A stretch of 64,000 nucleotides of DNA. Origin: Arcicella aurantiaca. GTDB lineage: Bacteria; Bacteroidota; Bacteroidia; Cytophagales; Spirosomataceae. Below, one piece after another: positions 1 through 64,000 of the stretch. The position numbers and the translations under genes are program-made. Below the pieces are notes generated by a model that made no database searches, was not told the DNA's origin, and saw only the letters and a list, made by a program, of their open reading frames with translations. The stretch lies in NCBI RefSeq assembly GCF_003148625.1, contig NZ_QGGO01000004.1:123995-187994 (forward strand), given 5' to 3'. Within the stretch, counting starts at the first letter, position 1, and every line of letters begins with the position of its first letter.

Positions 1-3000
1 TAATCTCGGATTCTCTTCCTTTCCAAAAATCAGGTTTATTGATTGCTTCTTGCAAGATTTCAACCAATTGTGACACTAACTTTTTTATTAATTCTTTATC
101 TTCTTCTGGTACAGTTGTTCCTTCTTCATAAGCACGCATGATTATCAAATCATAAAAAGGTAGTTCCTGTTCGTTAAGTCCTTCTTCTTTATCTTCTTTT
201 CGTCCTTTGGCTATATCGTTATGCAAAGCGGTAAATTCATCTACTTGGTTCGCCCAATTACCTTTATAGCGTTCTATTATTTGCTGTAATCTCTCTAAGA
301 AACGTTGATAAAGCCCTGGGTCTTTTTCCATATTTACCTTAATATGCCTTCTGATAGCGTGTTCCATTTCTGAAGCTTTCGACTGCGTGTGTCCGCCAAG
401 CTTATTAAGTTCTGAAAAGAAATCATCAGATAGTAAACTCACTGGTGGTATTTTACTATCAATTCCCAAAGTTTCGAGATACTGGTCAATCAACTTTCTT
501 ACTTTGGGCTTTGCCCATTTTAAGTCTAAACTCTCATCTTTATAACGGTTCTTAATTCTAACTAATAAGTACCCAAAACGCTTTGTTTGTACATAGTAAT
601 CTTTAGCTATTCGGGTATTAAAGAGTAAATCAACACTATCAAAATAGGCTTTTAGATAAGTATCAAATTGAGCCCGAAATGAAACGGATTCGGCTAAAGT
701 GATACAGCGTTCTGCTAAATCAAACTCTGCTTTTTTATCACTCATCGTTTGCTCAACAAATGCTCTAAATTCTTTAATGCCTTTATCTTCAAAGAGTTGA
801 ATCATTCGATTGTAACGAGCTTCTAATACGGGAATTTCTTTATTGATGTCCCTGAAATACTCCAAAAGCTCTTTAATATCTTTCTCATCTTCTGCTCCCC
901 AAATATTTAAGGCTTCTTTTAAATGGTTTGATACGCCATAATAATCCACCAAAATACCGTGCGACTTTGTTCCTTTGGTTCGGTTTACTCGGGCAATTGC
1001 CTGTAATAGGTCGTGTTCTCGGATATTTCTATCTAAGTACATCACTTGAGCAATAGGTGCATCAAAACCTGTTAATAAACGGTCGCAGACACACAAAAAC
1101 GCTACGCCTGTTTCTGGTTTCAGATAATTACCCGTCTCATCCGTTTTGTAGTTAAAGTCCTTTTTGAAGTTTTCAACGGCATTCATCTCTTTTGCTTTCT
1201 TTCTGGCGGCACTAATGAAGGCTTCTTCGTTGTTGTCTTGCATGGTTACTACGGTACAAGCTTCAATAAAAGCAATTTGCTTTATGAGTTGCTCATCCCG
1301 TACTTCTTTGCTTTCTTCCAATTTCAACCGTTCTTTTACTGCTTCCAAAATCAAATATTGATAACGTGCGGCTGCCAATATTGAACTGGCTACTACCATC
1401 GCTTTGTAGCCATTTGGTAAAATCTCATCAATGTAATGATTTACTAAGTCTTTTGAGATTTTACGCAATCTATCCATGTTTTCAAGATAGGCTTGCATAG
1501 TACCATAGCGTTTTTGGATTTCCTCTTTTTCTTCTTTTGTTCGTTTGCTAAATACGTCTTCAAAATCTCTGTCAAAAGCTTCTTTGTTTTTAATTTGGTC
1601 GGTGGTGGTTTTGCCGATGTATACAATATCTAAGGTGGCTCGGTCATCTACCGCTTGGCGTATCTTATAAGTATCAATGAAGTCTTTTGACCCTCCGAAA
1701 CGCTCGTGGGTCTTTTGCTTGTGGCGGTCTGTTAGTAAAGGTGTACCCGTAAAGGCAATTTTGGCAGCATTCGGGAAGGCCGCAAATAAATTATCTCCCA
1801 TGTCGCCTCCTTGGGTTCGGTGGGCTTCATCAATTAACAATACTATTCGGTCTGATTTATTAACAACTTCAAAGGGCTTAAATTCAGGCACTTCACCTTC
1901 TTCTACGTAGGCTTTCATTAAACTTGCCGAGTGCTTGAGTTCGTCTTCTACAAATTTGTGAATCATCACCATATTCAGGTCTGAGCTGTCACCACTTAGC
2001 TTTTGTTTCAGTTCCTTACGGGAGTTCACAATGTTTTTGTCCTTAAACTCTTCGGTAAGTCTGGCATCTTTTGATAGTTGCTTTTCTAAATCAGCTCGGT
2101 CAACGGTTAGAATGGCTTTAAAGTCTTTGAGGTCTGCTTGTGAGCGAAGTTTACGCACTAAAAACACCATGGTTAAGGATTTACCAGACCCTTGAGTATG
2201 CCAAACTACGCCCGACCGCTCGTTTCCTGTGTGTCCGCTACGAAGCTTATTTAATATTTTACCTACGGCTCTAAACTGCTGATAACGGCATACTACTTTT
2301 ACGACAACCCCTTCTTTTACCTCCATAAAAAGCGTAAAATGGCGTAGCACATCCAAGAGTATTTCTTTGTTGAGCATTCCGTGAATCATCACTTCTTGCC
2401 TAACTTTCGGGTCTTTCAATAAACCGTTTTCCCGATAACGCAAGGTTTCTTCTTCTGTGTAGGTACTGATGTCGATAGACTTATACACTTCTGGAAAAAT
2501 ATCTTTCCAGTTTAGGTAATACTCTGCATCACCCGTAATGGTGCCTACACGGGCTTCTTCTCCATGAGTGGCTATCGTGAAGAGGTTATAATGAAAGAGT
2601 TTCTCTTCCCCTTCTACAATGCCAAAATCACTGTCTCGGGTATTGGAATAACGCCTTAATTGATTAACACTTTCAGAGATTGGGTCGGCTACATCTACAT
2701 CTTTACATTCAATCACGACAAATGGCAAACCATTCACAAACAAAACAATATCGGGAATGATGCCTTCTCGAGGACCGCCTGTGGTGACAATTCTAAACTG
2801 ATTGATGGCAATGAAGGTATTATTATCCCAATGCTCAAAATCTATTAGTTTTACGATTGGATTCTTCTCGCCTGTGTATTCGTTTTCGGCAACGGTAATT
2901 TTGGTTTTGCCCGTTAGCATTTCAAAAACAGCTCGGTTGGCTTCTAACAGAGAGGTATGTTTACGTTCGTGGGCAGTTATTTCCTGATAAATATCTTCGA

Positions 3001-3214
3001 GTTGCTTATCAGTTAGCCATGCTTCGCCCTGATGTTTGTTGATTTCTTTGATACTTGCTTTGAAGATTTCTTTCAAGGTAACTTCCTTAAAATTAGCACG
3101 TAAACTTTTAGTGGGGTCTTTAGGTATGCCACCAAATCCTTGGTCTATTACTTGCCAACCTAAAGCGGTTAATTTAGTTAAAAAAGGTTTTTCGACGTTT
3201 TTATATTCTGCCAT
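1..3214 (-). CDS. hsdR: Type I restriction enzyme, R subunit (3' end outside window)
   Basis: This is the motor and nuclease subunit of a type I restriction-modification complex, which translocates DNA and cuts unmodified DNA away from the recognition site. Translation of the minus strand from the ATG at 3214 stays open to the window edge (about 1071 codons). Near the N-terminus a PD-(D/E)xK-like nuclease core is visible (PDIVLF, then VVIECK). The helicase motor follows: Walker A in HTQGSGKSLTM, DEAH box in LLIDEAHRT, FTGTPLL, and a C-terminal motif in AIARVNRTKGT. It is the last gene of a minus-strand operon behind hsdM and hsdS, with a 91-bp gap after hsdS. The architecture is ordinary for the family; only the 3' end is missing here. 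Confidence 0.95.
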   Translation of the reverse strand, partial: MAEYKNVEKPFLTKLTALGWQVIDQGFGGIPKDPTKSLRANFKEVTLKEIFKASIKEINKHQGEAWLTDKQLEDIYQEITAHERKHTSLLEANRAVFEMLTGKTKITVAENEYTGEKNPIVKLIDFEHWDNNTFIAINQFRIVTTGGPREGIIPDIVLFVNGLPFVVIECKDVDVADPISESVNQLRRYSNTRDSDFGIVEGEEKLFHYNLFTIATHGEEARVGTITGDAEYYLNWKDIFPEVYKSIDISTYTEEETLRYRENGLLKDPKVRQEVMIHGMLNKEILLDVLRHFTLFMEVKEGVVVKVVCRYQQFRAVGKILNKLRSGHTGNERSGVVWHTQGSGKSLTMVFLVRKLRSQADLKDFKAILTVDRADLEKQLSKDARLTEEFKDKNIVNSRKELKQKLSGDSSDLNMVMIHKFVEDELKHSASLMKAYVEEGEVPEFKPFEVVNKSDRIVLLIDEAHRTQGGDMGDNLFAAFPNAAKIAFTGTPLLTDRHKQKTHERFGGSKDFIDTYKIRQAVDDRATLDIVYIGKTTTDQIKNKEAFDRDFEDVFSKRTKEEKEEIQKRYGTMQAYLENMDRLRKISKDLVNHYIDEILPNGYKAMVVASSILAAARYQYLILEAVKERLKLEESKEVRDEQLIKQIAFIEACTVVTMQDNNEEAFISAARKKAKEMNAVENFKKDFNYKTDETGNYLKPETGVAFLCVCDRLLTGFDAPIAQVMYLDRNIREHDLLQAIARVNRTKGTKSHGILVDYYGVSNHLKEALNIWGAEDEKDIKELLEYFRDINKEIPVLEARYNRMIQLFEDKGIKEFRAFVEQTMSDKKAEFDLAERCITLAESVSFRAQFDTYLKAYFDSVDLLFNTRIAKDYYVQTKRFGYLLVRIKNRYKDESLDLKWAKPKVRKLIDQYLETLGIDSKIPPVSLLSDDFFSELNKLGGHTQSKASEMEHAIRRHIKVNMEKDPGLYQRFLERLQQIIERYKGNWANQVDEFTALHNDIAKGRKEDKEEGLNEQELPFYDLIIMRAYEEGTTVPEEDKELIKKLVSQLVEILQEAINKPDFWKGRESEI

Positions 3215-3305
3215 GAGGTAGTAAACTTTTTGAATATGATAGGATGTGTTCTTAAAATCAAATAGATAGGGCAATTCTGCCTCCGTAAAACGTAAATACA
3301 AAAAA

Positions 3306-4544
3306 CTACTCTGATACCTCAACCTTCCCCGTTAATAAATCCTGCATTAAACCCTCTTTTAGCTTCTTGTATTTGGATAAAGAAGATTCTTCCGCTTGAA
3401 GTTTTTGAAATAAAGATTTGAATCTTTCGACTATTTCAATTTGTTCATCTAATTCTGGTTTACAAAATAAAAATTTTAGAACATCAGAACCTGGCAAATT
3501 TCCTAAAGTACCTTGACGAATACATTTATTAACTTGTTTAAGTAAGGATTCAGTTTGCATCAAATATTTAATAAAGTAGGGGTTTATATGTTCGTTGAAT
3601 CTGTATTTTACAGCATAAGCACTTGAAATAAAATCAATGTCCTGTTCTTCAAATACAGCAGTTAAACCACAATCAGCAGTTGTTATCATAACAATGTCTC
3701 CACTTTTTAGAATATGAGGTAATATTTTACTTTTGTCTAACATAGCGACTGGTGCTTGGTCATATAAAATATTACCATCTTTTGTAAAATCTGTACCTCT
3801 TATTGTCTTTACATTCCCGTCAATATGATAATCATTCGCACTGAACCGAGGACCGTACAAATTATGGGTTGTATATCTGCCAAATGTCGAAACTTCCCAC
3901 TCTTTCGGAATCATTCCCAATTCAGATTCTTTATACAGCTCTTGGGCTTCTTGGTAGCTTGGGCGGAGTTTACCCGTTGAAACATCTATGCCACGAGTAA
4001 ACAAATCGTGCATCATACCTTGCTTGATGGCTTTGTATTTGGCAATTGCCGCTTCTGTCTTTTCTATTACTTCATCACAGGTACTTAATATCTTGGCTAT
4101 TTTTTGCTGTTTTTGTAAAGATTCTGGAACGTTAAAAACCAATTTCATTAAATTATTTTGATTGATTTTAGGTTGAGCAGAGCCAGATACAATATCTGTA
4201 TAATCCCTATTTTCAAGTAAATACACTAAAAAATCAGTATCATAACCATGTTTGGCTCTAAGAACATGAGCATGATTATTAACCCAATTTTTCCCTGATA
4301 TTTTAAAAGCAAGTGGAAGATTTCGAGAAATAACATTTTCGCCATCTTCTCCAAGCAAAATTAATTCTTCATCGAAGATATAATCATTAACAAAATCAAT
4401 AATTCCAGAAGCTCCGTAGTATGGAATACTACCTTTTATTAATTCTCTAATTTCTTTTTTTATAGGTATTCTTTGTCCATCCAGACACTCGACCAAATTA
4501 CTCAGTTGAACCTTCACCCAATTATCCTTCATATCCCAATTCAA
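3306..4544 (-). CDS. hsdS: Type I restriction enzyme, specificity subunit
   Basis: HsdS sets the DNA sequence recognised by the type I complex. The 412-residue protein has the usual two halves, each a target-recognition domain followed by a conserved helical spacer. The first spacer holds [20 protein letters not shown] and ends in [12 protein letters not shown]; the second ends in [12 protein letters not shown]. This internal repeat is typical of full-length HsdS. Its start lies inside the 3' end of hsdM (23-bp overlap), so the two are probably translationally coupled. The target-recognition domains differ from those of the other HsdS at 29160-30365, so the two type I systems should recognise different sites. 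The sites themselves cannot be predicted from sequence alone. Confidence 0.94.
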
Positions 4545-7149
4545 TTAAATAGTTGTCCAATTTATTTGTAGCGGTATTGCGGTCTTGTAAAATACCTTTA
4601 AGGGTTTCGCAATATTTGGTATAGCGTTTTTCAATTTCTTGTACCAAAGCCCGTTCAAAACGGCTTACGTAGTCCATTACGGTATATTGTAGGGTCAGTT
4701 TCCAACGAGCCATAATTAAGGCTTTGGCTTCGTCGGGCATAATTTTTTCCCGTGCTTTTTCTACCAATTCCTCTTTACGGTCTTTAATCTCCTTAATGGT
4801 GGCTTTGCAGTCTTTCAGTTCTTTCTCCAAAGCAGTGTGGCGGGCTAATTTGCTTTCATTTGCCTTTATTTCAAGTTCAATACTGGTTTGTTGCTGTTGT
4901 TTTTCCTCCAATTCGTTTTTCAAATCATCCACAATCAAATTGGTTTTAATACGGATATTGAGGGCTTTTATCTCTTTGGTAAGGGTTTTCAAAGAGCCAT
5001 TCAATGTTTTTAATTGGTCTTTAAACGCTGTCAATATCTCTTTGGGGTACACCTCAAAATCCTCTTCGTTGTAAGCATCCTCTTCCAAGTCGTTCACTTC
5101 CTTAAATAAAGCTTCCAACTCATCTCGACGAGCTTCATTTTGAGCCAATTCAGCCAATACCTCAGGAAATTGAGATTGTAAAATTTCTTCATCAGGAATC
5201 AGTTCGGCATTCCAACCACTTGCCGCCACTGATTTCAAATCGGTTTCGAGCGTATTCCAATACGTCGCAAAAGCTCCACGGCTTTTGTAAATATCCAAAA
5301 TACCCAAAGCACTAAAATCGTGAGCAATACTTCTGGAGAACTCACGGTGCAACTCAAACACGTTTTTGTTGACAGGCAAGGCTTCAAAACGAGCCAAGTT
5401 TGTTTGCCACCATTGCTCCAAACATTGTTCATAAGCCAACCGCTTGTCTTTGATAGCCTGATGATTTTGCACAACTTGTTTGAGTTCGTCCTTAGAGCTA
5501 ATAGCCTCCGTAAACTGAGCGAAACCCTTATGAGCATCCGTAAAAAGGTCTTGACGCAAAGCAGGATAATTTTGCCAAAAAGCCTGTAAATCGTCCACCT
5601 CAGCCAAAGGAATTCCTCCATGTAAGTGAGCCTTTACGTTTTGAGGTTCGGCAGGCGGGCTATTGTCCACATAACGACGGATGTTAAAGTTAAAATCTTC
5701 ACGGAGCAAATCCTCCTTCGTAACCAGTTCAGCATAGCCTTCCAAATTTTCACGTTTGCGATAAACATAGCTAATTTTGGTAATATCCTCAGGGCGAAGT
5801 TTATTTTGATTTTTACCCTCCTTAAACTCACGGTCAGCATTGATAAAAAGCACGTCCTTACGGTCAGCAGCACCTTTTTTGTTGATAACCAACACTGAAG
5901 CAGGAATACCCGTACCATAAAACAAGCCCTGTGGCAAACCCACCACGGCTTCGAGCAAACCACGAGATACCAACCACTTACGCAAACTTTTCTCTTCGCT
6001 ACCCCTAAACAGCACCCCGTGAGGCATCACCACGGCCATACGTCCATTGTCTTTCAAGACTGAAATCATGTGTTGCACAAACATAAAATCAGCTTTACTT
6101 TTCTTAGGCATCCAATGAAAGAAACGGTCACGGAAATATTTAATATCGGAATAATCTTGAGAGAATGGCGGATTAGCCAGTACAATATCAAAATGTTGCA
6201 GTTCTCCGTCCTCAATGTGTTGTGGGTCAGCAAGGGTATCACCTTGTAAGATTTTAGCGTCAAAAATATCATGAAACAACATATTCATCTTACACAAAGA
6301 CCACGTTGTACCATTTAATTCTTGCCCATAAAAGCTCAAACGAGAAGTATCTCCATAACGAGCTTCCACATAATTTTTAGCTTCGATAAGCATACCCCCC
6401 GAGCCACACGTAGGGTCATAAACAGAAGAATCGGCTTCGGGTTCGAGCATCGTAACCAAGAGTTTTACCACTTCGGCAGGAGTGTAGAATTCTCCCCCTT
6501 TTTTACCAGCACTATCGGCAAAATATTTGATAAGATATTCGTAAGCAGCTCCCAAAATATCAGGAAACTCAAAGTTGTCGTCAGTAAGTCTAACTTTGTT
6601 AAAATGGTCAATAAACTCTTTTAGTTTTTCATCGGTAAGCGTACTTTTATTTTTACCGATGGTACGGTTAAAATTTACGTTTGTGAGTACACCACTTAGT
6701 TTGTCAGGGTTTTCTTCCTCCAACGCCGCCAGAGCTTTGTTAAGACTATCCCCAACGTTTTCTTTTAAGTGTAAAATTCCTTTATTGACATTCCTAAATT
6801 CCCTTTTTTGACTTTTTTCAAAATCTTTCGTTTCTGCAAAGATTTCTAAATCTATCTCTGTAACCTCTTCATTAACAACGTAATTCCATCGTGCAATTGG
6901 TGGCACATAATACTGATACGCATCATGTTTATCAAGAGCCTTTTCAAGTTTTGATTCAACAATACCATTAGCTTCCAAATCCTTCAACCGTTTTGCACGG
7001 TCAAATTCAAATTTATCGCTTAAACGTTTTAGGAAAAGCATTCCTAAGATATACTCTTTAAATTCTGAGGCATCCATATTTCCTCTTAGAATATCGCAGG
7101 CATCAAACAAAAATCCTTCGAGATACGAGAGGGTAATTTTTTTAGACAT
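4522..7149 (-). CDS. hsdM: Type I restriction enzyme, methyltransferase subunit (long form)
   Basis: N6-adenine methyltransferase subunit of the left type I system. The 875-residue protein opens with an HsdM N-terminal helical domain (about 1-130). The Rossmann methyltransferase domain follows, with the AdoMet motif in [14 protein letters not shown] and the catalytic NPPF motif in [12 protein letters not shown]. About 300 further C-terminal residues are rich in Lys/Glu and predicted coiled coil ([16 protein letters not shown], then [16 protein letters not shown]). Short HsdM proteins, such as the one at 30972-32444 here, end near 490 residues; long forms with such a tail are also common in the family. 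It is the first gene of the minus-strand hsdM-hsdS-hsdR operon. Confidence 0.95.
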
Positions 7150-7612
7150 AATTATATAATAGTGATACTAATTTTTATCGTGTGACAGTATTGACAAAGA
7201 TATTAATAAAAGGACGTGAGACAAGGCATCGTAAAACAAAAAGCCAAGCCTGTTATACAGCTTTGGCTTACTATTTCACCAATAATTCAACGTTAAACCC
7301 TACTAATCAAGATTATAGTCACTTTACAATTGTAAACAATCTTTGAGTAACTTTTACAGGTTTGTCAATTTCTTTAACTACGAAAATATAATCATTTGAT
7401 TATCAACTACTTAAATCATTTTCTTCGTTGTAATTTCGTTGTAAACCGTTACAACGGCTACAACGAAAAAAATAACGCTACAACGAAATACAACGACTTT
7501 ACAAGGAAATTTTCAATAAAAAAAACAATAACTGCTTAATAATCAAACTATTAATCATTTCGTTGTAGCGTTGTAGAAAAAATGACTTCAAAAAAAAATA
7601 TTTGAGAATTAA
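7150..7612. other. Intergenic region between hsdM and the TrlF fragment
   Basis: About 460 bp of AT-rich sequence without a convincing gene. It should hold the promoter of the minus-strand hsdM operon, though I could not pick one with confidence. Its right half carries the CGTTGTA/TACAACG repeat cluster listed separately. Confidence 0.6.
7426..7575. repeat. Cluster of eight 7-bp repeats (CGTTGTA / TACAACG)
   Basis: Exact copies of CGTTGTA start at 7426, 7437, 7561 and 7569, and of its reverse complement TACAACG at 7450, 7459, 7479 and 7489. Spacing between neighbours is 8-11 bp within pairs, so most lie on the same DNA face. The order is two forward, four reverse, two forward. Iteron-like clusters of this type bind replication initiators or regulators. 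A related cluster (GTAAC/GTTAC) follows the RepA-like gene at 34419-34469, which suggests this is the matching site of a related, mostly lost element. Confidence 0.75.
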
Positions 7613-8927
7613 ATTTTCTGTAATCAAGAATTAGAAGTAAAAATAAATCAATTTAAAACAAGTGATGCAGGAGAATTATTAAAAAAAATACAAAATTTTG
7701 AAGAGGAAAATAGGCTTATTAATTCCTATAAAAGCCAAATAGAAACTATTGATTGATGTATTAAATGATATTGAAGATTTTGACATCAACCATTTAAGGG
7801 ATGAATATCAAATTGAATTGAGTGCCATTTTCTCAGATAATTTAGCCAAAATAAGAAAGATAAAGTTCGAAATAGAAGAATTAAAAGATAAATACGATAG
7901 CTATTCAAGTGATTTAAATACAAAAATTTACGTAAGTAATTGGAAACAAACATTTAACAAAATACAGGAATCCTTAAATAAAACAAGAACGGAATTACTT
8001 GAACAAGGAGTAGATTTAGCAAGTATTCAAAATGATATTACATTACTAAGTAACAAAAAGCAAGAGCTTGATACAATCACTAAAAAAGAAGAGGTTTTGT
8101 TGATAACTATTGCCAAAAAGGAAGAAATAAAGAAAGAATATTTTGAATTAAGACAACAACTTCAAAGACAACGTCAAAGTTTCTTAGATTCCATATTGAA
8201 AGATAGAAATGTCAGAGCTAAGGTTAAATTTTGTAGAGCTTTAGATGATTATGAAGAATCCCTCAGAAAAATATTTAGTTTGGATGAAACAAATTATTCT
8301 AACGATTTGAAAATAATAACGGAGAAATGGTCTAAATCAGGAAACGAAAAGTTTTTAGAACAAAATCAAGAAATCTTCAATCTTCTATTTGAACACAATC
8401 AAAATAAAACTATTGATAGTCAATTTGGTAAACTCTTTTTTACCAATAAGGTACATATTTTGAATGATGAAAGTCTAATTGACTTAGACTTACTCTTCCC
8501 AGAAGATGAGATTCAAATTGAATACAAGGTTGGGAATACATATAAATCTATTTCAAATGCTTCGGCTGGACAAAAAACGGCAGCCATCTTAACGCTTCTA
8601 TTATCTCATGGAACAAAACCATTAATTTTAGACCAACCCGAAGATGATTTAGATAATCGACTTATTTATGATTTAGTTGTTGATCAGATGAAAAACTCAA
8701 AAGAAATACGCCAAATTATTGTCGTAACTCATAATGCAAATATTCCTGTAAATGGAGATAGTGAGCATATTATCGTTATGGATTCAGAAACAAAACATAT
8801 TCAGGTGAAATTGACAGGTAGCGTTGAAACAAAGGAAATAAAGCAAGAAATTTGCAATATAATGGAAGGAGGAATAGATGCTTTTGATATGAGGTCTAAA
8901 CGATATGGAGAATTATTAAATTTCTAA
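7613..8927 (+). pseudogene. TrlF-like AAA/SMC-type ATPase, C-terminal remnant with frameshift
   Basis: The main open frame (from a TTG at 7749) encodes a long coiled coil followed by the C-terminal half of an ABC/SMC-type ATPase. The ABC signature is in SNASAGQKTAA, Walker B in KPLILDQPEDDLDN, and a switch His in IIVVTHNANIP. The C-terminal sequence pattern matches the ATPase part of TrlF proteins, which normally carry a PHP phosphoesterase domain and Walker A in front. Both are absent here. Coding-like sequence continues upstream in another frame (7613-7753, coiled-coil-like) and joins the main frame only through a frameshift near 7745-7754. The gene is therefore truncated at the 5' end and frameshifted, and is almost certainly inactive. 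The TrlF assignment is by recognition of the C-terminal motif block. Confidence 0.75.
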
Positions 8928-8953
8928 TTTTTATTATAGGAATTGAGGGCAAA

Positions 8954-9538
8954 TTAAACATTTGAAATGCCCTCTATTTCTATAAGTTGCTTGAGTATAA
9001 ATAATACATAATACTTCTCAATAGTATTGACTTTAAGATTCTTTACATTTTTCAAGAATATTTCAAAATCTTGAAGAAGGGTATATTTCAAGTCTTCAAA
9101 TTCAATGACTTCTTTAAACTCAATTAGCTTTCTCAGACAATTTGCCTGATTCGTTAGAGTTACTTGCTTTAACTGCGTTTCTTTGGAGAGTTGATTTCTA
9201 AAAAATTCGGTGAAGGATATTTTGATAGGCTCAGGAGCTATCTCAACTTTGGGAGGGTTAAGAAATAAATCAAAATCAGATAGCTTAAATTTTAAGTGTA
9301 AAGCTCTATACTCTACCTCAAATTTTTCAAACTCTGCAATTCGTTCTCTTAGTAATTTGGCAGTATAAGGTTCTTTAACGGAATTAGCTTTTTTATCCCA
9401 CTCCTTGGGAGTTACATACAATTTGGTAGAAAAATATCTTCGACCACCATCTAAATATGCTTGAATCTGAACTAAACCTTTGCCTTTGGCAGCAACTTCT
9501 TTTTTTCGGTCAAAGACCAATGTGTATCTTACTTTCAT
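8954..9538 (-). pseudogene. Tyrosine recombinase, N-terminal fragment without catalytic domain
   Basis: The 194-residue product begins like a Bacteroidota integrase: an arm-DNA-binding domain (about 1-95, with KLYVTPKEWDKKANSV) and then the SAM-like core-binding domain (about 105-190, with FTEFFRNQLSKETQLKQVTL). It stops where the core-binding domain should continue into the catalytic R...HxxRH...Y domain, so none of the recombinase active site is present. Only 26 bp separate its 3' end from the end of the TrlF remnant on the opposite strand, which marks a deletion or recombination junction. It is most simply the leftover integrase of an older island next to the tRNA-Asp site. A functional short DNA-binding protein is possible but less likely. 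Confidence 0.8.
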
Positions 9539-9668
9539 TTTGAAAATTGGTTATTGTTTGAGCAACAAACCTAATCCCAAAAATCTATATAAAAGCTGGT
9601 ATCAAACGGGTAGCAAAAAATCTGTTATTATATGATAAAACATACTAAATGTCCCCCTCTCAAAATGC

Positions 9669-9686
9669 TTTAAACCGCCTTTAAAC
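9669..9686. repeat. Two TTTAAAC copies outside the left island boundary
   Basis: TTTAAAC occurs at 9669-9675 and 9680-9686, with starts 11 bp apart. This is the same spacing as the GTTTAAAC pairs inside both ends of the island (9876/9887 and 35529/35540). Their position just outside the left attachment repeat suggests arm-type integrase sites that belong to the neighbouring, older element. Confidence 0.5.
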
Positions 9687-9690
9687 GAAA

Positions 9691-9713
9691 ATAGCACTCA
9701 AACTGAGTGCTAT
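9691..9713. terminator. Hairpin beside the left attachment repeat
   Basis: A perfect 10-bp inverted repeat (ATAGCACTCA / TGAGTGCTAT) with a 3-nt loop. It sits immediately 3' of the tRNA-Asp fragment when read on the minus strand, with a T-rich stretch following. It is best read as the old terminator of the tRNA-Asp gene, or of an earlier island end. The intact tRNA-Asp has its own unrelated hairpin at 35579-35612. Confidence 0.6.
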
Positions 9714-9715
9714 TT

Positions 9716-9763
9716 GCGGTCTGGACGGGACTCGAACCCGCGACCCCATGCGTGACAGGCATG
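9716..9763 (-). repeat. Left attachment repeat (3' fragment of tRNA-Asp)
   Basis: These 48 bp are identical to 35618-35665. Read on the minus strand they are the 3' part of tRNA-Asp from the anticodon arm through the T arm and acceptor strand. The sequence diverges at once on both sides: the D arm and 5' acceptor strand are absent and the CCA end is lost. It is therefore an attachment-site remnant, not a working tRNA gene. Integration into a tRNA 3' end typically leaves exactly this arrangement. Confidence 0.92.
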
Positions 9764-9874
9764 ATAATCCAACTTTTAGATACTTCTCAATATTTATTAC
9801 TATATTGATTTTCAGCAAGTTAAAGACCTTTTACTTTTTGTTATTTTTATTTATTTGTTAATTTTTAGTACATT

Positions 9875-9896
9875 TGTTTAAACTATGTTTAAACCA
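9875..9896. repeat. Candidate integrase arm site, left end
   Basis: A 22-bp sequence containing two GTTTAAAC palindromes with starts 11 bp apart, repeated exactly and in the same orientation at 35528-35549. It lies between the left attachment repeat and the integrase start (9918). Position and duplication at both island ends fit arm-type binding sites for the integrase N-terminal domain; they could also act in controlling int expression. Confidence 0.65.
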
Positions 9897-9917
9897 GAAA
9901 CAAAACAAATATAATAA

Positions 9918-11126
9918 ATGGCTACAATTGATGTTGTTCTTTTCACTTCAAAGGTATTAAAAAATGGCGAAAGTCCAATTATGGTTCGCTTGATTAAAGA
10001 CCGTAAATCAAAATATATTTCAGTTGGAGAAAGTTGTTCTAAAGCCCTTTGGGACGATAAGAAAAACCTTCCTTCTAAGAAGCATCCTTTGGCAAAAGAA
10101 ATGGTTATTAAAATTGAGAAAACCAAAATGGAAGCCAAACGCCTTCTAATGAAATTGGAGGATGAACAAACGGATTTTTCAGCAGAAGAATTTACCAAGA
10201 AATTAAAGAATCAAAGTAGAAAAACTACGGTGATTCAATTTCTTGATGAAGTGATTGCGGACTTACTCAAAGTTGATAAAGTTGGCAATGCAAATATTCA
10301 TAAAAATCTACGTAACGTTATTCTACGTTTCCGAAATCAAAAAGACTTTACTTTTTCAGAATTAGATGGAGCTTTCCTCAGAAAGTTTGAACAAGATTTT
10401 CGGGAACGTGGTGTCACTGAGGTTTCTATGAGTGTGTATTTTAGAACTTTACGGGCGTTGTATAATCGTGCGATAGTTGAAGATTTTGCAAAGAAAGAAT
10501 CAGACCCTTTTATAGATTTCAAGGTTTCCAAGTTTAATACTAAAACTAAAAAGCGAGCAATCACAAAAGAGGATATTTTAAAAATTGCATCACTACAAAT
10601 TGAAAAGGATACACAACTCTATCATTCCCAAAATGTATTTTTATATAGTTACTATTGTTCTGGGATGAATATCAGCGATATATTGGAATTGCAATGGAAA
10701 GATATTTCTCCTGACAATTTAATGGACTATGAGCGTAACAAAACTCATCAACAAATTAAAGTACAGTTACTACCTCCTGCTAAGAAGATTTTAGCCTATT
10801 ATAGAAAATATAGTGTAGGCGATTATGTTTTTCCTTACTTGGATAAAGCTAAACATAAAACGGAAGTACAAATCAATAACCGAATTAAAAAGGTTACTAA
10901 ACAGATTAACAAGGATTTAAAAACGTTGGCTCAAATGGCAGGAATTGACGTTGTACTAACGACATACGTTGCACGGCACACATTTGCGACTGTATTAAAA
11001 CGTAGCGGTGTTGAAATTTCTAAAATCAGTGAATTATTAGGGCATGATTCTGAGAAAACTACGAAAATTTATTTGGGTGATTTTGAGAATGAAGAATTGT
11101 ATGAGGCTACTTTGAATTTACTTTAA
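9918..11126 (+). CDS. int: Tyrosine recombinase (integrase), IntDOT-like
   Basis: Site-specific recombinase that would integrate and excise the island at tRNA-Asp. The 402 residues comprise an arm-binding N-terminal domain (about 1-95), a core-binding SAM-like domain (about 105-210) and a catalytic domain (about 215-400). The catalytic domain shows YVARHTFATVLKRSG (Arg and the following His), LLGHDSEKTTKIYLG (His and the nucleophilic Tyr), and a beta-hairpin region between them. The position of the first catalytic Arg, in YYCSGMNISDIL, is a Ser. To my knowledge IntDOT of the Bacteroides element CTnDOT also has Ser there, so this need not mean loss of activity. The gene sits just inside the left end and is followed after 9 bp by the DUF1016 gene. 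Confidence 0.93.
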   Translation: MATIDVVLFTSKVLKNGESPIMVRLIKDRKSKYISVGESCSKALWDDKKNLPSKKHPLAKEMVIKIEKTKMEAKRLLMKLEDEQTDFSAEEFTKKLKNQSRKTTVIQFLDEVIADLLKVDKVGNANIHKNLRNVILRFRNQKDFTFSELDGAFLRKFEQDFRERGVTEVSMSVYFRTLRALYNRAIVEDFAKKESDPFIDFKVSKFNTKTKKRAITKEDILKIASLQIEKDTQLYHSQNVFLYSYYCSGMNISDILELQWKDISPDNLMDYERNKTHQQIKVQLLPPAKKILAYYRKYSVGDYVFPYLDKAKHKTEVQINNRIKKVTKQINKDLKTLAQMAGIDVVLTTYVARHTFATVLKRSGVEISKISELLGHDSEKTTKIYLGDFENEELYEATLNLL

Positions 11127-11135
11127 AATAAGAAT

Positions 11136-12218
11136 ATGAATTTTGACCAACTTATTGAGAATATTGAATTAACGCACAATTTCTTCCAAGCTCGTGCGAG
11201 TAAACAAGTAGATGAAAATTTTACGCTAAGAAACTGGCTTATAGGCTATTACATTATTGAGTTTGAATTGAATGGACAAGACAGAGCCGTTTATGGGGCA
11301 AAAATAATTCTATCTATTGCCAAGCGAGTAAAACACATCAAAGGGTTGTCAAATAGCAATCTTTATACTTTTAAAGCATTCTATCAAGTCTATCCTCAGA
11401 TTTCGCAAACACTGTCTGCGAAATTGAAAGGCTCTGATTTACAATTATCGCCTTCAATTTTCCAGACACTGTCTGGAAAATTGGAAACTATTGAATCCTA
11501 CCCACCTGAAATCCTACTTTCACGGCTCAGTTTCTCTCATTTTGTAGAGTTAATTCAGTTAGATTCTGAGATTAAAAGACGGTTTTATGAAGTGCAAATC
11601 ATTCAAAGTTCTTGGTCAGTGCGAGCATTAGAAAGAGCAATAAATACACTCCTTTTTGAAAGAACTGGACTTTCAACAGATAAAAAAGGAGTTATTAAAA
11701 GCCATAAAGATAAAACACCAGAAACAGCAAAGGATTTACTTAGAAGCCCTGTGCTATTGGAGTTTTTAGGATTACAAGAAAGAAAAAAGATTTCTGAAAA
11801 TCAGTTAGAAACTGCAATCATTGACCATTTACAAGACTTTTTGATTGAAATGGGCAGAGGTTTTTGTTTTGAGGCACGCCAAAGAAGAATAACTTTTGAT
11901 AACGAACATTACTATATTGATTTGGTATTTTACCATAGAATTCTGCGGTGTAATATTTTGATTGACCTCAAAGTTGGAAAGTTTAGTCACGCTGACGCTG
12001 GGCAAATGAATTTCTATCTGAATTACTACAAGGATAATGAAATGACAGAACACGATAATCCACCTATCGGATTAATCTTGTGTGCTAATAAAAACGATAC
12101 TTTTGTGGAATACACATTGGGAGGAATAGATAACGATATTTTTGTTTCAAAATACCTCATTGAATTACCAAAAATTGAGGACTTGAAACGGTTAATTGAG
12201 ACGGATATGAAGAAATGA
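11136..12218 (+). CDS. DUF1016 (YhcG-type) PDDEXK nuclease-domain protein
   Basis: The 360-residue protein has the DUF1016 N-terminal helical domain (about 5-130; FTLRNWLIGYYIIEFELNG, and further on SNLYTFKAFYQVYP) and a C-terminal PD-(D/E)xK nuclease fold (about 240-335). Active-site candidates are Asp in YYIDLVFYHR and Asp-x-Lys in ILIDLKVGKF, followed by the typical AGQMNFYLNYY. Such proteins are widespread on plasmids, phages and islands; their role is not settled, with restriction- or recombination-related nuclease activity proposed. It starts 9 bp after the integrase stop, so it is probably co-transcribed with int. In place of the usual ExK the second motif reads DLK, which is common in this family as far as I recall. 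Confidence 0.85.
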   Translation: MNFDQLIENIELTHNFFQARASKQVDENFTLRNWLIGYYIIEFELNGQDRAVYGAKIILSIAKRVKHIKGLSNSNLYTFKAFYQVYPQISQTLSAKLKGSDLQLSPSIFQTLSGKLETIESYPPEILLSRLSFSHFVELIQLDSEIKRRFYEVQIIQSSWSVRALERAINTLLFERTGLSTDKKGVIKSHKDKTPETAKDLLRSPVLLEFLGLQERKKISENQLETAIIDHLQDFLIEMGRGFCFEARQRRITFDNEHYYIDLVFYHRILRCNILIDLKVGKFSHADAGQMNFYLNYYKDNEMTEHDNPPIGLILCANKNDTFVEYTLGGIDNDIFVSKYLIELPKIEDLKRLIETDMKK

Positions 12219-12297
12219 TTGTATCATAAAACACCAAAATACTCAAAATTAACTTTAAATTTGAAAACTGAAACTAAGGGAAAAAATATAAAAAATC

Positions 12298-12453
12298 ATG
12301 GGATTAGTAGAAGAACCTTTAAATATTGACTTGGTGGTTAATAGCAACGCCAATGCTCAGGAATTAGAAAAAATTGATTTAATGATTCAACAAATAAAGA
12401 TGAAAAATAAACCTTTGGCTCATAGAGTTAAAGCTAAAAAGATATTAGCTTAG
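12298..12453 (+). CDS. Small hypothetical protein (51 aa)
   Basis: A 51-codon frame starting with MGLVEEPLNIDLVV and ending in a basic stretch (HRVKAKKILA). It has no family I recognise. It is preceded by a purine-rich stretch, lies 79 bp after the DUF1016 gene and is followed 30 bp later by a good terminator hairpin. This makes a short coding unit plausible. A degraded copy of its 3' end and of the terminator follows at about 12723-12800, which suggests the segment was once duplicated. Confidence 0.5.
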   Translation: MGLVEEPLNIDLVVNSNANAQELEKIDLMIQQIKMKNKPLAHRVKAKKILA

Positions 12454-12483
12454 TTTGTATTTGCCAATGTATGAATTGTTGTG

Positions 12484-12505
12484 AAGCCACTTTCGAGTGG
12501 CTTTT
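12484..12505 (+). terminator. Rho-independent terminator after the 51-aa gene
   Basis: Perfect 8-bp stem AAGCCACT / AGTGGCTT with a TTCG tetraloop, then a short T run. It would end transcripts from int, the DUF1016 gene and the 51-aa gene. Confidence 0.8.
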
Positions 12506-13445
12506 CTGATTTAGTGCAATTTCCGAAAACTATTTTCGGAAATTATAAAGTGTATTATTGTCTATTCAAAGAAACTTGCAAGTTGTATTCCGTTTTGGCA
12601 TGATAAATCTTATGTAACTGAAAGTCTTTTTTAAAAGAAATTGACGAATATGCACACCACCAATATGATTTATAAATAATTAAGCATTTAGCCTTGTCGT
12701 TTTTATGTACCATTTATGTGGTAAAAAATAAACCTCTGGCTAATTGACATGGTACGTATTTACCATATATGAATTATAAAACTACTCGAAAGTGGCTTTT
12801 ACTCTAATAAATCTGTTGAAATAATTGGCGAAATAGGAAGACTTCTTTTATAAAAATTATCAAATAAAAATATTTACAGTCCTTAAAAAATTAACACTCC
12901 ACAAACTGCAACGTTTACTAAAAACTATAATGAGACAAATTATACAAAGTACATCGCAATCAAGTTAAATCATCCGCATTGACAATTACATTATAGAAAA
13001 AATTAGTATAAAACCCTCAGATGAAGACAGATAACTTCAATAAAATTACTGTTATAGACTCCGAATAATAAAAATCAAAAAAATAGCATCACATTCTGTA
13101 TTATATTCAATAATTATTTACTAAAATTGTAGATAATCAAAATCCTTCGATTGTCGTTCTATTTTCTTATTTCATAATTAAATCTTGATTGGGTATTTCA
13201 GAGGAATAATACACACTATTTCTTCAATTCTATTATTTAGCCTAAATTAAAGAGTCAATAATTATTTTAAGGAGAAGTTCACAGACAAACACCATACTTG
13301 CAGAGTTTGGGAAGTAATGATTATAACCATTTTCTCTAAAACAACCCTTATAATTTATTCATAAAAAATCACAAAGTTTTTTATAGAACTCCTGTTTAAA
13401 GAGAATACCTATTTTATCTTACTCCCAAAATAAAATACCTTTATA
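12506..13445. other. Long intergenic region upstream of the seven-gene operon
   Basis: Nearly 1 kb of AT-rich sequence without a convincing gene on either strand. It contains a small inverted repeat (TTTCCGAAAA...TTTTCGGAAA near 12522) and, at about 12723-12800, a decayed copy of the end of the 51-aa gene plus half of its terminator (GAAAGTGGCTTTT). The rest is unexplained and presumably holds the promoter and any regulatory sites of the operon at 13446. Such long leaders are unusual on this otherwise compact island. Confidence 0.55.
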
Positions 13446-14939
13446 ATGAGATACCTAATTCTAATAACAATTGCACTTCTAATTACCTCATGCACTACAC
13501 CTTGTGACACTCTTCAAGAGAAAATAACTGATGCAATAAAAACTGACAAACAAATTACATCAGAATCAATAATAACATTCAAAACATTTATCCTTAATAA
13601 TAAAGAAGATTTCAAAGATTGCCAACCCGATTTAATCGTTAACGATGCTGTTAATGATAATTCCTTATTGTCGCTAATTAAAAAGAATGAACTCTATATT
13701 AAGGTATCGAAGAAAAAAGAGGTTAGGATAGCTCTTACAGGAGAACAGACCATAATTGGAGCAATAATACCTAAGCTATATTTAGAGAGTAGTGGAAGTA
13801 TGTTCTTCTATGACAAACCAAATGGAGATGGACAATTCAAAACTGTAATAACTTCATTGTTAAACAATTTCGATGTTGTTTCTCCAGAAGCTAATAAAAT
13901 CTATGTTGTAAATGACAAGGTTTATCCAATAGATAGAACCTTTACTGATTTGGCAGAAAGCAATGATATTTTTAAATATACCAAAGGAATTGGGAATCCA
14001 AACTTTACAGATTTCAACAAAATATTCAAGACAATTTTAAATGACTTGAGTGAAGGGGAAGTAAGCATAATGTTTTCTGATTTAATTTACTCTACTCCTA
14101 ATATGACTGGTAAAAAAGATGAGAGAATTGTAATTGAAGCACAACAATTAACAGAGAATGTATTTCATGACTATGCACAAGATTATTCAGTTTTAGTATT
14201 AAAATTCAATGGTGATTACGATGGAAAATATTATGCTCATAATGCACCTCCTTTTGAATACAGAAATAAAACAAGACCATACTATGTAAGTATTTTTGCA
14301 AAAAATGCTACGATGAAGAAGTTCTTGGAGGATGATAATTATAAAGTATCAAGAGATTGGGTGAAATATACTGGTTTTGAAAATTTTCATTTATTCTCTA
14401 ATAATGTCAATCTTTTTAAGCCCTATTATACAGTATTACTACATGACAAGGATAATGAAGGGGACATCGAACAAGATGATGATGAAGTAGTATCAAAAAG
14501 TAAAGTTGTTAAGACTCTACAAAATGTCAGAGTAGATAGTGATAGTAAAAAGCTTACAATCAATGTGTTAGTTGATTTGTCTAAATTATATCTTCCTAAT
14601 GAGATTAAAGAAGACATTAATAACTATAAAGTAGAGTGTACCCAACCTTTTGTACTTGACAAAATAACGCCTATTAAACACACGGATGGTACTCATAAAT
14701 TTACATTAAGTAGTAGCCGTAATGTAGGAGGAAAACGTGATTTATATTTAAAGTTCAAGCGAAACTTTCCGCCCAAATGGATTGAAGAATCTAATACGAT
14801 TCACGACCAATCTGACAAAATTCCTAATTTTGAACATACCACTTATGGTATTAAAAATATGCTTGGAGGCATTGATAGAGCATATAATCCTAATCAAGAA
14901 GAATATTTTTATAAAATCACTTTACAATTAAATAATTAA
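13446..14939 (+). CDS. Lipoprotein with vWA-like domain (operon gene 1)
   Basis: A lipoprotein signal is clear: MRYLILITIALLITSC, with the lipobox Cys at residue 16. This predicts export and lipid anchoring, probably at the outer membrane. From about residue 105 the chain resembles a von Willebrand A domain with a metal-site (MIDAS) pattern: LESSGSM in place of DxSxS, a Thr in GNPNFTDFNKI and an Asp in SIMFSDLIYS. The first Asp appears to be Glu, so metal binding is uncertain. The C-terminal third (about 340-497) is beta-rich without a recognised family. It is the first gene of a tight seven-gene operon, with a 4-bp gap to the next gene. The fold assignment is by motif only. Confidence 0.7.
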   Translation: MRYLILITIALLITSCTTPCDTLQEKITDAIKTDKQITSESIITFKTFILNNKEDFKDCQPDLIVNDAVNDNSLLSLIKKNELYIKVSKKKEVRIALTGEQTIIGAIIPKLYLESSGSMFFYDKPNGDGQFKTVITSLLNNFDVVSPEANKIYVVNDKVYPIDRTFTDLAESNDIFKYTKGIGNPNFTDFNKIFKTILNDLSEGEVSIMFSDLIYSTPNMTGKKDERIVIEAQQLTENVFHDYAQDYSVLVLKFNGDYDGKYYAHNAPPFEYRNKTRPYYVSIFAKNATMKKFLEDDNYKVSRDWVKYTGFENFHLFSNNVNLFKPYYTVLLHDKDNEGDIEQDDDEVVSKSKVVKTLQNVRVDSDSKKLTINVLVDLSKLYLPNEIKEDINNYKVECTQPFVLDKITPIKHTDGTHKFTLSSSRNVGGKRDLYLKFKRNFPPKWIEESNTIHDQSDKIPNFEHTTYGIKNMLGGIDRAYNPNQEEYFYKITLQLNN

Positions 14940-14943
14940 ATAC

Positions 14944-15375
14944 ATGGACAGATTTCTGTTGCCTATTTATAAGGCTCTATTTAACAAACAATTAGTTGAA
15001 GACATCTACAATAGATTTTTGCCTACCGATTTTTTCTGGATATTGATAGCTGTTACATTGTCAGGATGTTTCTTCTTTTATAAAAACCCTCTTAGCTTTC
15101 GTACTTGGTTTTATAAAACCAGTCATTGGTTTACTACGGGCATAATAACAGCATTTATTTGCTTAGTATGGAGCATAATTATTTGCTTACTGCAAGCACA
15201 AAAAATGCTACCAAGAGATGAAAATGACCCGACTTTAGGAGAATACTTCGATAGTGGGTTCTCAACTTTCTTATCTTTCGGATTTGGGATTGGGGTTATT
15301 TCTTTTATTCTTTTTTCCCTGTTTTCAATCGGATTGCGTTATATTAGTTTAAACGCTCGTAAAACTCCTTTTTAA
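14944..15375 (+). CDS. Three-helix inner-membrane protein (operon gene 2)
   Basis: The 143-residue protein has three clear hydrophobic segments: about 29-46 (WILIAVTLSGCFFFY), 63-84 (GIITAFICLVWSIIICLLQ) and 108-131 (GFGIGVISFILFSLFSIGL). I recognise no family. It lies 4 bp after the vWA-like lipoprotein gene and 10 bp before the tubulin-like gene. It could anchor the cytoplasmic NTPases of the operon to the inner membrane. Membrane topology is inferred; function is unknown. Confidence 0.75.
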   Translation: MDRFLLPIYKALFNKQLVEDIYNRFLPTDFFWILIAVTLSGCFFFYKNPLSFRTWFYKTSHWFTTGIITAFICLVWSIIICLLQAQKMLPRDENDPTLGEYFDSGFSTFLSFGFGIGVISFILFSLFSIGLRYISLNARKTPF

Positions 15376-15385
15376 TCTAAATACT

Positions 15386-16870
15386 ATGTCGAACCTATAT
15401 ATTTTTGCTGTTGGTGGAACAGGCTCACGAGTTGTAAAAGCACTAACGATGTTGCTTGCATCTGGTGTAGAGATGAACAACACAAATACCATAATTCCAA
15501 TCATTGTTGACCCTCATAGAGGGAATAAAGACTTACAACGTACTGAAAATGTCTTAAAAGAATATCAAGAAATACGTAATAGTCTTGTTCAACAGCCTCA
15601 AAGTGGTGATTTTTTTTGCACTAAGATTGCTACTTTAAAGGATATGGTTGATAATGCAGACCTTATTGCAAGTAGCTATATATTCGAGCTTAAAGGTGTA
15701 GCAAATGAAAAATTCAAGGATTATATTGACTTTGCCAGTTTAGACGATTCTAATAAAGCTCTTGCCAGCTTATTATTTTCTGAAAAAAACTTAGACACTG
15801 AAATGGATATTGGCTTTGTTGGTAACCCTAATATTGGCAGTGTAGTGCTTAATCAGTTTAAAGAGTCGAACGAATTTCAATATTTTGCTTCTAACTTTAA
15901 AGCTAATGACAGAATTTTTATTATTAGTTCTATTTTTGGAGGTACTGGTGCCGCAGGGTTTCCAATTATACTTAAAAACATTAGAGGAGCAACTAATCAA
16001 GTTCCCAATAGTAGCTTTTTAAATAATGCAATAATTGGAGCTGTCTCTGTGATGCCCTATTTTGGGGTTTTACCATCAACGGACAAAACTATTGACAAAG
16101 CTACTTTTATCTCAAAAACTAAGTCTGCCCTACAATATTATACCAAAGGAGTAAATCCCTCTGTAAACAAAATGTATTACATCGGTGAAGCCCATAATAA
16201 AGATTATCAAAATGACCCAGGAGAAGGAGGGCAAAAAAATGATGCACACTTTGTGGAAATGGCAGCAGCTCTGAGTATTGTAGATTTCATGAATACCCCT
16301 GATGCTATGTTACAAGTCAATTTGGGACAGCCAACAAACCCTACTTTTAGCGAATTCGCAATAAAAAATGATACTGACCCTATCAAAATGACAGACATTA
16401 GTGCTGCAACTAATCGAATTATAAGTTTACCTCTTTCTAAAATGACATTCATGAAAAAATACATGGATGCACAAATTAGTAAATCGTTGGGAAACGTTAG
16501 CTGGAGTAAATCTGCACCTACGATTGATAAAGACTTCACTACAGGTTCTTTTTATAAAACATTAGAATCTTTTTTAAATAGCTACAAAGAGTGGTTAATC
16601 GAAATGGGACGTAACCAACGAGCCTTCCAACCATTCCTTCTTGGAAATGAAAGTTTAGCAGACACTATTAATCAAGTAAAACCAAGTGCATCAAGTGGTT
16701 TAAAATCTTTTTTTACCCCTGACGTTGACTTCAATTCGTTTGATGAGTTTTTGACAAAAGAGAATAAAAAAGAAGTCTCTTTTGTAAATGCTGAAGTGAA
16801 ATTCTTATCTCTTTTCAACAAAGGGACACAACAATTACTAAAAGAAAGATTTTTCAATTTATTCTCATAA
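15386..16870 (+). CDS. Tubulin/FtsZ-like NTP-binding protein (operon gene 3)
   Basis: The 494-residue protein has the layout of the tubulin/FtsZ superfamily. A glycine-rich strand-loop occurs at residues 5-16 (YIFAVGGTGSRV), and a second loop matching the tubulin signature at 181-193 (SSIFGGTGAAGFP), where FtsZ has GGGTGTG. The length suits the tubulin-like families found in bacterial gene clusters rather than cell-division FtsZ. It would be a cytoplasmic GTPase, possibly polymerising. It is followed after 3 bp by the actin-like ATPase gene. A tubulin-type and an actin-type NTPase as direct neighbours, beside a vWA-like protein, recalls published predictions of tubulin-family membrane-remodelling clusters. 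It could also be a non-polymerising Rossmann-type GTPase. Confidence 0.75.
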   Translation: MSNLYIFAVGGTGSRVVKALTMLLASGVEMNNTNTIIPIIVDPHRGNKDLQRTENVLKEYQEIRNSLVQQPQSGDFFCTKIATLKDMVDNADLIASSYIFELKGVANEKFKDYIDFASLDDSNKALASLLFSEKNLDTEMDIGFVGNPNIGSVVLNQFKESNEFQYFASNFKANDRIFIISSIFGGTGAAGFPIILKNIRGATNQVPNSSFLNNAIIGAVSVMPYFGVLPSTDKTIDKATFISKTKSALQYYTKGVNPSVNKMYYIGEAHNKDYQNDPGEGGQKNDAHFVEMAAALSIVDFMNTPDAMLQVNLGQPTNPTFSEFAIKNDTDPIKMTDISAATNRIISLPLSKMTFMKKYMDAQISKSLGNVSWSKSAPTIDKDFTTGSFYKTLESFLNSYKEWLIEMGRNQRAFQPFLLGNESLADTINQVKPSASSGLKSFFTPDVDFNSFDEFLTKENKKEVSFVNAEVKFLSLFNKGTQQLLKERFFNLFS

Positions 16871-16873
16871 ACC

Positions 16874-19800
16874 ATGACCAAGGTAATAGCATATCATAAC
16901 AATGCCAATGGCGACCACTGGTTTAAGTCAAGCCAATATGGAAAAAGTGAAATCGAGGCAATCAAAGACCCCGAAGGCGGAAATACATTAAACCCTCCTA
17001 CCTCAATCCCAAGTCCATTCGCTCGGTTTGACTTGGTTAGAGCGGCTTTTGCTAATTTATCTCGAAATCCTAATTTAAAAGGAACTCCCAACGATGAACG
17101 TTTAGTGTCTGAAGCATTGGATGTAGCTCTTTTATTTTTTAACTATGATAAAATCAAGGATAAGGTTAAAATTATTCCTTGGAGTGTTGATAAAAATAAT
17201 GGCAATTTGGGAAACCTTCTGAACCCAAAATCATCTGAAGGTCATAAGCGTTTGGGGAAGGTACTCGAATTATACCTTAATCAAGATGCTAATATCTATA
17301 ACTTTGATAAGCTTAACCGACTTTTTATTTTACAATATCAAGGTAAAATTGTTGGCGGAACTTCGCCTTCTACTTTATTTTTTTCTTCTGCGAATGATTT
17401 GTCAGCTTTAGGATTAGCATTTGATACTCAGTTATTTGACAAGACTTACACTCCACTTTACAAAAGAGATATTGATTATCAAAAATTTTGGTATTGCCTG
17501 AAACTTCAAAATAACTTTAGAACTTATTTTAGAGAAATTGACGACTATTTGGAAAATAGCTTTAAGGCTCTTGAGAAACATAATCCTACTTTATATCATC
17601 AACATATTTGTTCACAAAACGGGGAATTATTATTAAAGCAAGGAGATTATAGCCAATTGTTTGAACAATTAAATGCAGGACAGCAAGGAAACATAGTAGA
17701 GGTATTAGATATTCCAATTTGTAAACGAAAGGTCGTAGCTTCTGATGTAGAAAAAATTAGTGATTTTGTAATTGATACAACAAAGTATAGAAAGTTATTT
17801 CCAAATGAACCAATTCCCTTGGTTTTACAGAATAACTACCACAAATCTCTACAATACACTCAAGCTAAATGGAAAAATGGATTAGAAATACCTTCATTTG
17901 TCGCAGAAGATTGGCGTAAAAATGAAAGACAGTTACCTGCTCAAAGTGAAAATTACCCTTGGCTTACCGTAAGTGATTTACTCGAACCATACCTTATTCG
18001 TGTTAAATACCCTATTAATACTCAAGATTTCTGGGTAGGTAACTTATACAATTTGCCCGATAATGATAAAGCTGGTTATCTGTTACCAATTAAAAATACG
18101 TTTTTTGAGTTTTTTGATATAGAAGATTTAAAGAACGGGAACGGGAAAGTAAAAGTACAAATCAAAGAAGGTCATGGGCATTCTATTGACGTAAGCCTAC
18201 AAATTCCCATAAAGGGAGATGCTTCTAAGCTTCGTAATGAATACATTACTTTAGAGCGAAGTTATATATTTATTGACCCTAATGAACCTCTAACTGAACC
18301 TAACCTTAAAGAAAATATAGGATATATTGTTGAGCAAACTTTCGGTTTATCAATGTATCCCTTCATAAAATCTGGTAATGAAAAAATTAATGCTGACTAT
18401 CGTGTCCAACTAATCGAAGATTTAGACCAGTATGATAGTATTAAGTTGCAGTTTTATGAGCTTTCAGAAGTGAAAGAAGTGAATACTCTTGAAAAAAAAC
18501 GAAGTGATGCGGGCGACTCTGTAATTTCTAAATACTATGCTTTAGAAAATGAATTTGATTATATCTCATTTGATATTTCAAATAATAACTTATCATTAAA
18601 AGCTATAATGATTCCGAATTGGAATTTATACAATGGTGGAACAGATACACTAAGTTTTGCCATAGATTTTGGAACAACTAATACACATATTGAATTCAAG
18701 AAAAACAATTCAGAATCATCTCCCTTTCAATTTGGTAGAAGACAAGTAGCCTTAATGATGGATTTGAATTACTATCAGAATTCACTTGCGGGTTTTAATG
18801 AGCAAATTAAAAGCCGATTTGATTTTGAATTTTTACCAATTATGATTGGGCAGGATATTGAATATAGCTTTCCTTTAAGGTCAGTAATAGCCCAGCCCAA
18901 AGACTTTAGTGGACAAGCACATACTCTTATTGATATAAATACTCCATTTTATTATGAAAAAAGAAATACTCGTGATAGAGATAGAATTACTCCAAACTTA
19001 AAATGGATTCCAAGAGATGCAAAATCAGAACTACAAGTATATCATTTTTTAGAAGAGCTTATCATGATGATAAGAAATAAGGTCTTATTGGAAGGGGGAA
19101 ATCTTAGTGCAACCAAAATTTACTGGTTCTACCCTTCAAGTATGACTCGTGGTAGAAAAGGTAAGCTTAAAGAAAAATGGGACGAATTATTTAGAAAACA
19201 TATTACAAACCGTTCAGATGCCAAACCAATAGAAATATTGGAATCTATCGCACCATTTTATCATTATCAAAATGTCAATACGCAAATAAATACATCATCC
19301 GCCGTATCTATTGATATTGGTGGTGGAAGTTCTGACATAGCTATTTATAGAGACAATCGTCCAGTTTATTTAACATCATTCCGTTTTGCAGGAAATGCCA
19401 TATATGGCGATTTTTTGCTTGAACGTGGTGCAAAAAATAATGGATTTGTCAATAGATACAAGCAATATTTTGAAGAACTATTAGAAACCAATACTGATTT
19501 AGAGAATTTTAATAATAAATTATTAGAGGATAATTGCTCTGAAGAAATTATTTCATTTTGGTTTGGACTCGAAAAAAACCGGCACAGCACAAATGATAAA
19601 AACCGATGGTCTTTCAATAAGCAACTATCAAAAGATGATAATTTACGTATCGTATTTTTATTGTTTTATACTGCCAGTGTCTATCATGTTGTTAAATTAA
19701 TGGTTGCTAATAACTTCGATAAACCACGTACAATTACTTTTAGTGGTACAGGTGCAAAAATGTTAGATATTATTACTGGAGATGCCCAGATTTTGGAAGA

Positions 19801-20305
19801 ATTTACACAAAAAATAATAGAACAAGTTTATGGTACAGTATATGGAAATCGAGAAAAATTAGTCGTTTATAAAGGCTCTACTCCCAAAGAAGCAACCTGC
19901 AAAGGAGCTTTATTAATGGATGTAACACAAATAGAAAAGCCATTATCGCCTTCTGTGTATGCAGGGGTGCATGAAAATAAATTTGAAAGTCTTAGATATG
20001 AAGACCTTCAAAATGCAGAAATAATTGATGCAATTTTACAAGAGACAGAGAACTTCATACAGTTTTTTCTAAACATGAATAAGCAGTTTAGTTTTGAAAA
20101 TAATTTTGATATATCAAAAGAAGCTATTGTTCTTACAAAGAATGTTTTGAATGACGCAGATTTAAGGAATTTTTTAAACAAAGCAATTGAAGCTAAAAAG
20201 AAAGGACTTACAGAAATAGATACAGAGTTAGAAGAAACACTTTTCTTCTATCCTATTATGGGAACTATGAATCAATTAGCATTTGAAATCTCAAATCAAC
20301 TGTAA
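16874..20305 (+). CDS. Large protein with actin/Hsp70-type ATPase domain (operon gene 4)
   Basis: The 1143-residue protein has an unrecognised N-terminal half (about 1-590) and a C-terminal actin/Hsp70-fold ATPase (about 595-1000). All three nucleotide-site motifs are visible: phosphate-1 FAIDFGTTNTH (about 595-605), phosphate-2 SIDIGGGSSDIAIY (about 812-825) and the adenosine motif TFSGTGAKMLDII (about 954-966). No signal peptide or membrane segment is seen, so it should be cytoplasmic. The size and C-terminal ATPase are reminiscent of SrfB-type proteins found next to tubulin-like genes in some Proteobacteria; that link is tentative. It starts 3 bp after the tubulin-like gene, indicating tight co-expression. 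It may be an ATP-driven partner or chaperone of the tubulin-like protein. Confidence 0.8.
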   Translation: MTKVIAYHNNANGDHWFKSSQYGKSEIEAIKDPEGGNTLNPPTSIPSPFARFDLVRAAFANLSRNPNLKGTPNDERLVSEALDVALLFFNYDKIKDKVKIIPWSVDKNNGNLGNLLNPKSSEGHKRLGKVLELYLNQDANIYNFDKLNRLFILQYQGKIVGGTSPSTLFFSSANDLSALGLAFDTQLFDKTYTPLYKRDIDYQKFWYCLKLQNNFRTYFREIDDYLENSFKALEKHNPTLYHQHICSQNGELLLKQGDYSQLFEQLNAGQQGNIVEVLDIPICKRKVVASDVEKISDFVIDTTKYRKLFPNEPIPLVLQNNYHKSLQYTQAKWKNGLEIPSFVAEDWRKNERQLPAQSENYPWLTVSDLLEPYLIRVKYPINTQDFWVGNLYNLPDNDKAGYLLPIKNTFFEFFDIEDLKNGNGKVKVQIKEGHGHSIDVSLQIPIKGDASKLRNEYITLERSYIFIDPNEPLTEPNLKENIGYIVEQTFGLSMYPFIKSGNEKINADYRVQLIEDLDQYDSIKLQFYELSEVKEVNTLEKKRSDAGDSVISKYYALENEFDYISFDISNNNLSLKAIMIPNWNLYNGGTDTLSFAIDFGTTNTHIEFKKNNSESSPFQFGRRQVALMMDLNYYQNSLAGFNEQIKSRFDFEFLPIMIGQDIEYSFPLRSVIAQPKDFSGQAHTLIDINTPFYYEKRNTRDRDRITPNLKWIPRDAKSELQVYHFLEELIMMIRNKVLLEGGNLSATKIYWFYPSSMTRGRKGKLKEKWDELFRKHITNRSDAKPIEILESIAPFYHYQNVNTQINTSSAVSIDIGGGSSDIAIYRDNRPVYLTSFRFAGNAIYGDFLLERGAKNNGFVNRYKQYFEELLETNTDLENFNNKLLEDNCSEEIISFWFGLEKNRHSTNDKNRWSFNKQLSKDDNLRIVFLLFYTASVYHVVKLMVANNFDKPRTITFSGTGAKMLDIITGDAQILEEFTQKIIEQVYGTVYGNREKLVVYKGSTPKEATCKGALLMDVTQIEKPLSPSVYAGVHENKFESLRYEDLQNAEIIDAILQETENFIQFFLNMNKQFSFENNFDISKEAIVLTKNVLNDADLRNFLNKAIEAKKKGLTEIDTELEETLFFYPIMGTMNQLAFEISNQL

Positions 20306-20338
20306 ATCAATAAGTTAATTCAGTAACTAACCTACTCT

Positions 20339-21406
20339 ATGAAAAAGAAAATTCCTTTTTTATTATTAATGATAGCTTTGAGCCTTAGTAGTAAGGCTCA
20401 AAGTGATACTATTCAACTCAAAAAAATAGAAGATAAAGTTAAAAAGTATGATGCGGTATTTAAGCAGCATGACTCATTAAAAACTATACTCAATACTATA
20501 AAAAAACAATCAAACGATACTACAAAAACCAAGATTAATAGTGCAATAATAGATTCATTGGTAAGCTCTTATAAAAGTCTTGGAATGACTACAATCAATT
20601 TGATTGGATATAAACTTCAAAAGCCACATATTGTAGAGGATAAAAATATACCCGTAGAAGATGATATAAGTTTAGATTCACTTATTAAACATAAGGACGT
20701 ATTAGGTTTAGGTACTTTAGGTGGTCTTTTATTATTTATTTCAATATGGTTAATCGCTAAAAATATGAGTCAAAATTCATTAAAAAATCGTCAAGTTGAA
20801 TGGAACATAGATAAAATAAAATCTTTCGGAATTGAAATAAGAAATGTAGAAGAATTTTTAATAAAAATTGTAACTGTACTTGAAAGTGAATCAGGGAATA
20901 ATAAAGATTATTTACTAAAAATATTACAAGGAGAACAGCTTGATAAGCTTGAGTTTGAGTCCAAAATCGAAGAAAGTAAAATAATAACCCCTTCTTTTAT
21001 AACCACTATTGATGCTATTGAGGAAACACCCCTTCCAGTTATTGAAAAATCTGAGTTACCTAATGTGGTAGAAGAAAAAATCATATATCTAAGTAACCCT
21101 GACACTTCAGGCTTTTTTAGTGAAGATACGATTTTGGAAAGACCAGACAGTTACACGTACTATCAAATAATAATAATTGGAGAGTCCCAGACAAACCCCA
21201 AGATACATTTTATTGCATCTAAGAATGATAGAGCCTTAAAAAATATTATTGATAATCGAACAAAGCACATTGTACCTGTATGTGATGCCTTCAACGGTTA
21301 TGATAGCCAAAAACATAACTCTATCAATGAATTAGAAGCTGGAATAGTTATCAAAGAAAATAACGGCTGGCGAATAAAGAATAAGATTAAAATTGAATAC
21401 GTGTAG
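20339..21406 (+). CDS. Single-pass membrane protein with coiled coil (operon gene 5)
   Basis: The 355-residue protein starts with a signal peptide (MKKKIPFLLLMIALSLSSKA, cleavage probably just after). A periplasmic segment follows with coiled-coil tendency (IQLKKIEDKVKKYDAVFKQ), then a transmembrane helix at about 121-140 (LGLGTLGGLLLFISIWLIAK). The remaining 215 residues would be cytoplasmic and end in a small beta-rich domain (YQIIIIGESQTNPKIHF...IVIKENNGWRIKNK). No family is recognised. The topology suits a link between periplasmic parts of the machine and the cytoplasmic NTPases encoded just upstream. The gap to the previous gene is 33 bp and to the next 49 bp. Confidence 0.75.
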   Translation: MKKKIPFLLLMIALSLSSKAQSDTIQLKKIEDKVKKYDAVFKQHDSLKTILNTIKKQSNDTTKTKINSAIIDSLVSSYKSLGMTTINLIGYKLQKPHIVEDKNIPVEDDISLDSLIKHKDVLGLGTLGGLLLFISIWLIAKNMSQNSLKNRQVEWNIDKIKSFGIEIRNVEEFLIKIVTVLESESGNNKDYLLKILQGEQLDKLEFESKIEESKIITPSFITTIDAIEETPLPVIEKSELPNVVEEKIIYLSNPDTSGFFSEDTILERPDSYTYYQIIIIGESQTNPKIHFIASKNDRALKNIIDNRTKHIVPVCDAFNGYDSQKHNSINELEAGIVIKENNGWRIKNKIKIEYV

Positions 21407-21455
21407 TAAAAGGACTACATAAAACACCAACATATTACCAATCTATAAATCTATT

Positions 21456-22229
21456 ATGAAGTATTTCATTTTAAAACAAGATAAGCCCACCAAAGAGTCA
21501 TTTACCATAGAAGAACTTCGAGAATTTAATATTACTCGTGATACTAAGGTATGTCCAGATGTGCAGGGTAATGTTACAGATGAACAGCCTTATCCTTATT
21601 ATACAGAGGCGGAAAAGTTTGAAGAACTTGCTCAGTTATTCTCAGAACCCGAACCAAATATACCTCTCCCTATTATTCTTTCAGAAATTGAAGAAAAGAC
21701 TTATGATATAAAATCAGCTCAAAATGTTTCTATTGGAGCCGAAGAAATTATAAAAATACCGCCCATACCACCAATTGAGACAGAAGGAAATAATCCCCCA
21801 CCACCCAAGGCTAAGATTATTTGGGTGTATGCAGCTGGGATTTCATTAGTGTTACTGTTAGCAGGCTACTGGTGGACTAATTCGCTACGAGGGTCTGGGG
21901 GAACAGGCTCCACAATAGATACTTCTTCCCCAAAACTCGTCGAAGAAGCTCCAAAAATCACTAATTGCGAAGCAAAATTTGATTCCCTTTTGAAGATTGG
22001 TGAACAAAATATTGAACAAGCTAACGGAGAATCATTAACAGCTTTTAGTTTGATGAAAGACTGTAAAGACTGTGCTGATAAAGAAAAAGTCAAAACCTTA
22101 AAAGCTAAATTTAATTCCCAAATAACCACTGACGAAGCTATAATCAACGACCCTGATATTCAAAAGAGAAACACTCAATTTAAAGAGGCTATCAAGTTGT
22201 TAGACGAAATAATTACACCGAACCAATAA
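21456..22229 (+). CDS. Single-pass membrane protein, GYF_2-like N-terminus (operon gene 6)
   Basis: The 257-residue protein has a short N-terminal cytoplasmic domain whose pattern (KYFILKQDKPTKESFTIEEL...DTKVCPD) resembles the GYF_2 module, a small Pro-binding domain. A Pro-rich linker follows (PPIPPIETEG, PPPPKAK), then one transmembrane helix at about 123-142 (IIWVYAAGISLVLLLAGYWW). About 110 residues would be periplasmic, with three or more Cys (ITNCEAKFDSLLK, MKDCKDCADK). The Cys-Asp-x-Cys pattern and the CxxxFDSLLKxG motif recur in the next gene (DCKPQFDSFVKLANQ), so the two periplasmic regions are probably related and may interact. Four bp separate the genes. The GYF assignment is weak. 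Confidence 0.7.
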   Translation: MKYFILKQDKPTKESFTIEELREFNITRDTKVCPDVQGNVTDEQPYPYYTEAEKFEELAQLFSEPEPNIPLPIILSEIEEKTYDIKSAQNVSIGAEEIIKIPPIPPIETEGNNPPPPKAKIIWVYAAGISLVLLLAGYWWTNSLRGSGGTGSTIDTSSPKLVEEAPKITNCEAKFDSLLKIGEQNIEQANGESLTAFSLMKDCKDCADKEKVKTLKAKFNSQITTDEAIINDPDIQKRNTQFKEAIKLLDEIITPNQ

Positions 22230-22233
22230 TGGA

Positions 22234-24537
22234 ATGAAAAATTATACTACATATTTATTATTATTCGTATCAGTTTATTTCAGTTTTTCGGTTTTTTCAC
22301 AAAAAAAATATGAAAATAATAACACAATAGATACTTATACACTATTCAAGGGTAAGGGAGACGCAAACTATGCTAACGGTGATTATTTAAAAGCAATTTC
22401 TTATTATACCTACTGTATAAATACAATAGATAATTCAGATAGAGAACCTCTTTTACGATTAATTCAGAATTCAAAGAATTTATTTAAACTTCGAGAAGAG
22501 GCAACGACAGCTTTCATTCAAAAAGACTATCAAACTGCTAAAAATATTTGTCAAAAAATTCTAAAAATAAATCCAGATATTACTACCAAAAAATTATTGG
22601 AAGGAATTGAATCTGTCATAAATACTAAGCATGATAGCTTCTTGGAAAACTTCATAAAGAAAGGCGACGAGCGATTGAAGGAGGGGAAATTTGAGGAAGC
22701 AAGAGCCTTTTATCGTGTTATTACTCAATCAAATGACGATTATAAAAAAGCGTATGTCAAAACACAACTCAAAAAGATTGAAGAAAATATAGTTGTCCCA
22801 CCATCAGCAGACTGTAAACCTCAATTTGACAGCTTTGTTAAGTTAGCCAACCAACAATACGGCGAAAGCCAATTCAAAAAATCAGTAAAAAATTACACTC
22901 AAGCAAAAAATCTCCAGTGTAATCTCAATACAAGATGGATTGATGATGCTATATTTTACTGCAACAGAAGTATTTACCTCTTGCAGTTAATTGGTGATTT
23001 AGAAAACAATAATGACGAATCTAATATAAACAGAGTTTTAGATGCTTACCAAAAGCTGACTTTTAAATATGCCCCTCAGTCTCAAGGATTAAAAAAAGAT
23101 TTTTATGAATACTGTAAAGGAAGATTTTTAAAAAATCCATGTGGTGGCAAATCAGCAGAATACAGTTCTAAAATGAACTCTTTAGATGAAAAATTATTCA
23201 TCACAGATGGTATTAAATCTCTTTTAGAAACTTGCAATAATAAGCCAAGTAATGATAAGGATACTACTATACTTGTTAGAGACTGTAAGGAGCAATTTAA
23301 ACAACTGGAGAGAATAAAAACCGAAATTAAAGAATCAGTTTTAAATATAGAATCTGGGAATTATACCTTAGCAGAGCAAAGATTAAAAGATGCTGATAAA
23401 AAAATTACAACCTTGGATTGTATCTCTAAAAAAGACTCTACCGAACTGCCTATAAGAATTTCGACCTTATTAGATGAAATAACAAAAAAGAATAGCCAAA
23501 AACTATGTAGAGAGAAATCTCAGAAATCTCTATTGCAAGCTGACTCTCTATTTACAAATGGTCGTTGCAAAGGAAGTTTTGAGATACTAAAAGATATAAC
23601 TGTAAACTGTTTAAGTAAAACAGACTCCATAAGATATAATACGCTATCAACAAGAGTAAGATGCTGTATCAATGACACTTTATTTATTCAGCACATGAAA
23701 TTGAATCAAGCAAAATATCTTGATAGTACAAGACTTAGTTATGCAATTAGAGAAAGAACAGATGTTTGTTACTATATTAAAGAAGCTGTAAAATTCACCT
23801 GCACAAAAGAAGATAGTCTCAAACTTGAAAGTCAATACAAAGATTGTCGTTGTAAGAATTTCAAGGAGAATTGTCCTGAAATTCCATTAGCTATTGCACA
23901 AGGAAACAATTGTGATACGACTACAAAGTTCAGAGTAAGGTTTGAGTTTTTTATAGGAGGTTCATTAGGAACGTTTAAACCAATTTATCCTCTTGCAGTT
24001 TCAGCAGATGATGGATATAATACCACTTTTGATTTAGGAAAGCGTTTTGGTTTTAGGGTAAATCTTATGAGTTATAAAAAGATTCTGGATTTAAGAGTTG
24101 GAATAAGTAGTGAAAGCTTTTATTATACTGTAAAAGATTCAAAATTGACCTTTCCAAGCACTATTTCAAGTATGTCAGTATTAAATGGAAATATTGATTT
24201 TAAATTTCATACACTCCCAACCTGTCCCTCAAAGATTAGGTATTATGTTGCCCCAGGTTTAATAGTTAGTAGATATAATACAAACACACCTAATATCCCT
24301 TTTTTAGAAGACTACACAAACAGAACCTTCAATGACAAAATATATGGTGGATTCTCAGTTGCGTTAGGATTAGAAAAAACAAAAGGTAGTGGGAAATACG
24401 GCTATTCCATTGAATTATTTTACAGCCAGTTGGGTACATTGTACAGTAAAGACGCTAATAAATTTTTAAAACCTTGGGAAAGTACAACTGCACAAATAAA
24501 TTTTGTGGGGATAAATATTGGAGCTTTCATATTTTAA
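22234..24537 (+). CDS. Outer-membrane beta-barrel protein with TPR-like repeats (operon gene 7)
   Basis: The 767-residue product has a signal peptide (about 1-22, ending SVFS). A long helical periplasmic region follows (about 30-560) with TPR-like units (GDANYANGDYLKAISYYTYC; GDERLKEGKFEEARAFYRVI; ANQQYGESQFKKSVKNYTQA) and many Cys residues in pairs. The C-terminal part (about 570-767) is a beta-barrel of alternating hydrophobic strands, beginning FRVRFEFFIGGSLGTF and ending with the aromatic outer-membrane signature NIGAFIF. It is the last gene of the operon. The combination makes it the likely outer-membrane platform for the lipoprotein (gene 1) and the inner-membrane linkers (genes 5, 6). 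The Cys-rich repeats suggest disulfide stabilisation. Confidence 0.8.
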   Translation: MKNYTTYLLLFVSVYFSFSVFSQKKYENNNTIDTYTLFKGKGDANYANGDYLKAISYYTYCINTIDNSDREPLLRLIQNSKNLFKLREEATTAFIQKDYQTAKNICQKILKINPDITTKKLLEGIESVINTKHDSFLENFIKKGDERLKEGKFEEARAFYRVITQSNDDYKKAYVKTQLKKIEENIVVPPSADCKPQFDSFVKLANQQYGESQFKKSVKNYTQAKNLQCNLNTRWIDDAIFYCNRSIYLLQLIGDLENNNDESNINRVLDAYQKLTFKYAPQSQGLKKDFYEYCKGRFLKNPCGGKSAEYSSKMNSLDEKLFITDGIKSLLETCNNKPSNDKDTTILVRDCKEQFKQLERIKTEIKESVLNIESGNYTLAEQRLKDADKKITTLDCISKKDSTELPIRISTLLDEITKKNSQKLCREKSQKSLLQADSLFTNGRCKGSFEILKDITVNCLSKTDSIRYNTLSTRVRCCINDTLFIQHMKLNQAKYLDSTRLSYAIRERTDVCYYIKEAVKFTCTKEDSLKLESQYKDCRCKNFKENCPEIPLAIAQGNNCDTTTKFRVRFEFFIGGSLGTFKPIYPLAVSADDGYNTTFDLGKRFGFRVNLMSYKKILDLRVGISSESFYYTVKDSKLTFPSTISSMSVLNGNIDFKFHTLPTCPSKIRYYVAPGLIVSRYNTNTPNIPFLEDYTNRTFNDKIYGGFSVALGLEKTKGSGKYGYSIELFYSQLGTLYSKDANKFLKPWESTTAQINFVGINIGAFIF

Positions 24538-24820
24538 CTTAGAAGCCTACAAGCCCAGAATTTATACATAATAATGGTAACTAAAACTTCTAATGTCAAT
24601 CAAAAATAAAATGATGATGGTATTCTCATAAGTCGTGTCGGGTTCTATTTTATGGATATACGCATATTAATCACAAACGATGGGTATATCCATAAGTATC
24701 ATAAACTTTTAGTATTAACCCTAAACTAACCCAGATTAATTCAATATTAATCCAAATCGTAAACCCTAAAATAACCCACTGACTACAAGATGCTTAAAAA
24801 TAAATATCAAGATTATCTTG
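24538..24820. other. Intergenic region with phased TTAAnCC-type motifs
   Basis: No gene seen. Between about 24715 and 24780 motifs of the type TTAACCC / CTAACCC / TTAATCC occur with starts at 24715, 24726, 24736 and 24747 (10-11 bp apart), followed by TAAACCC and ATAACCC. The same motif family occurs at 32500-32545 and 34670-34740 on this island. Confidence 0.5.
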
Positions 24821-24821
24821 A

Positions 24822-24849
24822 TTGTCATTTTAGAAAAATACTACCTTTG
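24822..24849 (+). promoter_or_regulatory. Bacteroidota-type promoter of a short transcript
   Basis: TTG at 24822-24824 and TACCTTTG at 24842-24849 match the Bacteroidota -33 (TTG) and -7 (TAnnTTTG) elements with normal spacing. Transcription would start a few bases downstream and reach the strong terminator at 24982-25007. Confidence 0.65.
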
Positions 24850-24863
24850 TGAAAAATAAAACG

Positions 24864-24950
24864 ATGCAAATTCAACGCAGACATATCTCTTCTCGCCAAA
24901 TCTGTACTAAACAGTTCAGAGGTGTTAGGGTATGGTTTAGCTTTTGCTGA
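24864..24950 (+). other. Possible 28-codon leader or small-RNA unit
   Basis: Between the promoter at 24822-24849 and the terminator at 24982-25007 lies a transcript of about 150 nt. It includes a 28-codon frame starting MQIQRRHISSRQ, very basic and ending in VRVWFSFC. I recognise neither the peptide nor an RNA family. The compact promoter-terminator unit suggests a small RNA, or a short peptide gene independent of the following gene at 25041. Confidence 0.4.
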
Positions 24951-24981
24951 TTCTAATAGAATTCACAAAATGATTATACAA

Positions 24982-25007
24982 CCCGAACCCGAAAAGTTCG
25001 GGTTTTT
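24982..25007 (+). terminator. Strong Rho-independent terminator
   Basis: Stem CCCGAAC / GTTCGGG with a 7-nt loop followed by TTTTTT. It ends the short transcript that begins near 24855, upstream of the DIP1984-like gene. Confidence 0.85.
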
Positions 25008-25040
25008 TATTTTACTTCTTCACAGAAAAATTAGTTCAAC

Positions 25041-25469
25041 ATGAAAATTGCAAAAGCACTTAAACAAAAAAATAAAATCGTGGCAGAGTTAAAAATGCTT
25101 CGAGAAAGGATTGAAGAATACAATTCGGTTATTAGTGGCAATCCACGTCCTTATGACATTACAGAAATACAAGTACAACTTATGACAAAGATGCAAGAAC
25201 TTGTATCGTTGAAAACCCGACTCGCTCAGGCAAATACATTGGTTTACTCCAAAATATTTGAATTAAGTGAGTTGAAAGGACTTGCTAAGTTTTACAAAGA
25301 CCTCGAAATTAAAGATGGCTTGTCGAAAGACCACCGTTACGATGAAACTCAAAACTATGAGTCTGAACTGAAAGTAAAACAAAGAGATGAATTAGTTTCA
25401 GAATTGGAAGCACGCATTGAAATAATACAAGATGAATTGGACGAATTCAACGCCTTGACAGAAATATAA
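25041..25469 (+). CDS. DIP1984-like coiled-coil protein
   Basis: The 142-residue, mostly helical protein (MKIAKALKQKNKIVAELKML, two long amphipathic helices, acidic C-terminus) resembles the DIP1984 family: small bacterial proteins of unknown function with the pattern of a KxxEAL start, a central Asn-rich turn and RIN/LAQAN motifs. It lies alone between a terminator and 237 bp of non-coding sequence, so it has its own transcription unit. The role on the island is unknown. Family recognition is by overall pattern, not by a diagnostic motif. Confidence 0.6.
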   Translation: MKIAKALKQKNKIVAELKMLRERIEEYNSVISGNPRPYDITEIQVQLMTKMQELVSLKTRLAQANTLVYSKIFELSELKGLAKFYKDLEIKDGLSKDHRYDETQNYESELKVKQRDELVSELEARIEIIQDELDEFNALTEI

Positions 25470-25706
25470 AAATATTCAACATCGAAAGAAGAATCAATTG
25501 CTCGTGCCGTAATGGTGTTAGGATGAAAAACTAAGGGAATTGAAATGGATATAGAGAATGACAATTTGTAAAAACTCTGAATGTGATAATCAAGATTCAA
25601 AATTCTGTTTTTACATTAAAACTTCAAGGGTAAAAATTCAAAACTCTTTTGCTTTTGATAATTTGAGTAGATGTTGATTTTAAACAAATTAACCTAAATT
25701 TTAACG

Positions 25707-26114
25707 ATGGGAATGTATGATACTATTACAATCAATGTCGCAATGTTGCCTGTAACAGAAAAAGACAGGAAACGATTAGAAGGACAACACTTTCAGACGA
25801 AATCATTAGATGAATCTTTACAACATTATAGAATTACCGACGATGGAATGTTAGAAACAGATTGGGATATGCTCTGGTGGGAATTAAATAATTATACTTG
25901 GGGCAAACCGAGAACAGAGGAATCAGTACCCCCAGAAGAGAATTGGGAAGTTGTAAAAATAACCGACTCAATTCATTTCTACACGCATACCGAAAATAAT
26001 AGAGATTTTTTTGAGTTCGTAGCGTTTTTTGAACTTGGTAAAATGCTAATTATCCGAAAATTAATTGACATTGATACGGTAAAAAGTAAAATTAAAAGAA
26101 AAAGCAAAACTTAA
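25707..26114 (+). CDS. Hypothetical protein (135 aa), GMYD-type
   Basis: The protein begins MGMYDTITINVAMLPV and contains FQTKSLDESLQHYRITDDGM, a pattern I have seen in small phage- and island-borne proteins of unknown function. It is acidic in the first two thirds with a basic tail (KRKSKT), and has no signal peptide or membrane segment. The next gene starts 7 bp after its stop, so the two probably act together. No function can be assigned. Confidence 0.7.
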   Translation: MGMYDTITINVAMLPVTEKDRKRLEGQHFQTKSLDESLQHYRITDDGMLETDWDMLWWELNNYTWGKPRTEESVPPEENWEVVKITDSIHFYTHTENNRDFFEFVAFFELGKMLIIRKLIDIDTVKSKIKRKSKT

Positions 26115-26121
26115 ATAATCA

Positions 26122-26577
26122 ATGGAATTAGCAATATCATATTTACCCAATGAACATACACCTTGTTTCTTCATCGGGTATTATTCAACAGATAGAAACC
26201 TAAGAAGTAAAAACTACTTTAATCATCAATATGGAGGTTTTTGGTGTGAACAAATATATCTCTCAGGAATTCACTTACCTATTATAAATGCACGTGATTA
26301 TCAATTCAAATACAATACTCTTTATCTTACCCTAAAGTGGTCAGAAGGAAAGGATTTGGAAGAAAAATATTTGGCAGATATTGAGAGTCTTTCCAAAAAT
26401 CTAACAATAAATAAGTCTTGGGAAACCAGTGAAGGACTTATCTGTTTTGAATATACTCAGCAAGCAATAGAGTGGCTAAAAGAATTATACGGCATTGAAA
26501 TTAAATCTATTAAAGCTCCTAAAAGCAAGTTCAGCAAAGAACCGCTGATTTTCTTCTTGTATCAAAATTCAGATTAA
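26122..26577 (+). CDS. Hypothetical protein (151 aa)
   Basis: A soluble protein without recognised domains (MELAISYLPNEHTPCFFIGY; later CFEYTQQAIEWLKELYGIEI). It is translationally close to the 135-aa gene upstream (7-bp gap) and 146 bp before the type I RM operon. The pair could be an immunity or toxin-antitoxin-like unit, but nothing in the sequence supports one choice. Confidence 0.7.
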   Translation: MELAISYLPNEHTPCFFIGYYSTDRNLRSKNYFNHQYGGFWCEQIYLSGIHLPIINARDYQFKYNTLYLTLKWSEGKDLEEKYLADIESLSKNLTINKSWETSEGLICFEYTQQAIEWLKELYGIEIKSIKAPKSKFSKEPLIFFLYQNSD

Positions 26578-26723
26578 ATATGAACTTACAAGATTATATT
26601 TGGTGAATTTGAAATCTAAGCCCTTCATTTTCCTCAAATAATTTCCAAAATCCCAAAAACCAACCGAACTTTAACAATTAAATTAATAGCATACTACCTC
26701 AAACCACAAAAGCGATAAACGCC

Positions 26724-29099
26724 ATGATGAACGAAACTGAAACACGCACCAATCTGATTAATCCTAAACTCAAAGAATCTGGATGGGTTATCCCTAATCT
26801 CCGTGAAGAATATCCAATTAAGGCAGGACGAAAATTAGTGGGTAACAAACGTGCTTCAACGCTTAAAGCTGATTATTTACTGAAATTCAACAATACTCAT
26901 TTGGCGTTTATCGAGGCTAAAAAAGAGACGCTTTCGCCCACCGAAGGTTTAGAACAGGTTAAAAATTATGCTGATTTATTAAAACTCAATATTGCTTATT
27001 CCACTAACGGACATAAAATCTATGAGTTTGATATGGTGGCGGGGAAAGGACAATATATTGATAATTTTCCAACGCCAGAAGCTCTTTATGAACGCCTTTT
27101 CGGAAACCAAAATAGCCTTATTCAGAAGCTATTAGCGATTCCCTTACTCAATCCCGAAGGAAAACAGGAACGTTATTACCAAGAAATTGCCATTCGTAAA
27201 ACAATGGAAGCCATTGCCGATGGTCAGAAACGAGTTTTATTGACGCTTGCCACTGGTACGGGTAAAACCTACGTAGCTTTTCAAATTGCCAATAAACTCC
27301 ATCAAGCTAAATGGACTGCCGACGGCAAAGACCACAGACCCAAAATCTTGTTTTTGGCGGATAGAAATATTTTAGCCGACCAAGCCATTAACGCCTTTAA
27401 TCATTTTGATAAAGACATCGTAAAAATTACAGGTAAGGAAATTAGAAAGAGAGGTGGAAAAGCTCCGATGGAACGAAATTTCTACTTTGCTATTTATCAA
27501 GCTATTTCTGACCGTACCGTAGGACAAGTTTCCACCTTGTCTGATGATAAATTAATTTATGCTTTGCCACCAGAAAACGACGAGGATGTGGTTGATGGTT
27601 TCTATAAACTCTATCCATCTGATTTTTTTGATGTCATCATCATTGACGAATGCCATCGAGGGGTGGCGAATGATAAAGGGAGTTGGCGAAAAATATTGGA
27701 TTATTTTCAATCGGCTTTGCATATCGGGCTAACGGCTACGCCTAAGCACAGCGACAATGCTGATACTTACACGTATTTTGGTGAACCTGTCTATAAATAT
27801 TCTTTGATTGATGGTATTAATGATGGTTATTTGACTCCTTACAAGGTTTTAAGAATGACCACCAATCTTGATACCTACCGTCCAGATGGCAATGATACCG
27901 TTGTTTCGGGGTCGGTTGATAAGGAAGAATATTCACTTTCTGACTTTGAACGCAATCTTACCATTCCCGAACGAACTGATTTTATTGCTCAACAATTACT
28001 CAATCATATCAACGAATTTGATAAAACGATTGTGTTTTGTGTCAATCAACCACACGCCGCCGAAATGCGTGATGCTATTAACAAACACAAAAAGAATTCA
28101 GATAAAAATTACTGTGTCCGCATTACAAGCAACGATGGTGACGTAGGAAAGGAATTGTTAGAGAGATTTCAAGATAATGAAAAAATAATGCCTACCATCG
28201 TTACGTCTTCGCAAATGCTGACAACGGGCGTGGATGTCTTGAATGTAAGAAATATTGTTTTGGTCAGACAAATCAATTCTATGACTGAATTTAAGCAAAT
28301 CATCGGGCGGGGAACTCGTTTGTATGAAGGCAAAGATTTTTTTACCATTATTGATTTTACGGGTGCTACTGAGCTTTTTAATGACCCACTTTGGGATGGT
28401 GATTTACGACCCGAAACGCCCATTGCTGAAGAACCAAAACCTCCATATACTCCAAAACCCAAAGGCGAAAAACCAACGGGTGGAGAAGAAGATGGTGGTG
28501 AAGGCAAACCCGAAATCCTAACAATTCAACTCAATGGCAAAAAAATAGAAATTGCTTCTAAACAATATTTTTACGTGAATGCCAACGGACAAACGCTTGA
28601 TGCCGAAGCCTACCTCCGTGAAATTATGGGGCATTTACCTGCCATTTTTAAGGATGAAACCCAATTGAGACAGGTATGGCAAAACCCACAAACTCGTAAG
28701 GATTTTATCAAAAAATTAGAAGCAGAAGGGCTTTCGGGCGAGCAATTAATGGAATTTAAACGACTTTTGAAAGCTGAAAACTGCGATGTAATTGATGTAT
28801 TGGCGTATTTGCAATACAATACCGACCTAACTACCTACACCGAACGAGTGCTGTTGGCAAAAGGAAATGAAACCTTTTTTGAACAATATAAAGACCAAAG
28901 AGCCAAGAACTTTTTGTACTTTATTTTGGAACAATACGAACGCTACGGTGTAAAAGAATTGGACGCTGAAAACTTATCGGAATTGATTAAAAAAAGCCAA
29001 TTTGCGGGTAACCGACAAGAAGCCCTCAAAGCCTTTGGCGGTAATGTACAACAATTACAAACGGCTTTTATCGACTTGCAAAAGATACTTTTTGCCTAA
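26724..29099 (+). CDS. hsdR: Type I restriction enzyme, R subunit (EcoEI-like)
   Basis: The 791-residue protein has an N-terminal nuclease domain of the HSDR_N type (residues about 1-130; ADYLLKFNNTHLAFIEAKKE supplies the D...ExK core). A superfamily 2 motor follows: Walker A in TLATGTGKTYVAFQ, the DECH box in IIIDECHRGVA, LTATPK, and the late motif in QIIGRGTRLYEGKD. The C-terminus is of EcoEI_R_C type after a Pro/Gly-rich linker (PKPKGEKPTGGEEDGGEG). It is shorter than the left HsdR and belongs to a different type I subfamily. It opens the operon hsdR-hsdS-PBECR-hsdM on the plus strand. Confidence 0.95.
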   Translation: MMNETETRTNLINPKLKESGWVIPNLREEYPIKAGRKLVGNKRASTLKADYLLKFNNTHLAFIEAKKETLSPTEGLEQVKNYADLLKLNIAYSTNGHKIYEFDMVAGKGQYIDNFPTPEALYERLFGNQNSLIQKLLAIPLLNPEGKQERYYQEIAIRKTMEAIADGQKRVLLTLATGTGKTYVAFQIANKLHQAKWTADGKDHRPKILFLADRNILADQAINAFNHFDKDIVKITGKEIRKRGGKAPMERNFYFAIYQAISDRTVGQVSTLSDDKLIYALPPENDEDVVDGFYKLYPSDFFDVIIIDECHRGVANDKGSWRKILDYFQSALHIGLTATPKHSDNADTYTYFGEPVYKYSLIDGINDGYLTPYKVLRMTTNLDTYRPDGNDTVVSGSVDKEEYSLSDFERNLTIPERTDFIAQQLLNHINEFDKTIVFCVNQPHAAEMRDAINKHKKNSDKNYCVRITSNDGDVGKELLERFQDNEKIMPTIVTSSQMLTTGVDVLNVRNIVLVRQINSMTEFKQIIGRGTRLYEGKDFFTIIDFTGATELFNDPLWDGDLRPETPIAEEPKPPYTPKPKGEKPTGGEEDGGEGKPEILTIQLNGKKIEIASKQYFYVNANGQTLDAEAYLREIMGHLPAIFKDETQLRQVWQNPQTRKDFIKKLEAEGLSGEQLMEFKRLLKAENCDVIDVLAYLQYNTDLTTYTERVLLAKGNETFFEQYKDQRAKNFLYFILEQYERYGVKELDAENLSELIKKSQFAGNRQEALKAFGGNVQQLQTAFIDLQKILFA

Positions 29100-29159
29100 A
29101 ATGTAATGATTTTATTTGACGCTTATTTTAGAGAACAATAAGCATTTTAACCAATACTA

Positions 29160-30365
29160 ATGACTAAAAATACAAGTAACAATACCAAAGAATTGCCTAA
29201 TGGTTGGGAATGGAAAAAATTGGGGGAAGTTGCAGAGGTGAAAAGAGGAAAATCTAAGCATAGACCAAGAAATGATAAAAGTTTATTCGGTGGAAAATTT
29301 CCTTTTATACAAACTGGTGATGTTAGAAATGCCCATAAATATATTACTGAATTTACTGAATCGTATAGTGAAAAAGGATTAGAACAAAGTAAGTTATGGT
29401 CAAAAGGTACGATTTGTCTTACTATTGCTGCAAATATTGGAGATGTGGCAATATTAGGAGTAGATGCTTGTTTTCCAGATAGCGTTGTTGGAATATTATC
29501 AAAAAAAGGTAATAATGAGTTTATGTATTATTTTTTGACAACATTAAAGGAAAAACTTGAATCAAAAGCAACGAAATCGGCTCAGATGAATTTGAACGTT
29601 GAAAAATTAGTTGATTTTGAAATCCCCCTCCCTCCTTTAAAAGAGCAAGAGAGAATTGTACAAAAATTAGACACCGCCTTCCAAAGCCTTGATGAAGCCA
29701 TAACTTTACAAAAAGAAAATATTGCCCATACCCAAGAACTTAAAAAGGCGGTTTTGGTAGAACAAATTGCTAATTTGGATTGTGAAATGAAGAAGTTAGG
29801 GGAGGTGGTAAACATTTCAAAAACAAAAAATCCTGAGTCTAAACCCGATGATTTTATAAATTATCTTGATATTTCTTCAATTGACAATAAGTTATTTAAA
29901 GTATCAGAAACAAAATTAATGCTTGGAAAGGATGCTCCAAGTAGAGCAAGAAAATTAGCTAAAAAAGGAGACATTGTTTTTGCAACTACTCGTCCAAGCC
30001 TTAAAAATATCGCTATTATTGAAGCAGAATATGACAACCTAATTTGCTCAACTGGCTTTTGTATATTAAGTCCAAAATCTATTATTGATAGTAAATATTT
30101 GTATTATCATGCTACATCAGATTTTATTCAAGAACAAATATCACCCCTAATTAGAGGAACGCAATATCCTGCAATTTCTGATAAGGATTTATTAAGTTGT
30201 AAAATCCCACTCCCCCCACTCCCCGAACAAGAAAGAATCATAGCTTATTTAGATACGAGTTTTGCCAAATTGGATGCGTTAATTATGGAGCAAGAAGAGC
30301 GTTTGGCACAACTAATAGAGTTGAAAAAGAGTGTTTTGCAGGAGGCTTTTGAGGGGAAATTGTAA
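29160..30365 (+). CDS. hsdS: Type I restriction enzyme, specificity subunit
   Basis: The 401-residue HsdS has two target-recognition domains, each followed by a conserved helical spacer: PLPPLKEQERIVQKLDTAFQ in the middle and PLPPLPEQERIIAYLDTSFA at the C-terminus. The close similarity of the two spacers is the hallmark of the family. The first recognition domain (GEVAEVKRGKS...) and the second (KLGEVVNISKTKNPE...) differ, giving a split recognition site. The stop codon lies 15 bp before the ATG of the PBECR-like gene, so these are co-expressed. Confidence 0.95.
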   Translation: MTKNTSNNTKELPNGWEWKKLGEVAEVKRGKSKHRPRNDKSLFGGKFPFIQTGDVRNAHKYITEFTESYSEKGLEQSKLWSKGTICLTIAANIGDVAILGVDACFPDSVVGILSKKGNNEFMYYFLTTLKEKLESKATKSAQMNLNVEKLVDFEIPLPPLKEQERIVQKLDTAFQSLDEAITLQKENIAHTQELKKAVLVEQIANLDCEMKKLGEVVNISKTKNPESKPDDFINYLDISSIDNKLFKVSETKLMLGKDAPSRARKLAKKGDIVFATTRPSLKNIAIIEAEYDNLICSTGFCILSPKSIIDSKYLYYHATSDFIQEQISPLIRGTQYPAISDKDLLSCKIPLPPLPEQERIIAYLDTSFAKLDALIMEQEERLAQLIELKKSVLQEAFEGKL

Positions 30366-30380
30366 TTGCTATACAGAAAT

Positions 30381-30863
30381 ATGATATTGATAGATAACGA
30401 AATACGGCAAAAAATATATGAATTATACGACGAATGTATCAGTTCATTAGAACCCTTTCATCGTAAATTAGATTTGTTTATTGTGCCTGATAATCTTGCA
30501 GAAAGAATAAAGGAAGCTACTGAAATGGATGTTTCGGGTCATTGGGTTTGTTTGGATAACTATGGCGTAACCCACGCACTCGAACATCATGGAAAACCTG
30601 TTTCAGAGGGAAAAAGAGGGCAAGAGGCTGTGGTGAAAGAAGATTTTGTAAAGATGTTAGAGGTGTTTTTATTTCCTGACGAAATACATTCGACAGGAGT
30701 AACCAACAAATCCAAAAAACCATCAATACAATTTGTCAAAAAAATTGAAGATAAAATATTTGTGGTGAAAGAAGTAAGAACTATCACGAGCCAAAAAAAG
30801 AACAAGGTGAGCCGTTTAGTGTTTCACACTATGTACAAAATAAAAGCCGACAAGGAGGCTTGA
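30381..30863 (+). CDS. PBECR-like (barnase/EndoU/ColicinE5-D/RelE-type) nuclease-domain protein
   Basis: From the ATG at 30381 the product has 160 residues. An open TTG start exists directly after the hsdS stop, but ATG is preferred. The C-terminal half (about 70-160) matches the PBECR-type RNase fold pattern in phage-related proteins: PVSEGKRGQEAVVKEDF, PDEIHSTGVTNKSKKP, FVVKEVRT and the closing VFHTMYKIKAD. Such domains are predicted RNases related to toxins such as barnase and RelE. It sits between hsdS and hsdM in a type I RM operon, which is not a standard component. A role as an abortive-infection effector triggered when restriction fails is a hypothesis; it may also be a passenger gene. 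Confidence 0.7.
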   Translation: MILIDNEIRQKIYELYDECISSLEPFHRKLDLFIVPDNLAERIKEATEMDVSGHWVCLDNYGVTHALEHHGKPVSEGKRGQEAVVKEDFVKMLEVFLFPDEIHSTGVTNKSKKPSIQFVKKIEDKIFVVKEVRTITSQKKNKVSRLVFHTMYKIKADKEA

Positions 30864-30971
30864 CGGCTTTAAAAACCTACGATACATGAGGTACGAAACC
30901 TTCCTTCTCAGTACGTCCGAAACGATTAGGTAGTACAAAAATACGATTTAAAATCAGATTATCCAATCATT

Positions 30972-32444
30972 ATGCACAGTCAAATCAATAGAATTACCGA
31001 TATACTCCGCCGTGATGATGGCATCAGCGGAGCAATGCACTACACCGAACAAATTTCATGGATATTATTCTTGAAATTCATGGCAGATTTTGAAGAAAAT
31101 CGTAAAATAGACGCAGAAATGGATTTCAAGGAATACACCTATACCATTGCCGAAGAATACCGTTGGCAAATATGGGCGTGTCCGAAGAATGAGGAAGGAA
31201 AAATAGATACCAAAAACGCTTTAACCAGTGATGATTTAATTGCTTTTGTAAACAATAAACTCTTTCCGTACCTACAAGGATTTAAAGATACCAACGCCAA
31301 CGAAAAAGCCATTGAATACAAAATTGGGGCTGTTTTTGAGGTACTCGCCAACCGTATTCAAGACGGAGGGAATCTCAGAGAAATCTTGAATCTGGTGGAT
31401 AGTCTGCAATTTCAAAACAACGATGATTTATTTGAATTATCGAAAGTCTATGAAAACCTGTTGCAAGGCATGGGCAGTGACGGAGGCAATAGCGGTGAGT
31501 TTTACACGCCACGTCCACTCATTAAAGCAATGGTAGAAGCAGTGAATCCACAAATCGGCAATAAAATCTATGACCCTTCTTGCGGAACGTGCGGTTTTTT
31601 AATTGAATCTTACGAATACATCAAAGCCAAAAATACCAAAGACAAACAACTGAATTTATCCACCGATGAAATGAAGTTTTTACAAACTGAATCGTTAGTG
31701 GGTATCGAAAAAACGCCACTTTCCTACGCAATGGGATTGATGAACATGATTCTGCACGGCATTGAAGCACCCAATATTGTCAAGGCAAATACCTTAACCA
31801 AAGACATTAGACAGATTCAAGAAAGCCAACGTTTTGAAGTCATTTTAGCCAATCCACCCTTCGGCGGAAAAGAAAATGAATCTATCCAAAGTAACTTTCC
31901 AATTACGAGTAACGCCACCGAATTACTGTTTTTGCAACACATTTTGAAATCCGTAAAAACAGGCGGTAAAATAGCGTTGGTATTGCCAGAAGGTATTTTA
32001 TTCCAGACCAACAATGCCTTTGCCAAAGTAAAAGAATCCATGTTACAGGATTTTAATTTGCATACCATTATTAGTTTGCCATCGGGGGTATTTTTGCCCT
32101 ACTCAGGCGTAAAAACCAACGTTTTGTTCTTAGAAAAAACAGGAAGCACACAGCAAATATGGTATTACGAACTGAATCCACCCTACAAATTAACGAAGAA
32201 CAAACCCATTCAGTACGACCATTTCAAGGAATTTTTGGCATTATTACCAACCAAAGCCACGAATGAAAACGCTTGGACAGTCAAGGCAAGCGATATTCAG
32301 AATTTTGATATTTCAGCCAAAAACCCAACCAAGCAAAACCAAGTAGCTCTTAGAAGCACCCTTGAATTGAAAGACCTAATCAAAACCAAAACGGAAAGAA
32401 TAAATGATTTAGTGAATGAAGTGTTTGCGGTATTGGAAGGATAG
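30972..32444 (+). CDS. hsdM: Type I restriction enzyme, methyltransferase subunit
   Basis: The 490-residue N6-adenine methyltransferase has the HsdM N-terminal helical domain (about 1-150; RRDDGISGAMHYTEQISWIL). The AdoMet motif is in YDPSCGTCGFLIES and the catalytic motif in VILANPPFGGKEN. It pairs with the HsdR and HsdS upstream and completes a type I system whose gene order (R-S-accessory-M) differs from the left system (M-S-R). A strong terminator follows 20 bp after the stop. With 108 bp before its start it may have its own promoter, allowing methylation before restriction. Confidence 0.95.
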   Translation: MHSQINRITDILRRDDGISGAMHYTEQISWILFLKFMADFEENRKIDAEMDFKEYTYTIAEEYRWQIWACPKNEEGKIDTKNALTSDDLIAFVNNKLFPYLQGFKDTNANEKAIEYKIGAVFEVLANRIQDGGNLREILNLVDSLQFQNNDDLFELSKVYENLLQGMGSDGGNSGEFYTPRPLIKAMVEAVNPQIGNKIYDPSCGTCGFLIESYEYIKAKNTKDKQLNLSTDEMKFLQTESLVGIEKTPLSYAMGLMNMILHGIEAPNIVKANTLTKDIRQIQESQRFEVILANPPFGGKENESIQSNFPITSNATELLFLQHILKSVKTGGKIALVLPEGILFQTNNAFAKVKESMLQDFNLHTIISLPSGVFLPYSGVKTNVLFLEKTGSTQQIWYYELNPPYKLTKNKPIQYDHFKEFLALLPTKATNENAWTVKASDIQNFDISAKNPTKQNQVALRSTLELKDLIKTKTERINDLVNEVFAVLEG

Positions 32445-32464
32445 ATACGATAGTTAATTAAAGG

Positions 32465-32493
32465 AAAAGCCACTTATTTGAGTGGCTTTTTTT
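32465..32493 (+). terminator. Rho-independent terminator after hsdM
   Basis: Perfect 10-bp stem AAAAGCCACT / AGTGGCTTTT with a 6-nt loop, extended by T residues. It ends the hsdR-hsdS-PBECR-hsdM operon. Confidence 0.88.
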
Positions 32494-32620
32494 ATGGGTT
32501 AATCCTCAATTAATGAGGGTTAATTTAGAATTAATTCATAGATTTGATAATCAGTAAAGCTCTAAATACTTTAATAAATAGAGTTTTCTTTAAAAAAATA
32601 TCTCTAAACAACCCTTAATA

Positions 32621-32670
32621 CCCCCAAACACTCCCAAACACCCCCGAGTACTCCCAAACACTCCCGAGCC
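32621..32670. repeat. Five 10-bp tandem repeats upstream of the HTH gene
   Basis: Consecutive 10-bp units CCCCCAAACA, CTCCCAAACA, CCCCCGAGTA, CTCCCAAACA and CTCCCGAGCC form an exact 10-bp phase over 50 bp. They lie about 90 bp upstream of the HTH gene start, on one face of the DNA helix. This is the sort of array expected for cooperative binding of a small DNA-binding protein, for example the HTH protein itself. Confidence 0.7.
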
Positions 32671-32760
32671 AATTGAAAATAGTTTTTTCCTTTGTATCAC
32701 CAAAGTGGAGCAAATTACCAATCACTAACCACTCAACTAACTCCCACTTGGTGCAACATT

Positions 32761-33114
32761 ATGAATAACACCCCAAAATTAGTCTTAATGACTTCAGAAG
32801 AATTAGAACATCTAATTCAAAACTCAGTTCGTGAAGCTCTTTCCGAGCATTCAAATCCAACCCCAAAAGGCAAAACTTTTCAGCCACACGAGTATCTTTC
32901 AATAGAAGAGGCTTCTATTTTTCTCAAACGTTCCATTAGTACCCTGTATAGCGATTGCCACAATAATTCAATCCCTTTCTACAAACGTGGAAAATTCAAC
33001 TATTTCTTGAAATCTGAATTAGATGAATGGTTGGCTTCTGGGAGAAAAAAAACTGCTAAGGAAATAAGAGAAGAGGCTCTGTCAAATCTTTCAACAAAAG
33101 GAGGTAGAAGATGA
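32761..33114 (+). CDS. Helix-turn-helix (excisionase/MerR-like) protein
   Basis: From the ATG at 32761 the product has 117 residues. A longer frame from 32692 would put an odd Cys/Trp-containing leader in front and is less likely. The C-terminal half (about 48-100) is a winged-helix domain of the excisionase type (HEYLSIEEASIFLKRSISTL, then a LDEWLASGR-like end). On Bacteroidota mobile elements such proteins sit upstream of RepA-like ATPases and act in excision or regulation. The next gene overlaps its stop by 4 bp (ATGA), so they are coupled. Confidence 0.85.
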   Translation: MNNTPKLVLMTSEELEHLIQNSVREALSEHSNPTPKGKTFQPHEYLSIEEASIFLKRSISTLYSDCHNNSIPFYKRGKFNYFLKSELDEWLASGRKKTAKEIREEALSNLSTKGGRR

Positions 33115-33419
33115 TGGCACAGGAGCAACTAAAACAACTCATCAATGAGCGTACTTCGGAGTTAGAGAAGTACGCCCTAACTCCAAATGCCAAAGATTGG
33201 TATATTGAGAAAGAGAACAAACTTTTAGCATCTCTGACAGATGTTTTCAATGAGCTTAATTGTTTACGTTATCATAATATCTGGCAAGAAGTGGAATCGT
33301 ATTGGCAACATCAACGAGCAAATAACCAAGACTTTAATGGTATTCAGTTAGATGTAAGGTACAAACCGATAGGATTACTACATTATTTACCTCTAAACCT
33401 TTATGAACATGGAATTTAA
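33111..33419 (+). CDS. Small hypothetical protein between HTH gene and repA
   Basis: The 102-residue soluble protein (MMAQEQLKQLINERTSELEK, later EVESYWQHQRANNQDF) is not recognised. It overlaps the HTH gene by 4 bp and the RepA-like gene by 17 bp, so the three are co-translated. Its place suggests an accessory role in maintenance or replication of the excised island. Confidence 0.7.
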   Translation: MMAQEQLKQLINERTSELEKYALTPNAKDWYIEKENKLLASLTDVFNELNCLRYHNIWQEVESYWQHQRANNQDFNGIQLDVRYKPIGLLHYLPLNLYEHGI

Positions 33420-34422
33420 TCCCGTAAGTAAGAAGCAACCAGATTTAGAGACACCAGAAAAGACAAAAGAGAAAGAAGGTTTGCTTGTAGTTCGTACCGC
33501 TAACGCTTGTATAGATGATGCTAAGAATCAAGCAGTCCCTTTAAGTCTTTGCGGAAATTTTTGGTTTGAAGGAGAGGTCGCTATCTTATTTGCAGATACC
33601 AATGTTGGTAAATCTATTTTTGCGGTACAATCAGCCAACAATATTAGTGATGGTAATAGTGAAGGCATGTTTGGTTCAAAAGCACCACCTCAAAAAGTCA
33701 TTTATCTCGACTTTGAACTATCTGATAAGCAATTTGAAAGGCGTTACTCCGTAGAATGGGAGAATCATTATTTGTTTAATAGTAATTTTCTCCGTGTAAT
33801 GATTAATGTTAGTTTTACCGATTTTGAGAACTTTGAAAAGCAATTATTTGAAGAAATTGAAAATATTCTGATAAGAGAGCAGGCAAAGGTTTTGATTGTT
33901 GATAACATCACTTACTTACGTATGCAATCCACAGAATCAGGAAAAGAAGCATTGCCATTAATGAAGCATTTAATTCAGCTCAAGAATAAATTGAGTTTGT
34001 CTATGATGATATTGGCACACACTCCTAAGCGGTCTAATCCTATGAATCCTTTAACAGTGAATGATTTAGCAGGCAGTAAGCAATTAGCCAATTTTGCTGA
34101 TTCTATTTTTTGTATAGGGAAAAGTAGTCAAGGAGAGCATTTACGCTATGTTAAACAAGTAAAAGCACGTTCTTGTGGTGTCTCTGACAATGTGATGGTT
34201 TGTGAGTTAGATAAACCGTACAATTTTTTAGGGTTTACTTTTAAAAAGGAAGACAAAGAAAGTAATCATTTACAAACCAAAAGTGAAGCAGAGGAAGAAT
34301 TGAAGGAAATGATTACGGCATTGAAAAATGATAATTCAGAGCTTTCCCTGAGAGAAATTGCTAAAGAGTTGGATATTAATCACATGAAGGTTAAACGACT
34401 CTGTGAAAAATATAATCTGTAA
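33403..34422 (+). CDS. RepA-like RecA-fold ATPase (AAA_25)
   Basis: The 339-residue protein is a RecA-fold ATPase of the plasmid RepA helicase type. The Walker A motif is FADTNVGKSIF at about residues 63-73, Walker B-like KVLIVDNITYL at about 164-174, and a conserved AHTPKRSNP segment follows. The C-terminal 60 residues look like an HTH (SLREIAKELDINHMKVKRL). Such proteins are common on mobilizable elements of Bacteroidota and may unwind the excised circle. Its stop lies at the start of a palindromic array of GTAAC/GTTAC repeats (34419-34469). Replicative activity is inferred from the family; no origin is proven. Confidence 0.85.
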   Translation: MNMEFNPVSKKQPDLETPEKTKEKEGLLVVRTANACIDDAKNQAVPLSLCGNFWFEGEVAILFADTNVGKSIFAVQSANNISDGNSEGMFGSKAPPQKVIYLDFELSDKQFERRYSVEWENHYLFNSNFLRVMINVSFTDFENFEKQLFEEIENILIREQAKVLIVDNITYLRMQSTESGKEALPLMKHLIQLKNKLSLSMMILAHTPKRSNPMNPLTVNDLAGSKQLANFADSIFCIGKSSQGEHLRYVKQVKARSCGVSDNVMVCELDKPYNFLGFTFKKEDKESNHLQTKSEAEEELKEMITALKNDNSELSLREIAKELDINHMKVKRLCEKYNL

Positions 34423-34469
34423 CAGTTGTAACAGCCGTAACGAGGTGTTACAACCGTTACACTTGTTAC
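34419..34469. repeat. Palindromic array: three GTAAC then three GTTAC repeats
   Basis: GTAAC begins at 34419, 34428 and 34437 and its reverse complement GTTAC at 34447, 34456 and 34465, with steps of 9 or 10 bp. The six units make one large inverted repeat around 34444, directly at the 3' end of the RepA-like gene. This is a good candidate for an initiator or repressor binding array, or an origin. The left island remnant carries a comparable cluster at 7426-7575. Confidence 0.75.
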
Positions 34470-34487
34470 AGTATAAATTTTATAAAA

Positions 34488-34673
34488 ATGGAAATTCATA
34501 AATATCCAACAATGACACGAACACAATTAGCACAACAATATCAAGTATGCTTACCAACATTCAATAGAATGTTATCAATGATTCCAGATTTTACATATGA
34601 TAAAAACTTACGAACATTAACTCCAAAACAGGTTGGATTAATCTATCAACATCTTGGAGAACCTCCTGATTAA
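34488..34673 (+). CDS. Small HTH-like hypothetical protein (61 aa)
   Basis: A 61-residue protein with an HTH-like pattern (MTRTQLAQQYQVCLPTFNRM, then RTLTPKQVGLIYQHLG). It lies between two repeat arrays (34419-34469 and 34670-34719), so it could be the local repressor. The family is not recognised. Confidence 0.6.
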   Translation: MEIHKYPTMTRTQLAQQYQVCLPTFNRMLSMIPDFTYDKNLRTLTPKQVGLIYQHLGEPPD

Positions 34674-34719
34674 CTGGAATTAACTTGAATTAACCTTGAT
34701 TAACCCTCATTAACCCGAA
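34670..34719. repeat. Five 10-bp tandem repeats (TTAACnnGAA type)
   Basis: Units TTAACTGGAA, TTAACTTGAA, TTAACCTTGA, TTAACCCTCA and TTAACCCGAA follow one another in exact 10-bp register. Just after, GTAATTAATGAGGGTTAATT forms an inverted match to the fourth unit. The array overlaps the 3' end of the 61-aa gene and lies about 80 bp upstream of the next gene. A promoter-like TACTTTTG occurs at 34738-34745. It is probably an operator array. Confidence 0.7.
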
Positions 34720-34801
34720 AGTAATTAATGAGGGTTAATTACTTTTGTGTCAGTAAGTTATAGAGGATTAACCACTAATTATTTTTAATTCAAAGCATAA
34801 A

Positions 34802-35227
34802 ATGAAAGAAATTAAAACAGGCAGAGCATTACAATTGGAAGGACTCCAATTCGCTCAAAACAAAGTAACATTAGGTTTCAAGTGCGATGCAGGAACAAAA
34901 ATACAATTAGCACAAGAAGCACAGCAAACAGGAATGACGTTGAGTGAGTACGTTGATACTGTAATTTCCACACGCCACTCATTACAAAACCAAACCCCGA
35001 AAAGTACCTCGGAACTAATCCCAAAGATGGAAATGCAAAAGAAGCAAATTCAACAATTAGAGGCGAAGGTAAATTTCTACGAAAATGATTTATTGAAAAA
35101 AGCCTTTCAGTTGTATAAAAACAAGTCTGTTCCTTACACTAATCACTTGGGGCAACAAACATACCGAGTTGTTAATCAAATTGAAGATGTTTATTTAATC
35201 CTTACAGATATTGTAAAACTTGCTTAA
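34802..35227 (+). CDS. Ribbon-helix-helix-like DNA-binding protein
   Basis: The 141-residue protein has an RHH-like stretch at about 22-58 (VTLGFKCDAGTKIQLAQEAQ, followed by MTLSEYVDTVIS) and then a coiled coil (EMQKKQIQQLEAKVNFYEND). RHH proteins on mobile elements include relaxosome accessory proteins (MobC-like) and partition or repressor proteins. No relaxase gene follows here, so a regulatory role is equally possible. The next gene begins 5 bp after the stop. Confidence 0.6.
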   Translation: MKEIKTGRALQLEGLQFAQNKVTLGFKCDAGTKIQLAQEAQQTGMTLSEYVDTVISTRHSLQNQTPKSTSELIPKMEMQKKQIQQLEAKVNFYENDLLKKAFQLYKNKSVPYTNHLGQQTYRVVNQIEDVYLILTDIVKLA

Positions 35228-35232
35228 ATATA

Positions 35233-35484
35233 ATGTTCTATGTGGTTTCAAATCCATTTGTAGAAATGGCACAAGGTGCAGTCTCAAATGGTCTTGGTTA
35301 CATTGCCAAGCAAAGTGAAAAAAGTGAAAATTTTGCTTGGCTTTGGTGGATTGCGGGAGTATTATTAACGTGTGTAGCTTTCCTTTTTTTTATCAATTAT
35401 CAAGAAAAAAAAGATGAAAAGAAAAAGACCTCCTTAGAACAACAAAATAAACTTGCTGAGAAACAAAAAGAAATCACTTCCTAA
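35233..35484 (+). CDS. Small single-pass membrane protein (83 aa)
   Basis: The product has one hydrophobic segment at about 35-56 (FAWLWWIAGVLLTCVAFLFF) and a charged cytoplasmic tail rich in Lys/Glu/Gln. It is the last gene of the island's right-end module. No family is recognised. Confidence 0.65.
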   Translation: MFYVVSNPFVEMAQGAVSNGLGYIAKQSEKSENFAWLWWIAGVLLTCVAFLFFINYQEKKDEKKKTSLEQQNKLAEKQKEITS

Positions 35485-35504
35485 CGGGAGTGATTTCTTT
35501 TTTT
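35471..35504 (+). terminator. Terminator at the end of the island's last gene
   Basis: AAATCACT / AGTGATTT arms frame a short loop and are followed by a T-rich stretch (CTTTTTTTC). The hairpin overlaps the last codons of the 83-aa gene. Confidence 0.75.
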
Positions 35505-35506
35505 CG

Positions 35507-35566
35507 GTTTAAACAAAAATTCAAAAATGTTTAAACTATGTTTAAACCAAGATTTTAAGTTTAAAC
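35507..35566. repeat. Candidate integrase arm sites, right end
   Basis: Four GTTTAAAC palindromes lie at 35507-35514, 35529-35536, 35540-35547 and 35559-35566. The middle pair forms a 22-bp sequence (35528-35549) identical to 9875-9896 at the left end. The cluster lies 50-110 bp from the right attachment repeat, as expected for arm-type integrase sites. Confidence 0.65.
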
Positions 35567-35578
35567 CAAATAAAAGAA

Positions 35579-35612
35579 AAAAGTCTGATAATCTTCTGAT
35601 TATCAGACTTTT
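35579..35612. terminator. Perfect 15-bp hairpin, terminator of tRNA-Asp
   Basis: AAAAGTCTGATAATC pairs perfectly with GATTATCAGACTTTT around a TTCT loop. It lies 3 bp past the 3' end of the minus-strand tRNA-Asp and has T runs in both directions, so it could serve as a bidirectional terminator. Because it is inside the island, the island has supplied the tRNA with a new terminator. Confidence 0.85.
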
Positions 35613-35615
35613 AAT

Positions 35616-35692
35616 TGGCGGTCTGGACGGGACTCGAACCCGCGACCCCATGCGTGACAGGCATGTATTCTAACCAACTGAACTACCAAACC
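35616..35692 (-). tRNA. tRNA-Asp (GTC)
   Basis: Read on the minus strand the 77-nt gene folds as a complete tRNA: acceptor GGTTTGG with CCAGACC, D arm with AGTTCAGTTGGTTAGA, anticodon loop CTGTCAC with anticodon GTC, T arm GCGGGTTCGAGTCCCGT, discriminator G and an encoded CCA. It is the integration target of the island: 48 bp of its 3' part (35618-35665) recur at 9716-9763. The gene stays intact because the island carries the replaced 3' end. Confidence 0.95.
35618..35665 (-). repeat. Right attachment repeat within tRNA-Asp
   Basis: These 48 bp are identical to 9716-9763, and the distance between copies is 25,902 bp. They cover the tRNA 3' half from the anticodon stem to the discriminator. 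Crossover during integration must have occurred within this block. Confidence 0.92.
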
Positions 35693-35789
35693 TTTTACTT
35701 TATCTCCTAAACGAGCTGATTTTGATTTCAGAACCATTTCATTGTCGTTGATTGTGATGCAAAATTAGTCGAAATTTCTGACAATGCAA

Positions 35790-35797
35790 TACCTTTG
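35790..35797 (+). promoter_or_regulatory. TAnnTTTG promoter element upstream of the DinB-like gene
   Basis: TACCTTTG lies 25 bp upstream of the ATG at 35822 and matches the Bacteroidota -7 consensus. It is the same octamer as at 24842-24849. Confidence 0.55.
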
Positions 35798-35821
35798 TGA
35801 AAAAAAAAACGAAAAAAAATT

Positions 35822-36346
35822 ATGAATAGGCCTCTCCAGAGCGAATATCCGCAGAATATTTACTTCTCTTACTACATAGAACAAGTTGAAAATCAAAATG
35901 TTATTGAAGCACTTACGAGTCAAAAAGATTTTGTAAAAAATTTGTATAAAAATTTGTCTGAAGCACAAAAAAACTTCAAATATGCCGAAGGGAAGTGGTC
36001 GCCACACGAAATTTTGGGTCATTTAACAGATACTGAAAGAATTTTTGGGTATCGTGCTTTGTGTATTGCACGAGGAGAAAAGCAATCTCTACCTCCTTTT
36101 GATGAAAATAATTATGCAAATGCTGCAAAATTTTCTGAACAAAGTTTTGAATCTTTGTTTGAACAGTATCGTTTAGTCCGTGAAGGGTCTATTGCTTTAT
36201 TTTCAACTTTCTCTGATGAAGTTGCTTCTCAAATTGGTTTTGCAAATAATAATCCTGTTTCGGCTCGTGCTTTGGTGACGATGATTGCTGGACATGAATT
36301 ACATCATTTGAAAGTTTTAAAAGAAAAATATTTAATCGGACAATAA
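35822..36346 (+). CDS. DinB-family protein
   Basis: The 174-residue protein is a DinB/YfiT-type four-helix bundle. The conserved His residues that normally bind a divalent metal are visible in WSPHEILGHLTDTER (about 59-73) and GHELHHLKVLKEK near the C-terminus. Members include thiol-dependent transferases and stress-induced proteins of unknown substrate. It is the first chromosomal gene right of the island and has its own promoter element. The exact reaction cannot be told from sequence. Confidence 0.85.
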   Translation: MNRPLQSEYPQNIYFSYYIEQVENQNVIEALTSQKDFVKNLYKNLSEAQKNFKYAEGKWSPHEILGHLTDTERIFGYRALCIARGEKQSLPPFDENNYANAAKFSEQSFESLFEQYRLVREGSIALFSTFSDEVASQIGFANNNPVSARALVTMIAGHELHHLKVLKEKYLIGQ

Positions 36347-36347
36347 T

Positions 36348-36513
36348 GGAACACTGATGACACTGATGCTTCGCAACGCAGATTTAAAAGGATTTTATTT
36401 TTAAGACTTGCATTTTACTAAACAGCTTTAGGCTTAGATGGTAAAACGTATCTCTATAAATAGAAAATCTCTTTAAATCTGTGTTACGTAGTATCTGTGT
36501 CATCTGCGTTCCC
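36348..36513. repeat. Imperfect palindromic repeat, copy 1
   Basis: Two arms of about 50 bp, beginning GAACACTGATGACACTGATG and ending CATCTGCGTTCC, form a long imperfect inverted repeat between the DinB-like gene and dapF. A 23-bp stretch from CTGATGCTTCGC to CGCAGATTT is identical to part of copy 2 at 58759-58891. It is an intergenic repeat family of this genome. Confidence 0.75.
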
Positions 36514-36526
36514 CAAAAATAGCGTT

Positions 36527-37291
36527 ATGAAATTTTATAAATATCAAGGTACAGGTAATGATTTTGTGGTTATTGATGACCGTGATGAAACGTTTCCTGT
36601 TTCTCAAAAATTAATTGCAGATTTATGCCACCGCCGTTTTGGTGTTGGGGCGGATGGACTTATGCTTTTGCAAAACGCAGAAGGGTATGATTTCAGAATG
36701 GTCTATTTCAATTCTGATGGTACTGAAGGCTCTATGTGTGGTAATGGCGGACGTTGTCTGGTTCGTTTTGCTCATGATTTAGGAATCATTGGAGACTCTA
36801 CTGTTTTTATTGCTACTGATGGCGAACATGAAGCGAAAGTTAGTCCAGAAGTTGTTTCTCTAAAAATGATTGATGTTAACAATATTGAAAAAACAGAATC
36901 TTATGATTTCATGAATACAGGTTCTCCTCATTATGTGGAATACGTTGATGATTTAGAGAATTTGGATGTTTATGCTAAAGGAAAAGCTGTACGATATGGT
37001 GAACCATTTGTAAGCAAAGGAGGAACAAATGTTAATTTCGTAGAAGTAGTTGGCGATAATAAATTAAATGTTCGGACGTATGAGCGTGGCGTTGAAGATG
37101 AAACTTATGCCTGCGGAACGGGCGTAACTGCTTGTGCTTTGTCGGCAAATTCGAGACTGGGCTTTGATAAATTCGTGGACATTAAAGTGGTTGGGGGAAA
37201 TCTTAGAATTGAGTTTAACCGTACAGAAAACGGCTACGACAATATTTATCTAATTGGTCCTGCCGTAAAAGTTTTTGAAGGAAATATCTAA
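36527..37291 (+). CDS. dapF: Diaminopimelate epimerase
   Basis: DapF interconverts LL- and meso-diaminopimelate in lysine and peptidoglycan synthesis. From the ATG at 36527 the protein has 254 residues. The further upstream frame lies in the palindromic repeat and is not used. Both catalytic cysteines are present: Cys71 in GSMCGNGGR and Cys196 in YACGTGVTAC. The N-terminus KYQGTGNDFVVID and the two-domain pseudo-symmetry are standard. The next gene, tyrA, follows after 81 bp that contain an inverted repeat. Confidence 0.95.
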   Translation: MKFYKYQGTGNDFVVIDDRDETFPVSQKLIADLCHRRFGVGADGLMLLQNAEGYDFRMVYFNSDGTEGSMCGNGGRCLVRFAHDLGIIGDSTVFIATDGEHEAKVSPEVVSLKMIDVNNIEKTESYDFMNTGSPHYVEYVDDLENLDVYAKGKAVRYGEPFVSKGGTNVNFVEVVGDNKLNVRTYERGVEDETYACGTGVTACALSANSRLGFDKFVDIKVVGGNLRIEFNRTENGYDNIYLIGPAVKVFEGNI

Positions 37292-37298
37292 AAATAGT

Positions 37299-37349
37299 GA
37301 TGCGTTATGAGTGTTATTCATGCACATAACTTATTACTCATAACGCATC
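37299..37349. repeat. Inverted repeat between dapF and tyrA
   Basis: GATGCGTTATGAGT (37299-37312) pairs perfectly with ACTCATAACGCATC (37336-37349), with a further short inner stem (GTTAT / ATAAC). There is no T run after it, so it is more likely an intergenic repeat or processing structure than a terminator. Confidence 0.7.
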
Positions 37350-37372
37350 CTTTATAACTTATCACTAAAAAT

Positions 37373-38221
37373 ATGACAATTACTATTGTTGGACTTGGAC
37401 TCATTGGTGGCTCAATGGCTCTGAGTTTGAAAGAAAATAAATTTGCTGATAAAATAATTGGTGTTGATAATAACATTTTACATACCGAAAAAGCTCTTGT
37501 ATTAGGCTTAGTTGACGTTATCGCTACATTGGATGAAGCCATTAATGAGTCGGATATTATTATCATGGCTACGCCTGTGGATACGCTTATCTCTTTACTC
37601 CCGAAAGTGTTGGATGTCATTTCTCCTAATCACGTAGTTATTGAGGTTGGTTCAACAAAAAAGCCTGTGATTGATGCGGTAAAATCGCACCCAAATCGTC
37701 AGAACTTTGTGGCAACTCACCCGATGGCAGGAACTGAATTTTCGGGACCAGATGCTGCCATTAGGAATTTATTTGACCATAAAAATTGTGTACTTTGTGA
37801 TATTGAAGATTCTAAACCTGAATTGATTGAACTTATCAAGAAAATGTACGAAAATGGACTTAAAATGCGAGTAACTTATCTGGATTCAACGGCTCATGAT
37901 ATTCATACGGCTTATATTTCGCATATTTCACACATTTGTTCTTTTGCTCTTGCATCCACCGTTTTGGCAAAGGAAAAAGATGAAGAAAGTATTTTCAATT
38001 TGGCAAGTTCTGGATTTGAATCAACGGTTCGTTTGGCGAAGTCTAACCCCGAAACTTGGATTCCTATTTTCCGCCAAAATCAAGAAAATATTATTGACGT
38101 CTTAGACGAATATATCACAACGCTACTGAAATTCAAGGGTTTAATGATTTCAGATAGCTACGACAAATTCAAAGACTATCTTACACAAGCCAATGATATT
38201 AAGCGTATTTTGAATAAGTAA
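37373..38221 (+). CDS. tyrA: Prephenate dehydrogenase
   Basis: TyrA oxidatively decarboxylates prephenate to 4-hydroxyphenylpyruvate in tyrosine synthesis. The 282-residue protein begins with a Rossmann NAD(P) site (IVGLGLIGGSMA, residues 5-16). It carries the conserved THPMAGTEFSGPD segment (about 118-130) with the catalytic His, and a C-terminal helical dimerisation domain (YISHISHICSFALAS). There is no fused chorismate mutase or ACT domain. A terminator follows at 38389. Confidence 0.93.
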   Translation: MTITIVGLGLIGGSMALSLKENKFADKIIGVDNNILHTEKALVLGLVDVIATLDEAINESDIIIMATPVDTLISLLPKVLDVISPNHVVIEVGSTKKPVIDAVKSHPNRQNFVATHPMAGTEFSGPDAAIRNLFDHKNCVLCDIEDSKPELIELIKKMYENGLKMRVTYLDSTAHDIHTAYISHISHICSFALASTVLAKEKDEESIFNLASSGFESTVRLAKSNPETWIPIFRQNQENIIDVLDEYITTLLKFKGLMISDSYDKFKDYLTQANDIKRILNK

Positions 38222-38677
38222 GTACAAGGACGATTTAAGAATTACGATTATCATAAACTTGATTATCAATGGTTTGTGATATTTCGAAATAGCGTTTCAT
38301 TTTGTCCTAATACTTAAATATAAAGAAGTTATTTAAAGAGAATCAATAATTGTTTGAATTCTTTTTAAATCAAATAAAAACTCATTTTAGCGTCAATGAC
38401 TCAAAACTCATTGACGCTTTTTTTATGTAATCTATTGAACAATAATGTGTTATTGACTTTTTTCAAGTAGAAAATATTATATTTAATCTTTAAATGATAA
38501 CATAAAAAATCTTTAATATTTCTCAGAATATTGTATTTTTGAGAAATGACCACTTGAGAAAACGACCTTCTATTCACCTGCCAATCAATTATTTACAATT
38601 TCTTCCCGACACGTTAAACCATTGTATTTCTTTACAATCTAATCATTAAACTCTTATATTAAACTTCCGAAAAATTT
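38222..38677. other. Intergenic region between tyrA and the DUF1800 gene
   Basis: No gene found. It contains one terminator (38389-38425) and otherwise AT-rich sequence with a possible TATTTTTG promoter element near 38530. The 140-bp leader before the DUF1800 gene shows no riboswitch that I recognise. Confidence 0.5.
38389..38425 (+). terminator. Rho-independent terminator downstream of tyrA
   Basis: AGCGTCAATG / CATTGACGCT form a perfect 10-bp stem with a 10-nt loop, followed by seven T residues. Confidence 0.88.
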
Positions 38678-40240
38678 ATGGCATTGATTGACGCTTTCAC
38701 GCAAAATCTCACGGCTCGTCAAGTAACACATTTGTTGCGTAGGGCATCCTTCGGAGCAACTCCTGCCCAAGTAAAGGAATTTACTGGCAAAAAATCTGAT
38801 TTTGTCGTTCAAAAATTACTGGCAACTCAGCCAATCCCATCAGACCCAACTGATGAAAATCAGAAGACTTCCCATGATTTAGTATGGGGAGGAACTGGTA
38901 CAAACGATACCGAACGTAACGCTTTTGATGGAACTCGTCGTGGACGACTCAAATTATGGTGGGTTGGCTTGATGATTTCGCAACCTGTTTCTTTATTAGA
39001 AAAGACAACATTATTCTGGCAAAACCATTTTGTTTCTACCTCCACCGAGGTATCGGATGTTCGTTTTTTATATCGTCAAAATCAATTATTACGTAAATAT
39101 GCTTTTGGCAATTTTAAAGAGTTTGTGATTGAAATCACCAAAGACCCTTCGATGCTCATCTATCTGGACGGAGCAAGTAATGTTGTAGGTAAACCTAACG
39201 AAAATTATGCTCGTGAATTGATGGAATTATTTACCATTGGTCGTGGAAATTATACAGAAGATGACGTAAAAGCAGCAGCACGGGTATTAACAGGTTGGCG
39301 TTCTCTGAATTACCGAAACATCACTTCAACATATATCGGCTCAGAGTTTAGGTCGGCACAACATGATGTAGCTGATAAAGTTTTTTCAGACTTATATCAA
39401 AAAAAGACTATAAAATCAACGACAGGTACTGCCACAGGAGAAAATGAATTAAAAGAGTTGATTGACATGATTTTGGCACAACCAGAAACTGCACGTTTTA
39501 TTGTCAGAAAATTTTATCGTTGGTTTGTTCAAGCCGACATTTCGGAGCAAATTGAAAAAGATTTTATTGAACCCTTAGCCGCTATTTTTAGAAAAAATTA
39601 TGATATAAAAATTACACTACAAACACTTTTTAATAGTCAACATTTTTATGATGAAACACTCTGGGGTTCACAAATAAAGTCACCAGCAGACTTGGTAATA
39701 GGCACATTGAGAAACTTCAATTATCAACTTCCAGACCCCGTAAAAGACCGCACCAAGTACGATGCGGCAACCAATTATTTCAATGCTCGATTGAAAGAAC
39801 AGCAAATGGATATTATTGACCAACCTAATGTTTTTGGCTGGAGACCATACTATGATACTGATTTCTATGAGATTTGGATAAACTCTACAACGCTTGCTTT
39901 GAGAGGGAGTTGGACTGACTATCTTGTAAAAGGAGCTACGGCAACGGCATTGGATATTAATACTTTAGGACTACCACTGGTAACTTCTGACCCACGAGAC
40001 CCTTATAAAATGGTCAAGGAATTAACCGATTCTTTACTTTCTTTCTCTTTAACCGACGACCAAGTGAAATACTTAGTTGAACAGCCTTTAATGGCAGGTT
40101 CACCGTATTATGAATGGGTAACAATTTGGGATGAATACACCAATGCACCAACTAATGCAACCAAGAAAAATAACGCTAAAACACGTTTAGACCGATTAGT
40201 GAATTTTATTCTAAGATTAGCTGAATTTCAAATGGGATAA
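38678..40240 (+). CDS. DUF1800 domain protein
   Basis: The 520-residue protein is a DUF1800 member. The conserved N-terminal segment (HLLRRASFGATPAQVKEF), the LWWVGLMISQP and WQNHFVST motifs, and NYARELMELFTIG are all visible. Function is unknown; members nearly always sit next to a DUF1501 gene, as here (69-bp gap), and the pair is thought to act in the cell envelope. No clear signal peptide is seen at this start. Confidence 0.92.
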   Translation: MALIDAFTQNLTARQVTHLLRRASFGATPAQVKEFTGKKSDFVVQKLLATQPIPSDPTDENQKTSHDLVWGGTGTNDTERNAFDGTRRGRLKLWWVGLMISQPVSLLEKTTLFWQNHFVSTSTEVSDVRFLYRQNQLLRKYAFGNFKEFVIEITKDPSMLIYLDGASNVVGKPNENYARELMELFTIGRGNYTEDDVKAAARVLTGWRSLNYRNITSTYIGSEFRSAQHDVADKVFSDLYQKKTIKSTTGTATGENELKELIDMILAQPETARFIVRKFYRWFVQADISEQIEKDFIEPLAAIFRKNYDIKITLQTLFNSQHFYDETLWGSQIKSPADLVIGTLRNFNYQLPDPVKDRTKYDAATNYFNARLKEQQMDIIDQPNVFGWRPYYDTDFYEIWINSTTLALRGSWTDYLVKGATATALDINTLGLPLVTSDPRDPYKMVKELTDSLLSFSLTDDQVKYLVEQPLMAGSPYYEWVTIWDEYTNAPTNATKKNNAKTRLDRLVNFILRLAEFQMG

Positions 40241-40309
40241 TTTTCGATTTTGATATTTATCAAATCAAAATTATTTTGAATTGCTCAATCCATTAAATCC
40301 CAAATTAAC

Positions 40310-41899
40310 ATGAAACGTAGAGATTTTTTACAATATACTTCAGCATCGTTTTTTTTACCTCTGATTCTTGACGGATTTGGAGCTAAAGCACATACCCAAG
40401 CAACAACACCGTTTATGCAAGCCATGTTGGATGCTGCCGATACCAACGACAATATTTTAGTTGTCATTCAATTATCAGGTGGAAACGATGGGTTAAACAT
40501 GGTTTTACCAATCGACCAATATAAAACGTATTCTTCTACTGGTGTACGAGAAAATATTGCCATTAGTGAAAGTAAAATATTAAAACTCAATAATGCCCCT
40601 CAAACAGGATTACACCCTTCAATGACAGGCTTACAAAGACTCTATAATGAGGGGAAATTATCCATTGTGCATTCTGCGGGCTATCCTAATCCTAATTTTT
40701 CACATTTCCGTGCCAGTGATATTTGGTTTACTGCGGTAGATTCAGACAAAATTTCTACTTCGGGATGGTTGGGGAGATACGTTTCGGATAGATACCCCAA
40801 CTTTCTTGATAATTATCCAAATACCACTAACCCTGACCCATTAGCCATTCAGATTTCTTCTATTTCTGCAACAATTTTCAATACAACATCTATAACATCG
40901 GCTATTGCTATTCAAGACCCTGACGCATTTGCAAGAATTGTAGGAGATAAACCCAGTATAAGCCCAAGCCCATTACCCAAAACAGCAGGCGGGAAATATA
41001 CTGCTTTTGTTCGCCAGCAACAAACCTCCTCATTTGCCTACGCAGGGCAATTGAAAACAGCCTCAGGTTTAGGAAAGAACTTTGTCACATATCCTACCAG
41101 CAATAGTTTGGCAGACCAATTAAAAATTGTTGCAAGGCTTATTCATGGAGGTTTGCAAACAAAAATTTATTACGTTACACTCGGAGGATTCGACACACAC
41201 TCAGACCAAGTAATTTCAACCGATACTTCCACAGGCACTCATGCAACCCTTATGCAACGGCTATCAGAAGGAATCACTGCCTTTATGGACGATTTAAAAG
41301 CACAAGGAACGCAAGACCGTGTGGTGGGCATGACATTCTCAGAATTTGGACGTCGTGGATTTTCAAATGGAAGTAAAGGAACTGACCACGGATGGGCTGC
41401 ACCTTTATTTGTTTTTGGCAATGCCGTAAAAACGCAAATCATAGGTAAAAATCCAGATTTGAGCCTCCTCACTACCAAAGACAACAACATTCCTTTACAA
41501 ACTGATTTTAGAACTGTTTATGCGGCAATTTTACAGGATTGGATGGGGGCAAGTGCCAGCTCTGTAAAAAATATTTTATTAGACCAAACCTTTAAACCTG
41601 TTCCGATTTTCAAAGCACCAGCAGTATTGGCAAATGAAAATGAAACACCGTTGACAGACTTGACCATTTTCCCGAACCCAGCTCAAGTAGAAACCATTAT
41701 TTCGTCAGAAGCCTTTGCTAAAAACAATGTCGAGTTTTTAATAACAGACGTGTATGGACGTAATTTTAACACCAATCCAACACGGGTTTCTCGGACTGAG
41801 ATTTCGTTAAATGTTAGTAATATTCCAGATGGAAAATATTTTGTAAAAGTGGATACAGGAGGCGAACCATTAGTAAAAGCATTGATGGTTTTAAAATAA
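40310..41899 (+). CDS. DUF1501 domain protein with Tat-like signal and T9SS sorting domain
   Basis: The 529-residue protein begins with a twin-arginine-type signal (MKRRDFLQYTSASFFLPLIL). The DUF1501 domain follows (about 45-430; VIQLSGGNDGLNMVLP, LGGFDTHSDQ, FSEFGRRGFSNGSKGTDHGW), which belongs to the alkaline-phosphatase-like fold. The last 80 residues form a type A T9SS C-terminal sorting domain (LTDLTIFPNPAQ, VYGRNF, IPDGKYFVKV). It should therefore be exported and attached to the surface by the type IX system. It is co-directional with the DUF1800 gene, probably as an operon. Confidence 0.92.
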   Translation: MKRRDFLQYTSASFFLPLILDGFGAKAHTQATTPFMQAMLDAADTNDNILVVIQLSGGNDGLNMVLPIDQYKTYSSTGVRENIAISESKILKLNNAPQTGLHPSMTGLQRLYNEGKLSIVHSAGYPNPNFSHFRASDIWFTAVDSDKISTSGWLGRYVSDRYPNFLDNYPNTTNPDPLAIQISSISATIFNTTSITSAIAIQDPDAFARIVGDKPSISPSPLPKTAGGKYTAFVRQQQTSSFAYAGQLKTASGLGKNFVTYPTSNSLADQLKIVARLIHGGLQTKIYYVTLGGFDTHSDQVISTDTSTGTHATLMQRLSEGITAFMDDLKAQGTQDRVVGMTFSEFGRRGFSNGSKGTDHGWAAPLFVFGNAVKTQIIGKNPDLSLLTTKDNNIPLQTDFRTVYAAILQDWMGASASSVKNILLDQTFKPVPIFKAPAVLANENETPLTDLTIFPNPAQVETIISSEAFAKNNVEFLITDVYGRNFNTNPTRVSRTEISLNVSNIPDGKYFVKVDTGGEPLVKALMVLK

Positions 41900-41994
41900 T
41901 TTCAAAAAAAATGAAAAATTTTTGCAAAACCATTTGCAAATAAAAAAACCTCTTCCTAATTTTGCACTCCCAAAAGGAACAATCCTCAACGCAA

Positions 41995-42076
41995 GCGGGC
42001 GTGGTGGAATTGGTAGACATACCAGACTTAGGATCTGGCGCCGTGAGGCATGGGGGTTCGAGTCCCTCCGCCCGTA
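41995..42076 (+). tRNA. tRNA-Leu (TAG)
   Basis: The 82-nt gene has the long variable arm of a class II tRNA. The acceptor GCGGGCG pairs with CGCCCGT. The anticodon loop CTTAGGA gives anticodon TAG, the variable arm reads GCGCCGTGAGGCAT, and the T arm is GGGGGTTCGAGTCCCTC. CCA is not encoded. A terminator follows after 9 bp. Confidence 0.95.
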
Positions 42077-42085
42077 CTTTTATTC

Positions 42086-42123
42086 AAAGCCCTCTCAACC
42101 GAAACGGTTTTGAGGGCTTTTTT
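42086..42123 (+). terminator. Terminator after tRNA-Leu
   Basis: AAAGCCCTC / GAGGGCTTT stem, extended by an inner CAACCG/CGGTTT pairing, followed by a run of six T. Confidence 0.9.
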
Positions 42124-42262
42124 GATTTTAGATTGTCTATTTCGGAATGCGGATTTACGAAATTTCAATCTGAAATAATTCTCAATAGTTTTATAAAATT
42201 GATGACAAACATTGATTTTACGGAAAAATAAAATCCGAAATCCGCAATCGACAATCCGAAAT
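42124..42262. repeat. Imperfect palindrome upstream of trigger factor
   Basis: GATTGTCTATTTCGGAATGC and the ATCCGCAATCGACAATC region near 42238-42257 form an imperfect inverted repeat around an AT-rich centre. It lies between the tRNA-Leu terminator and tig and resembles other intergenic palindromes of this genome in layout, though not in sequence. Confidence 0.5.
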
Positions 42263-42269
42263 CAAAAAG

Positions 42270-43598
42270 ATGAACATTTCTCTCGAAAAAAGTACCCCTG
42301 TAAATGCCCGTTTGGTCGTTTCAATTGTAGAAGCAGATTACAAACCTCAAGTTGATAAAAATCTTAAAGATTATCGTAAGCGTGCTAATATCAAAGGCTT
42401 TCGTCCGGGTATGGTACCAATGCAGATGGTTCAAAAGATGTTTGGTAAATCAATTTTAGTTGATGAAATCAATCAAATGTTGGGTAAGGCTGTACAAGAA
42501 TATATCCGTGAAAATAATCTTAATCTTGTAGGTGAGCCAATGCCTGCACGTGAGGAGCAAGACCGTATTGATTGGGACAACCAAAAGGATTTCGATTTTG
42601 CTTATAACCTTGGTTTAGCAGGTGAGTTTGCTGTTGATTTTGATAAAATTCCTGCTGTAAAGACTTATGATATTCAAGCAACTGAAAAAGAAGTAGAAGA
42701 AACGCTTGAGAATTTAAAGAAAAACGGTGGCGAGCAAATTCACCCAGATTCTATTGAAGAAGGTGATATGATTTTCGGAACATTTACGCAAGGTGAATGG
42801 TCAGAAAAATCGGCTATTCCTTTCAAAGCTATCAAAGAAGAAGCAAAAGGAACTTTCATCGGAGCTGCTAAAGATGCTACTTTAACCTTTGACTTACAAG
42901 CTACTTTTGTTGATGAAAAATCAATTGAATTAGCTACTGGAAATAAAACGGGTTTAACGGGTGAAGTAACTTTTGTAGTAGAAGATATTACTCGTCAAAT
43001 GCCTGCTGAATTGAATCAAGCATTTTTTGATAAAATTTTAGGTGAAGGTAAAGTTTCTTCGGAAGAAGAATTCCGTGCTGAAATCATGGAAATTATCAAA
43101 TCTAACTACAAGCGTGAATCAGAATATTTATTGAAAATTGATTCTGAAAAAGCTTTATTAGAAAATATTTCTATTGAATTACCTGAAGAGTTTTTGAAAA
43201 CTTGGTTAGTTGAAATCAACGAGGGTAAATTTACGCCAGAACAAATTGAAGAAGATTTTGACAATGTTAAGAAAGACATTCGTTGGAATTTAATCAAAAA
43301 CGAAATTGCTACGAAAAACGAAATCAAAGTTGAATATCCAGAAGTTTTAGAAAGAACTAAAGATATGATTCGTGGACAGTTCGGTATGATGGGTGGTGCT
43401 GACGATAGCATGAATGAAATGATTGAGCGTATCGCAAACGGATATTTGACAGACAAGAATAAACAAGACAATTTCATGAAGATGTTTAATGAAGTTTATG
43501 CTTCTAAAATCTCTGATGTAATTGTAGCCAATATGAAAATTGAATCAAAGAGTATTGATGTAGAAGAGTTCAAGCAAATTGCTGATAGCTTAGTATAA
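42270..43598 (+). CDS. tig: Trigger factor
   Basis: Ribosome-bound chaperone for nascent chains. The 442-residue protein has the N-terminal ribosome-binding domain (about 1-130; the binding loop GFRPGMVPMQMVQKMFG is close to the family's GFRxGKxP signature), a degenerate FKBP-type middle domain (about 150-235) and a long helical C-terminal arm domain (about 250-442). The typical prolyl-isomerase motifs are weak, as usual in Bacteroidota. It is a single-gene unit with a strong terminator. Confidence 0.93.
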   Translation: MNISLEKSTPVNARLVVSIVEADYKPQVDKNLKDYRKRANIKGFRPGMVPMQMVQKMFGKSILVDEINQMLGKAVQEYIRENNLNLVGEPMPAREEQDRIDWDNQKDFDFAYNLGLAGEFAVDFDKIPAVKTYDIQATEKEVEETLENLKKNGGEQIHPDSIEEGDMIFGTFTQGEWSEKSAIPFKAIKEEAKGTFIGAAKDATLTFDLQATFVDEKSIELATGNKTGLTGEVTFVVEDITRQMPAELNQAFFDKILGEGKVSSEEEFRAEIMEIIKSNYKRESEYLLKIDSEKALLENISIELPEEFLKTWLVEINEGKFTPEQIEEDFDNVKKDIRWNLIKNEIATKNEIKVEYPEVLERTKDMIRGQFGMMGGADDSMNEMIERIANGYLTDKNKQDNFMKMFNEVYASKISDVIVANMKIESKSIDVEEFKQIADSLV

Positions 43599-43613
43599 TT
43601 ATCAATTCTCAGT

Positions 43614-43650
43614 AAAAACGCCATGAAATTAAGTTTTCATGGCGTTTTTT
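43614..43650 (+). terminator. Terminator of tig
   Basis: AAAAACGCCATGAAA and TTTCATGGCGTTTTT form a 15-bp stem with a 6-nt loop and a T run. Confidence 0.92.
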
Positions 43651-43906
43651 GTTTGAACTATGATTGATAGGATTCGTTGATTATAAGATAAATTTATGAG
43701 GTTACAGAACGATTCGGAAGTCTATACTACGACTTCAATAACCGCAGACGGGGTGAAAAACCGCCGTCAGGGTATTTGGTCGAAACCCTGACGGCGGTTT
43801 TTCACCCCGTCTGCGGTTTGCGTCAATAAGTACATTGTTCCTAAACGATTTATGATTTGTAAAAATTATGAAATATTCTAATCTTATAAATCATAGTTCA
43901 AACAAA
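43648..43906. repeat. Nested palindrome, outer 18-bp arms with inner 34-bp hairpin
   Basis: The outer arms TTTGTTTGAACTATGATT (43648-43665) and AATCATAGTTCAAACAAA (43889-43906) are perfect inverted repeats. Inside, 43740-43773 and 43785-43818 form a perfect 34-bp stem with an 11-nt loop; the arm runs from AACCGCAGACGG to GTCAGGGT and is GC-rich, unlike its surroundings. The unit lies between convergent genes tig and the gliding protein. It could be a small non-autonomous mobile element or a genome-specific repeat; it holds no gene. Confidence 0.85.
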
Positions 43907-43910
43907 CAAA

Positions 43911-43955
43911 AAACGTCGTTGAACAATTCGATTATGGAAGTGTTCAACGACGTTT
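43911..43955 (-). terminator. Terminator of the gliding-associated gene
   Basis: AAACGTCGTTGAACA pairs perfectly (15 bp) with TGTTCAACGACGTTT around a 15-nt loop. Read on the minus strand it is followed by a T-rich stretch and lies 21 bp after the stop of the minus-strand gene. Confidence 0.88.
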
Positions 43956-43975
43956 AAAATTTATTGTCAAAACTA

Positions 43976-46837
43976 TTATCTAACCAATTCTACCCAGCCT
44001 TTTAAACTTAATAATGGCGAAGCTGGGTCTAATGTTAAGAATTGTACGTCACAAGTATAAAAATATGACCCTGCTGGCATTTGATTGCCAGAAGCATCTG
44101 TTCCGTTCCATTCTAATTTTGGACCTGTATATTCATAAACTTTTTGTCCTGCACGATTATAAACAATGAAGTTTACACCTTGCACCGCTTGTGGGCATTT
44201 CATTGCTTGAAAAATATCATTTTTACCGTCACCATTTGGCGTAAAGATATTTGGCAATTCAAAGCTGGTACAATTGTCTTTACAAACTACATTACTTCTT
44301 TCACTTTCTTTACCAAAACGGTTCGTTGCCGTTACATAATAACAACCCAAATATGAGTCTGTTTTTGTATGTGTAAATGCTTTCTCTGGTGGTGTTGGCG
44401 ATGTAACCTCTCCTATCTTTGTGAAAGCTGCACCAGAACGTGCGGAGAAATAAATGGTATATTTCACAATCTCAGGGTCGCATTCCTCAATAGCACTTGT
44501 TTTGGTTGGCATTGTCCATTTCAACTTGTTTTCAAAAGTGGTTTGATTACACTTTGAAGCGTCATTTTTAATCTGATTACAATCTAAAATATCAATTGTT
44601 AAGTCAGGAGGACACGGTAACAGGAATGGTGTTGCACAAGTAATTTGCGAGAAATTATACAGCAATGCTGGTTTTATTTTCGCATCACCGTAAGTTCCAA
44701 CAGTTTCAATTTTATAACAATATGAAGAATCAGGAGACATTTTAGCAAGAACAATTCCATCTGCGGCATAAGTATCTGCTCCTGTATCTGTAAATCTAAA
44801 TGAGCTTGTGTTTGTAACAGGAACGTCGGCTATTCTGTTAAAAATACCAGAACCTTGTTTGGTTTCACGATAGATTCTGTGAGCTTGATTGTCGTTAGTC
44901 CAAGGTACAGTAGCTTGCCATGTCAAACTTACATTTTTCAATCCGCCTGTTGCCGTTAAACGTACACTACTTGCCATTTCGGCAGTATCTAATGCCGTCA
45001 ATGTTGCGTTATCTGTGTAATAAAAAACTAAACGATAGCGATATACATTATTAGTAGTATTCAGTGCTTTATCGGTGAAAAGTGTATCCAATTTCCCGAC
45101 GGTCAAATCTGTATCAATATTTGGTGATACTTGTGTAAAGCCCGTAGCACCTGTTTCGCCAGTTGCTCTGAATAAACGGAATTGATATGGTCCTTTAAAC
45201 TGTACTTTATCCAAACTTATTGGACGAGTCCATCTCACCGTAATTTCTCCATTGGTAGCATCAGTTTTATCAACGGTAACATTGGTAATTACTGGCCCTT
45301 GAAATGGTAAATTAGCACAAACTTGGTCTGAAGTTACACTCATGGTAGTATTTGTTCCATTAGTGAATAATACCACAGTACGATAACTATAATCAGTATT
45401 TCGTTTAAGATTTCTATCTGTAAAAGTTGTTGCATTTACAGGTACACGACCCACTTCTACATATCCTAAATTAGCAGGTAAACCAACGGTACAAACAGGA
45501 GGTTTATAGGTATCACAACCTTCTTTTCGGTAAATAATGATAACCGCACCTGTGTTTTGACACGCATAACTATCCCATTGTAAAGTCATGGTTCGGCTAC
45601 CTGCGTTTGGCGTAAGTTTTAGATTTTTAATTCTTGGGGCAATCACTTTAATACGCCAGTTTTTACTATCTACTAAGCTCGGAATACTTTTAGAAAGTGG
45701 CAAATCAGATACTTTAAATAAAATATCATAAGGTTCTTGCCTGATATGACTACAACTTGTTTTCCAAACGAATCTTCCAGAAGCGGTAGATGGTTGATTA
45801 GCCGTTGAAGTAAATACCGCATAATCAGGCGAAATAAATGTTGTTCCGTCAGGTAATTTATATACCGCTCCTGTTGATAAAATAGTCAAATTATCCATTC
45901 TACCTGTTTTTGAAGGAGTATCAGTTGCCGTAATAATTTCATTTATTGACGTCCCAGCTTCCACACAAATATCGTCAGGGATTTTTATTTTGGGGGCAGC
46001 GTTATCAGCATCTTTTACTTCAATTTGCATATCACGCACCGTTATTGAAATCAGTACGCCATTTCTCCATTCTTCTACAATAAAGGCACAGTTATACAAA
46101 CCTTGTTCTTGTGGAACATCCCAAACTAAATCTCCTGTGCGTGGATTAATGGTAAAGTTACTTGAGGCAGAAGCGACCTCATTGGGCTGAACAAAACCCG
46201 TAATTGCCGTTCCTCGGTCTTTACAATCATCTTGATTACCTTTTCTACAAGGAACTAACTTATAGGCAAGACTATCCCCCTCTACATCAATTGCGTTAGG
46301 GTTATGAATAAATTTCTGTCCTATCACTGCCGTTAAATCAACTGCGGGGTTCAATAAAATGGGCGTCGAGTTTTGCCCCAAACCCGGATTCACCTTCAAA
46401 ATTGTTTCTACATAAAAAGGAATTTGGTCGGAAGTTCCCGCCATGTTTCTTACATTGGCATTTCTGTTAGAAATCGCTACCGAAACCTTATAGTCAGCCG
46501 CAGCCGCAAAAGTATAAGTAGCTTTATAAACTCCTTTGGCTACACCATTGCCAAGGTCTTCACCATTTCCTCCTCCATTAATTCTGGGAGCTTCAATGAT
46601 AACACCTAATCCATCTCCAAAGCAAAATTTAGCCGTTTTTTGTTGACTCCAAGCTGTCAATCCGCCTCCAGAAGTATTATCACAATAAATGGTTAGCGTA
46701 AATTCATAAGTGAGTGAAGTGGTAGAAATCCTTTTAATAGAAATCTCACCTCCTCTCAAGTGAGTGGCGTAAGTTTTGGTAGAGTAAAGGCTCAGAAAAA
46801 ATCCCAGCACGAGGATATATAGTAATCTTAATTTCAT
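43976..46837 (-). CDS. Large secreted protein with FN3-like repeats and gliding/T9SS C-terminus
   Basis: The start is placed at the ATG at 46837, which gives a clean signal peptide (MKLRLLYILVLGFFLSLYST); the frame is open 90 bp further upstream but without signal features. The 953-residue protein has an N-terminal region with THLRGGEISIKRI, a cadherin/Ig-like middle part, and several fibronectin-III-like modules (LTLQWDSYACQNTGA, NGEITVRWTRP, KNVSLTWQATVPW). It ends in a gliding-motility (CHU_C, T9SS type B) domain with FELPNIFTPNGDGKNDIFQ. It should be exported by the type IX system and exposed on the surface, for example as an adhesin. Confidence 0.9.
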   Translation of the reverse strand: MKLRLLYILVLGFFLSLYSTKTYATHLRGGEISIKRISTTSLTYEFTLTIYCDNTSGGGLTAWSQQKTAKFCFGDGLGVIIEAPRINGGGNGEDLGNGVAKGVYKATYTFAAAADYKVSVAISNRNANVRNMAGTSDQIPFYVETILKVNPGLGQNSTPILLNPAVDLTAVIGQKFIHNPNAIDVEGDSLAYKLVPCRKGNQDDCKDRGTAITGFVQPNEVASASSNFTINPRTGDLVWDVPQEQGLYNCAFIVEEWRNGVLISITVRDMQIEVKDADNAAPKIKIPDDICVEAGTSINEIITATDTPSKTGRMDNLTILSTGAVYKLPDGTTFISPDYAVFTSTANQPSTASGRFVWKTSCSHIRQEPYDILFKVSDLPLSKSIPSLVDSKNWRIKVIAPRIKNLKLTPNAGSRTMTLQWDSYACQNTGAVIIIYRKEGCDTYKPPVCTVGLPANLGYVEVGRVPVNATTFTDRNLKRNTDYSYRTVVLFTNGTNTTMSVTSDQVCANLPFQGPVITNVTVDKTDATNGEITVRWTRPISLDKVQFKGPYQFRLFRATGETGATGFTQVSPNIDTDLTVGKLDTLFTDKALNTTNNVYRYRLVFYYTDNATLTALDTAEMASSVRLTATGGLKNVSLTWQATVPWTNDNQAHRIYRETKQGSGIFNRIADVPVTNTSSFRFTDTGADTYAADGIVLAKMSPDSSYCYKIETVGTYGDAKIKPALLYNFSQITCATPFLLPCPPDLTIDILDCNQIKNDASKCNQTTFENKLKWTMPTKTSAIEECDPEIVKYTIYFSARSGAAFTKIGEVTSPTPPEKAFTHTKTDSYLGCYYVTATNRFGKESERSNVVCKDNCTSFELPNIFTPNGDGKNDIFQAMKCPQAVQGVNFIVYNRAGQKVYEYTGPKLEWNGTDASGNQMPAGSYFYTCDVQFLTLDPASPLLSLKGWVELVR

Positions 46838-47287
46838 GTGACGTTGAATAAAAAGGTCAAGCTTTTGCCCACAAGTTAAAACATTATTTTTTTTTACCGA
46901 CAAACAAAACAAATTTTTAAAACACAAGGTTGAAAAATCAAATGTTTCGATACCGTTTTTAATAAAACAGAATTTAACGGCACATTCTTATTTTATTGTA
47001 AAAAAACGTAAAAACATTATAAATAATTGCGAAAAAGTGATAGATAATTTGAAAGACAGCCGTTTGGGTAGTAGTTTTGGAGTAAGTTATTTGTGAATTG
47101 TGATTGGTGATTAGTGATTGGCTGAGAATGTTTGTTGGTTTTATTAAAGACTTCGTTTGTGAAATTATTAAACAAAATTATCTCTTTGAAAAATCTTCAA
47201 CTAATCAGTAATTTCTAACCATCAGCAATTAGTCACTAATTACCAATAACTAATAACTTAATTACTGATAACTAAAACAAATAAAAA
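46838..47287. other. Intergenic region upstream of sdhC
   Basis: About 450 bp between divergent genes. Within it, GATTGGTGATTAGTGATTGG (near 47101) and the CAATTAGTCACTAATTACCA stretch (near 47226) form an imperfect inverted repeat of simple-sequence type. Promoters for both directions must lie here; none is certain. Confidence 0.5.
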
Positions 47288-47959
47288 ATGTCTTGGGTAA
47301 CAAAAACATTAACAAGTTCATTGGGTAGAAAACTCATTATGGCTGTTACGGGGCTTTCGTTAATTGCCTTTCTTGTAGTGCATTGTGCAATTAATGCTTG
47401 TATTTTTCTTAATGATGGAGGGCATACATTCAACGAAGCCGCTGAATTTATGGCACACAATTTATTCATCAGAATTTCAGAAGTTGGTCTTATGGCAGGA
47501 CTTCTTATTCACATCGTGGATGGATTGATGCTTTGGAAATCAAACAACGAAAAACGTCCAGTAAAGTATGCAGTTGTAAAAGGCGAAGCTAACTCAACTT
47601 GGTATTCTCGTTCAATGGGTCTTTTAGGTTCATTATTATTGATTTTCTTGGTAGTTCACTTACGTCACTTTTGGGTAGTAAGTCGTTTTACTGATGTCAT
47701 TTCTGGAGGACAAAAAACTCTTTTCCAAGAAATGGTAGAGGTTTTTGCTAACCCTATTCCAGTAGTATTGTATGTTGTAGGATGTCTTTCTTTGGCTTAC
47801 CATTTATTACATGGTTTCCAGAGTGCCTTCCAAACAATGGGTTGGAATCACCCAAAATACACTCCTTTTGTTAAATGTTTAGGTGCAGGATTCTCAATTC
47901 TTATTCCTTTGATATTTGCTGCCATGCCAATTGCCATGCACTTGGGTTGGATTAAATAA
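47288..47959 (+). CDS. sdhC: Succinate dehydrogenase/fumarate reductase, cytochrome b subunit
   Basis: Membrane anchor and di-heme subunit of complex II (type B). The 223-residue protein has five hydrophobic helices, and heme-ligand His candidates in FLVVHCAINAC, GLLIHIVDG, LVVHLRHFW and YHLLHGFQSAFQTMGW. It passes electrons between quinone and SdhB. The start, MSWVTKTLTSSLGRKLIMAV, is typical of Bacteroidota. It is the first gene of sdhC-sdhA-(four-helix gene)-sdhB. Confidence 0.94.
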   Translation: MSWVTKTLTSSLGRKLIMAVTGLSLIAFLVVHCAINACIFLNDGGHTFNEAAEFMAHNLFIRISEVGLMAGLLIHIVDGLMLWKSNNEKRPVKYAVVKGEANSTWYSRSMGLLGSLLLIFLVVHLRHFWVVSRFTDVISGGQKTLFQEMVEVFANPIPVVLYVVGCLSLAYHLLHGFQSAFQTMGWNHPKYTPFVKCLGAGFSILIPLIFAAMPIAMHLGWIK

Positions 47960-48045
47960 TCTTTAAGTCATAAGTCAATAGTTGTAAGTTTTTAGGATAT
48001 AGTAAATTGGTAAACTGAAGACTTCTAACTGAAATAAATACGTTT

Positions 48046-50028
48046 ATGTCAACTAAATTAGATGCTAAAATACCTAACGGTTCAATTGATGAAAAATGGA
48101 CAAAGTTCAAATCATCAGTACCTTTAGTAAACCCTGCTAACAAGCGGAATATCGAAGTTATCGTGGTAGGTACTGGCTTAGCTGGTGCTTCTGCTGCTGC
48201 TTCATTGGCTGAATTAGGATACAAAGTGAAAGCTTTCTGTTTCCAAGATTCTCCACGTAGAGCTCACTCAATTGCTGCTCAAGGTGGTATCAATGCTGCC
48301 AAAAATTACCAAAATGATGGTGACTCTATTCACCGTTTATTTTATGATACCATTAAAGGTGGTGACTACCGTGCAAGAGAAGCAAACGTACACCGTTTAG
48401 CTGAAGTTTCTGGTAATATTATCGACCAATGTGTGGCTCAAGGTGTTCCTTTTGCTCGTGAATATGGTGGGTTATTATCAAACCGTTCATTTGGTGGTAC
48501 GCAAGTACAACGTACTTTTTATGCTGCTGGACAAACTGGACAACAATTATTGTTAGGTGCTTATTCTGCTTTACAACGTCAGGTTGGTTTAGGTAACGTA
48601 ACGATGTACACTCGCCACGAAATGATGGACGTAGTAATGATTGACGGCAAAGCTCGTGGTATCATTGCTCGTGATTTGATTTCTGGTAAATTAGAAAGAC
48701 ATTTCGGACACGCTGTGTTATTGTGTACAGGTGGATATGGTAACGTATTCTATCTTTCTACAAACGCAATGGGGTCTAACGTAACGGCTGCTTGGAAAGC
48801 TCACCGCAAAGGTGCATTCTTCGCAAACCCTTGCTATACACAAATTCACCCAACTTGTATTCCTGTATCAGGCGACCACCAATCGAAATTGACTTTGATG
48901 TCAGAATCATTGCGTAATGACGGTCGTATTTGGGTTCCTAAAAAACAAAATGATACTCGTTTAGCCGTTCAAATTCCAGAAGATGAGCGTGATTATTATT
49001 TAGAACGTCGTTATCCTGCTTTTGGTAACTTAGTGCCTCGTGATATTGCCTCTCGTGCGGCTAAAGAACGTTGTGATGCAGGTTATGGTGTGGGTACTTC
49101 TAAAATGGCAGTTTATCTTGACTATGCAGAAGCTATCTTACGTTATGGTCGTATCGAAGCCAACAAAAAAGGACTTGCTAATCCATCTACTGAAGAATTG
49201 CAAGTAATGGGTAAAGAAGTAGTAAAAGAGAAATACGGTAACTTGTTTGATATGTATAAGCAAATTACTGGCGAAGACCCTTACGAAGTTCCAATGCGTA
49301 TTTATCCTGCGGTTCACTATACAATGGGTGGACTTTGGGTTGATTATAACTTAATGACAACTGTTCCTGGGCTTTATGCTTTGGGAGAAGCAAACTTCTC
49401 TGACCACGGTGCTAACCGTTTGGGAGCTTCTGCTTTAATGCAAGGTTTGGCTGATGGTTATTTCGTATTACCATATACAATTGGTGCTTATTTGGCAGGA
49501 GATATTCGTACAAAAGCAATCCCAACTGATGCTCCTGAGTTTGTGGCTTCTGAAAAAGCTGTTCAAGAGACTATTGACAAATTGATGGGTATTAAAGGCA
49601 CGAAATCTGTTGATTATTTCCATAAGAAATTAGGAAAAATCATGTGGGATAAGTGTGGTATGGCTCGTAACGAAGCTGGTTTGAAAGAAGCAATCGTTGA
49701 AATTCAAGCATTACAGAAAGAATTCTGGGCAGATGTAAGAATTCCGGGAGATGCAGACGAATTCAACCCAGAATTAGAAAAAGCGGCTCGTGTAGCTGAC
49801 TTCTTAGAACTTGGCGAATTGATGTGTATTGATGCTCTTAACCGTAATGAATCATGTGGAGGACACTTCCGTGAAGAATTCCAAGAAGACGGCGGAGAAG
49901 CAAAACGTGATGACGAAAACTATATGTATGTTGCCGCATGGGAATACAAAGGTCAGTCAGCGTATGAATTACACAAAGAAGAGTTAGTTTACGAAAATAT
50001 TAAAATTGCTCAAAGAAATTATAAATAG
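48046..50028 (+). CDS. sdhA: Succinate dehydrogenase/fumarate reductase, flavoprotein subunit
   Basis: Catalytic subunit of complex II, oxidising succinate to fumarate. The 660-residue protein has the FAD site [20 protein letters not shown] (about 38-57) and the flavin-linked region [15 protein letters not shown]. Substrate-site residues lie in [11 protein letters not shown] and the [20 protein letters not shown] segment. The length and sequence agree with the Bacteroidota type-B enzyme. It is followed by an inserted four-helix-bundle gene before sdhB. Confidence 0.96.
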
Positions 50029-50548
50029 TGGTTAGGGGTTGGGATTTAGGATTTAGATATAGAAACGTAATTACGTAAAATAAACTAAGTTCTAAATCTT
50101 AACTTTCATAATATAGTTCTCAAAACAATGATAAAAAGTTATAAAGATTTACGAGTTTGGCAAAAAGCGATTGAGCTTGTAACCTTTATCTATAATTTAT
50201 CAAAAAGTTTTCCCAAAGATGAAACATTTGGGCTTACCTCTCAATTAAGACGTGCAACGGTATCAGTTTCACTCAATATTGCAGAAGGATATGGACGACA
50301 CAGTACCCAAAGTTATATTCAATTTTTAAGAATAGCTCGTGGGTCAATTATGGAAGCAGAAACCTGTATTATTATTTCAGAGAATTTAGGTTATATCACA
50401 AATATTCAGGCGTTAGAGGGTAAAAAGAAAATAGAAGAAGTTCTGATTTTATTAAACAGCTTATTAAAATCATTGAATGAAAAGTTAAATCTTCCGAGTG
50501 AAGGGCAACACTAAATCCTACCCCCCAACCCCTAAATCCTAATAAATA
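50029..50548. repeat. Insertion-like module with inverted flanks between sdhA and sdhB
   Basis: TTAGGGGTTGGGATTTAGG just after sdhA and the inverted CCCCCCAACCCCTAAATCC just before sdhB flank the four-helix-bundle gene. The arms match over about 20 bp with a few mismatches. The sdhA-sdhB spacing, normally short, is thereby stretched to 520 bp, which suggests that the gene and its flanks entered the operon as a unit. Confidence 0.6.
50128..50514 (+). CDS. Four-helix-bundle protein (23S rRNA intervening-sequence type)
   Basis: The 128-residue protein belongs to the S23/IVS-encoded four-helix-bundle family: YKDLRVWQKAIELVTFIYNL, FGLTSQLRRATVSVSLNIAEG and LNSLLKSLNEKL are characteristic. These proteins were first seen in intervening sequences of 23S rRNA genes and also occur as isolated genes in Bacteroidota. 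Their function is unknown. Here it lies inside the sdh operon with inverted flanking repeats, in the same direction as the operon. Confidence 0.93.
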   Translation: MIKSYKDLRVWQKAIELVTFIYNLSKSFPKDETFGLTSQLRRATVSVSLNIAEGYGRHSTQSYIQFLRIARGSIMEAETCIIISENLGYITNIQALEGKKKIEEVLILLNSLLKSLNEKLNLPSEGQH

Positions 50549-51307
50549 ATGGAAGGAAATATGAATTTGACGCTCAAAGTGTGGCGTCAGAAAAATGCCA
50601 ACTCAGAAGGCAATTTTCAAGACTATAAAGTTGCAGGTGTATCAGAAGATATGTCTTTCTTAGAGATGTTTGATGTTTTGAACGAACGTCTTATCAACGA
50701 AGGAGATTCTCCAGTAGCATTCGACCATGACTGCCGTGAAGGTATTTGCGGTATGTGTTCAATGTATATCAACGGAGAGCCTCACGGACCAAACAAAGGT
50801 GTAACTACTTGTCAGTTACACATGCGTAGTTTCAAAGACGGTGATACTATTACAGTTGAACCTTGGAGAGCTCAAGCATTCCCAATTGTAAAAGACTTAG
50901 CGGTAAACCGTTCAGCTTTCGACCGTATCATTTCTGCGGGTGGTTACGTTTCTGTAAACACAGGTAACGCACAAGATGCCAACGCTTTACCAATCGGTAA
51001 AGACCATGCAGATGAGGCATTTGCAGCAGCAGCGTGTATCGGTTGTGGTGCTTGTGTAGCAGCTTGTAAAAATGCTTCGGCGATGTTGTTTACCTCAGCG
51101 AAGATTTCTCAATTAGCTTTATTACCACAAGGACAAGCAGAACGTACTATGCGTGCCGAGAAAATGGTTGCACAAATGGATACAGAAGGTTTCGGAGCGT
51201 GTACCAACACAGGAGCTTGCGAAGCTGAATGTCCAAAAGGTATTTCATTGGAAAACATAGCTCGTATGAACCGTGAGTATTATGGTGCAGTTTTGAGTTC
51301 TAAATAG
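50549..51307 (+). CDS. sdhB: Succinate dehydrogenase/fumarate reductase, iron-sulfur subunit
   Basis: Electron-transfer subunit of complex II. The 252-residue protein has the [2Fe-2S] motif [15 protein letters not shown] and later cysteine motifs [15 protein letters not shown] and [15 protein letters not shown] for the [4Fe-4S] and [3Fe-4S] clusters. The start may be 50549 or 50561 ([12 protein letters not shown]); both are in frame and only four residues apart. It ends the operon; a strong terminator follows. Confidence 0.95.
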
Positions 51308-51325
51308 GAATTCGTTTTTATATTG

Positions 51326-51362
51326 AAAAAGCCGTTTCAGATAATCTGAAACGGCTTTTTTT
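51326..51362. terminator. Bidirectional terminator between sdhB and the HNH gene
   Basis: AAAAAGCCGTTTCAGAT pairs with ATCTGAAACGGCTTTTT over about 17 bp with a minimal loop. T runs in both directions suit the convergent genes on each side. Confidence 0.92.
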
Positions 51363-51367
51363 GTAAT

Positions 51368-52429
51368 TTATATTTTTCTGATCATACCTGAATATTTAAA
51401 CATACCAAAAACATTTGTTTGATGGTGTTTAAGAAAAATAATAGATGGTTGAAAATATTCAACTTTAGGAACAATGATTTTCTTACCATGATATTCGTTT
51501 AAAAGAGTATTTTTAACATCCTCATGAACTATTACTTTTAATTCATTGTCGATAGTGATAAATCCTTTATCAAAAGCCCAGTGCATATCTCGACAAAGTG
51601 CTATGCCATTGCAAGGCAAAAAAGTTCCTAAATGTGCTTTAGGTTTTATATGAGCAGCTTCTAAATTATAAAATGAATTCCAATAAATTACTTTTTCAGT
51701 AATTGCACATTTATAGTCATAAGCTAATAATACAAAATCTCTAAAACTCACAGAGTTAAACAAATGGGCACCTCTAATTTGTTCTATATCTTCGTAATTT
51801 TCATTCTCTTCTAAATTTTCTTCTTGTTGCTTTGTAGTATCATTAGCAATAGTAAACTCCTGTAAAATTTCATCTTGTTGTTTTACTATCTCTCTTTCAG
51901 CATCATTTGCAATGATAACTTTAATATTTTCGACATTATTTGTATTATGTTCTATAAAAGGTAAATCACCTTCAAAAAGAGCATGACCACCTTTAATCTT
52001 TGAGTTAGTTATTAAAGAAGTCAAAAAGTGGTAGTTTTCATTTTCATTATCAAACCGATACATGAAATATAGAGGCATTAGCTCATTATCATTCTGTTCA
52101 ACTCTTTCAAAAACAACAATATCATTGGGCTGATAAAGTTTATTAGGGTCTATAAGTTTATTCAAATAAATGCGAAACTCATCTCTCGTACCATTTGACT
52201 GATTATATTTGTCGTTATGATATACATACCATGAATATACTTTTTCATTTTTAAAAAAGGGTACTATGGGTATAACAACAGCATCATTTGTTATAACTTT
52301 TGATAATTGAGGAAAAAAAGATTGAACCTGTTTTGATACATAGATATATCTTCCTCTTGAAACGCTTCCATCAGGCTTAGGACTGCCCAACTCTTGAAAA
52401 CCTAATTTCTTTATGTAGTATTTTGCCAT
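51368..52429 (-). CDS. HNH restriction endonuclease with EcoRII-N/B3-like domain
   Basis: The 353-residue protein looks like the nuclease of a type II system. The N-terminal part (about 15-115; GRYIYVSKQVQSFFPQL, GTRDEFRIYL) resembles the B3-like DNA-binding domain of EcoRII. The C-terminal part (about 235-300) is an HNH nuclease: CAITEKVIYWNSFYNLEAAH, then PCNGIALCRDMHWAFDKGFI, with catalytic His in AAHIKP. A low-complexity acidic linker joins them. The gene overlaps the upstream methyltransferase gene by 53 bp, a strong sign of one functional unit. Confidence 0.85.
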   Translation of the reverse strand: MAKYYIKKLGFQELGSPKPDGSVSRGRYIYVSKQVQSFFPQLSKVITNDAVVIPIVPFFKNEKVYSWYVYHNDKYNQSNGTRDEFRIYLNKLIDPNKLYQPNDIVVFERVEQNDNELMPLYFMYRFDNENENYHFLTSLITNSKIKGGHALFEGDLPFIEHNTNNVENIKVIIANDAEREIVKQQDEILQEFTIANDTTKQQEENLEENENYEDIEQIRGAHLFNSVSFRDFVLLAYDYKCAITEKVIYWNSFYNLEAAHIKPKAHLGTFLPCNGIALCRDMHWAFDKGFITIDNELKVIVHEDVKNTLLNEYHGKKIIVPKVEYFQPSIIFLKHHQTNVFGMFKYSGMIRKI

Positions 52430-53660
52430 AATATTTTTCTATAAATTCATTTGTAGCTAATGCGATTTTTTTTGCAAAAAGTGGTGGAACTGCATTGCCA
52501 ATCATTTTATATTGGTCTTGTTGGCTTCCTAAAAATTCAAAATCATCTTCAAATGTTTGAAGTTTTGCCGCTTCTCTAATCGTAATTGTTCTTGCCTGAT
52601 TACTGTCTGGATGTATATGACGAAGTCCATCTTTATATAAGTGTGCAGGAATTGTATTGCTTGGTTTATCCCACCTGAGTACATGGTATTTATGGACATT
52701 TGAATTTCTACCTGTTACTTTTGTATATAACTCTTTTAATTTGTCAGTTTTAATATATTCATTTCTACCTGTTTCTATGTCCTCTGTCAATAATTTAAAA
52801 ATAGAAATATCTCTTTGGCTTTGAGTCCTTGGTAAATTATTTAAGAACTCTTGATTTCTATCATAAGTATGGCTAAATAATTTTCCATTAATTTTTTGTG
52901 GACTATCAAGAGGAAACATTTTTGGCATATTACCAATTGCATGACGTACTGTATTAACTTCTTTAGTTAAGTATTTTTTTATAATAACCTCATAAAAATC
53001 ATACAAAGCCACTTGCGGCTCTTCTTCTATTAATTCACGATTTACTCCCAAAATAATTAGTCTTTTCCTTGATTGAGGAATGCCAAACTTAGAACAGTCA
53101 AGTAGAGCAAGCTGTCGTAAGTTGTCTGTTATTTCATACCCAATTTCAGAAAAGGCTTTTGTAATTCTATCAACTATTGAAATACCACCTGGTGAAGCAC
53201 TCAATAAGCCTTCAACATTTTCAAAAACAAATACTTTTGGTCTAAATTTATCCACAACTTCCAAATAACTCTCAAAAAGGAAATTCCTATAATCATCATT
53301 CATCCTATTTTCATCCCGAATTCTTCCTGCAATAGAATATGCTTGACATGGAGGACCGCCAATAATCAAATCGATAGACTTATCACCAATTAGACTACAT
53401 AATCCATTATTTTGCCCATAGTCAGTATCATTCCAACCATAAAATAACTCGTATGTCCTTTGTATGTCAAATCTTAAAACTATTTTTTCTCCATCTATTC
53501 CCCATTTGTTGGTCAATCTTTTACTTAGAGTTTCACAGGGTTTCTTTTCCCATTCTAAACACGCCAATGTATTGTATTTACCAGTCTGTTCAAATCCATC
53601 CGTTAATCCTCCACAACCTGCAAATAAATCAATGACATTATATTTTCTATTATTCTCCAT
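52377..53660 (-). CDS. DNA cytosine-5 methyltransferase (1)
   Basis: The 427-residue enzyme shows the C5-methyltransferase motifs in order: motif I VIDLFAGCGGLTDGFEQTG, motif IV with the catalytic Cys in GGPPCQAYSIAG, VFENVEGLL (VI), SRKRLIILG (VIII) and the late motifs near RTITIREAAKLQTF and MIGNAVPPLFA. The target-recognition region lies between VIII and IX. It overlaps the restriction gene downstream and the second methyltransferase upstream (11 bp). It protects host DNA against the HNH enzyme. Confidence 0.95.
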   Translation of the reverse strand: MENNRKYNVIDLFAGCGGLTDGFEQTGKYNTLACLEWEKKPCETLSKRLTNKWGIDGEKIVLRFDIQRTYELFYGWNDTDYGQNNGLCSLIGDKSIDLIIGGPPCQAYSIAGRIRDENRMNDDYRNFLFESYLEVVDKFRPKVFVFENVEGLLSASPGGISIVDRITKAFSEIGYEITDNLRQLALLDCSKFGIPQSRKRLIILGVNRELIEEEPQVALYDFYEVIIKKYLTKEVNTVRHAIGNMPKMFPLDSPQKINGKLFSHTYDRNQEFLNNLPRTQSQRDISIFKLLTEDIETGRNEYIKTDKLKELYTKVTGRNSNVHKYHVLRWDKPSNTIPAHLYKDGLRHIHPDSNQARTITIREAAKLQTFEDDFEFLGSQQDQYKMIGNAVPPLFAKKIALATNEFIEKYYGKILHKEIRFSRVGQS

Positions 53661-54720
53661 TTTTGTTTAAAAATTTTAATAATTGTTTTGCAATATGAAA
53701 ACCCAATAAAGGAGGAACAGCATTACCTACTTGTCTATTTTGTTGAGTTTTATTTCCTTCAAAAACAAAACAATCAGGAAAAGATTGTAACCGTGCATTT
53801 TCTCTCACCGTTGGAATACGGTTAAATTTATAATGAAAATGATTTCTATGCCCTGTATCAATTGTTTTAGAAGGTTTTTTACTGTGGTATCTTGTCCATG
53901 CTTCATTAAACTTTCTACTATCTCCTACTCCAGGAGGCAAATTTTTATGATTACCTCCTTCTGGCACTTGTGAAATTACATTAATTACATGCTCAGTGTG
54001 TTTAGAGGATACATGATTATAAAGTGCAGTTGAACCTTTTCGTAATCTTTTCTGATACTCTGATTTAGGCTCTTTATCATATTCGTCAATTTCTTCACCT
54101 AACTCAAATTCCCGAGTAGGTAAATCACTAATTGCATCTTCACAAGTGTTATACTCCTCTTCTTTTAAGATAGGTATTGGAAATTCAAACTCCCCAAACT
54201 CTGGAGATAGCCCTACAAAAAAAATCCTTTTTCTAATCTGAGGTACTTCATAATCTGGAGCAAATAATACTTTAAAATTTGATGTAAAGCCCAATTTATA
54301 GAATTCTTCTAAAATTGTTTTCTTGGCTTGTCCTTCATAAAGTGTTGCTAACCCAGGAACATTTTCTATGATTATTGCTTTAGGGTTTACTTTTTCTGCT
54401 AATTTAAAAACAGAATAAAAGAGTTTATTTCTTTTATCATTCTCATCTCTTCTTCCTGTTAGAGAGAATCCTTGACATGGAGGACCAGCAATAATTACAT
54501 CTACAACCTTATCACCTAATTTCTCTATAATTGTATCAATAGCTTCATCTTCATGTAAATCTAATTTTAATCCTTTCGAATTCTTATGATTCTTTTCAAA
54601 GGTTTTTAAGGATTTTTCATCATTATCAACTCCTAAAAGAACATTAAAGCCCGCACTTTCAAAGCCGTATGAAAATCCTCCACAACCCGAAAAAAGATCT
54701 ACTATATTATACTGCATCAT
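53650..54720 (-). CDS. DNA cytosine-5 methyltransferase (2)
   Basis: A second C5-methyltransferase, 356 residues from the ATG at 54720 (an open start at 54762 adds 14 basic residues and is less likely). Motifs: NIVDLFSGCGGFSYGFE (I), AGPPCQGFSLTGR (IV), IIENVPGLATL (VI), QIRKRIFFVGLS (VIII) and QNRQVGNAVPPLLGF (X). It overlaps the next gene by 11 bp. Two cytosine methyltransferases with one nuclease suggest an asymmetric recognition site where each enzyme treats one strand. Confidence 0.95.
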   Translation of the reverse strand: MMQYNIVDLFSGCGGFSYGFESAGFNVLLGVDNDEKSLKTFEKNHKNSKGLKLDLHEDEAIDTIIEKLGDKVVDVIIAGPPCQGFSLTGRRDENDKRNKLFYSVFKLAEKVNPKAIIIENVPGLATLYEGQAKKTILEEFYKLGFTSNFKVLFAPDYEVPQIRKRIFFVGLSPEFGEFEFPIPILKEEEYNTCEDAISDLPTREFELGEEIDEYDKEPKSEYQKRLRKGSTALYNHVSSKHTEHVINVISQVPEGGNHKNLPPGVGDSRKFNEAWTRYHSKKPSKTIDTGHRNHFHYKFNRIPTVRENARLQSFPDCFVFEGNKTQQNRQVGNAVPPLLGFHIAKQLLKFLNKNGE

Positions 54721-54797
54721 TATTTTATCTTTTCTTTTGATAGATTTTAACATTGTCAACAAATATAATGTAAAGAAAACTTGTATGAAAGTTAAGA

Positions 54798-55826
54798 TTA
54801 ATTATAGAAACTTATCCCCTCACCCCTCAACCCAAACGCAAACTCATAATCCACCACCCGTTTCAATTCCTGATTATCAATCCAAGCGGATTCTAAATGA
54901 TTAATTTCTACTATTTGTTTGGTGGTTTTTCCTTTAAATAGCTCAACCACTTTTTCGAGAGTTTGGAGTTCAAGCGGTGTAAAGGTGCTTTCTGTGGTTT
55001 GGCTTTCTTCTCCCAAAAAATACTGTTCTCCTATAAATCCGTTGGCAGATTCTTTTTGTTTGGCTTCGATAAATCCCTTTTGGGAAGTATAGGCTAATAA
55101 CATTTCATAATTGGTGGGTACTGTTCCGTGTTGGATTGCTCGATATTCTAAACCCATCAATGCTACGCCATTGTTGTGGTAATGCAGAAAGTCGGTGTAA
55201 AAAAGCAATTTATTTAAACCCGTTTTCCAAGGTTTTAGCTTATCTACCAAATAACAAATTACCTGCATGGTTTTCTGAATGGTAGGTTGTTTATAACCAT
55301 TTGTCGAGGATAGTTTTTCAATATTTCCAAGCACGTATTCACTCAATAAATCATCAAAAGAAATCTGTTTTTCGGCTTGAATCAGTCCATCTACTCGCTT
55401 CAAAACTCTATCCAATTCCTTTTCTTGAAAAGCATCACTCAATAATATCAACTTTCTAAATTCTTCTGGGTCGTTGGCTAATTGAATCAATCGAGCATTG
55501 GATTGATTGGGCATTTCGCCACTTTCGTACTGACGATAAACATTAATCCCTAACCCTAAAACTTCCGACATCTTGGAAGCCGAAAGCTCATATTTTTCTC
55601 TAATGGCTTTTATTTGCTCAGGAAAAGGCAATTTATATTTTTCACGATACTGATTATACACCTGTAATAAGGTTAATTCGTCAGTTTCGGGCGTGGTGAA
55701 TTCTTGTCCTAAATCTTCATAAAAATGATAAACCACTTCAAACTCTTCTTTACGAAAAGTTATTTTCTCTTTCCTCGACTGCACGTTTAGCGTTTTTTCA
55801 CTAAAAGGACTCAATATTGGTTTCAT
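54798..55826 (-). CDS. Panacea/SocA-type antitoxin with HTH domain
   Basis: The 342-residue protein has an XRE-type HTH at about 67-120 (IKAIREKYELSASKMSEVLG, NVYRQYESGEMPNQ) and a C-terminal Panacea (SocA, DUF4065) domain from about residue 195 (KTGLNKLLFYTDFLHYHNNG, GLEYRAIQHGTVPTNYE). Panacea proteins act as antitoxins to many unrelated toxins. The partner, the MqsR-like gene, lies 8 bp upstream in the same operon. The HTH probably represses the pair. Confidence 0.88.
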   Translation of the reverse strand: MKPILSPFSEKTLNVQSRKEKITFRKEEFEVVYHFYEDLGQEFTTPETDELTLLQVYNQYREKYKLPFPEQIKAIREKYELSASKMSEVLGLGINVYRQYESGEMPNQSNARLIQLANDPEEFRKLILLSDAFQEKELDRVLKRVDGLIQAEKQISFDDLLSEYVLGNIEKLSSTNGYKQPTIQKTMQVICYLVDKLKPWKTGLNKLLFYTDFLHYHNNGVALMGLEYRAIQHGTVPTNYEMLLAYTSQKGFIEAKQKESANGFIGEQYFLGEESQTTESTFTPLELQTLEKVVELFKGKTTKQIVEINHLESAWIDNQELKRVVDYEFAFGLRGEGISFYN

Positions 55827-55834
55827 CTTATTGT

Positions 55835-56179
55835 TTATTTTAATGGATAGTTAATGGGAAATTCTGCAATATGAAAGGAGATACAAATGGTACTACGGTT
55901 GGGCAAACCCATCGAAATTTTGATGTATAATTCATGGCCTTTAATGGATTTACCAAATACCCAAAGAGGACTACCCACAAAATTTGTATCTTCAATTGGA
56001 CCTTCTGAGTAATTTTCAATGGCTAATTCTTCAATAATTTGTTTTTGTTTCGATACAGGTATTTCAAGGAGTGCTAATGTCTGAGCATTTTTGACTCTGT
56101 TATTCAAAAAAACAATATCCAGAATCATCATTTTGACTTTAAAGTCATCTAAAAAGCTTTGAACTATGTCTTTTGTCAT
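55835..56179 (-). CDS. Toxin partner of the Panacea antitoxin, MqsR-like
   Basis: The 114-residue protein ends with ELYIKISMGLPNRSTICISF and is small and compact. The pattern WVFGKSIKGHELYIKI...CISFH resembles the RelE-fold MqsR mRNA interferases, although similarity to E. coli MqsR is weak. It lies 8 bp upstream of the Panacea antitoxin gene on the same strand, a typical toxin-antitoxin order. The MqsR assignment is tentative; the toxin role rests on the neighbour. Confidence 0.65.
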   Translation of the reverse strand: MTKDIVQSFLDDFKVKMMILDIVFLNNRVKNAQTLALLEIPVSKQKQIIEELAIENYSEGPIEDTNFVGSPLWVFGKSIKGHELYIKISMGLPNRSTICISFHIAEFPINYPLK

Positions 56180-56327
56180 CTAAGTGTAAGAGTTATATTG
56201 CAAACACAAATATACACTTTAAAGTTTGAATATATCAATTTAAAATAAAAATTAAAACTTTAAAGTTGAATACAATTAAACTTACTATTTTATTCAAACA
56301 ACATTTTATGAAATTGGTTTATTGAGT

Positions 56328-57851
56328 ATGCAAAAACAAATCCTACGCCTTATCCTCGGCGACCAACTCAATCACCAACATTCTTGGTATCAGCAAAAAG
56401 ACCAAAATATCATTTATGTGATGATGGAAATTCGGCAAGAGACGGATTATGTAAATCACCATATTCAAAAAATCATTGCTTTTTTTACGGCTATGCGTGC
56501 CTTTGCAGAAGACTTACGAACGCAAGGTCATCAAGTAATTTATTTGACATTAGACGATGAAAAGAATACGCAATCACTCACTCAAAATCTTGATAATCTT
56601 ATTCAAGAACTTAATATTGAAGCCTTTGAATATCAGCAACCTGATGAATATCGGTTGAGTGAGCAGTTGAAAGATTTTGCTAAAAAATCAGGTTGCGATA
56701 CGGAGCATTTTATGATTTCACCGTCTGAGTTTTCGGAGTTTTTCAAAGGTAAAAAGACATTTTTGATGGAAAATTTCTACCGAATGATGCGGAAGAAATA
56801 CGGTATTTTGATGGATGGTTCAGAACCTTTGACGGGACAATGGAATTATGATGCTGATAACCGCAAAAAACTACCAAATAATCACCGTCCTGTTGAGCCA
56901 TTAACATTCGACAAAGACGTTTCTAAAATGTATGAATTAGTACAAAAACAAGAAATTAAAACCATTGGTAGAGTAAACCCTAAAGCGTTTATTTGGGCAA
57001 CGACACGAGCAGAATCTTTAGCACTTTTAGATTTTTTTGTGGAGAATTGCCTTGAAAACTTCGGAACTTACGAAGATGCTATGCACCCCTCCTATTGGTC
57101 AATCTATCATTCTCGATTATCATTTTCAATGAATGTAAAATTGATTTCTCCTTTGGAAGTAATAGAAAAAGCCATAAAGTTTTGGGAGGAAAATCAGGAT
57201 AAAATCAGTATTTCGCAAATTGAAGGTTTTGTTAGACAAATTATTGGTTGGCGTGAATATATGCGGGGCATTTATTGGGGAAAAATGCCTGATTATGAAA
57301 CCCTTAATTATTTCAATCACGATAGAAAACTTCCCAATTGGTTTTGGAATGGACAAACAAAAATGAACTGTCTGAAACATTCTGTCGGACAAAGTTTAGA
57401 CTTTGCGTATGCTCATCATATTCAAAGATTGATGGTGATTGGGAATTTTTCACTCTTAGCAGGTGTTAATCCCAACGAAGTGGACGAGTGGTATTTAGGC
57501 GTTTACATTGATGCCATTCAGTGGGTTGAAATTACCAATACAAGAGGCATGAGTCAGTATGCTGATGGTGGAATTGTTGGCTCTAAACCTTACGTGGCTT
57601 CGGCAAATTATATCGACAAAATGAGCCATTATTGCGGAACTTGTTTTTATGATAAATCTAAGAAAACTGGATTTAAAGCCTGTCCTTTTAATAGCCTTTA
57701 CTGGGATTTTTACGACCGTCATGCAGACAAACTTTCCAAAAATCCAAGAATTGGCATGGCTTACGTAACTTGGAATAAAATGCAATCTTCGCAAAAAGCA
57801 GAAATACTGAAGCAAGCGGAAATATATTTGAATGATATTGAAAATCTGTAA
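56328..57851 (+). CDS. Cryptochrome/photolyase-like protein, iron-sulfur class
   Basis: The 507-residue protein (ATG 56328) belongs to the FeS-BCP/PhrB-type photolyase group: LRLILGDQLNHQHSW at the N-terminus, FVRQIIGWREYMRGIYW and QSLDFAYAHHIQRLMVIGNF in the FAD-binding helical domain. Cysteines in SHYCGTCFYDKSKKTG and FKACPFNSLYW, with one further upstream (KMNCLKHSVG), would hold a [4Fe-4S] cluster. Members repair (6-4) photoproducts or act as light sensors. It lies next to a defence cluster but is itself a common chromosomal gene. Confidence 0.93.
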   Translation: MQKQILRLILGDQLNHQHSWYQQKDQNIIYVMMEIRQETDYVNHHIQKIIAFFTAMRAFAEDLRTQGHQVIYLTLDDEKNTQSLTQNLDNLIQELNIEAFEYQQPDEYRLSEQLKDFAKKSGCDTEHFMISPSEFSEFFKGKKTFLMENFYRMMRKKYGILMDGSEPLTGQWNYDADNRKKLPNNHRPVEPLTFDKDVSKMYELVQKQEIKTIGRVNPKAFIWATTRAESLALLDFFVENCLENFGTYEDAMHPSYWSIYHSRLSFSMNVKLISPLEVIEKAIKFWEENQDKISISQIEGFVRQIIGWREYMRGIYWGKMPDYETLNYFNHDRKLPNWFWNGQTKMNCLKHSVGQSLDFAYAHHIQRLMVIGNFSLLAGVNPNEVDEWYLGVYIDAIQWVEITNTRGMSQYADGGIVGSKPYVASANYIDKMSHYCGTCFYDKSKKTGFKACPFNSLYWDFYDRHADKLSKNPRIGMAYVTWNKMQSSQKAEILKQAEIYLNDIENL

Positions 57852-58004
57852 GTTTCTTTAAATTTGTATGATAAGAAGGTTTTAGGTTTTAGAGATTAAG
57901 TTTTAGTTCATCTACCAACTGACCATGAACGATTTATAAAAAATACCAATCAAGTCCTGCCAACTAATTTTCTAACTTCTAAATCCTAATCACACATACA
58001 ACAA

Positions 58005-58751
58005 ATGATTGAAATAAAAGACATTCACAAAGCCTTTAACGGACGAGACATACTCATGGGAATTAATGGCACTTTTAAACCTGGGGATACATCTTTGATT
58101 ATTGGAGGAAGTGGCACGGGAAAAAGTGTGTTGCTAAAGAGTATGATTGGGATTGTAAAACCCGAAAAAGGACAAATTCTCTACGATGGTCGGGATTTTC
58201 ATAATTCTGATGAAGAAACTCGTAAAACGATTCGTCGTGAAATGGGCGTTTTGTTTCAAGGAGGAGCATTATTTGACTCGAAGACAGTATTGGAAAACGT
58301 AAAATTTCCTTTGGATATGCTTACGGATATGTCGGAAAAGGAGAAAATTGACCGTGCCGAATTTTGTTTAAAAAGAGTTGAATTGGATAATGCAGGAGGA
58401 AGAATGCCTTCAGAAATTTCGGGTGGAATGAAGAAAAGAGTTGGGATTGCCAGAGCCATCGTGATGAATCCGAAATACTTATTTTGCGATGAACCAAACT
58501 CTGGACTTGACCCGCTGACTTCCGTAAAAATTGATGATTTAATCAAAGAAATCACCGATGAATTTAATATCACCACCATTGTCATTACCCATGATATGAA
58601 TTCGGTAATCGGTATTGGAGAGAAAATTATGTTTCTCTACAAAGGCAAAAAACTTTGGGAAGGCGACAGCAATAATATCAGAACGTCAACCGTTCCAGAA
58701 CTCAACGAATTTATTTTTGCGAATAAATTATTGCAGGAAATGCGTGGGTAA
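58005..58751 (+). CDS. ABC transporter ATPase, MlaF-like
   Basis: The 248-residue ABC ATPase has Walker A GGSGTGKS (34-41), the Q-loop in GVLFQGGALFDSKTV, the signature in EISGGMKKRVGIARA and Walker B in YLFCDEPNSGLDP, then the switch His in IVITHDMNS. The GGALFDS segment after the Q-loop is characteristic of MlaF/Ttg2A, the ATPase of lipid transport across the envelope. The MlaE permease and MlaD partners are not adjacent in this window. Confidence 0.9.
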   Translation: MIEIKDIHKAFNGRDILMGINGTFKPGDTSLIIGGSGTGKSVLLKSMIGIVKPEKGQILYDGRDFHNSDEETRKTIRREMGVLFQGGALFDSKTVLENVKFPLDMLTDMSEKEKIDRAEFCLKRVELDNAGGRMPSEISGGMKKRVGIARAIVMNPKYLFCDEPNSGLDPLTSVKIDDLIKEITDEFNITTIVITHDMNSVIGIGEKIMFLYKGKKLWEGDSNNIRTSTVPELNEFIFANKLLQEMRG

Positions 58752-58758
58752 CTGATTA

Positions 58759-58891
58759 GCACGCAGATGACGCTGATGCTTCGCAACGCAGATTTCAATA
58801 GATTAAAAAATATTTTCATATTATATTTTCTATACATTGAATAAAAATCCTTTTAAATCTGCGTTGCGGAACATCAGCGTCATCTGCGTGC
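58759..58891. repeat. Imperfect palindromic repeat, copy 2
   Basis: Arms GCACGCAGATGACGCTGATG and CATCAGCGTCATCTGCGTGC are perfect reverse complements at the ends of this 133-bp unit, and inner arms (CGCAGATTT, AAATCTGCG) continue the pairing. A 23-bp part is identical to copy 1 at 36348-36513. It lies between convergent genes. Confidence 0.8.
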
Positions 58892-58900
58892 CATACATCA

Positions 58901-60064
58901 CTACTTCAAAATCGCCTTCGCTTCTGCCAAAGTTGATTTATATTCAGCTAATTTACTTGCCTTTTTTGCGTATTCTTTCATTTTATCAAGTTCTCCTTCA
59001 CGTTTCGCAATACGTGCGAGTCCCATATAAGCAAGGGCGTGATAATCTTTGGTGAAACGTTCATCAAATGGCAATTTAACACCTCTTAATAATAAAGTTT
59101 CGGCGGTTTTATCGTCCTTTTTATGTTTTTCGGCTACTAATCCTTTAAAAATTGTACCCGCACATTGAAACATTGCTCCTTTTTGTTTCAGAATTTTATC
59201 CGCAAAATCTTCCGAATCTTCATAACGACCAACGGCATACAGAAACTCTGCTCTTTGCATCTGATACAACAAATTATCAGGATATTTATCAATCAAAATA
59301 TTGTTGTAAGTCAATGCTTTAGCAAAATTTGACTCGTATTTTGTATGAACATATCCAGCATAAAAAGTAGCTTCATTTTTTACGAAAATGGTCTTTTTAG
59401 TGGCTAAATCTAATTGTTGTAAACCCAATTTTTTATTTCCATCGGCAAACATCCAAATCACAGATTTTATGACAGGATGCGTTTCTGGATATTCAATTCG
59501 GTAATAATTATAAATGCCCGACGAATACAAAAATTCGGGTTGTTTATCTGTTAAAGCTAAACCTCTTTTCAAATGAGAATAGGCTTTTTTAGCTACGCCA
59601 ACGGCTTTCATAAATTCTTGATTATCAGCATCAAAAGCGGCTAAATATCCTAAAGTTGCCAATTCAAAAAAACTCGCTTCAATGTCATCTTCATTTTTAT
59701 CCAACATGGTTTCTGCAAGATTTCTACTTTGATTCAAATACGCCAAATACACTTTTTGCTGAGCAGGATAATCTTTCAAAGGGAAATATTGTAGTTCAGT
59801 TTGAATTGCCATTAAAGTATAAAACACAGGATGTTGCGGATATTTCGCTTTAATTCTGGCAAAAATCTCAGCCGATTCTTTGAAATCATAAGAGTACATT
59901 TTATCTAATCCTTGTGAAATTTGTTGACGAGTTACGGCGTCATTCAAAATTTGAGCCTTAGAAGTAGTTGGCAGTAGGCAGTAGGCACTAAGCACAAAAA
60001 TGTAAAATGCAAATTGTTTAATTATGCTAAGTATCGATTCTGGAAACGAATATATTTTTTTCAT
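58901..60064 (-). CDS. Secreted TPR-repeat protein
   Basis: The 387-residue protein has a signal-like N-terminus (about 15-37, FAFYIFVLSAYCLLP) and then tetratricopeptide-like helical repeats (LDKMYSYDFKESAEIFARIK, KALTYNNILIDKYPDNLLYQ, ALAYMGLARIAKREGELDKM). It is predicted periplasmic or surface-exposed. The codons for SAYCLLPTTS coincide with a TAGGCAGTAGGCAG-type simple repeat, so the start of the chain may have been altered by repeat insertion. Function is unknown. Confidence 0.8.
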   Translation of the reverse strand: MKKIYSFPESILSIIKQFAFYIFVLSAYCLLPTTSKAQILNDAVTRQQISQGLDKMYSYDFKESAEIFARIKAKYPQHPVFYTLMAIQTELQYFPLKDYPAQQKVYLAYLNQSRNLAETMLDKNEDDIEASFFELATLGYLAAFDADNQEFMKAVGVAKKAYSHLKRGLALTDKQPEFLYSSGIYNYYRIEYPETHPVIKSVIWMFADGNKKLGLQQLDLATKKTIFVKNEATFYAGYVHTKYESNFAKALTYNNILIDKYPDNLLYQMQRAEFLYAVGRYEDSEDFADKILKQKGAMFQCAGTIFKGLVAEKHKKDDKTAETLLLRGVKLPFDERFTKDYHALAYMGLARIAKREGELDKMKEYAKKASKLAEYKSTLAEAKAILK

Positions 60065-60201
60065 ATTGGATTTTAATTCGAGTTTAAAAGAGAGAATGTT
60101 TTAATGATAAAGTATCTTTGTTAATCGGATTTGAGTAGAATTCTTAAAAGTAGTAATTGTTACTTGAGAATTGCAAGCAATTTCAAACAAAACGCTAAGA
60201 A

Positions 60202-61437
60202 ATGATAAGTTACGAACATTTTATATTAGATAACGGATTAAAGGTTTACGTTCACCAAGATAATTCTACGCCATTTGCGGCAGTCAATATTGTTTATAAT
60301 GTGGGGTCGAGGGACGAAGAGGAACACAAAACGGGCTTTGCTCATTTATTTGAACACTTAATGTTTGGGGGTTCAAAAAATATTCCGTCTTACGATACGC
60401 CATTACAAAAAGTAGGCGGTGAGAATAACGCTTTTACTTCTCCGGATATTACAAATTACTATATTACTTTGCCAGCGGTAAATCTTGAAACCGCTTTTTG
60501 GTTAGAATCTGACCGAATGATGGCTCTTTCTTTCGACCAAAAGGTTTTAGATGTACAACAAAAAGTGGTGATTGAAGAGTTCAAGCAACGGTACTTAAAT
60601 CAGCCTTATGGAGACGTTTGGTTGAAACTTCGTCCGCTTGCTTATAAAACACACCCTTACAAATGGGCGACCATTGGTAAAGAAATTTCGCATATTGAAA
60701 ATGCCGTAATGGATGATGTGCGTGGATTTTTCTACAACCATTATTTACCGAATAATGCCAATTTAGTAGTGGCAGGAAATGTAACCGTTGAACAAGTAAA
60801 ACAACTTTGTAAAAAATGGTTTGAGCCAATTCCTGCGGGAAATGTGGTGAAAAAAAACTTGCCAATCGAAGGAATACAAACGGCTTCAAGATTTTTGGAA
60901 ACGGAAGCAGAAGTGCCTTTAGATGCCATTTACAAGGTTTATCACACACAAGGACGCCATGATAAGGGCTTCAATGCAACAGATTTGGTTAGTGATATTT
61001 TGGGACGAAGTAAGTCTTCAAGACTTTATAAATTGGTGATGGAAAACCAAATTTTCAACTCTGTAAACGCTTATGTGACGGCTTCGCTTGACCCCGGATT
61101 AATGGTAATTCAAGGCAATTTGAACCAAGGCGTAAGTATTGAGGAAGGCGATGCAGCCATTCAAGATGTTTTAGATGATTTCTTAAAAAATCCAGTTTCA
61201 GAAGAAGAATTAACCAAAGTGAAAAATCAGGCAGAATCAACCTTAGTTTTCTCGGAGGTAGAATTATTGAATCGTGCCATGAATTTGGCTTTTGCTGCCA
61301 ATGCGGGAAATGTTGAATACGCCAATCAAGAATCAAGCAGAATTCAAGCAGTTACAACTGATGAAATTGCCCAATATGCTACAAAAACCTTAACAAAAGA
61401 CAATTGCTCAACGATGTATTATCGTGCAAAAAAATAG
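60202..61437 (+). CDS. M16-family zinc metallopeptidase
   Basis: The 411-residue protein has the inverted zinc motif HxxEH in AHLFEHLMFGG (His48, Glu51, His52) and a downstream conserved Glu region VVIEEFKQRYLNQPYGD. The M16 C-terminal domain (about 220-400) includes the Arg/Tyr-rich substrate region LGRSKSSRLYKLVM. No signal peptide is visible, so it acts in the cytoplasm or is exported by an unclear route. In many Bacteroidota a second, inactive M16 gene follows; none is seen here. Confidence 0.93.
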   Translation: MISYEHFILDNGLKVYVHQDNSTPFAAVNIVYNVGSRDEEEHKTGFAHLFEHLMFGGSKNIPSYDTPLQKVGGENNAFTSPDITNYYITLPAVNLETAFWLESDRMMALSFDQKVLDVQQKVVIEEFKQRYLNQPYGDVWLKLRPLAYKTHPYKWATIGKEISHIENAVMDDVRGFFYNHYLPNNANLVVAGNVTVEQVKQLCKKWFEPIPAGNVVKKNLPIEGIQTASRFLETEAEVPLDAIYKVYHTQGRHDKGFNATDLVSDILGRSKSSRLYKLVMENQIFNSVNAYVTASLDPGLMVIQGNLNQGVSIEEGDAAIQDVLDDFLKNPVSEEELTKVKNQAESTLVFSEVELLNRAMNLAFAANAGNVEYANQESSRIQAVTTDEIAQYATKTLTKDNCSTMYYRAKK

Positions 61438-61553
61438 AATTTCGATATAATTAGCTATCGGCAGTCAGCAATCACAATTTAACATTTGATAACTGACTGC
61501 CCAATAAAACAATTACTCATTTTCGCTAATCGCTTTTCGCTCTATAAAAATAA

Positions 61554-62612
61554 ATGCTTGCAGAATTACATTTTCCAACTGAACCAATCCAACCCGAACA
61601 ATTAGATGATTATTTAGAAAGAGGTTGGTTTAGAATGGGACAATCTATTTTCACTACTAACTTTCTGAAATTTAAGGGATTATTTTATAGTGCAATTTGG
61701 TTACGGGTTGATTTACGAACATTTATTCCTTCAAAAACACAGGAAAAAATCAGGAAGATGAACAGTAAATTCACAGTCAGAATTTACCCAACATCACCAG
61801 ATTTAGCTACCAATCGGCTCACATTATTTGAGAAATATAAAAACTCCGTTCCTTTTGATACCGCCCCATCATTGAGCCATCTTTTATATGATAATGGCTT
61901 TAAAAATGTATATAATTCCTACGAAATTTGTGTTTTTGATACCGAAAAACTTATTGCTTGTGGTATTATCGACTTGGGGAAAGATAGTTCAGAAGGTATT
62001 GTTTGTTTCTATGACCCTGATTATAAAAAGCATAGTTTGGGCAAATATTTGATGCTTTTGAAAATGGAATTTTGCCAAAAGCAAGGCATGAAATTCTTTT
62101 ATCCAGGCTATTTTGCCCCGCATTATCCGATGTTCAACTACAAATTAGATTTATCGAATGATGCTATGGAATATCTTGAATTGGGGAGTAACCTCTGGAA
62201 ACCTATCAACCAATTTGATTTTTTTGAAACGCCATTGGCAGTGATGAATCGTAAATTAAGAGAATTATCAGACTGTTTGAAAAGACGGCGTTTTGAACAT
62301 CAACTGCTTCATTATGAATACTTTGATGCAGAAATTGTCCCGACTTTAAAGGGCTTACAATTATTCGATTTCCCCGTTTTTCTTTTCTGTTTTGACGTTG
62401 GCACAAGCATTTCTAATCCGATTATTGTTTATGACATATTCAGTCAGCAATATCATTTAGTTATTTGCGACACTGCCTACAAACTTGATAATCAAGTATA
62501 TAAAGAACATATTTACAATTCTCATTTGCTTCAAATGACACAACATCTATTCGCCAGTGAATCTGCGGAAGCAATGGCTTTGGTTGTGGCAAAATCTTTG
62601 GAGAAAGTTTAG
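61554..62612 (+). CDS. Arginyl-tRNA-protein transferase-like (GNAT fold) protein
   Basis: The 352-residue protein resembles bacterial arginyl/leucyl-tRNA-protein transferases of the ATE family: the RGWFRMGQSIFTTN start, LRVDLRTFIPSKTQ, and a GNAT-like core with YDPDYKKHSLGKYLMLLKME and FFYPGYFAPHYPMF. The N-terminal Cys cluster of ATE1 is absent. The C-terminal 120 residues are of unknown type. N-end-rule activity is plausible but not shown. Confidence 0.75.
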   Translation: MLAELHFPTEPIQPEQLDDYLERGWFRMGQSIFTTNFLKFKGLFYSAIWLRVDLRTFIPSKTQEKIRKMNSKFTVRIYPTSPDLATNRLTLFEKYKNSVPFDTAPSLSHLLYDNGFKNVYNSYEICVFDTEKLIACGIIDLGKDSSEGIVCFYDPDYKKHSLGKYLMLLKMEFCQKQGMKFFYPGYFAPHYPMFNYKLDLSNDAMEYLELGSNLWKPINQFDFFETPLAVMNRKLRELSDCLKRRRFEHQLLHYEYFDAEIVPTLKGLQLFDFPVFLFCFDVGTSISNPIIVYDIFSQQYHLVICDTAYKLDNQVYKEHIYNSHLLQMTQHLFASESAEAMALVVAKSLEKV

Positions 62613-62815
62613 GAAGTAGGGATTGGTTATTGGAAACTGGTTATTGGAAATCGGGAAATAGTTTCTATAACCACCTGACATTATAATTTATACGGAGATG
62701 AATTAAATTTATTTCCTCAAAAAGCAAATACTGGCTAATTTTGAAGCGTTATTAATTAGGGGTTAGGTTTTAGTAGTATTGAAACTCGTTATTACACAAT
62801 TATTTATATTTTTTC

Positions 62816-64000
62816 ATGAAAAACAAAATCATTCAAATTCTTCTCGTAGTCGGTGCAATAATTGGCTTGAATGTGTTGGCAAATCAGTTTTTCTTTAGAG
62901 TTGACCTCACGGAAGAAAAGCGTTTTACTATTAATGAAGCCACTAAAAATCTCCTACAAAACCTCGACGATGAAGTTTATGTGAAAGTTTATTTAACAGG
63001 AAAAAGTATTCCGTCGGGTTTTAAACGCTTAGAAAATGCCGTTCGTGAAACTTTGGACGAATTTCAGATTTATGGTGGCACAAACATCAAATATGCCTTC
63101 ATCGACTTGAATTCTGAATACAAGAACGAAAAAACTCGTAATGAAAAAATCGTAGAATTAGCTCAAAAAGGTATTCCTCCTACCAACGTTATGGCAAATG
63201 AAGATGGCAAAAAAACGCAAAGTTTGGTCGTTCCGGGAGCTGTAATTACGTATCAAGATAAAGAAATTGCTACACTTTTACTGAAAGGGAACAAAATGGC
63301 ATCTCCACAAGAAGTTCTCAATCAGTCGTATGAAGGCGTAGAATATCAATTAGCTTCGGCAATCAAAACACTTACGGCAAGTCAAAAAAAGAAGATTGGT
63401 ATTTTTGTCAATTACTCAAAATTACCAGCCGTTAATCAGTTAGATTTGATTGGAGCATTGAAGAAAAACTATCAATTATATCCCGTTGATTTACGTCAAT
63501 CTCCTACACTTGATGGTTTAGACGGCATTTTGGTCATGAAGCCCGACCAGCCTTTCAACGATGATGATAAATATAAAATTGACCAATTTATTATCAACGG
63601 AGGTAAGGCTCTTTTCTTCATGGATGCCGTAAAAGTTGATTCAGTAGCCAGAGAAGGAAGTGTAGCTCAGGTGCAAAGTGTTGGCTTGGAAGATTTGTTG
63701 TTTAAATACGGAGTTCGTCTCAATCCGAATCTTATTAAAGATGCTCAAATGTGTGCCGCTATTCCATTAGATGTGGGTAATTTTGGCAATAAAGCCAATA
63801 TTCAGCTTGTTCCTTGGCAATATTTTCCTTTAATAAATACCTTCGGAAAATCACCAATTGTCAAGAATTTAGATGCCGTTTACACAAAAAATGTTGGGTC
63901 TTTAGATACTGTTAGGGCAAACGGAATTACGAAAACGCCTTTATTGATGACGTCTCAATACACGCAATTATTGAAAGCTCCAGCCATCATGAGTTATAAT
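62816..64000 (+). CDS. gldG: Gliding-motility ABC transporter substrate-binding protein (3' end outside window)
   Basis: The open frame starts at the ATG at 62816 and continues to the window edge (395 codons). An N-terminal membrane helix (about 5-27, IIQILLVVGAIIGLNVLANQ) is followed by RVDLTEEKRFTINEATKNLL, typical of GldG. Later YEGVEYQLASAIKTL and DGILVMKPDQPFNDDDKYKI match the ABC-type uncharacterised (IFT52/GldG) domain. GldG works with GldA and GldF in gliding motility of Bacteroidota. GldF is not found directly upstream in this window. Confidence 0.93.
   Translation, partial: MKNKIIQILLVVGAIIGLNVLANQFFFRVDLTEEKRFTINEATKNLLQNLDDEVYVKVYLTGKSIPSGFKRLENAVRETLDEFQIYGGTNIKYAFIDLNSEYKNEKTRNEKIVELAQKGIPPTNVMANEDGKKTQSLVVPGAVITYQDKEIATLLLKGNKMASPQEVLNQSYEGVEYQLASAIKTLTASQKKKIGIFVNYSKLPAVNQLDLIGALKKNYQLYPVDLRQSPTLDGLDGILVMKPDQPFNDDDKYKIDQFIINGGKALFFMDAVKVDSVAREGSVAQVQSVGLEDLLFKYGVRLNPNLIKDAQMCAAIPLDVGNFGNKANIQLVPWQYFPLINTFGKSPIVKNLDAVYTKNVGSLDTVRANGITKTPLLMTSQYTQLLKAPAIMSYN

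Follow-up and report, generated by a model that had tools for sequence, protein, structure and literature searches.

A tubulin-fold and an actin-fold protein are paired in a Bacteroidota operon that probably acts on the cell envelope

Introduction

In bacteria, proteins with tubulin and actin folds mostly have different roles; the pair of FtsZ and FtsA is the textbook exception. The Myxococcus AglRQS gliding motor works with an MreB scaffold and the vWA adhesin CglB and is not known to involve tubulin.

The closest described systems combine some of these elements. FtsZl1 proteins (Pfam Tubulin_2) are diverged FtsZ/tubulin homologues encoded in operons with vWA and OmpA proteins, for which membrane remodelling was predicted on the basis of gene context; a reviewer of that prediction queried the association of a cytoplasmic protein with periplasmic or outer-membrane partners (Makarova and Koonin 2010, PMC2875224). 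In the portion of that text available to us, a Bacteroides caccae member stands in the alignment, the T6-H7 elements are described as not recognisable, actin appears as background only and MotB does not occur (PMC2875224). In the DO-GTPase/GAP1 conflict systems, tubulin and HSP70 figure as separate themes, reported mainly from Firmicutes and Actinobacteria (Kaur et al. 2020, PMC7159879). The 2025 paper 'Origin and Evolution of Bacterial Periplasmic Force Transducers' couples vWA proteins to TolQ-like pentamers and does not use the word 'tubulin' (PMC12204202). Here we analyse seven genes (A-G) in a 64,000-nucleotide stretch of Arcicella aurantiaca DNA (the window), which probably encode a little-studied machine organising or acting on the cell envelope.

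Results

The seven genes are co-directional at 13,446-24,537 on the forward strand, and gaps of 4, 10, 3, 33, 49 and 4 bases separate A to G in the ORF list, in agreement with the initial annotation (gaps of 3-49 bp; Table 1). Terminator-like hairpins lie on both sides of the operon, in a region where 10 such sites were found against 5.1 expected by chance. Type I restriction-modification genes flank the operon on both sides and an integrase and a YhcG-type nuclease precede it, so the original reading of an island with restriction systems holds for the Arcicella copy. Within A-G, the motif search found no Walker-A motif, and neither Pfam nor the motif search recognised a P-loop GTPase or kinase.

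Table 1. Features of the operon and its surroundings (window coordinates)
Feature	Position	Strand	Length (aa)	Description	Basis
Recombinase	9918..11126	+		Tyrosine recombinase (Arm-DNA-bind_5, Phage_int_SAM_5, Phage_integrase); context, outside the machine	Pfam
Nuclease	11136..12218	+		YhcG-type PD-(D/E)XK nuclease (PDC-S02); context	Pfam, PADLOC
Hairpin upstream of A	12483..12504	+		Terminator-like	Hairpin search
Gene A	13446..14939	+	497	Lipoprotein, vWA-like by motif; ExSGSM replaces DxSxS (E114, S116, S118, D212)	Motif, lipobox
Gene B	14944..15375	+	143	Small membrane protein, three predicted TM	ORF, hydropathy
Gene C	15386..16870	+	494	Tubulin/FtsZ-fold, GTPase-like, FtsZl1/Tubulin_2 kind (predicted)	Pfam, AlphaFold, Foldseek, VIA
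Gene D	16874..20305	+	1143	Actin/MreB-fold ATPase-like domain, ~590-1025 (predicted); helical C-terminus	AlphaFold, Foldseek, VIA
Gene E	20339..21406	+	355	Single-pass membrane protein, predicted TM 121-139	ORF, hydropathy
Gene F	21456..22229	+	257	Single-pass protein, predicted TM 119-137	Hydropathy
Gene G	22234..24537	+	767	TPR/Cys-rich; exported and C-terminal barrel region, both by eye	TPR_2
Hairpin downstream of G	24980..25004	+		Terminator-like, with T tail; 9 pairs, 5 G-C	

The conserved unit is smaller than the operon. A single-sequence genome scan for relatives of C gave nothing; a profile scan gave at least 475, of which 80 were kept, and a 76-residue match in G298 that the profile did not retain was treated as false. 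The arrangement A-B-C-D is present in 72 of 83 loci, with median gaps of 6.5, 37 and 22 bases, and E usually comes next in Bacteroidota, so the gene order does recur elsewhere, as the initial annotation had anticipated for a true system. D lies no more than 400 bp downstream of C in 80/82 loci, A and B are each recognised in 76/83, and an E-like protein in 69/83. F and G were found in none of the other loci fetched: among 99 related genomes, F matched its own genome only, leaving 98 without a counterpart, and G matched seven others along just 65-162 residues near its N-terminus, with no full-length relative found. The conserved unit is thus A-D, with E in most loci; F and G are not part of it, and the seven genes as one conserved unit were rejected.

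Distribution of the core is patchy: the profile matches 13 of the 395 genomes searched from the phylum. Named carriers are strains of Spirosoma, Pedobacter, Flavobacterium and Parabacteroides. Of 55 pairs of Spirosoma loci, 52 have a flanking gene in common, suggesting a stable position in the chromosome; flanks are shared less often in Prevotellaceae (70/253 pairs) and Flavobacteriia (8/28). Related genes cluster on cyanobacterial plasmids, where C and D are adjacent on the three examined of the four matching C; D was matched there by its profile and not by the single D sequence. A search of 72,556 plasmid records gave five matches to C, including a replicon of 1.77 Mb, and a single match to D; C had no match in 50,697 phage records, and three viral-class contigs carry the core.

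Structure prediction recovered both cytoskeletal folds first proposed from motifs. For C (model pLDDT 88.6, pTM 0.91), all 50 of the 50 Foldseek matches listed are FtsZ, CetZ or tubulin/microtubule structures (best E 1.7e-5), at low TM-scores of 0.20-0.28 of the query, and the best VIA match, in the same FtsZ/CetZ/tubulin group, has Z 15.2 (r.m.s.d. 3.2, 196 aligned). The two tubulin glycine loops seen at the outset, T1 (GGTG, 10-13) and T4 (FGGTG, 184-188), are invariant in 44/44 sequences. Pfam Tubulin and Tubulin_2 both fall below cut-off for the window's C (Tubulin_2, PF13809: 19.3 bits, cut-off 27) but, at E ≤ 0.01, match 44/44 and 42/44 of the aligned members, respectively. Two C proteins from Cyanobacteria were scanned against Tubulin_2: one passes at 40.8 bits and the other reaches 19 bits. 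Model helices at 340-362, 388-408, 449-462 and 469-488 are short for an extended coiled coil. For D (pLDDT 83.9, pTM 0.73), the best Foldseek matches are MreB (E 7e-10), and VIA gives Z 12.0 to MamK and MreB over residues 591-1019. The three actin/Hsp70 nucleotide motifs first noted in D are confirmed as DFGTTNTH (598-605), DIGGGSSD (814-821) and SGTG (957-960), which we take to be phosphate-1, phosphate-2 and adenosine, and are retained with small changes in 13/13 aligned sequences, three Cyanobacteria included; the N-terminal half carries a SIPSPFAR motif. A possible relationship of D to SrfB/SrfABC was dropped, as Pfam gave no SrfB match at E ≤ 1. PDB profile searches are weak by themselves: C reaches E 0.14 and D E 0.01 at best, and A has no match. 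Both folds therefore rest on the models. As modelled, C has a tubulin/FtsZ-superfamily fold, with predicted GTPase activity and polymerisation, and residues ~590-1025 of D have an actin/MreB/Hsp70-superfamily fold with predicted ATPase activity.

The remaining genes encode predicted membrane or exported proteins. A has a lipobox, and its ExSxS motif and later Asp are invariant in 17/17 aligned sequences; the A profile also matches three cyanobacterial A proteins, two of them with the classical DxSGSM. By motif, A is a vWA-like lipoprotein; at E ≤ 0.1, Pfam names no vWA domain in these 17 sequences. Hydropathy agrees with the earlier assignment of three predicted TM helices to B and one each to E and F. 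E has a signal-like N-terminal stretch (by eye), and its N-terminal part is probably periplasmic and its C-terminal part cytoplasmic. The GYF_2-like head first ascribed to F was not borne out (no Pfam family at E ≤ 1). G, originally read as a TPR/Cys-rich outer-membrane barrel, keeps the first half of that description (TPR_2 above cut-off, 22 Cys); the barrel was not confirmed, as no family matched it.

Many relatives carry a predicted motor pair after the core. Of the 65 loci for which 4 kb or more of downstream sequence is available, 26 have H (ZorA/MotA-like) and I (ZorB/MotB-like) after the core, and 37 lack H. The relatives' ZorA-like protein has a long C-terminal region, and the ZorB-like protein a plug Asp and an OmpA-type domain; the MotB-type ion-binding Asp is invariant in 19/19 aligned sequences. 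Best PADLOC E-values are 7.8e-16 (ZorB1) and 4.3e-8 (ZorA2); since PADLOC holds defence models only, these matches do not favour Zor over Mot. In Pfam, MotB_plug is at cut-off and MotA_ExbB just below, and the H-type protein of L109, one of three scanned, has no MotA match. A motor elsewhere in the Arcicella genome was considered and rejected: no ZorB/MotB-like protein was found there, with a profile that matches 4/10 genomes. On a tree of 84 C proteins, H is present in 40 rows and its presence changes at least seven times, suggesting that the motor is an exchangeable module. The tree is a quick one with long branches meeting, and was used for this count and for the window's 18-row group only; it omits L016, L017, L024-L026, L098 and L150, and loci whose C is not 440-560 aa long or whose sequence extends <4 kb beyond D. 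L151 was counted as motor-bearing on its H, its I gene lying just past the script's 6.5-kb limit.

Other accessory genes of the relatives encode lipoprotein-like retropepsins and nucleases, or single-pass proteins whose heads vary. By eye, DnaJ-like genes (family N) stand beside the operon in L091 and TerD-like proteins follow C-D in L026. In a regex check for DO-GTPase-type proteins, 3/80 loci have an ORF downstream in which both motifs occur, two of these being the H and I proteins themselves.

The locus resembles each described system in part. Like FtsZl1, it has a diverged tubulin in an operon with membrane proteins and with a protein that is vWA in FtsZl1 operons and vWA-like by motif here (FtsZl1 operons also have OmpA in several genomes), but most FtsZl1 proteins are ~1,000 aa long with a coiled coil, whereas C has 494 aa, and A-G include no recognised P-loop GTPase or kinase (PMC2875224, available portion). 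With DO-GTPase/GAP1 systems it has in common tubulin homologues, proteins of the HSP70 superfamily and extracellular vWA-type proteins near membranes; however, those systems are defined by DO-GTPase and GAP1, and the lack of Walker-A motifs in A-G means that it does not have their architecture (PMC7159879, accessible part). The long C-terminal region of H and the plug Asp and OmpA-type domain of I are Zorya-like, but no ZorC-, ZorD- or ZorE-like gene was seen and the Arcicella genome has no ZorB/MotB-like match (PMC11890865, as far as its available text describes Zorya). The force-transducer paper likewise connects vWA proteins with ion-driven motors that work across the envelope, but there the vWA protein itself joins the motor by way of a TM helix, whereas A is a lipoprotein encoded next to separate MotA- and MotB-like genes (PMC12204202). 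We found no description of the tubulin/actin-fold pair, the constant giant D partner or the adjoining motor in open-licence PubMed Central papers. The view that this is not a described system thus stands, in the literature searched, for D and the motor, but tubulin with vWA/OmpA and tubulin/HSP70/vWA/GTPase sets had been published (PMC2875224, PMC7159879, available portions).

Discussion

The best explanation, to which we give a probability of a little under one half, is that A-D, with E where present, form a membrane-attached scaffold of two NTPases that serves an envelope-spanning complex. C and D, cytoplasmic and almost always neighbours, would assemble under nucleotide control into a scaffold or mixed filament; B, with three TM helices, and the single-pass E may anchor it at the inner membrane, as their topology suggests, and through them it could be linked to lipoprotein A and to exported partners meeting peptidoglycan or the outer membrane. 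In the fuller form, H and I would make an ion-driven motor bound to peptidoglycan, whose long cytoplasmic tail could contact the scaffold; in the Arcicella copy, where no motor pair was found, the single-pass F and the TPR protein G may occupy its place. Its most likely task is remodelling of the envelope or transport, in which the envelope would be organised, loaded or pulled on, rather than cutting foreign DNA. Of the complete seven-gene cytoplasm-to-outer-membrane machine pictured in the initial annotation, the two NTPase folds, the membrane or exported partners and a conserved order remain, but only A-D(E) is conserved. An ambitious extension, which we regard as rather doubtful, makes this a composite cytoskeleton, an ancient module of Bacteroidota and Cyanobacteria in which C and D would be obligate partners at the inner membrane, coupled in the full form to a ZorAB-type motor and the vWA lipoprotein, with filament state and torque acting jointly and the motor swappable for other envelope parts. 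In function, the proposed machine would be comparable to AglRQS, where an ion motor also works with a scaffold of actin fold and a surface protein of the vWA type.

Anti-phage defence, which the initial annotation held plausible from the neighbourhood, is an unlikely alternative in which an envelope part would sense phage attacking the wall or membrane and the C-D scaffold would pass on the signal so that infection is halted, like Zorya with cytoskeletal effectors in place of nucleases. It would account for the ZorA and ZorB matches of H and I (in a defence-only library), for the patchy distribution and for the surroundings of the Arcicella copy, which has type I restriction genes on either side and an integrase and a YhcG nuclease nearby, and tubulin/HSP70/vWA sets have been read as conflict systems (Kaur et al. 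2020, PMC7159879, accessible part). However, Pfam recognised no nuclease or other toxic effector in the conserved core, PADLOC gave nothing at E ≤ 1 for A-G except a ZorA-type match to B (E 0.27), ZorC/D or ZorE effectors are missing from A-G and from the four families matched in 110 neighbours, and Spirosoma loci share flanks. Nor did the neighbourhood of relatives bear defence out. In named relatives, the 110 scanned of 118 candidate proteins adjacent to the core matched four PADLOC families at E ≤ 1e-15 (by 3, 2, 2 and 1 members), and 66 proteins further out, a control from the same 10-kb flanks and not independent of the adjacent set, matched 21 families with one or two members each; as these counts are members per family, distinct matching proteins number 3-8 of 110 and 2-22 of 66. 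There is thus no sign that defence families are enriched beside the core.

D's fold is also that of Hsp70, which makes a chaperone role possible for it: D would be the Hsp70-like ATPase and C the assembly partner of a stress system that, together with the vWA lipoprotein, keeps watch over membrane proteins and varies the theme of the tubulin/HSP70 systems of FtsZl1 or DO-GTPase type. The DnaJ-like and TerD-like neighbours would suit such a system, and Hsp70 nucleotide-binding domains are among D's best structure matches, but MreB and MamK are placed no lower than Hsp70, Pfam names neither Hsp70 nor a substrate-binding domain in D, and the DO-GTPase architecture is excluded by the missing Walker-A motifs, so that we consider this improbable. 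A selfish or plasmid-type segregation device with tubulin- and actin-like filaments, borne by mobile elements, would fit the cyanobacterial plasmid copies, the three viral-class contigs and the integrase beside the Arcicella copy, but is very improbable given the shared Spirosoma flanks, the few plasmid and absent phage matches, and a vWA lipoprotein and membrane partners ill-suited to segregation.

If the scaffold reading is right, it would be unusual for a single operon to encode a tubulin-fold and an actin-fold protein that work as a fixed pair. Together, the actin-fold neighbour, which is nearly constant, and the genes of ZorAB type would also give the question raised by the 2010 reviewer, as it appears in the available portion of that paper (PMC2875224), a concrete answer: a cytoplasmic scaffold together with a motor tied to peptidoglycan.

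Operon layout and conserved core

The operon is a variant of the published FtsZl1 systems that adds an actin-fold partner and, in many relatives, an exchangeable ZorAB-like motor. In the window it comprises a vWA-like lipoprotein (A), a small membrane protein (B), a 494-aa tubulin-like protein (C), a 1143-aa actin-like protein (D), two further membrane proteins (E and F) and a TPR/Cys-rich protein (G), bounded by terminator-like hairpins. Upstream of A come genes for a tyrosine recombinase and a YhcG-type nuclease, and the operon-bearing part is flanked on either side by type I restriction-modification genes.

Coordinates of the operon, its surroundings and features of related loci
Feature	Sequence	Position	Remark
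ORFs A to G	Window	13446-24537	All co-directional; gaps of 3-49 bases
Terminator-like hairpins bounding A-G	Window	12483-12504 and 24980-25004	
Type I restriction-modification genes	Window	3306-7149 and 26724-32444	
ORF with Cas9-like start (by eye)	L054, Flavobacterium akiainvivens	18136-21426	1097 aa; reaches locus end
Operon copy with interrupted C	L098, Candidatus Thermochlorobacter	6925-12414	Coordinates of L017 (same contig)
Core operon on viral-class contigs	L109 and L110	About 8305-16911	
ORF between B and C	L148	3551-3931	
ORF between B and C	L149	3606-3974	
TerD-family-like proteins	L026	1172-3063	Minus strand; 188, 188 and 216 aa

A C-profile scan of the genome collection returned at least 475 relatives, of which 80 were kept and joined by three viral-contig loci. 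The initial annotation is right on the gene order: A, B, C and D occur in this order in 72 of the 83 loci, and D lies within 400 bp after C in 80 of the 82 loci with C called, the exceptions being L098 and L040. In an even phylum sample, a single C sequence used as query matched 14/395 genomes and the C profile 13/395, and among nearer genomes C was matched in 32/99. The core operon is also present on a 15366-base contig of the same-genus genome G396, and gene order is identical in the Arcicella MAG Prado083 (L038).

Pairs of loci commonly have a flanking gene in common within Spirosoma (52/55), Pedobacter/Mucilaginibacter (6/10) and Bacteroidaceae (6/6), with lower counts in Prevotellaceae (70/253), Flavobacteriia (8/28) and between groups (15/1131); the operon appears to descend stably within some genera and to have moved between genera. 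Four cyanobacterial plasmid records match C, and the three of these examined carry genes sized like A, B, C and D grouped together, annotated as hypothetical or unknown apart from a ‘tubulin-like’ C in one; in L166, A is encoded on the opposite strand. Profiles built without cyanobacterial sequences matched the cyanobacterial proteins for A (E = 6e-13 to 5e-7), C (about 1e-57 to 1e-59) and D (1e-51 to 1e-38), these E-values referring to a small protein set; the B profile had no match among the cyanobacterial plasmid proteins.

Several variant loci were observed. Locus L157 (genome G455) has A, B and C without an adjoining D, so the D neighbour is not absolute. The copy in Candidatus Thermochlorobacter has an interrupted C and no D but retains A, B, the motor genes H and I and the accessory gene J; we take it for a decaying or minimal form of the operon. 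The core is found on three IMG/VR viral-class contigs (L108, L109 and L110; C 33-40% identical), two of which, L109 and L110, carry motor genes; these copies would be prophage cargo or misclassified host DNA. In two related genomes (L148 and L149), the ORF inserted between B and C resembles, by eye, a four-helix-bundle protein of the 23S intervening-sequence type.

Tubulin and actin folds

The two folds originally proposed, tubulin for C and actin for D, are upheld by AlphaFold models and structure searches. Pfam matched C to Tubulin_2 and Tubulin, both below cut-off, and across 44 aligned members Tubulin was found in all 44 and Tubulin_2 in 42 (E ≤ 0.01). The C model, built from 44 sequences, has a pLDDT of 88.6 and a pTM of 0.91. 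Its best 50 Foldseek matches listed were all FtsZ, CetZ or tubulin/microtubule structures (best E = 1.7e-5), with low TM-scores (0.20-0.28 of query), and a VIA structure search gave Z = 15.2 and an rmsd of 3.2 over 196 residues. From this modelling, C is read as a true tubulin fold, strongly diverged.

For D, the model from 41 sequences has a pLDDT of 83.9 and a pTM of 0.73 and is poor over most of residues 1-46. Foldseek placed MreB at the top (E = 7e-10), and VIA returned MamK and MreB at Z = 12.0, followed slightly lower by many Hsp70 and actin chains, the matches covering mostly residues 590-1025. Across 13 aligned sequences, including three from Cyanobacteria, the three nucleotide motifs are retained with small changes and the N-terminal SIPSPFAR motif more loosely.

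Envelope proteins and the exchangeable motor

The envelope-linked machine of the initial annotation stands as an interpretation. A has a lipobox and is thus a lipoprotein; its ExSxS and later Asp are invariant in 17/17 aligned sequences, and D?SGSM occurs in two of three cyanobacterial relatives. As Pfam names no vWA domain for A, it is by these motifs that A is read as vWA-like. B has three transmembrane segments in the window copy and three or four in 78/84 relatives, and E and F have one each. G has a TPR match above the Pfam cut-off and 22 Cys. Neither the GYF head of F nor the barrel of G was confirmed, and the seven-gene extent fared poorly; F looks like one more exchangeable single-pass protein of the accessory kind.

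In many relatives, E is followed by a ZorA/MotA-like gene (H, ~430-570 aa; 750 in L053) and a ZorB/MotB-like gene (I, ~200-260 aa). I of L091 matched Pfam MotB_plug at cut-off and OmpA just below, and H matched MotA_ExbB just below cut-off in two of three scanned, with no match for L109. PADLOC, which holds defence models only, gave ZorA2 at E down to 4.3e-8 and ZorB1 down to 7.8e-16. All 19 I sequences examined share the plug-helix Asp, and 33/40 H proteins have three or four transmembrane segments, then a long C-terminal region. According to PMC11890865, ZorAB works only if it can bind peptidoglycan, has the ZorA tail and conducts ions.

In the 65 loci that extend 4 kb or more beyond D, a sample rich in Prevotellaceae and Spirosoma, both without the H-I pair, H was found in 28 and H plus I in 26. 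The I profile found the gene in 4/10 chosen genomes, with no match in the window's genome, three genomes of the L015 genus and two further ones; C of L015 nests among Spirosoma. In a quickly built tree of 84 C sequences, H presence changes at least seven times. The window belongs to a group of 18 rows (SH-aLRT 97), and H is present in all eight of that group's other non-Spirosoma members; the motor was therefore probably present in the ancestor of this group and lost in the window copy and Spirosoma. One genome of the window's genus has two distinct full operons with motor genes, L150 (L038) and L151, each with a further protein of 580-590 aa encoded between H and I.

Other products encoded after the core are retropepsin-like lipoproteins (J), of which the one scanned matched Pfam gag-asp_proteas, and SNase-like proteins (K, by eye). 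Single-pass proteins also occur there, with a WG-repeat head (L; Pfam, the one scanned), a zinc-ribbon-like head (M, by eye; one transmembrane segment in 22/22) or a DnaJ-like head (N, by eye). In L026, a 482-aa ORF separates a C-D-type pair from the downstream TerD-family-like genes (by eye), which may connect this locus with tellurite/Ter stress systems.

Defence neighbourhood

Phage defence, put forward at first from the surrounding restriction systems, is weakened by the neighbour scan. From 118 candidates in named loci, 110 operon-adjoining proteins were scanned; they gave matches to four PADLOC families (E ≤ 1e-15), by 3, 2, 2 and 1 members, compared with 21 families of 1 or 2 members each among 66 proteins further out on the same flanks, counts being members per family and not distinct proteins. 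This comparison gave no sign of the operon being especially near known defence genes. In L054, an ORF with a Cas9-like start (by eye) lies directly downstream of a full operon with motor genes.

Relation to described systems

Makarova and Koonin (2010) describe FtsZl1 proteins whose partners are vWA, GTPase, kinase and OmpA proteins, give a Bacteroides caccae member and predict membrane remodelling, with actin as background only (PMC2875224); the vWA link is restated in 2015 (PMC5898192), and a later tree paper keeps the Tubulin_2 group separate (PMC9871819). Kaur et al. (2020) report GTPase-centred systems with tubulin and HSP70 (PMC7159879), and a 2025 paper ties vWA proteins to TolQ-like motors (PMC12204202). 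The word tubulin is absent from PMC12204202 and from a stator survey (PMC12505986), as is FtsZ from the latter, where alone it was sought. Literature searches, judged on titles and abstract openings, turned up no paper on the C-D pair or on an adjoining motor. Beside the published FtsZl1, the actin-fold partner and the exchangeable ZorAB-like motor would be new, neither having been found in print by these searches.
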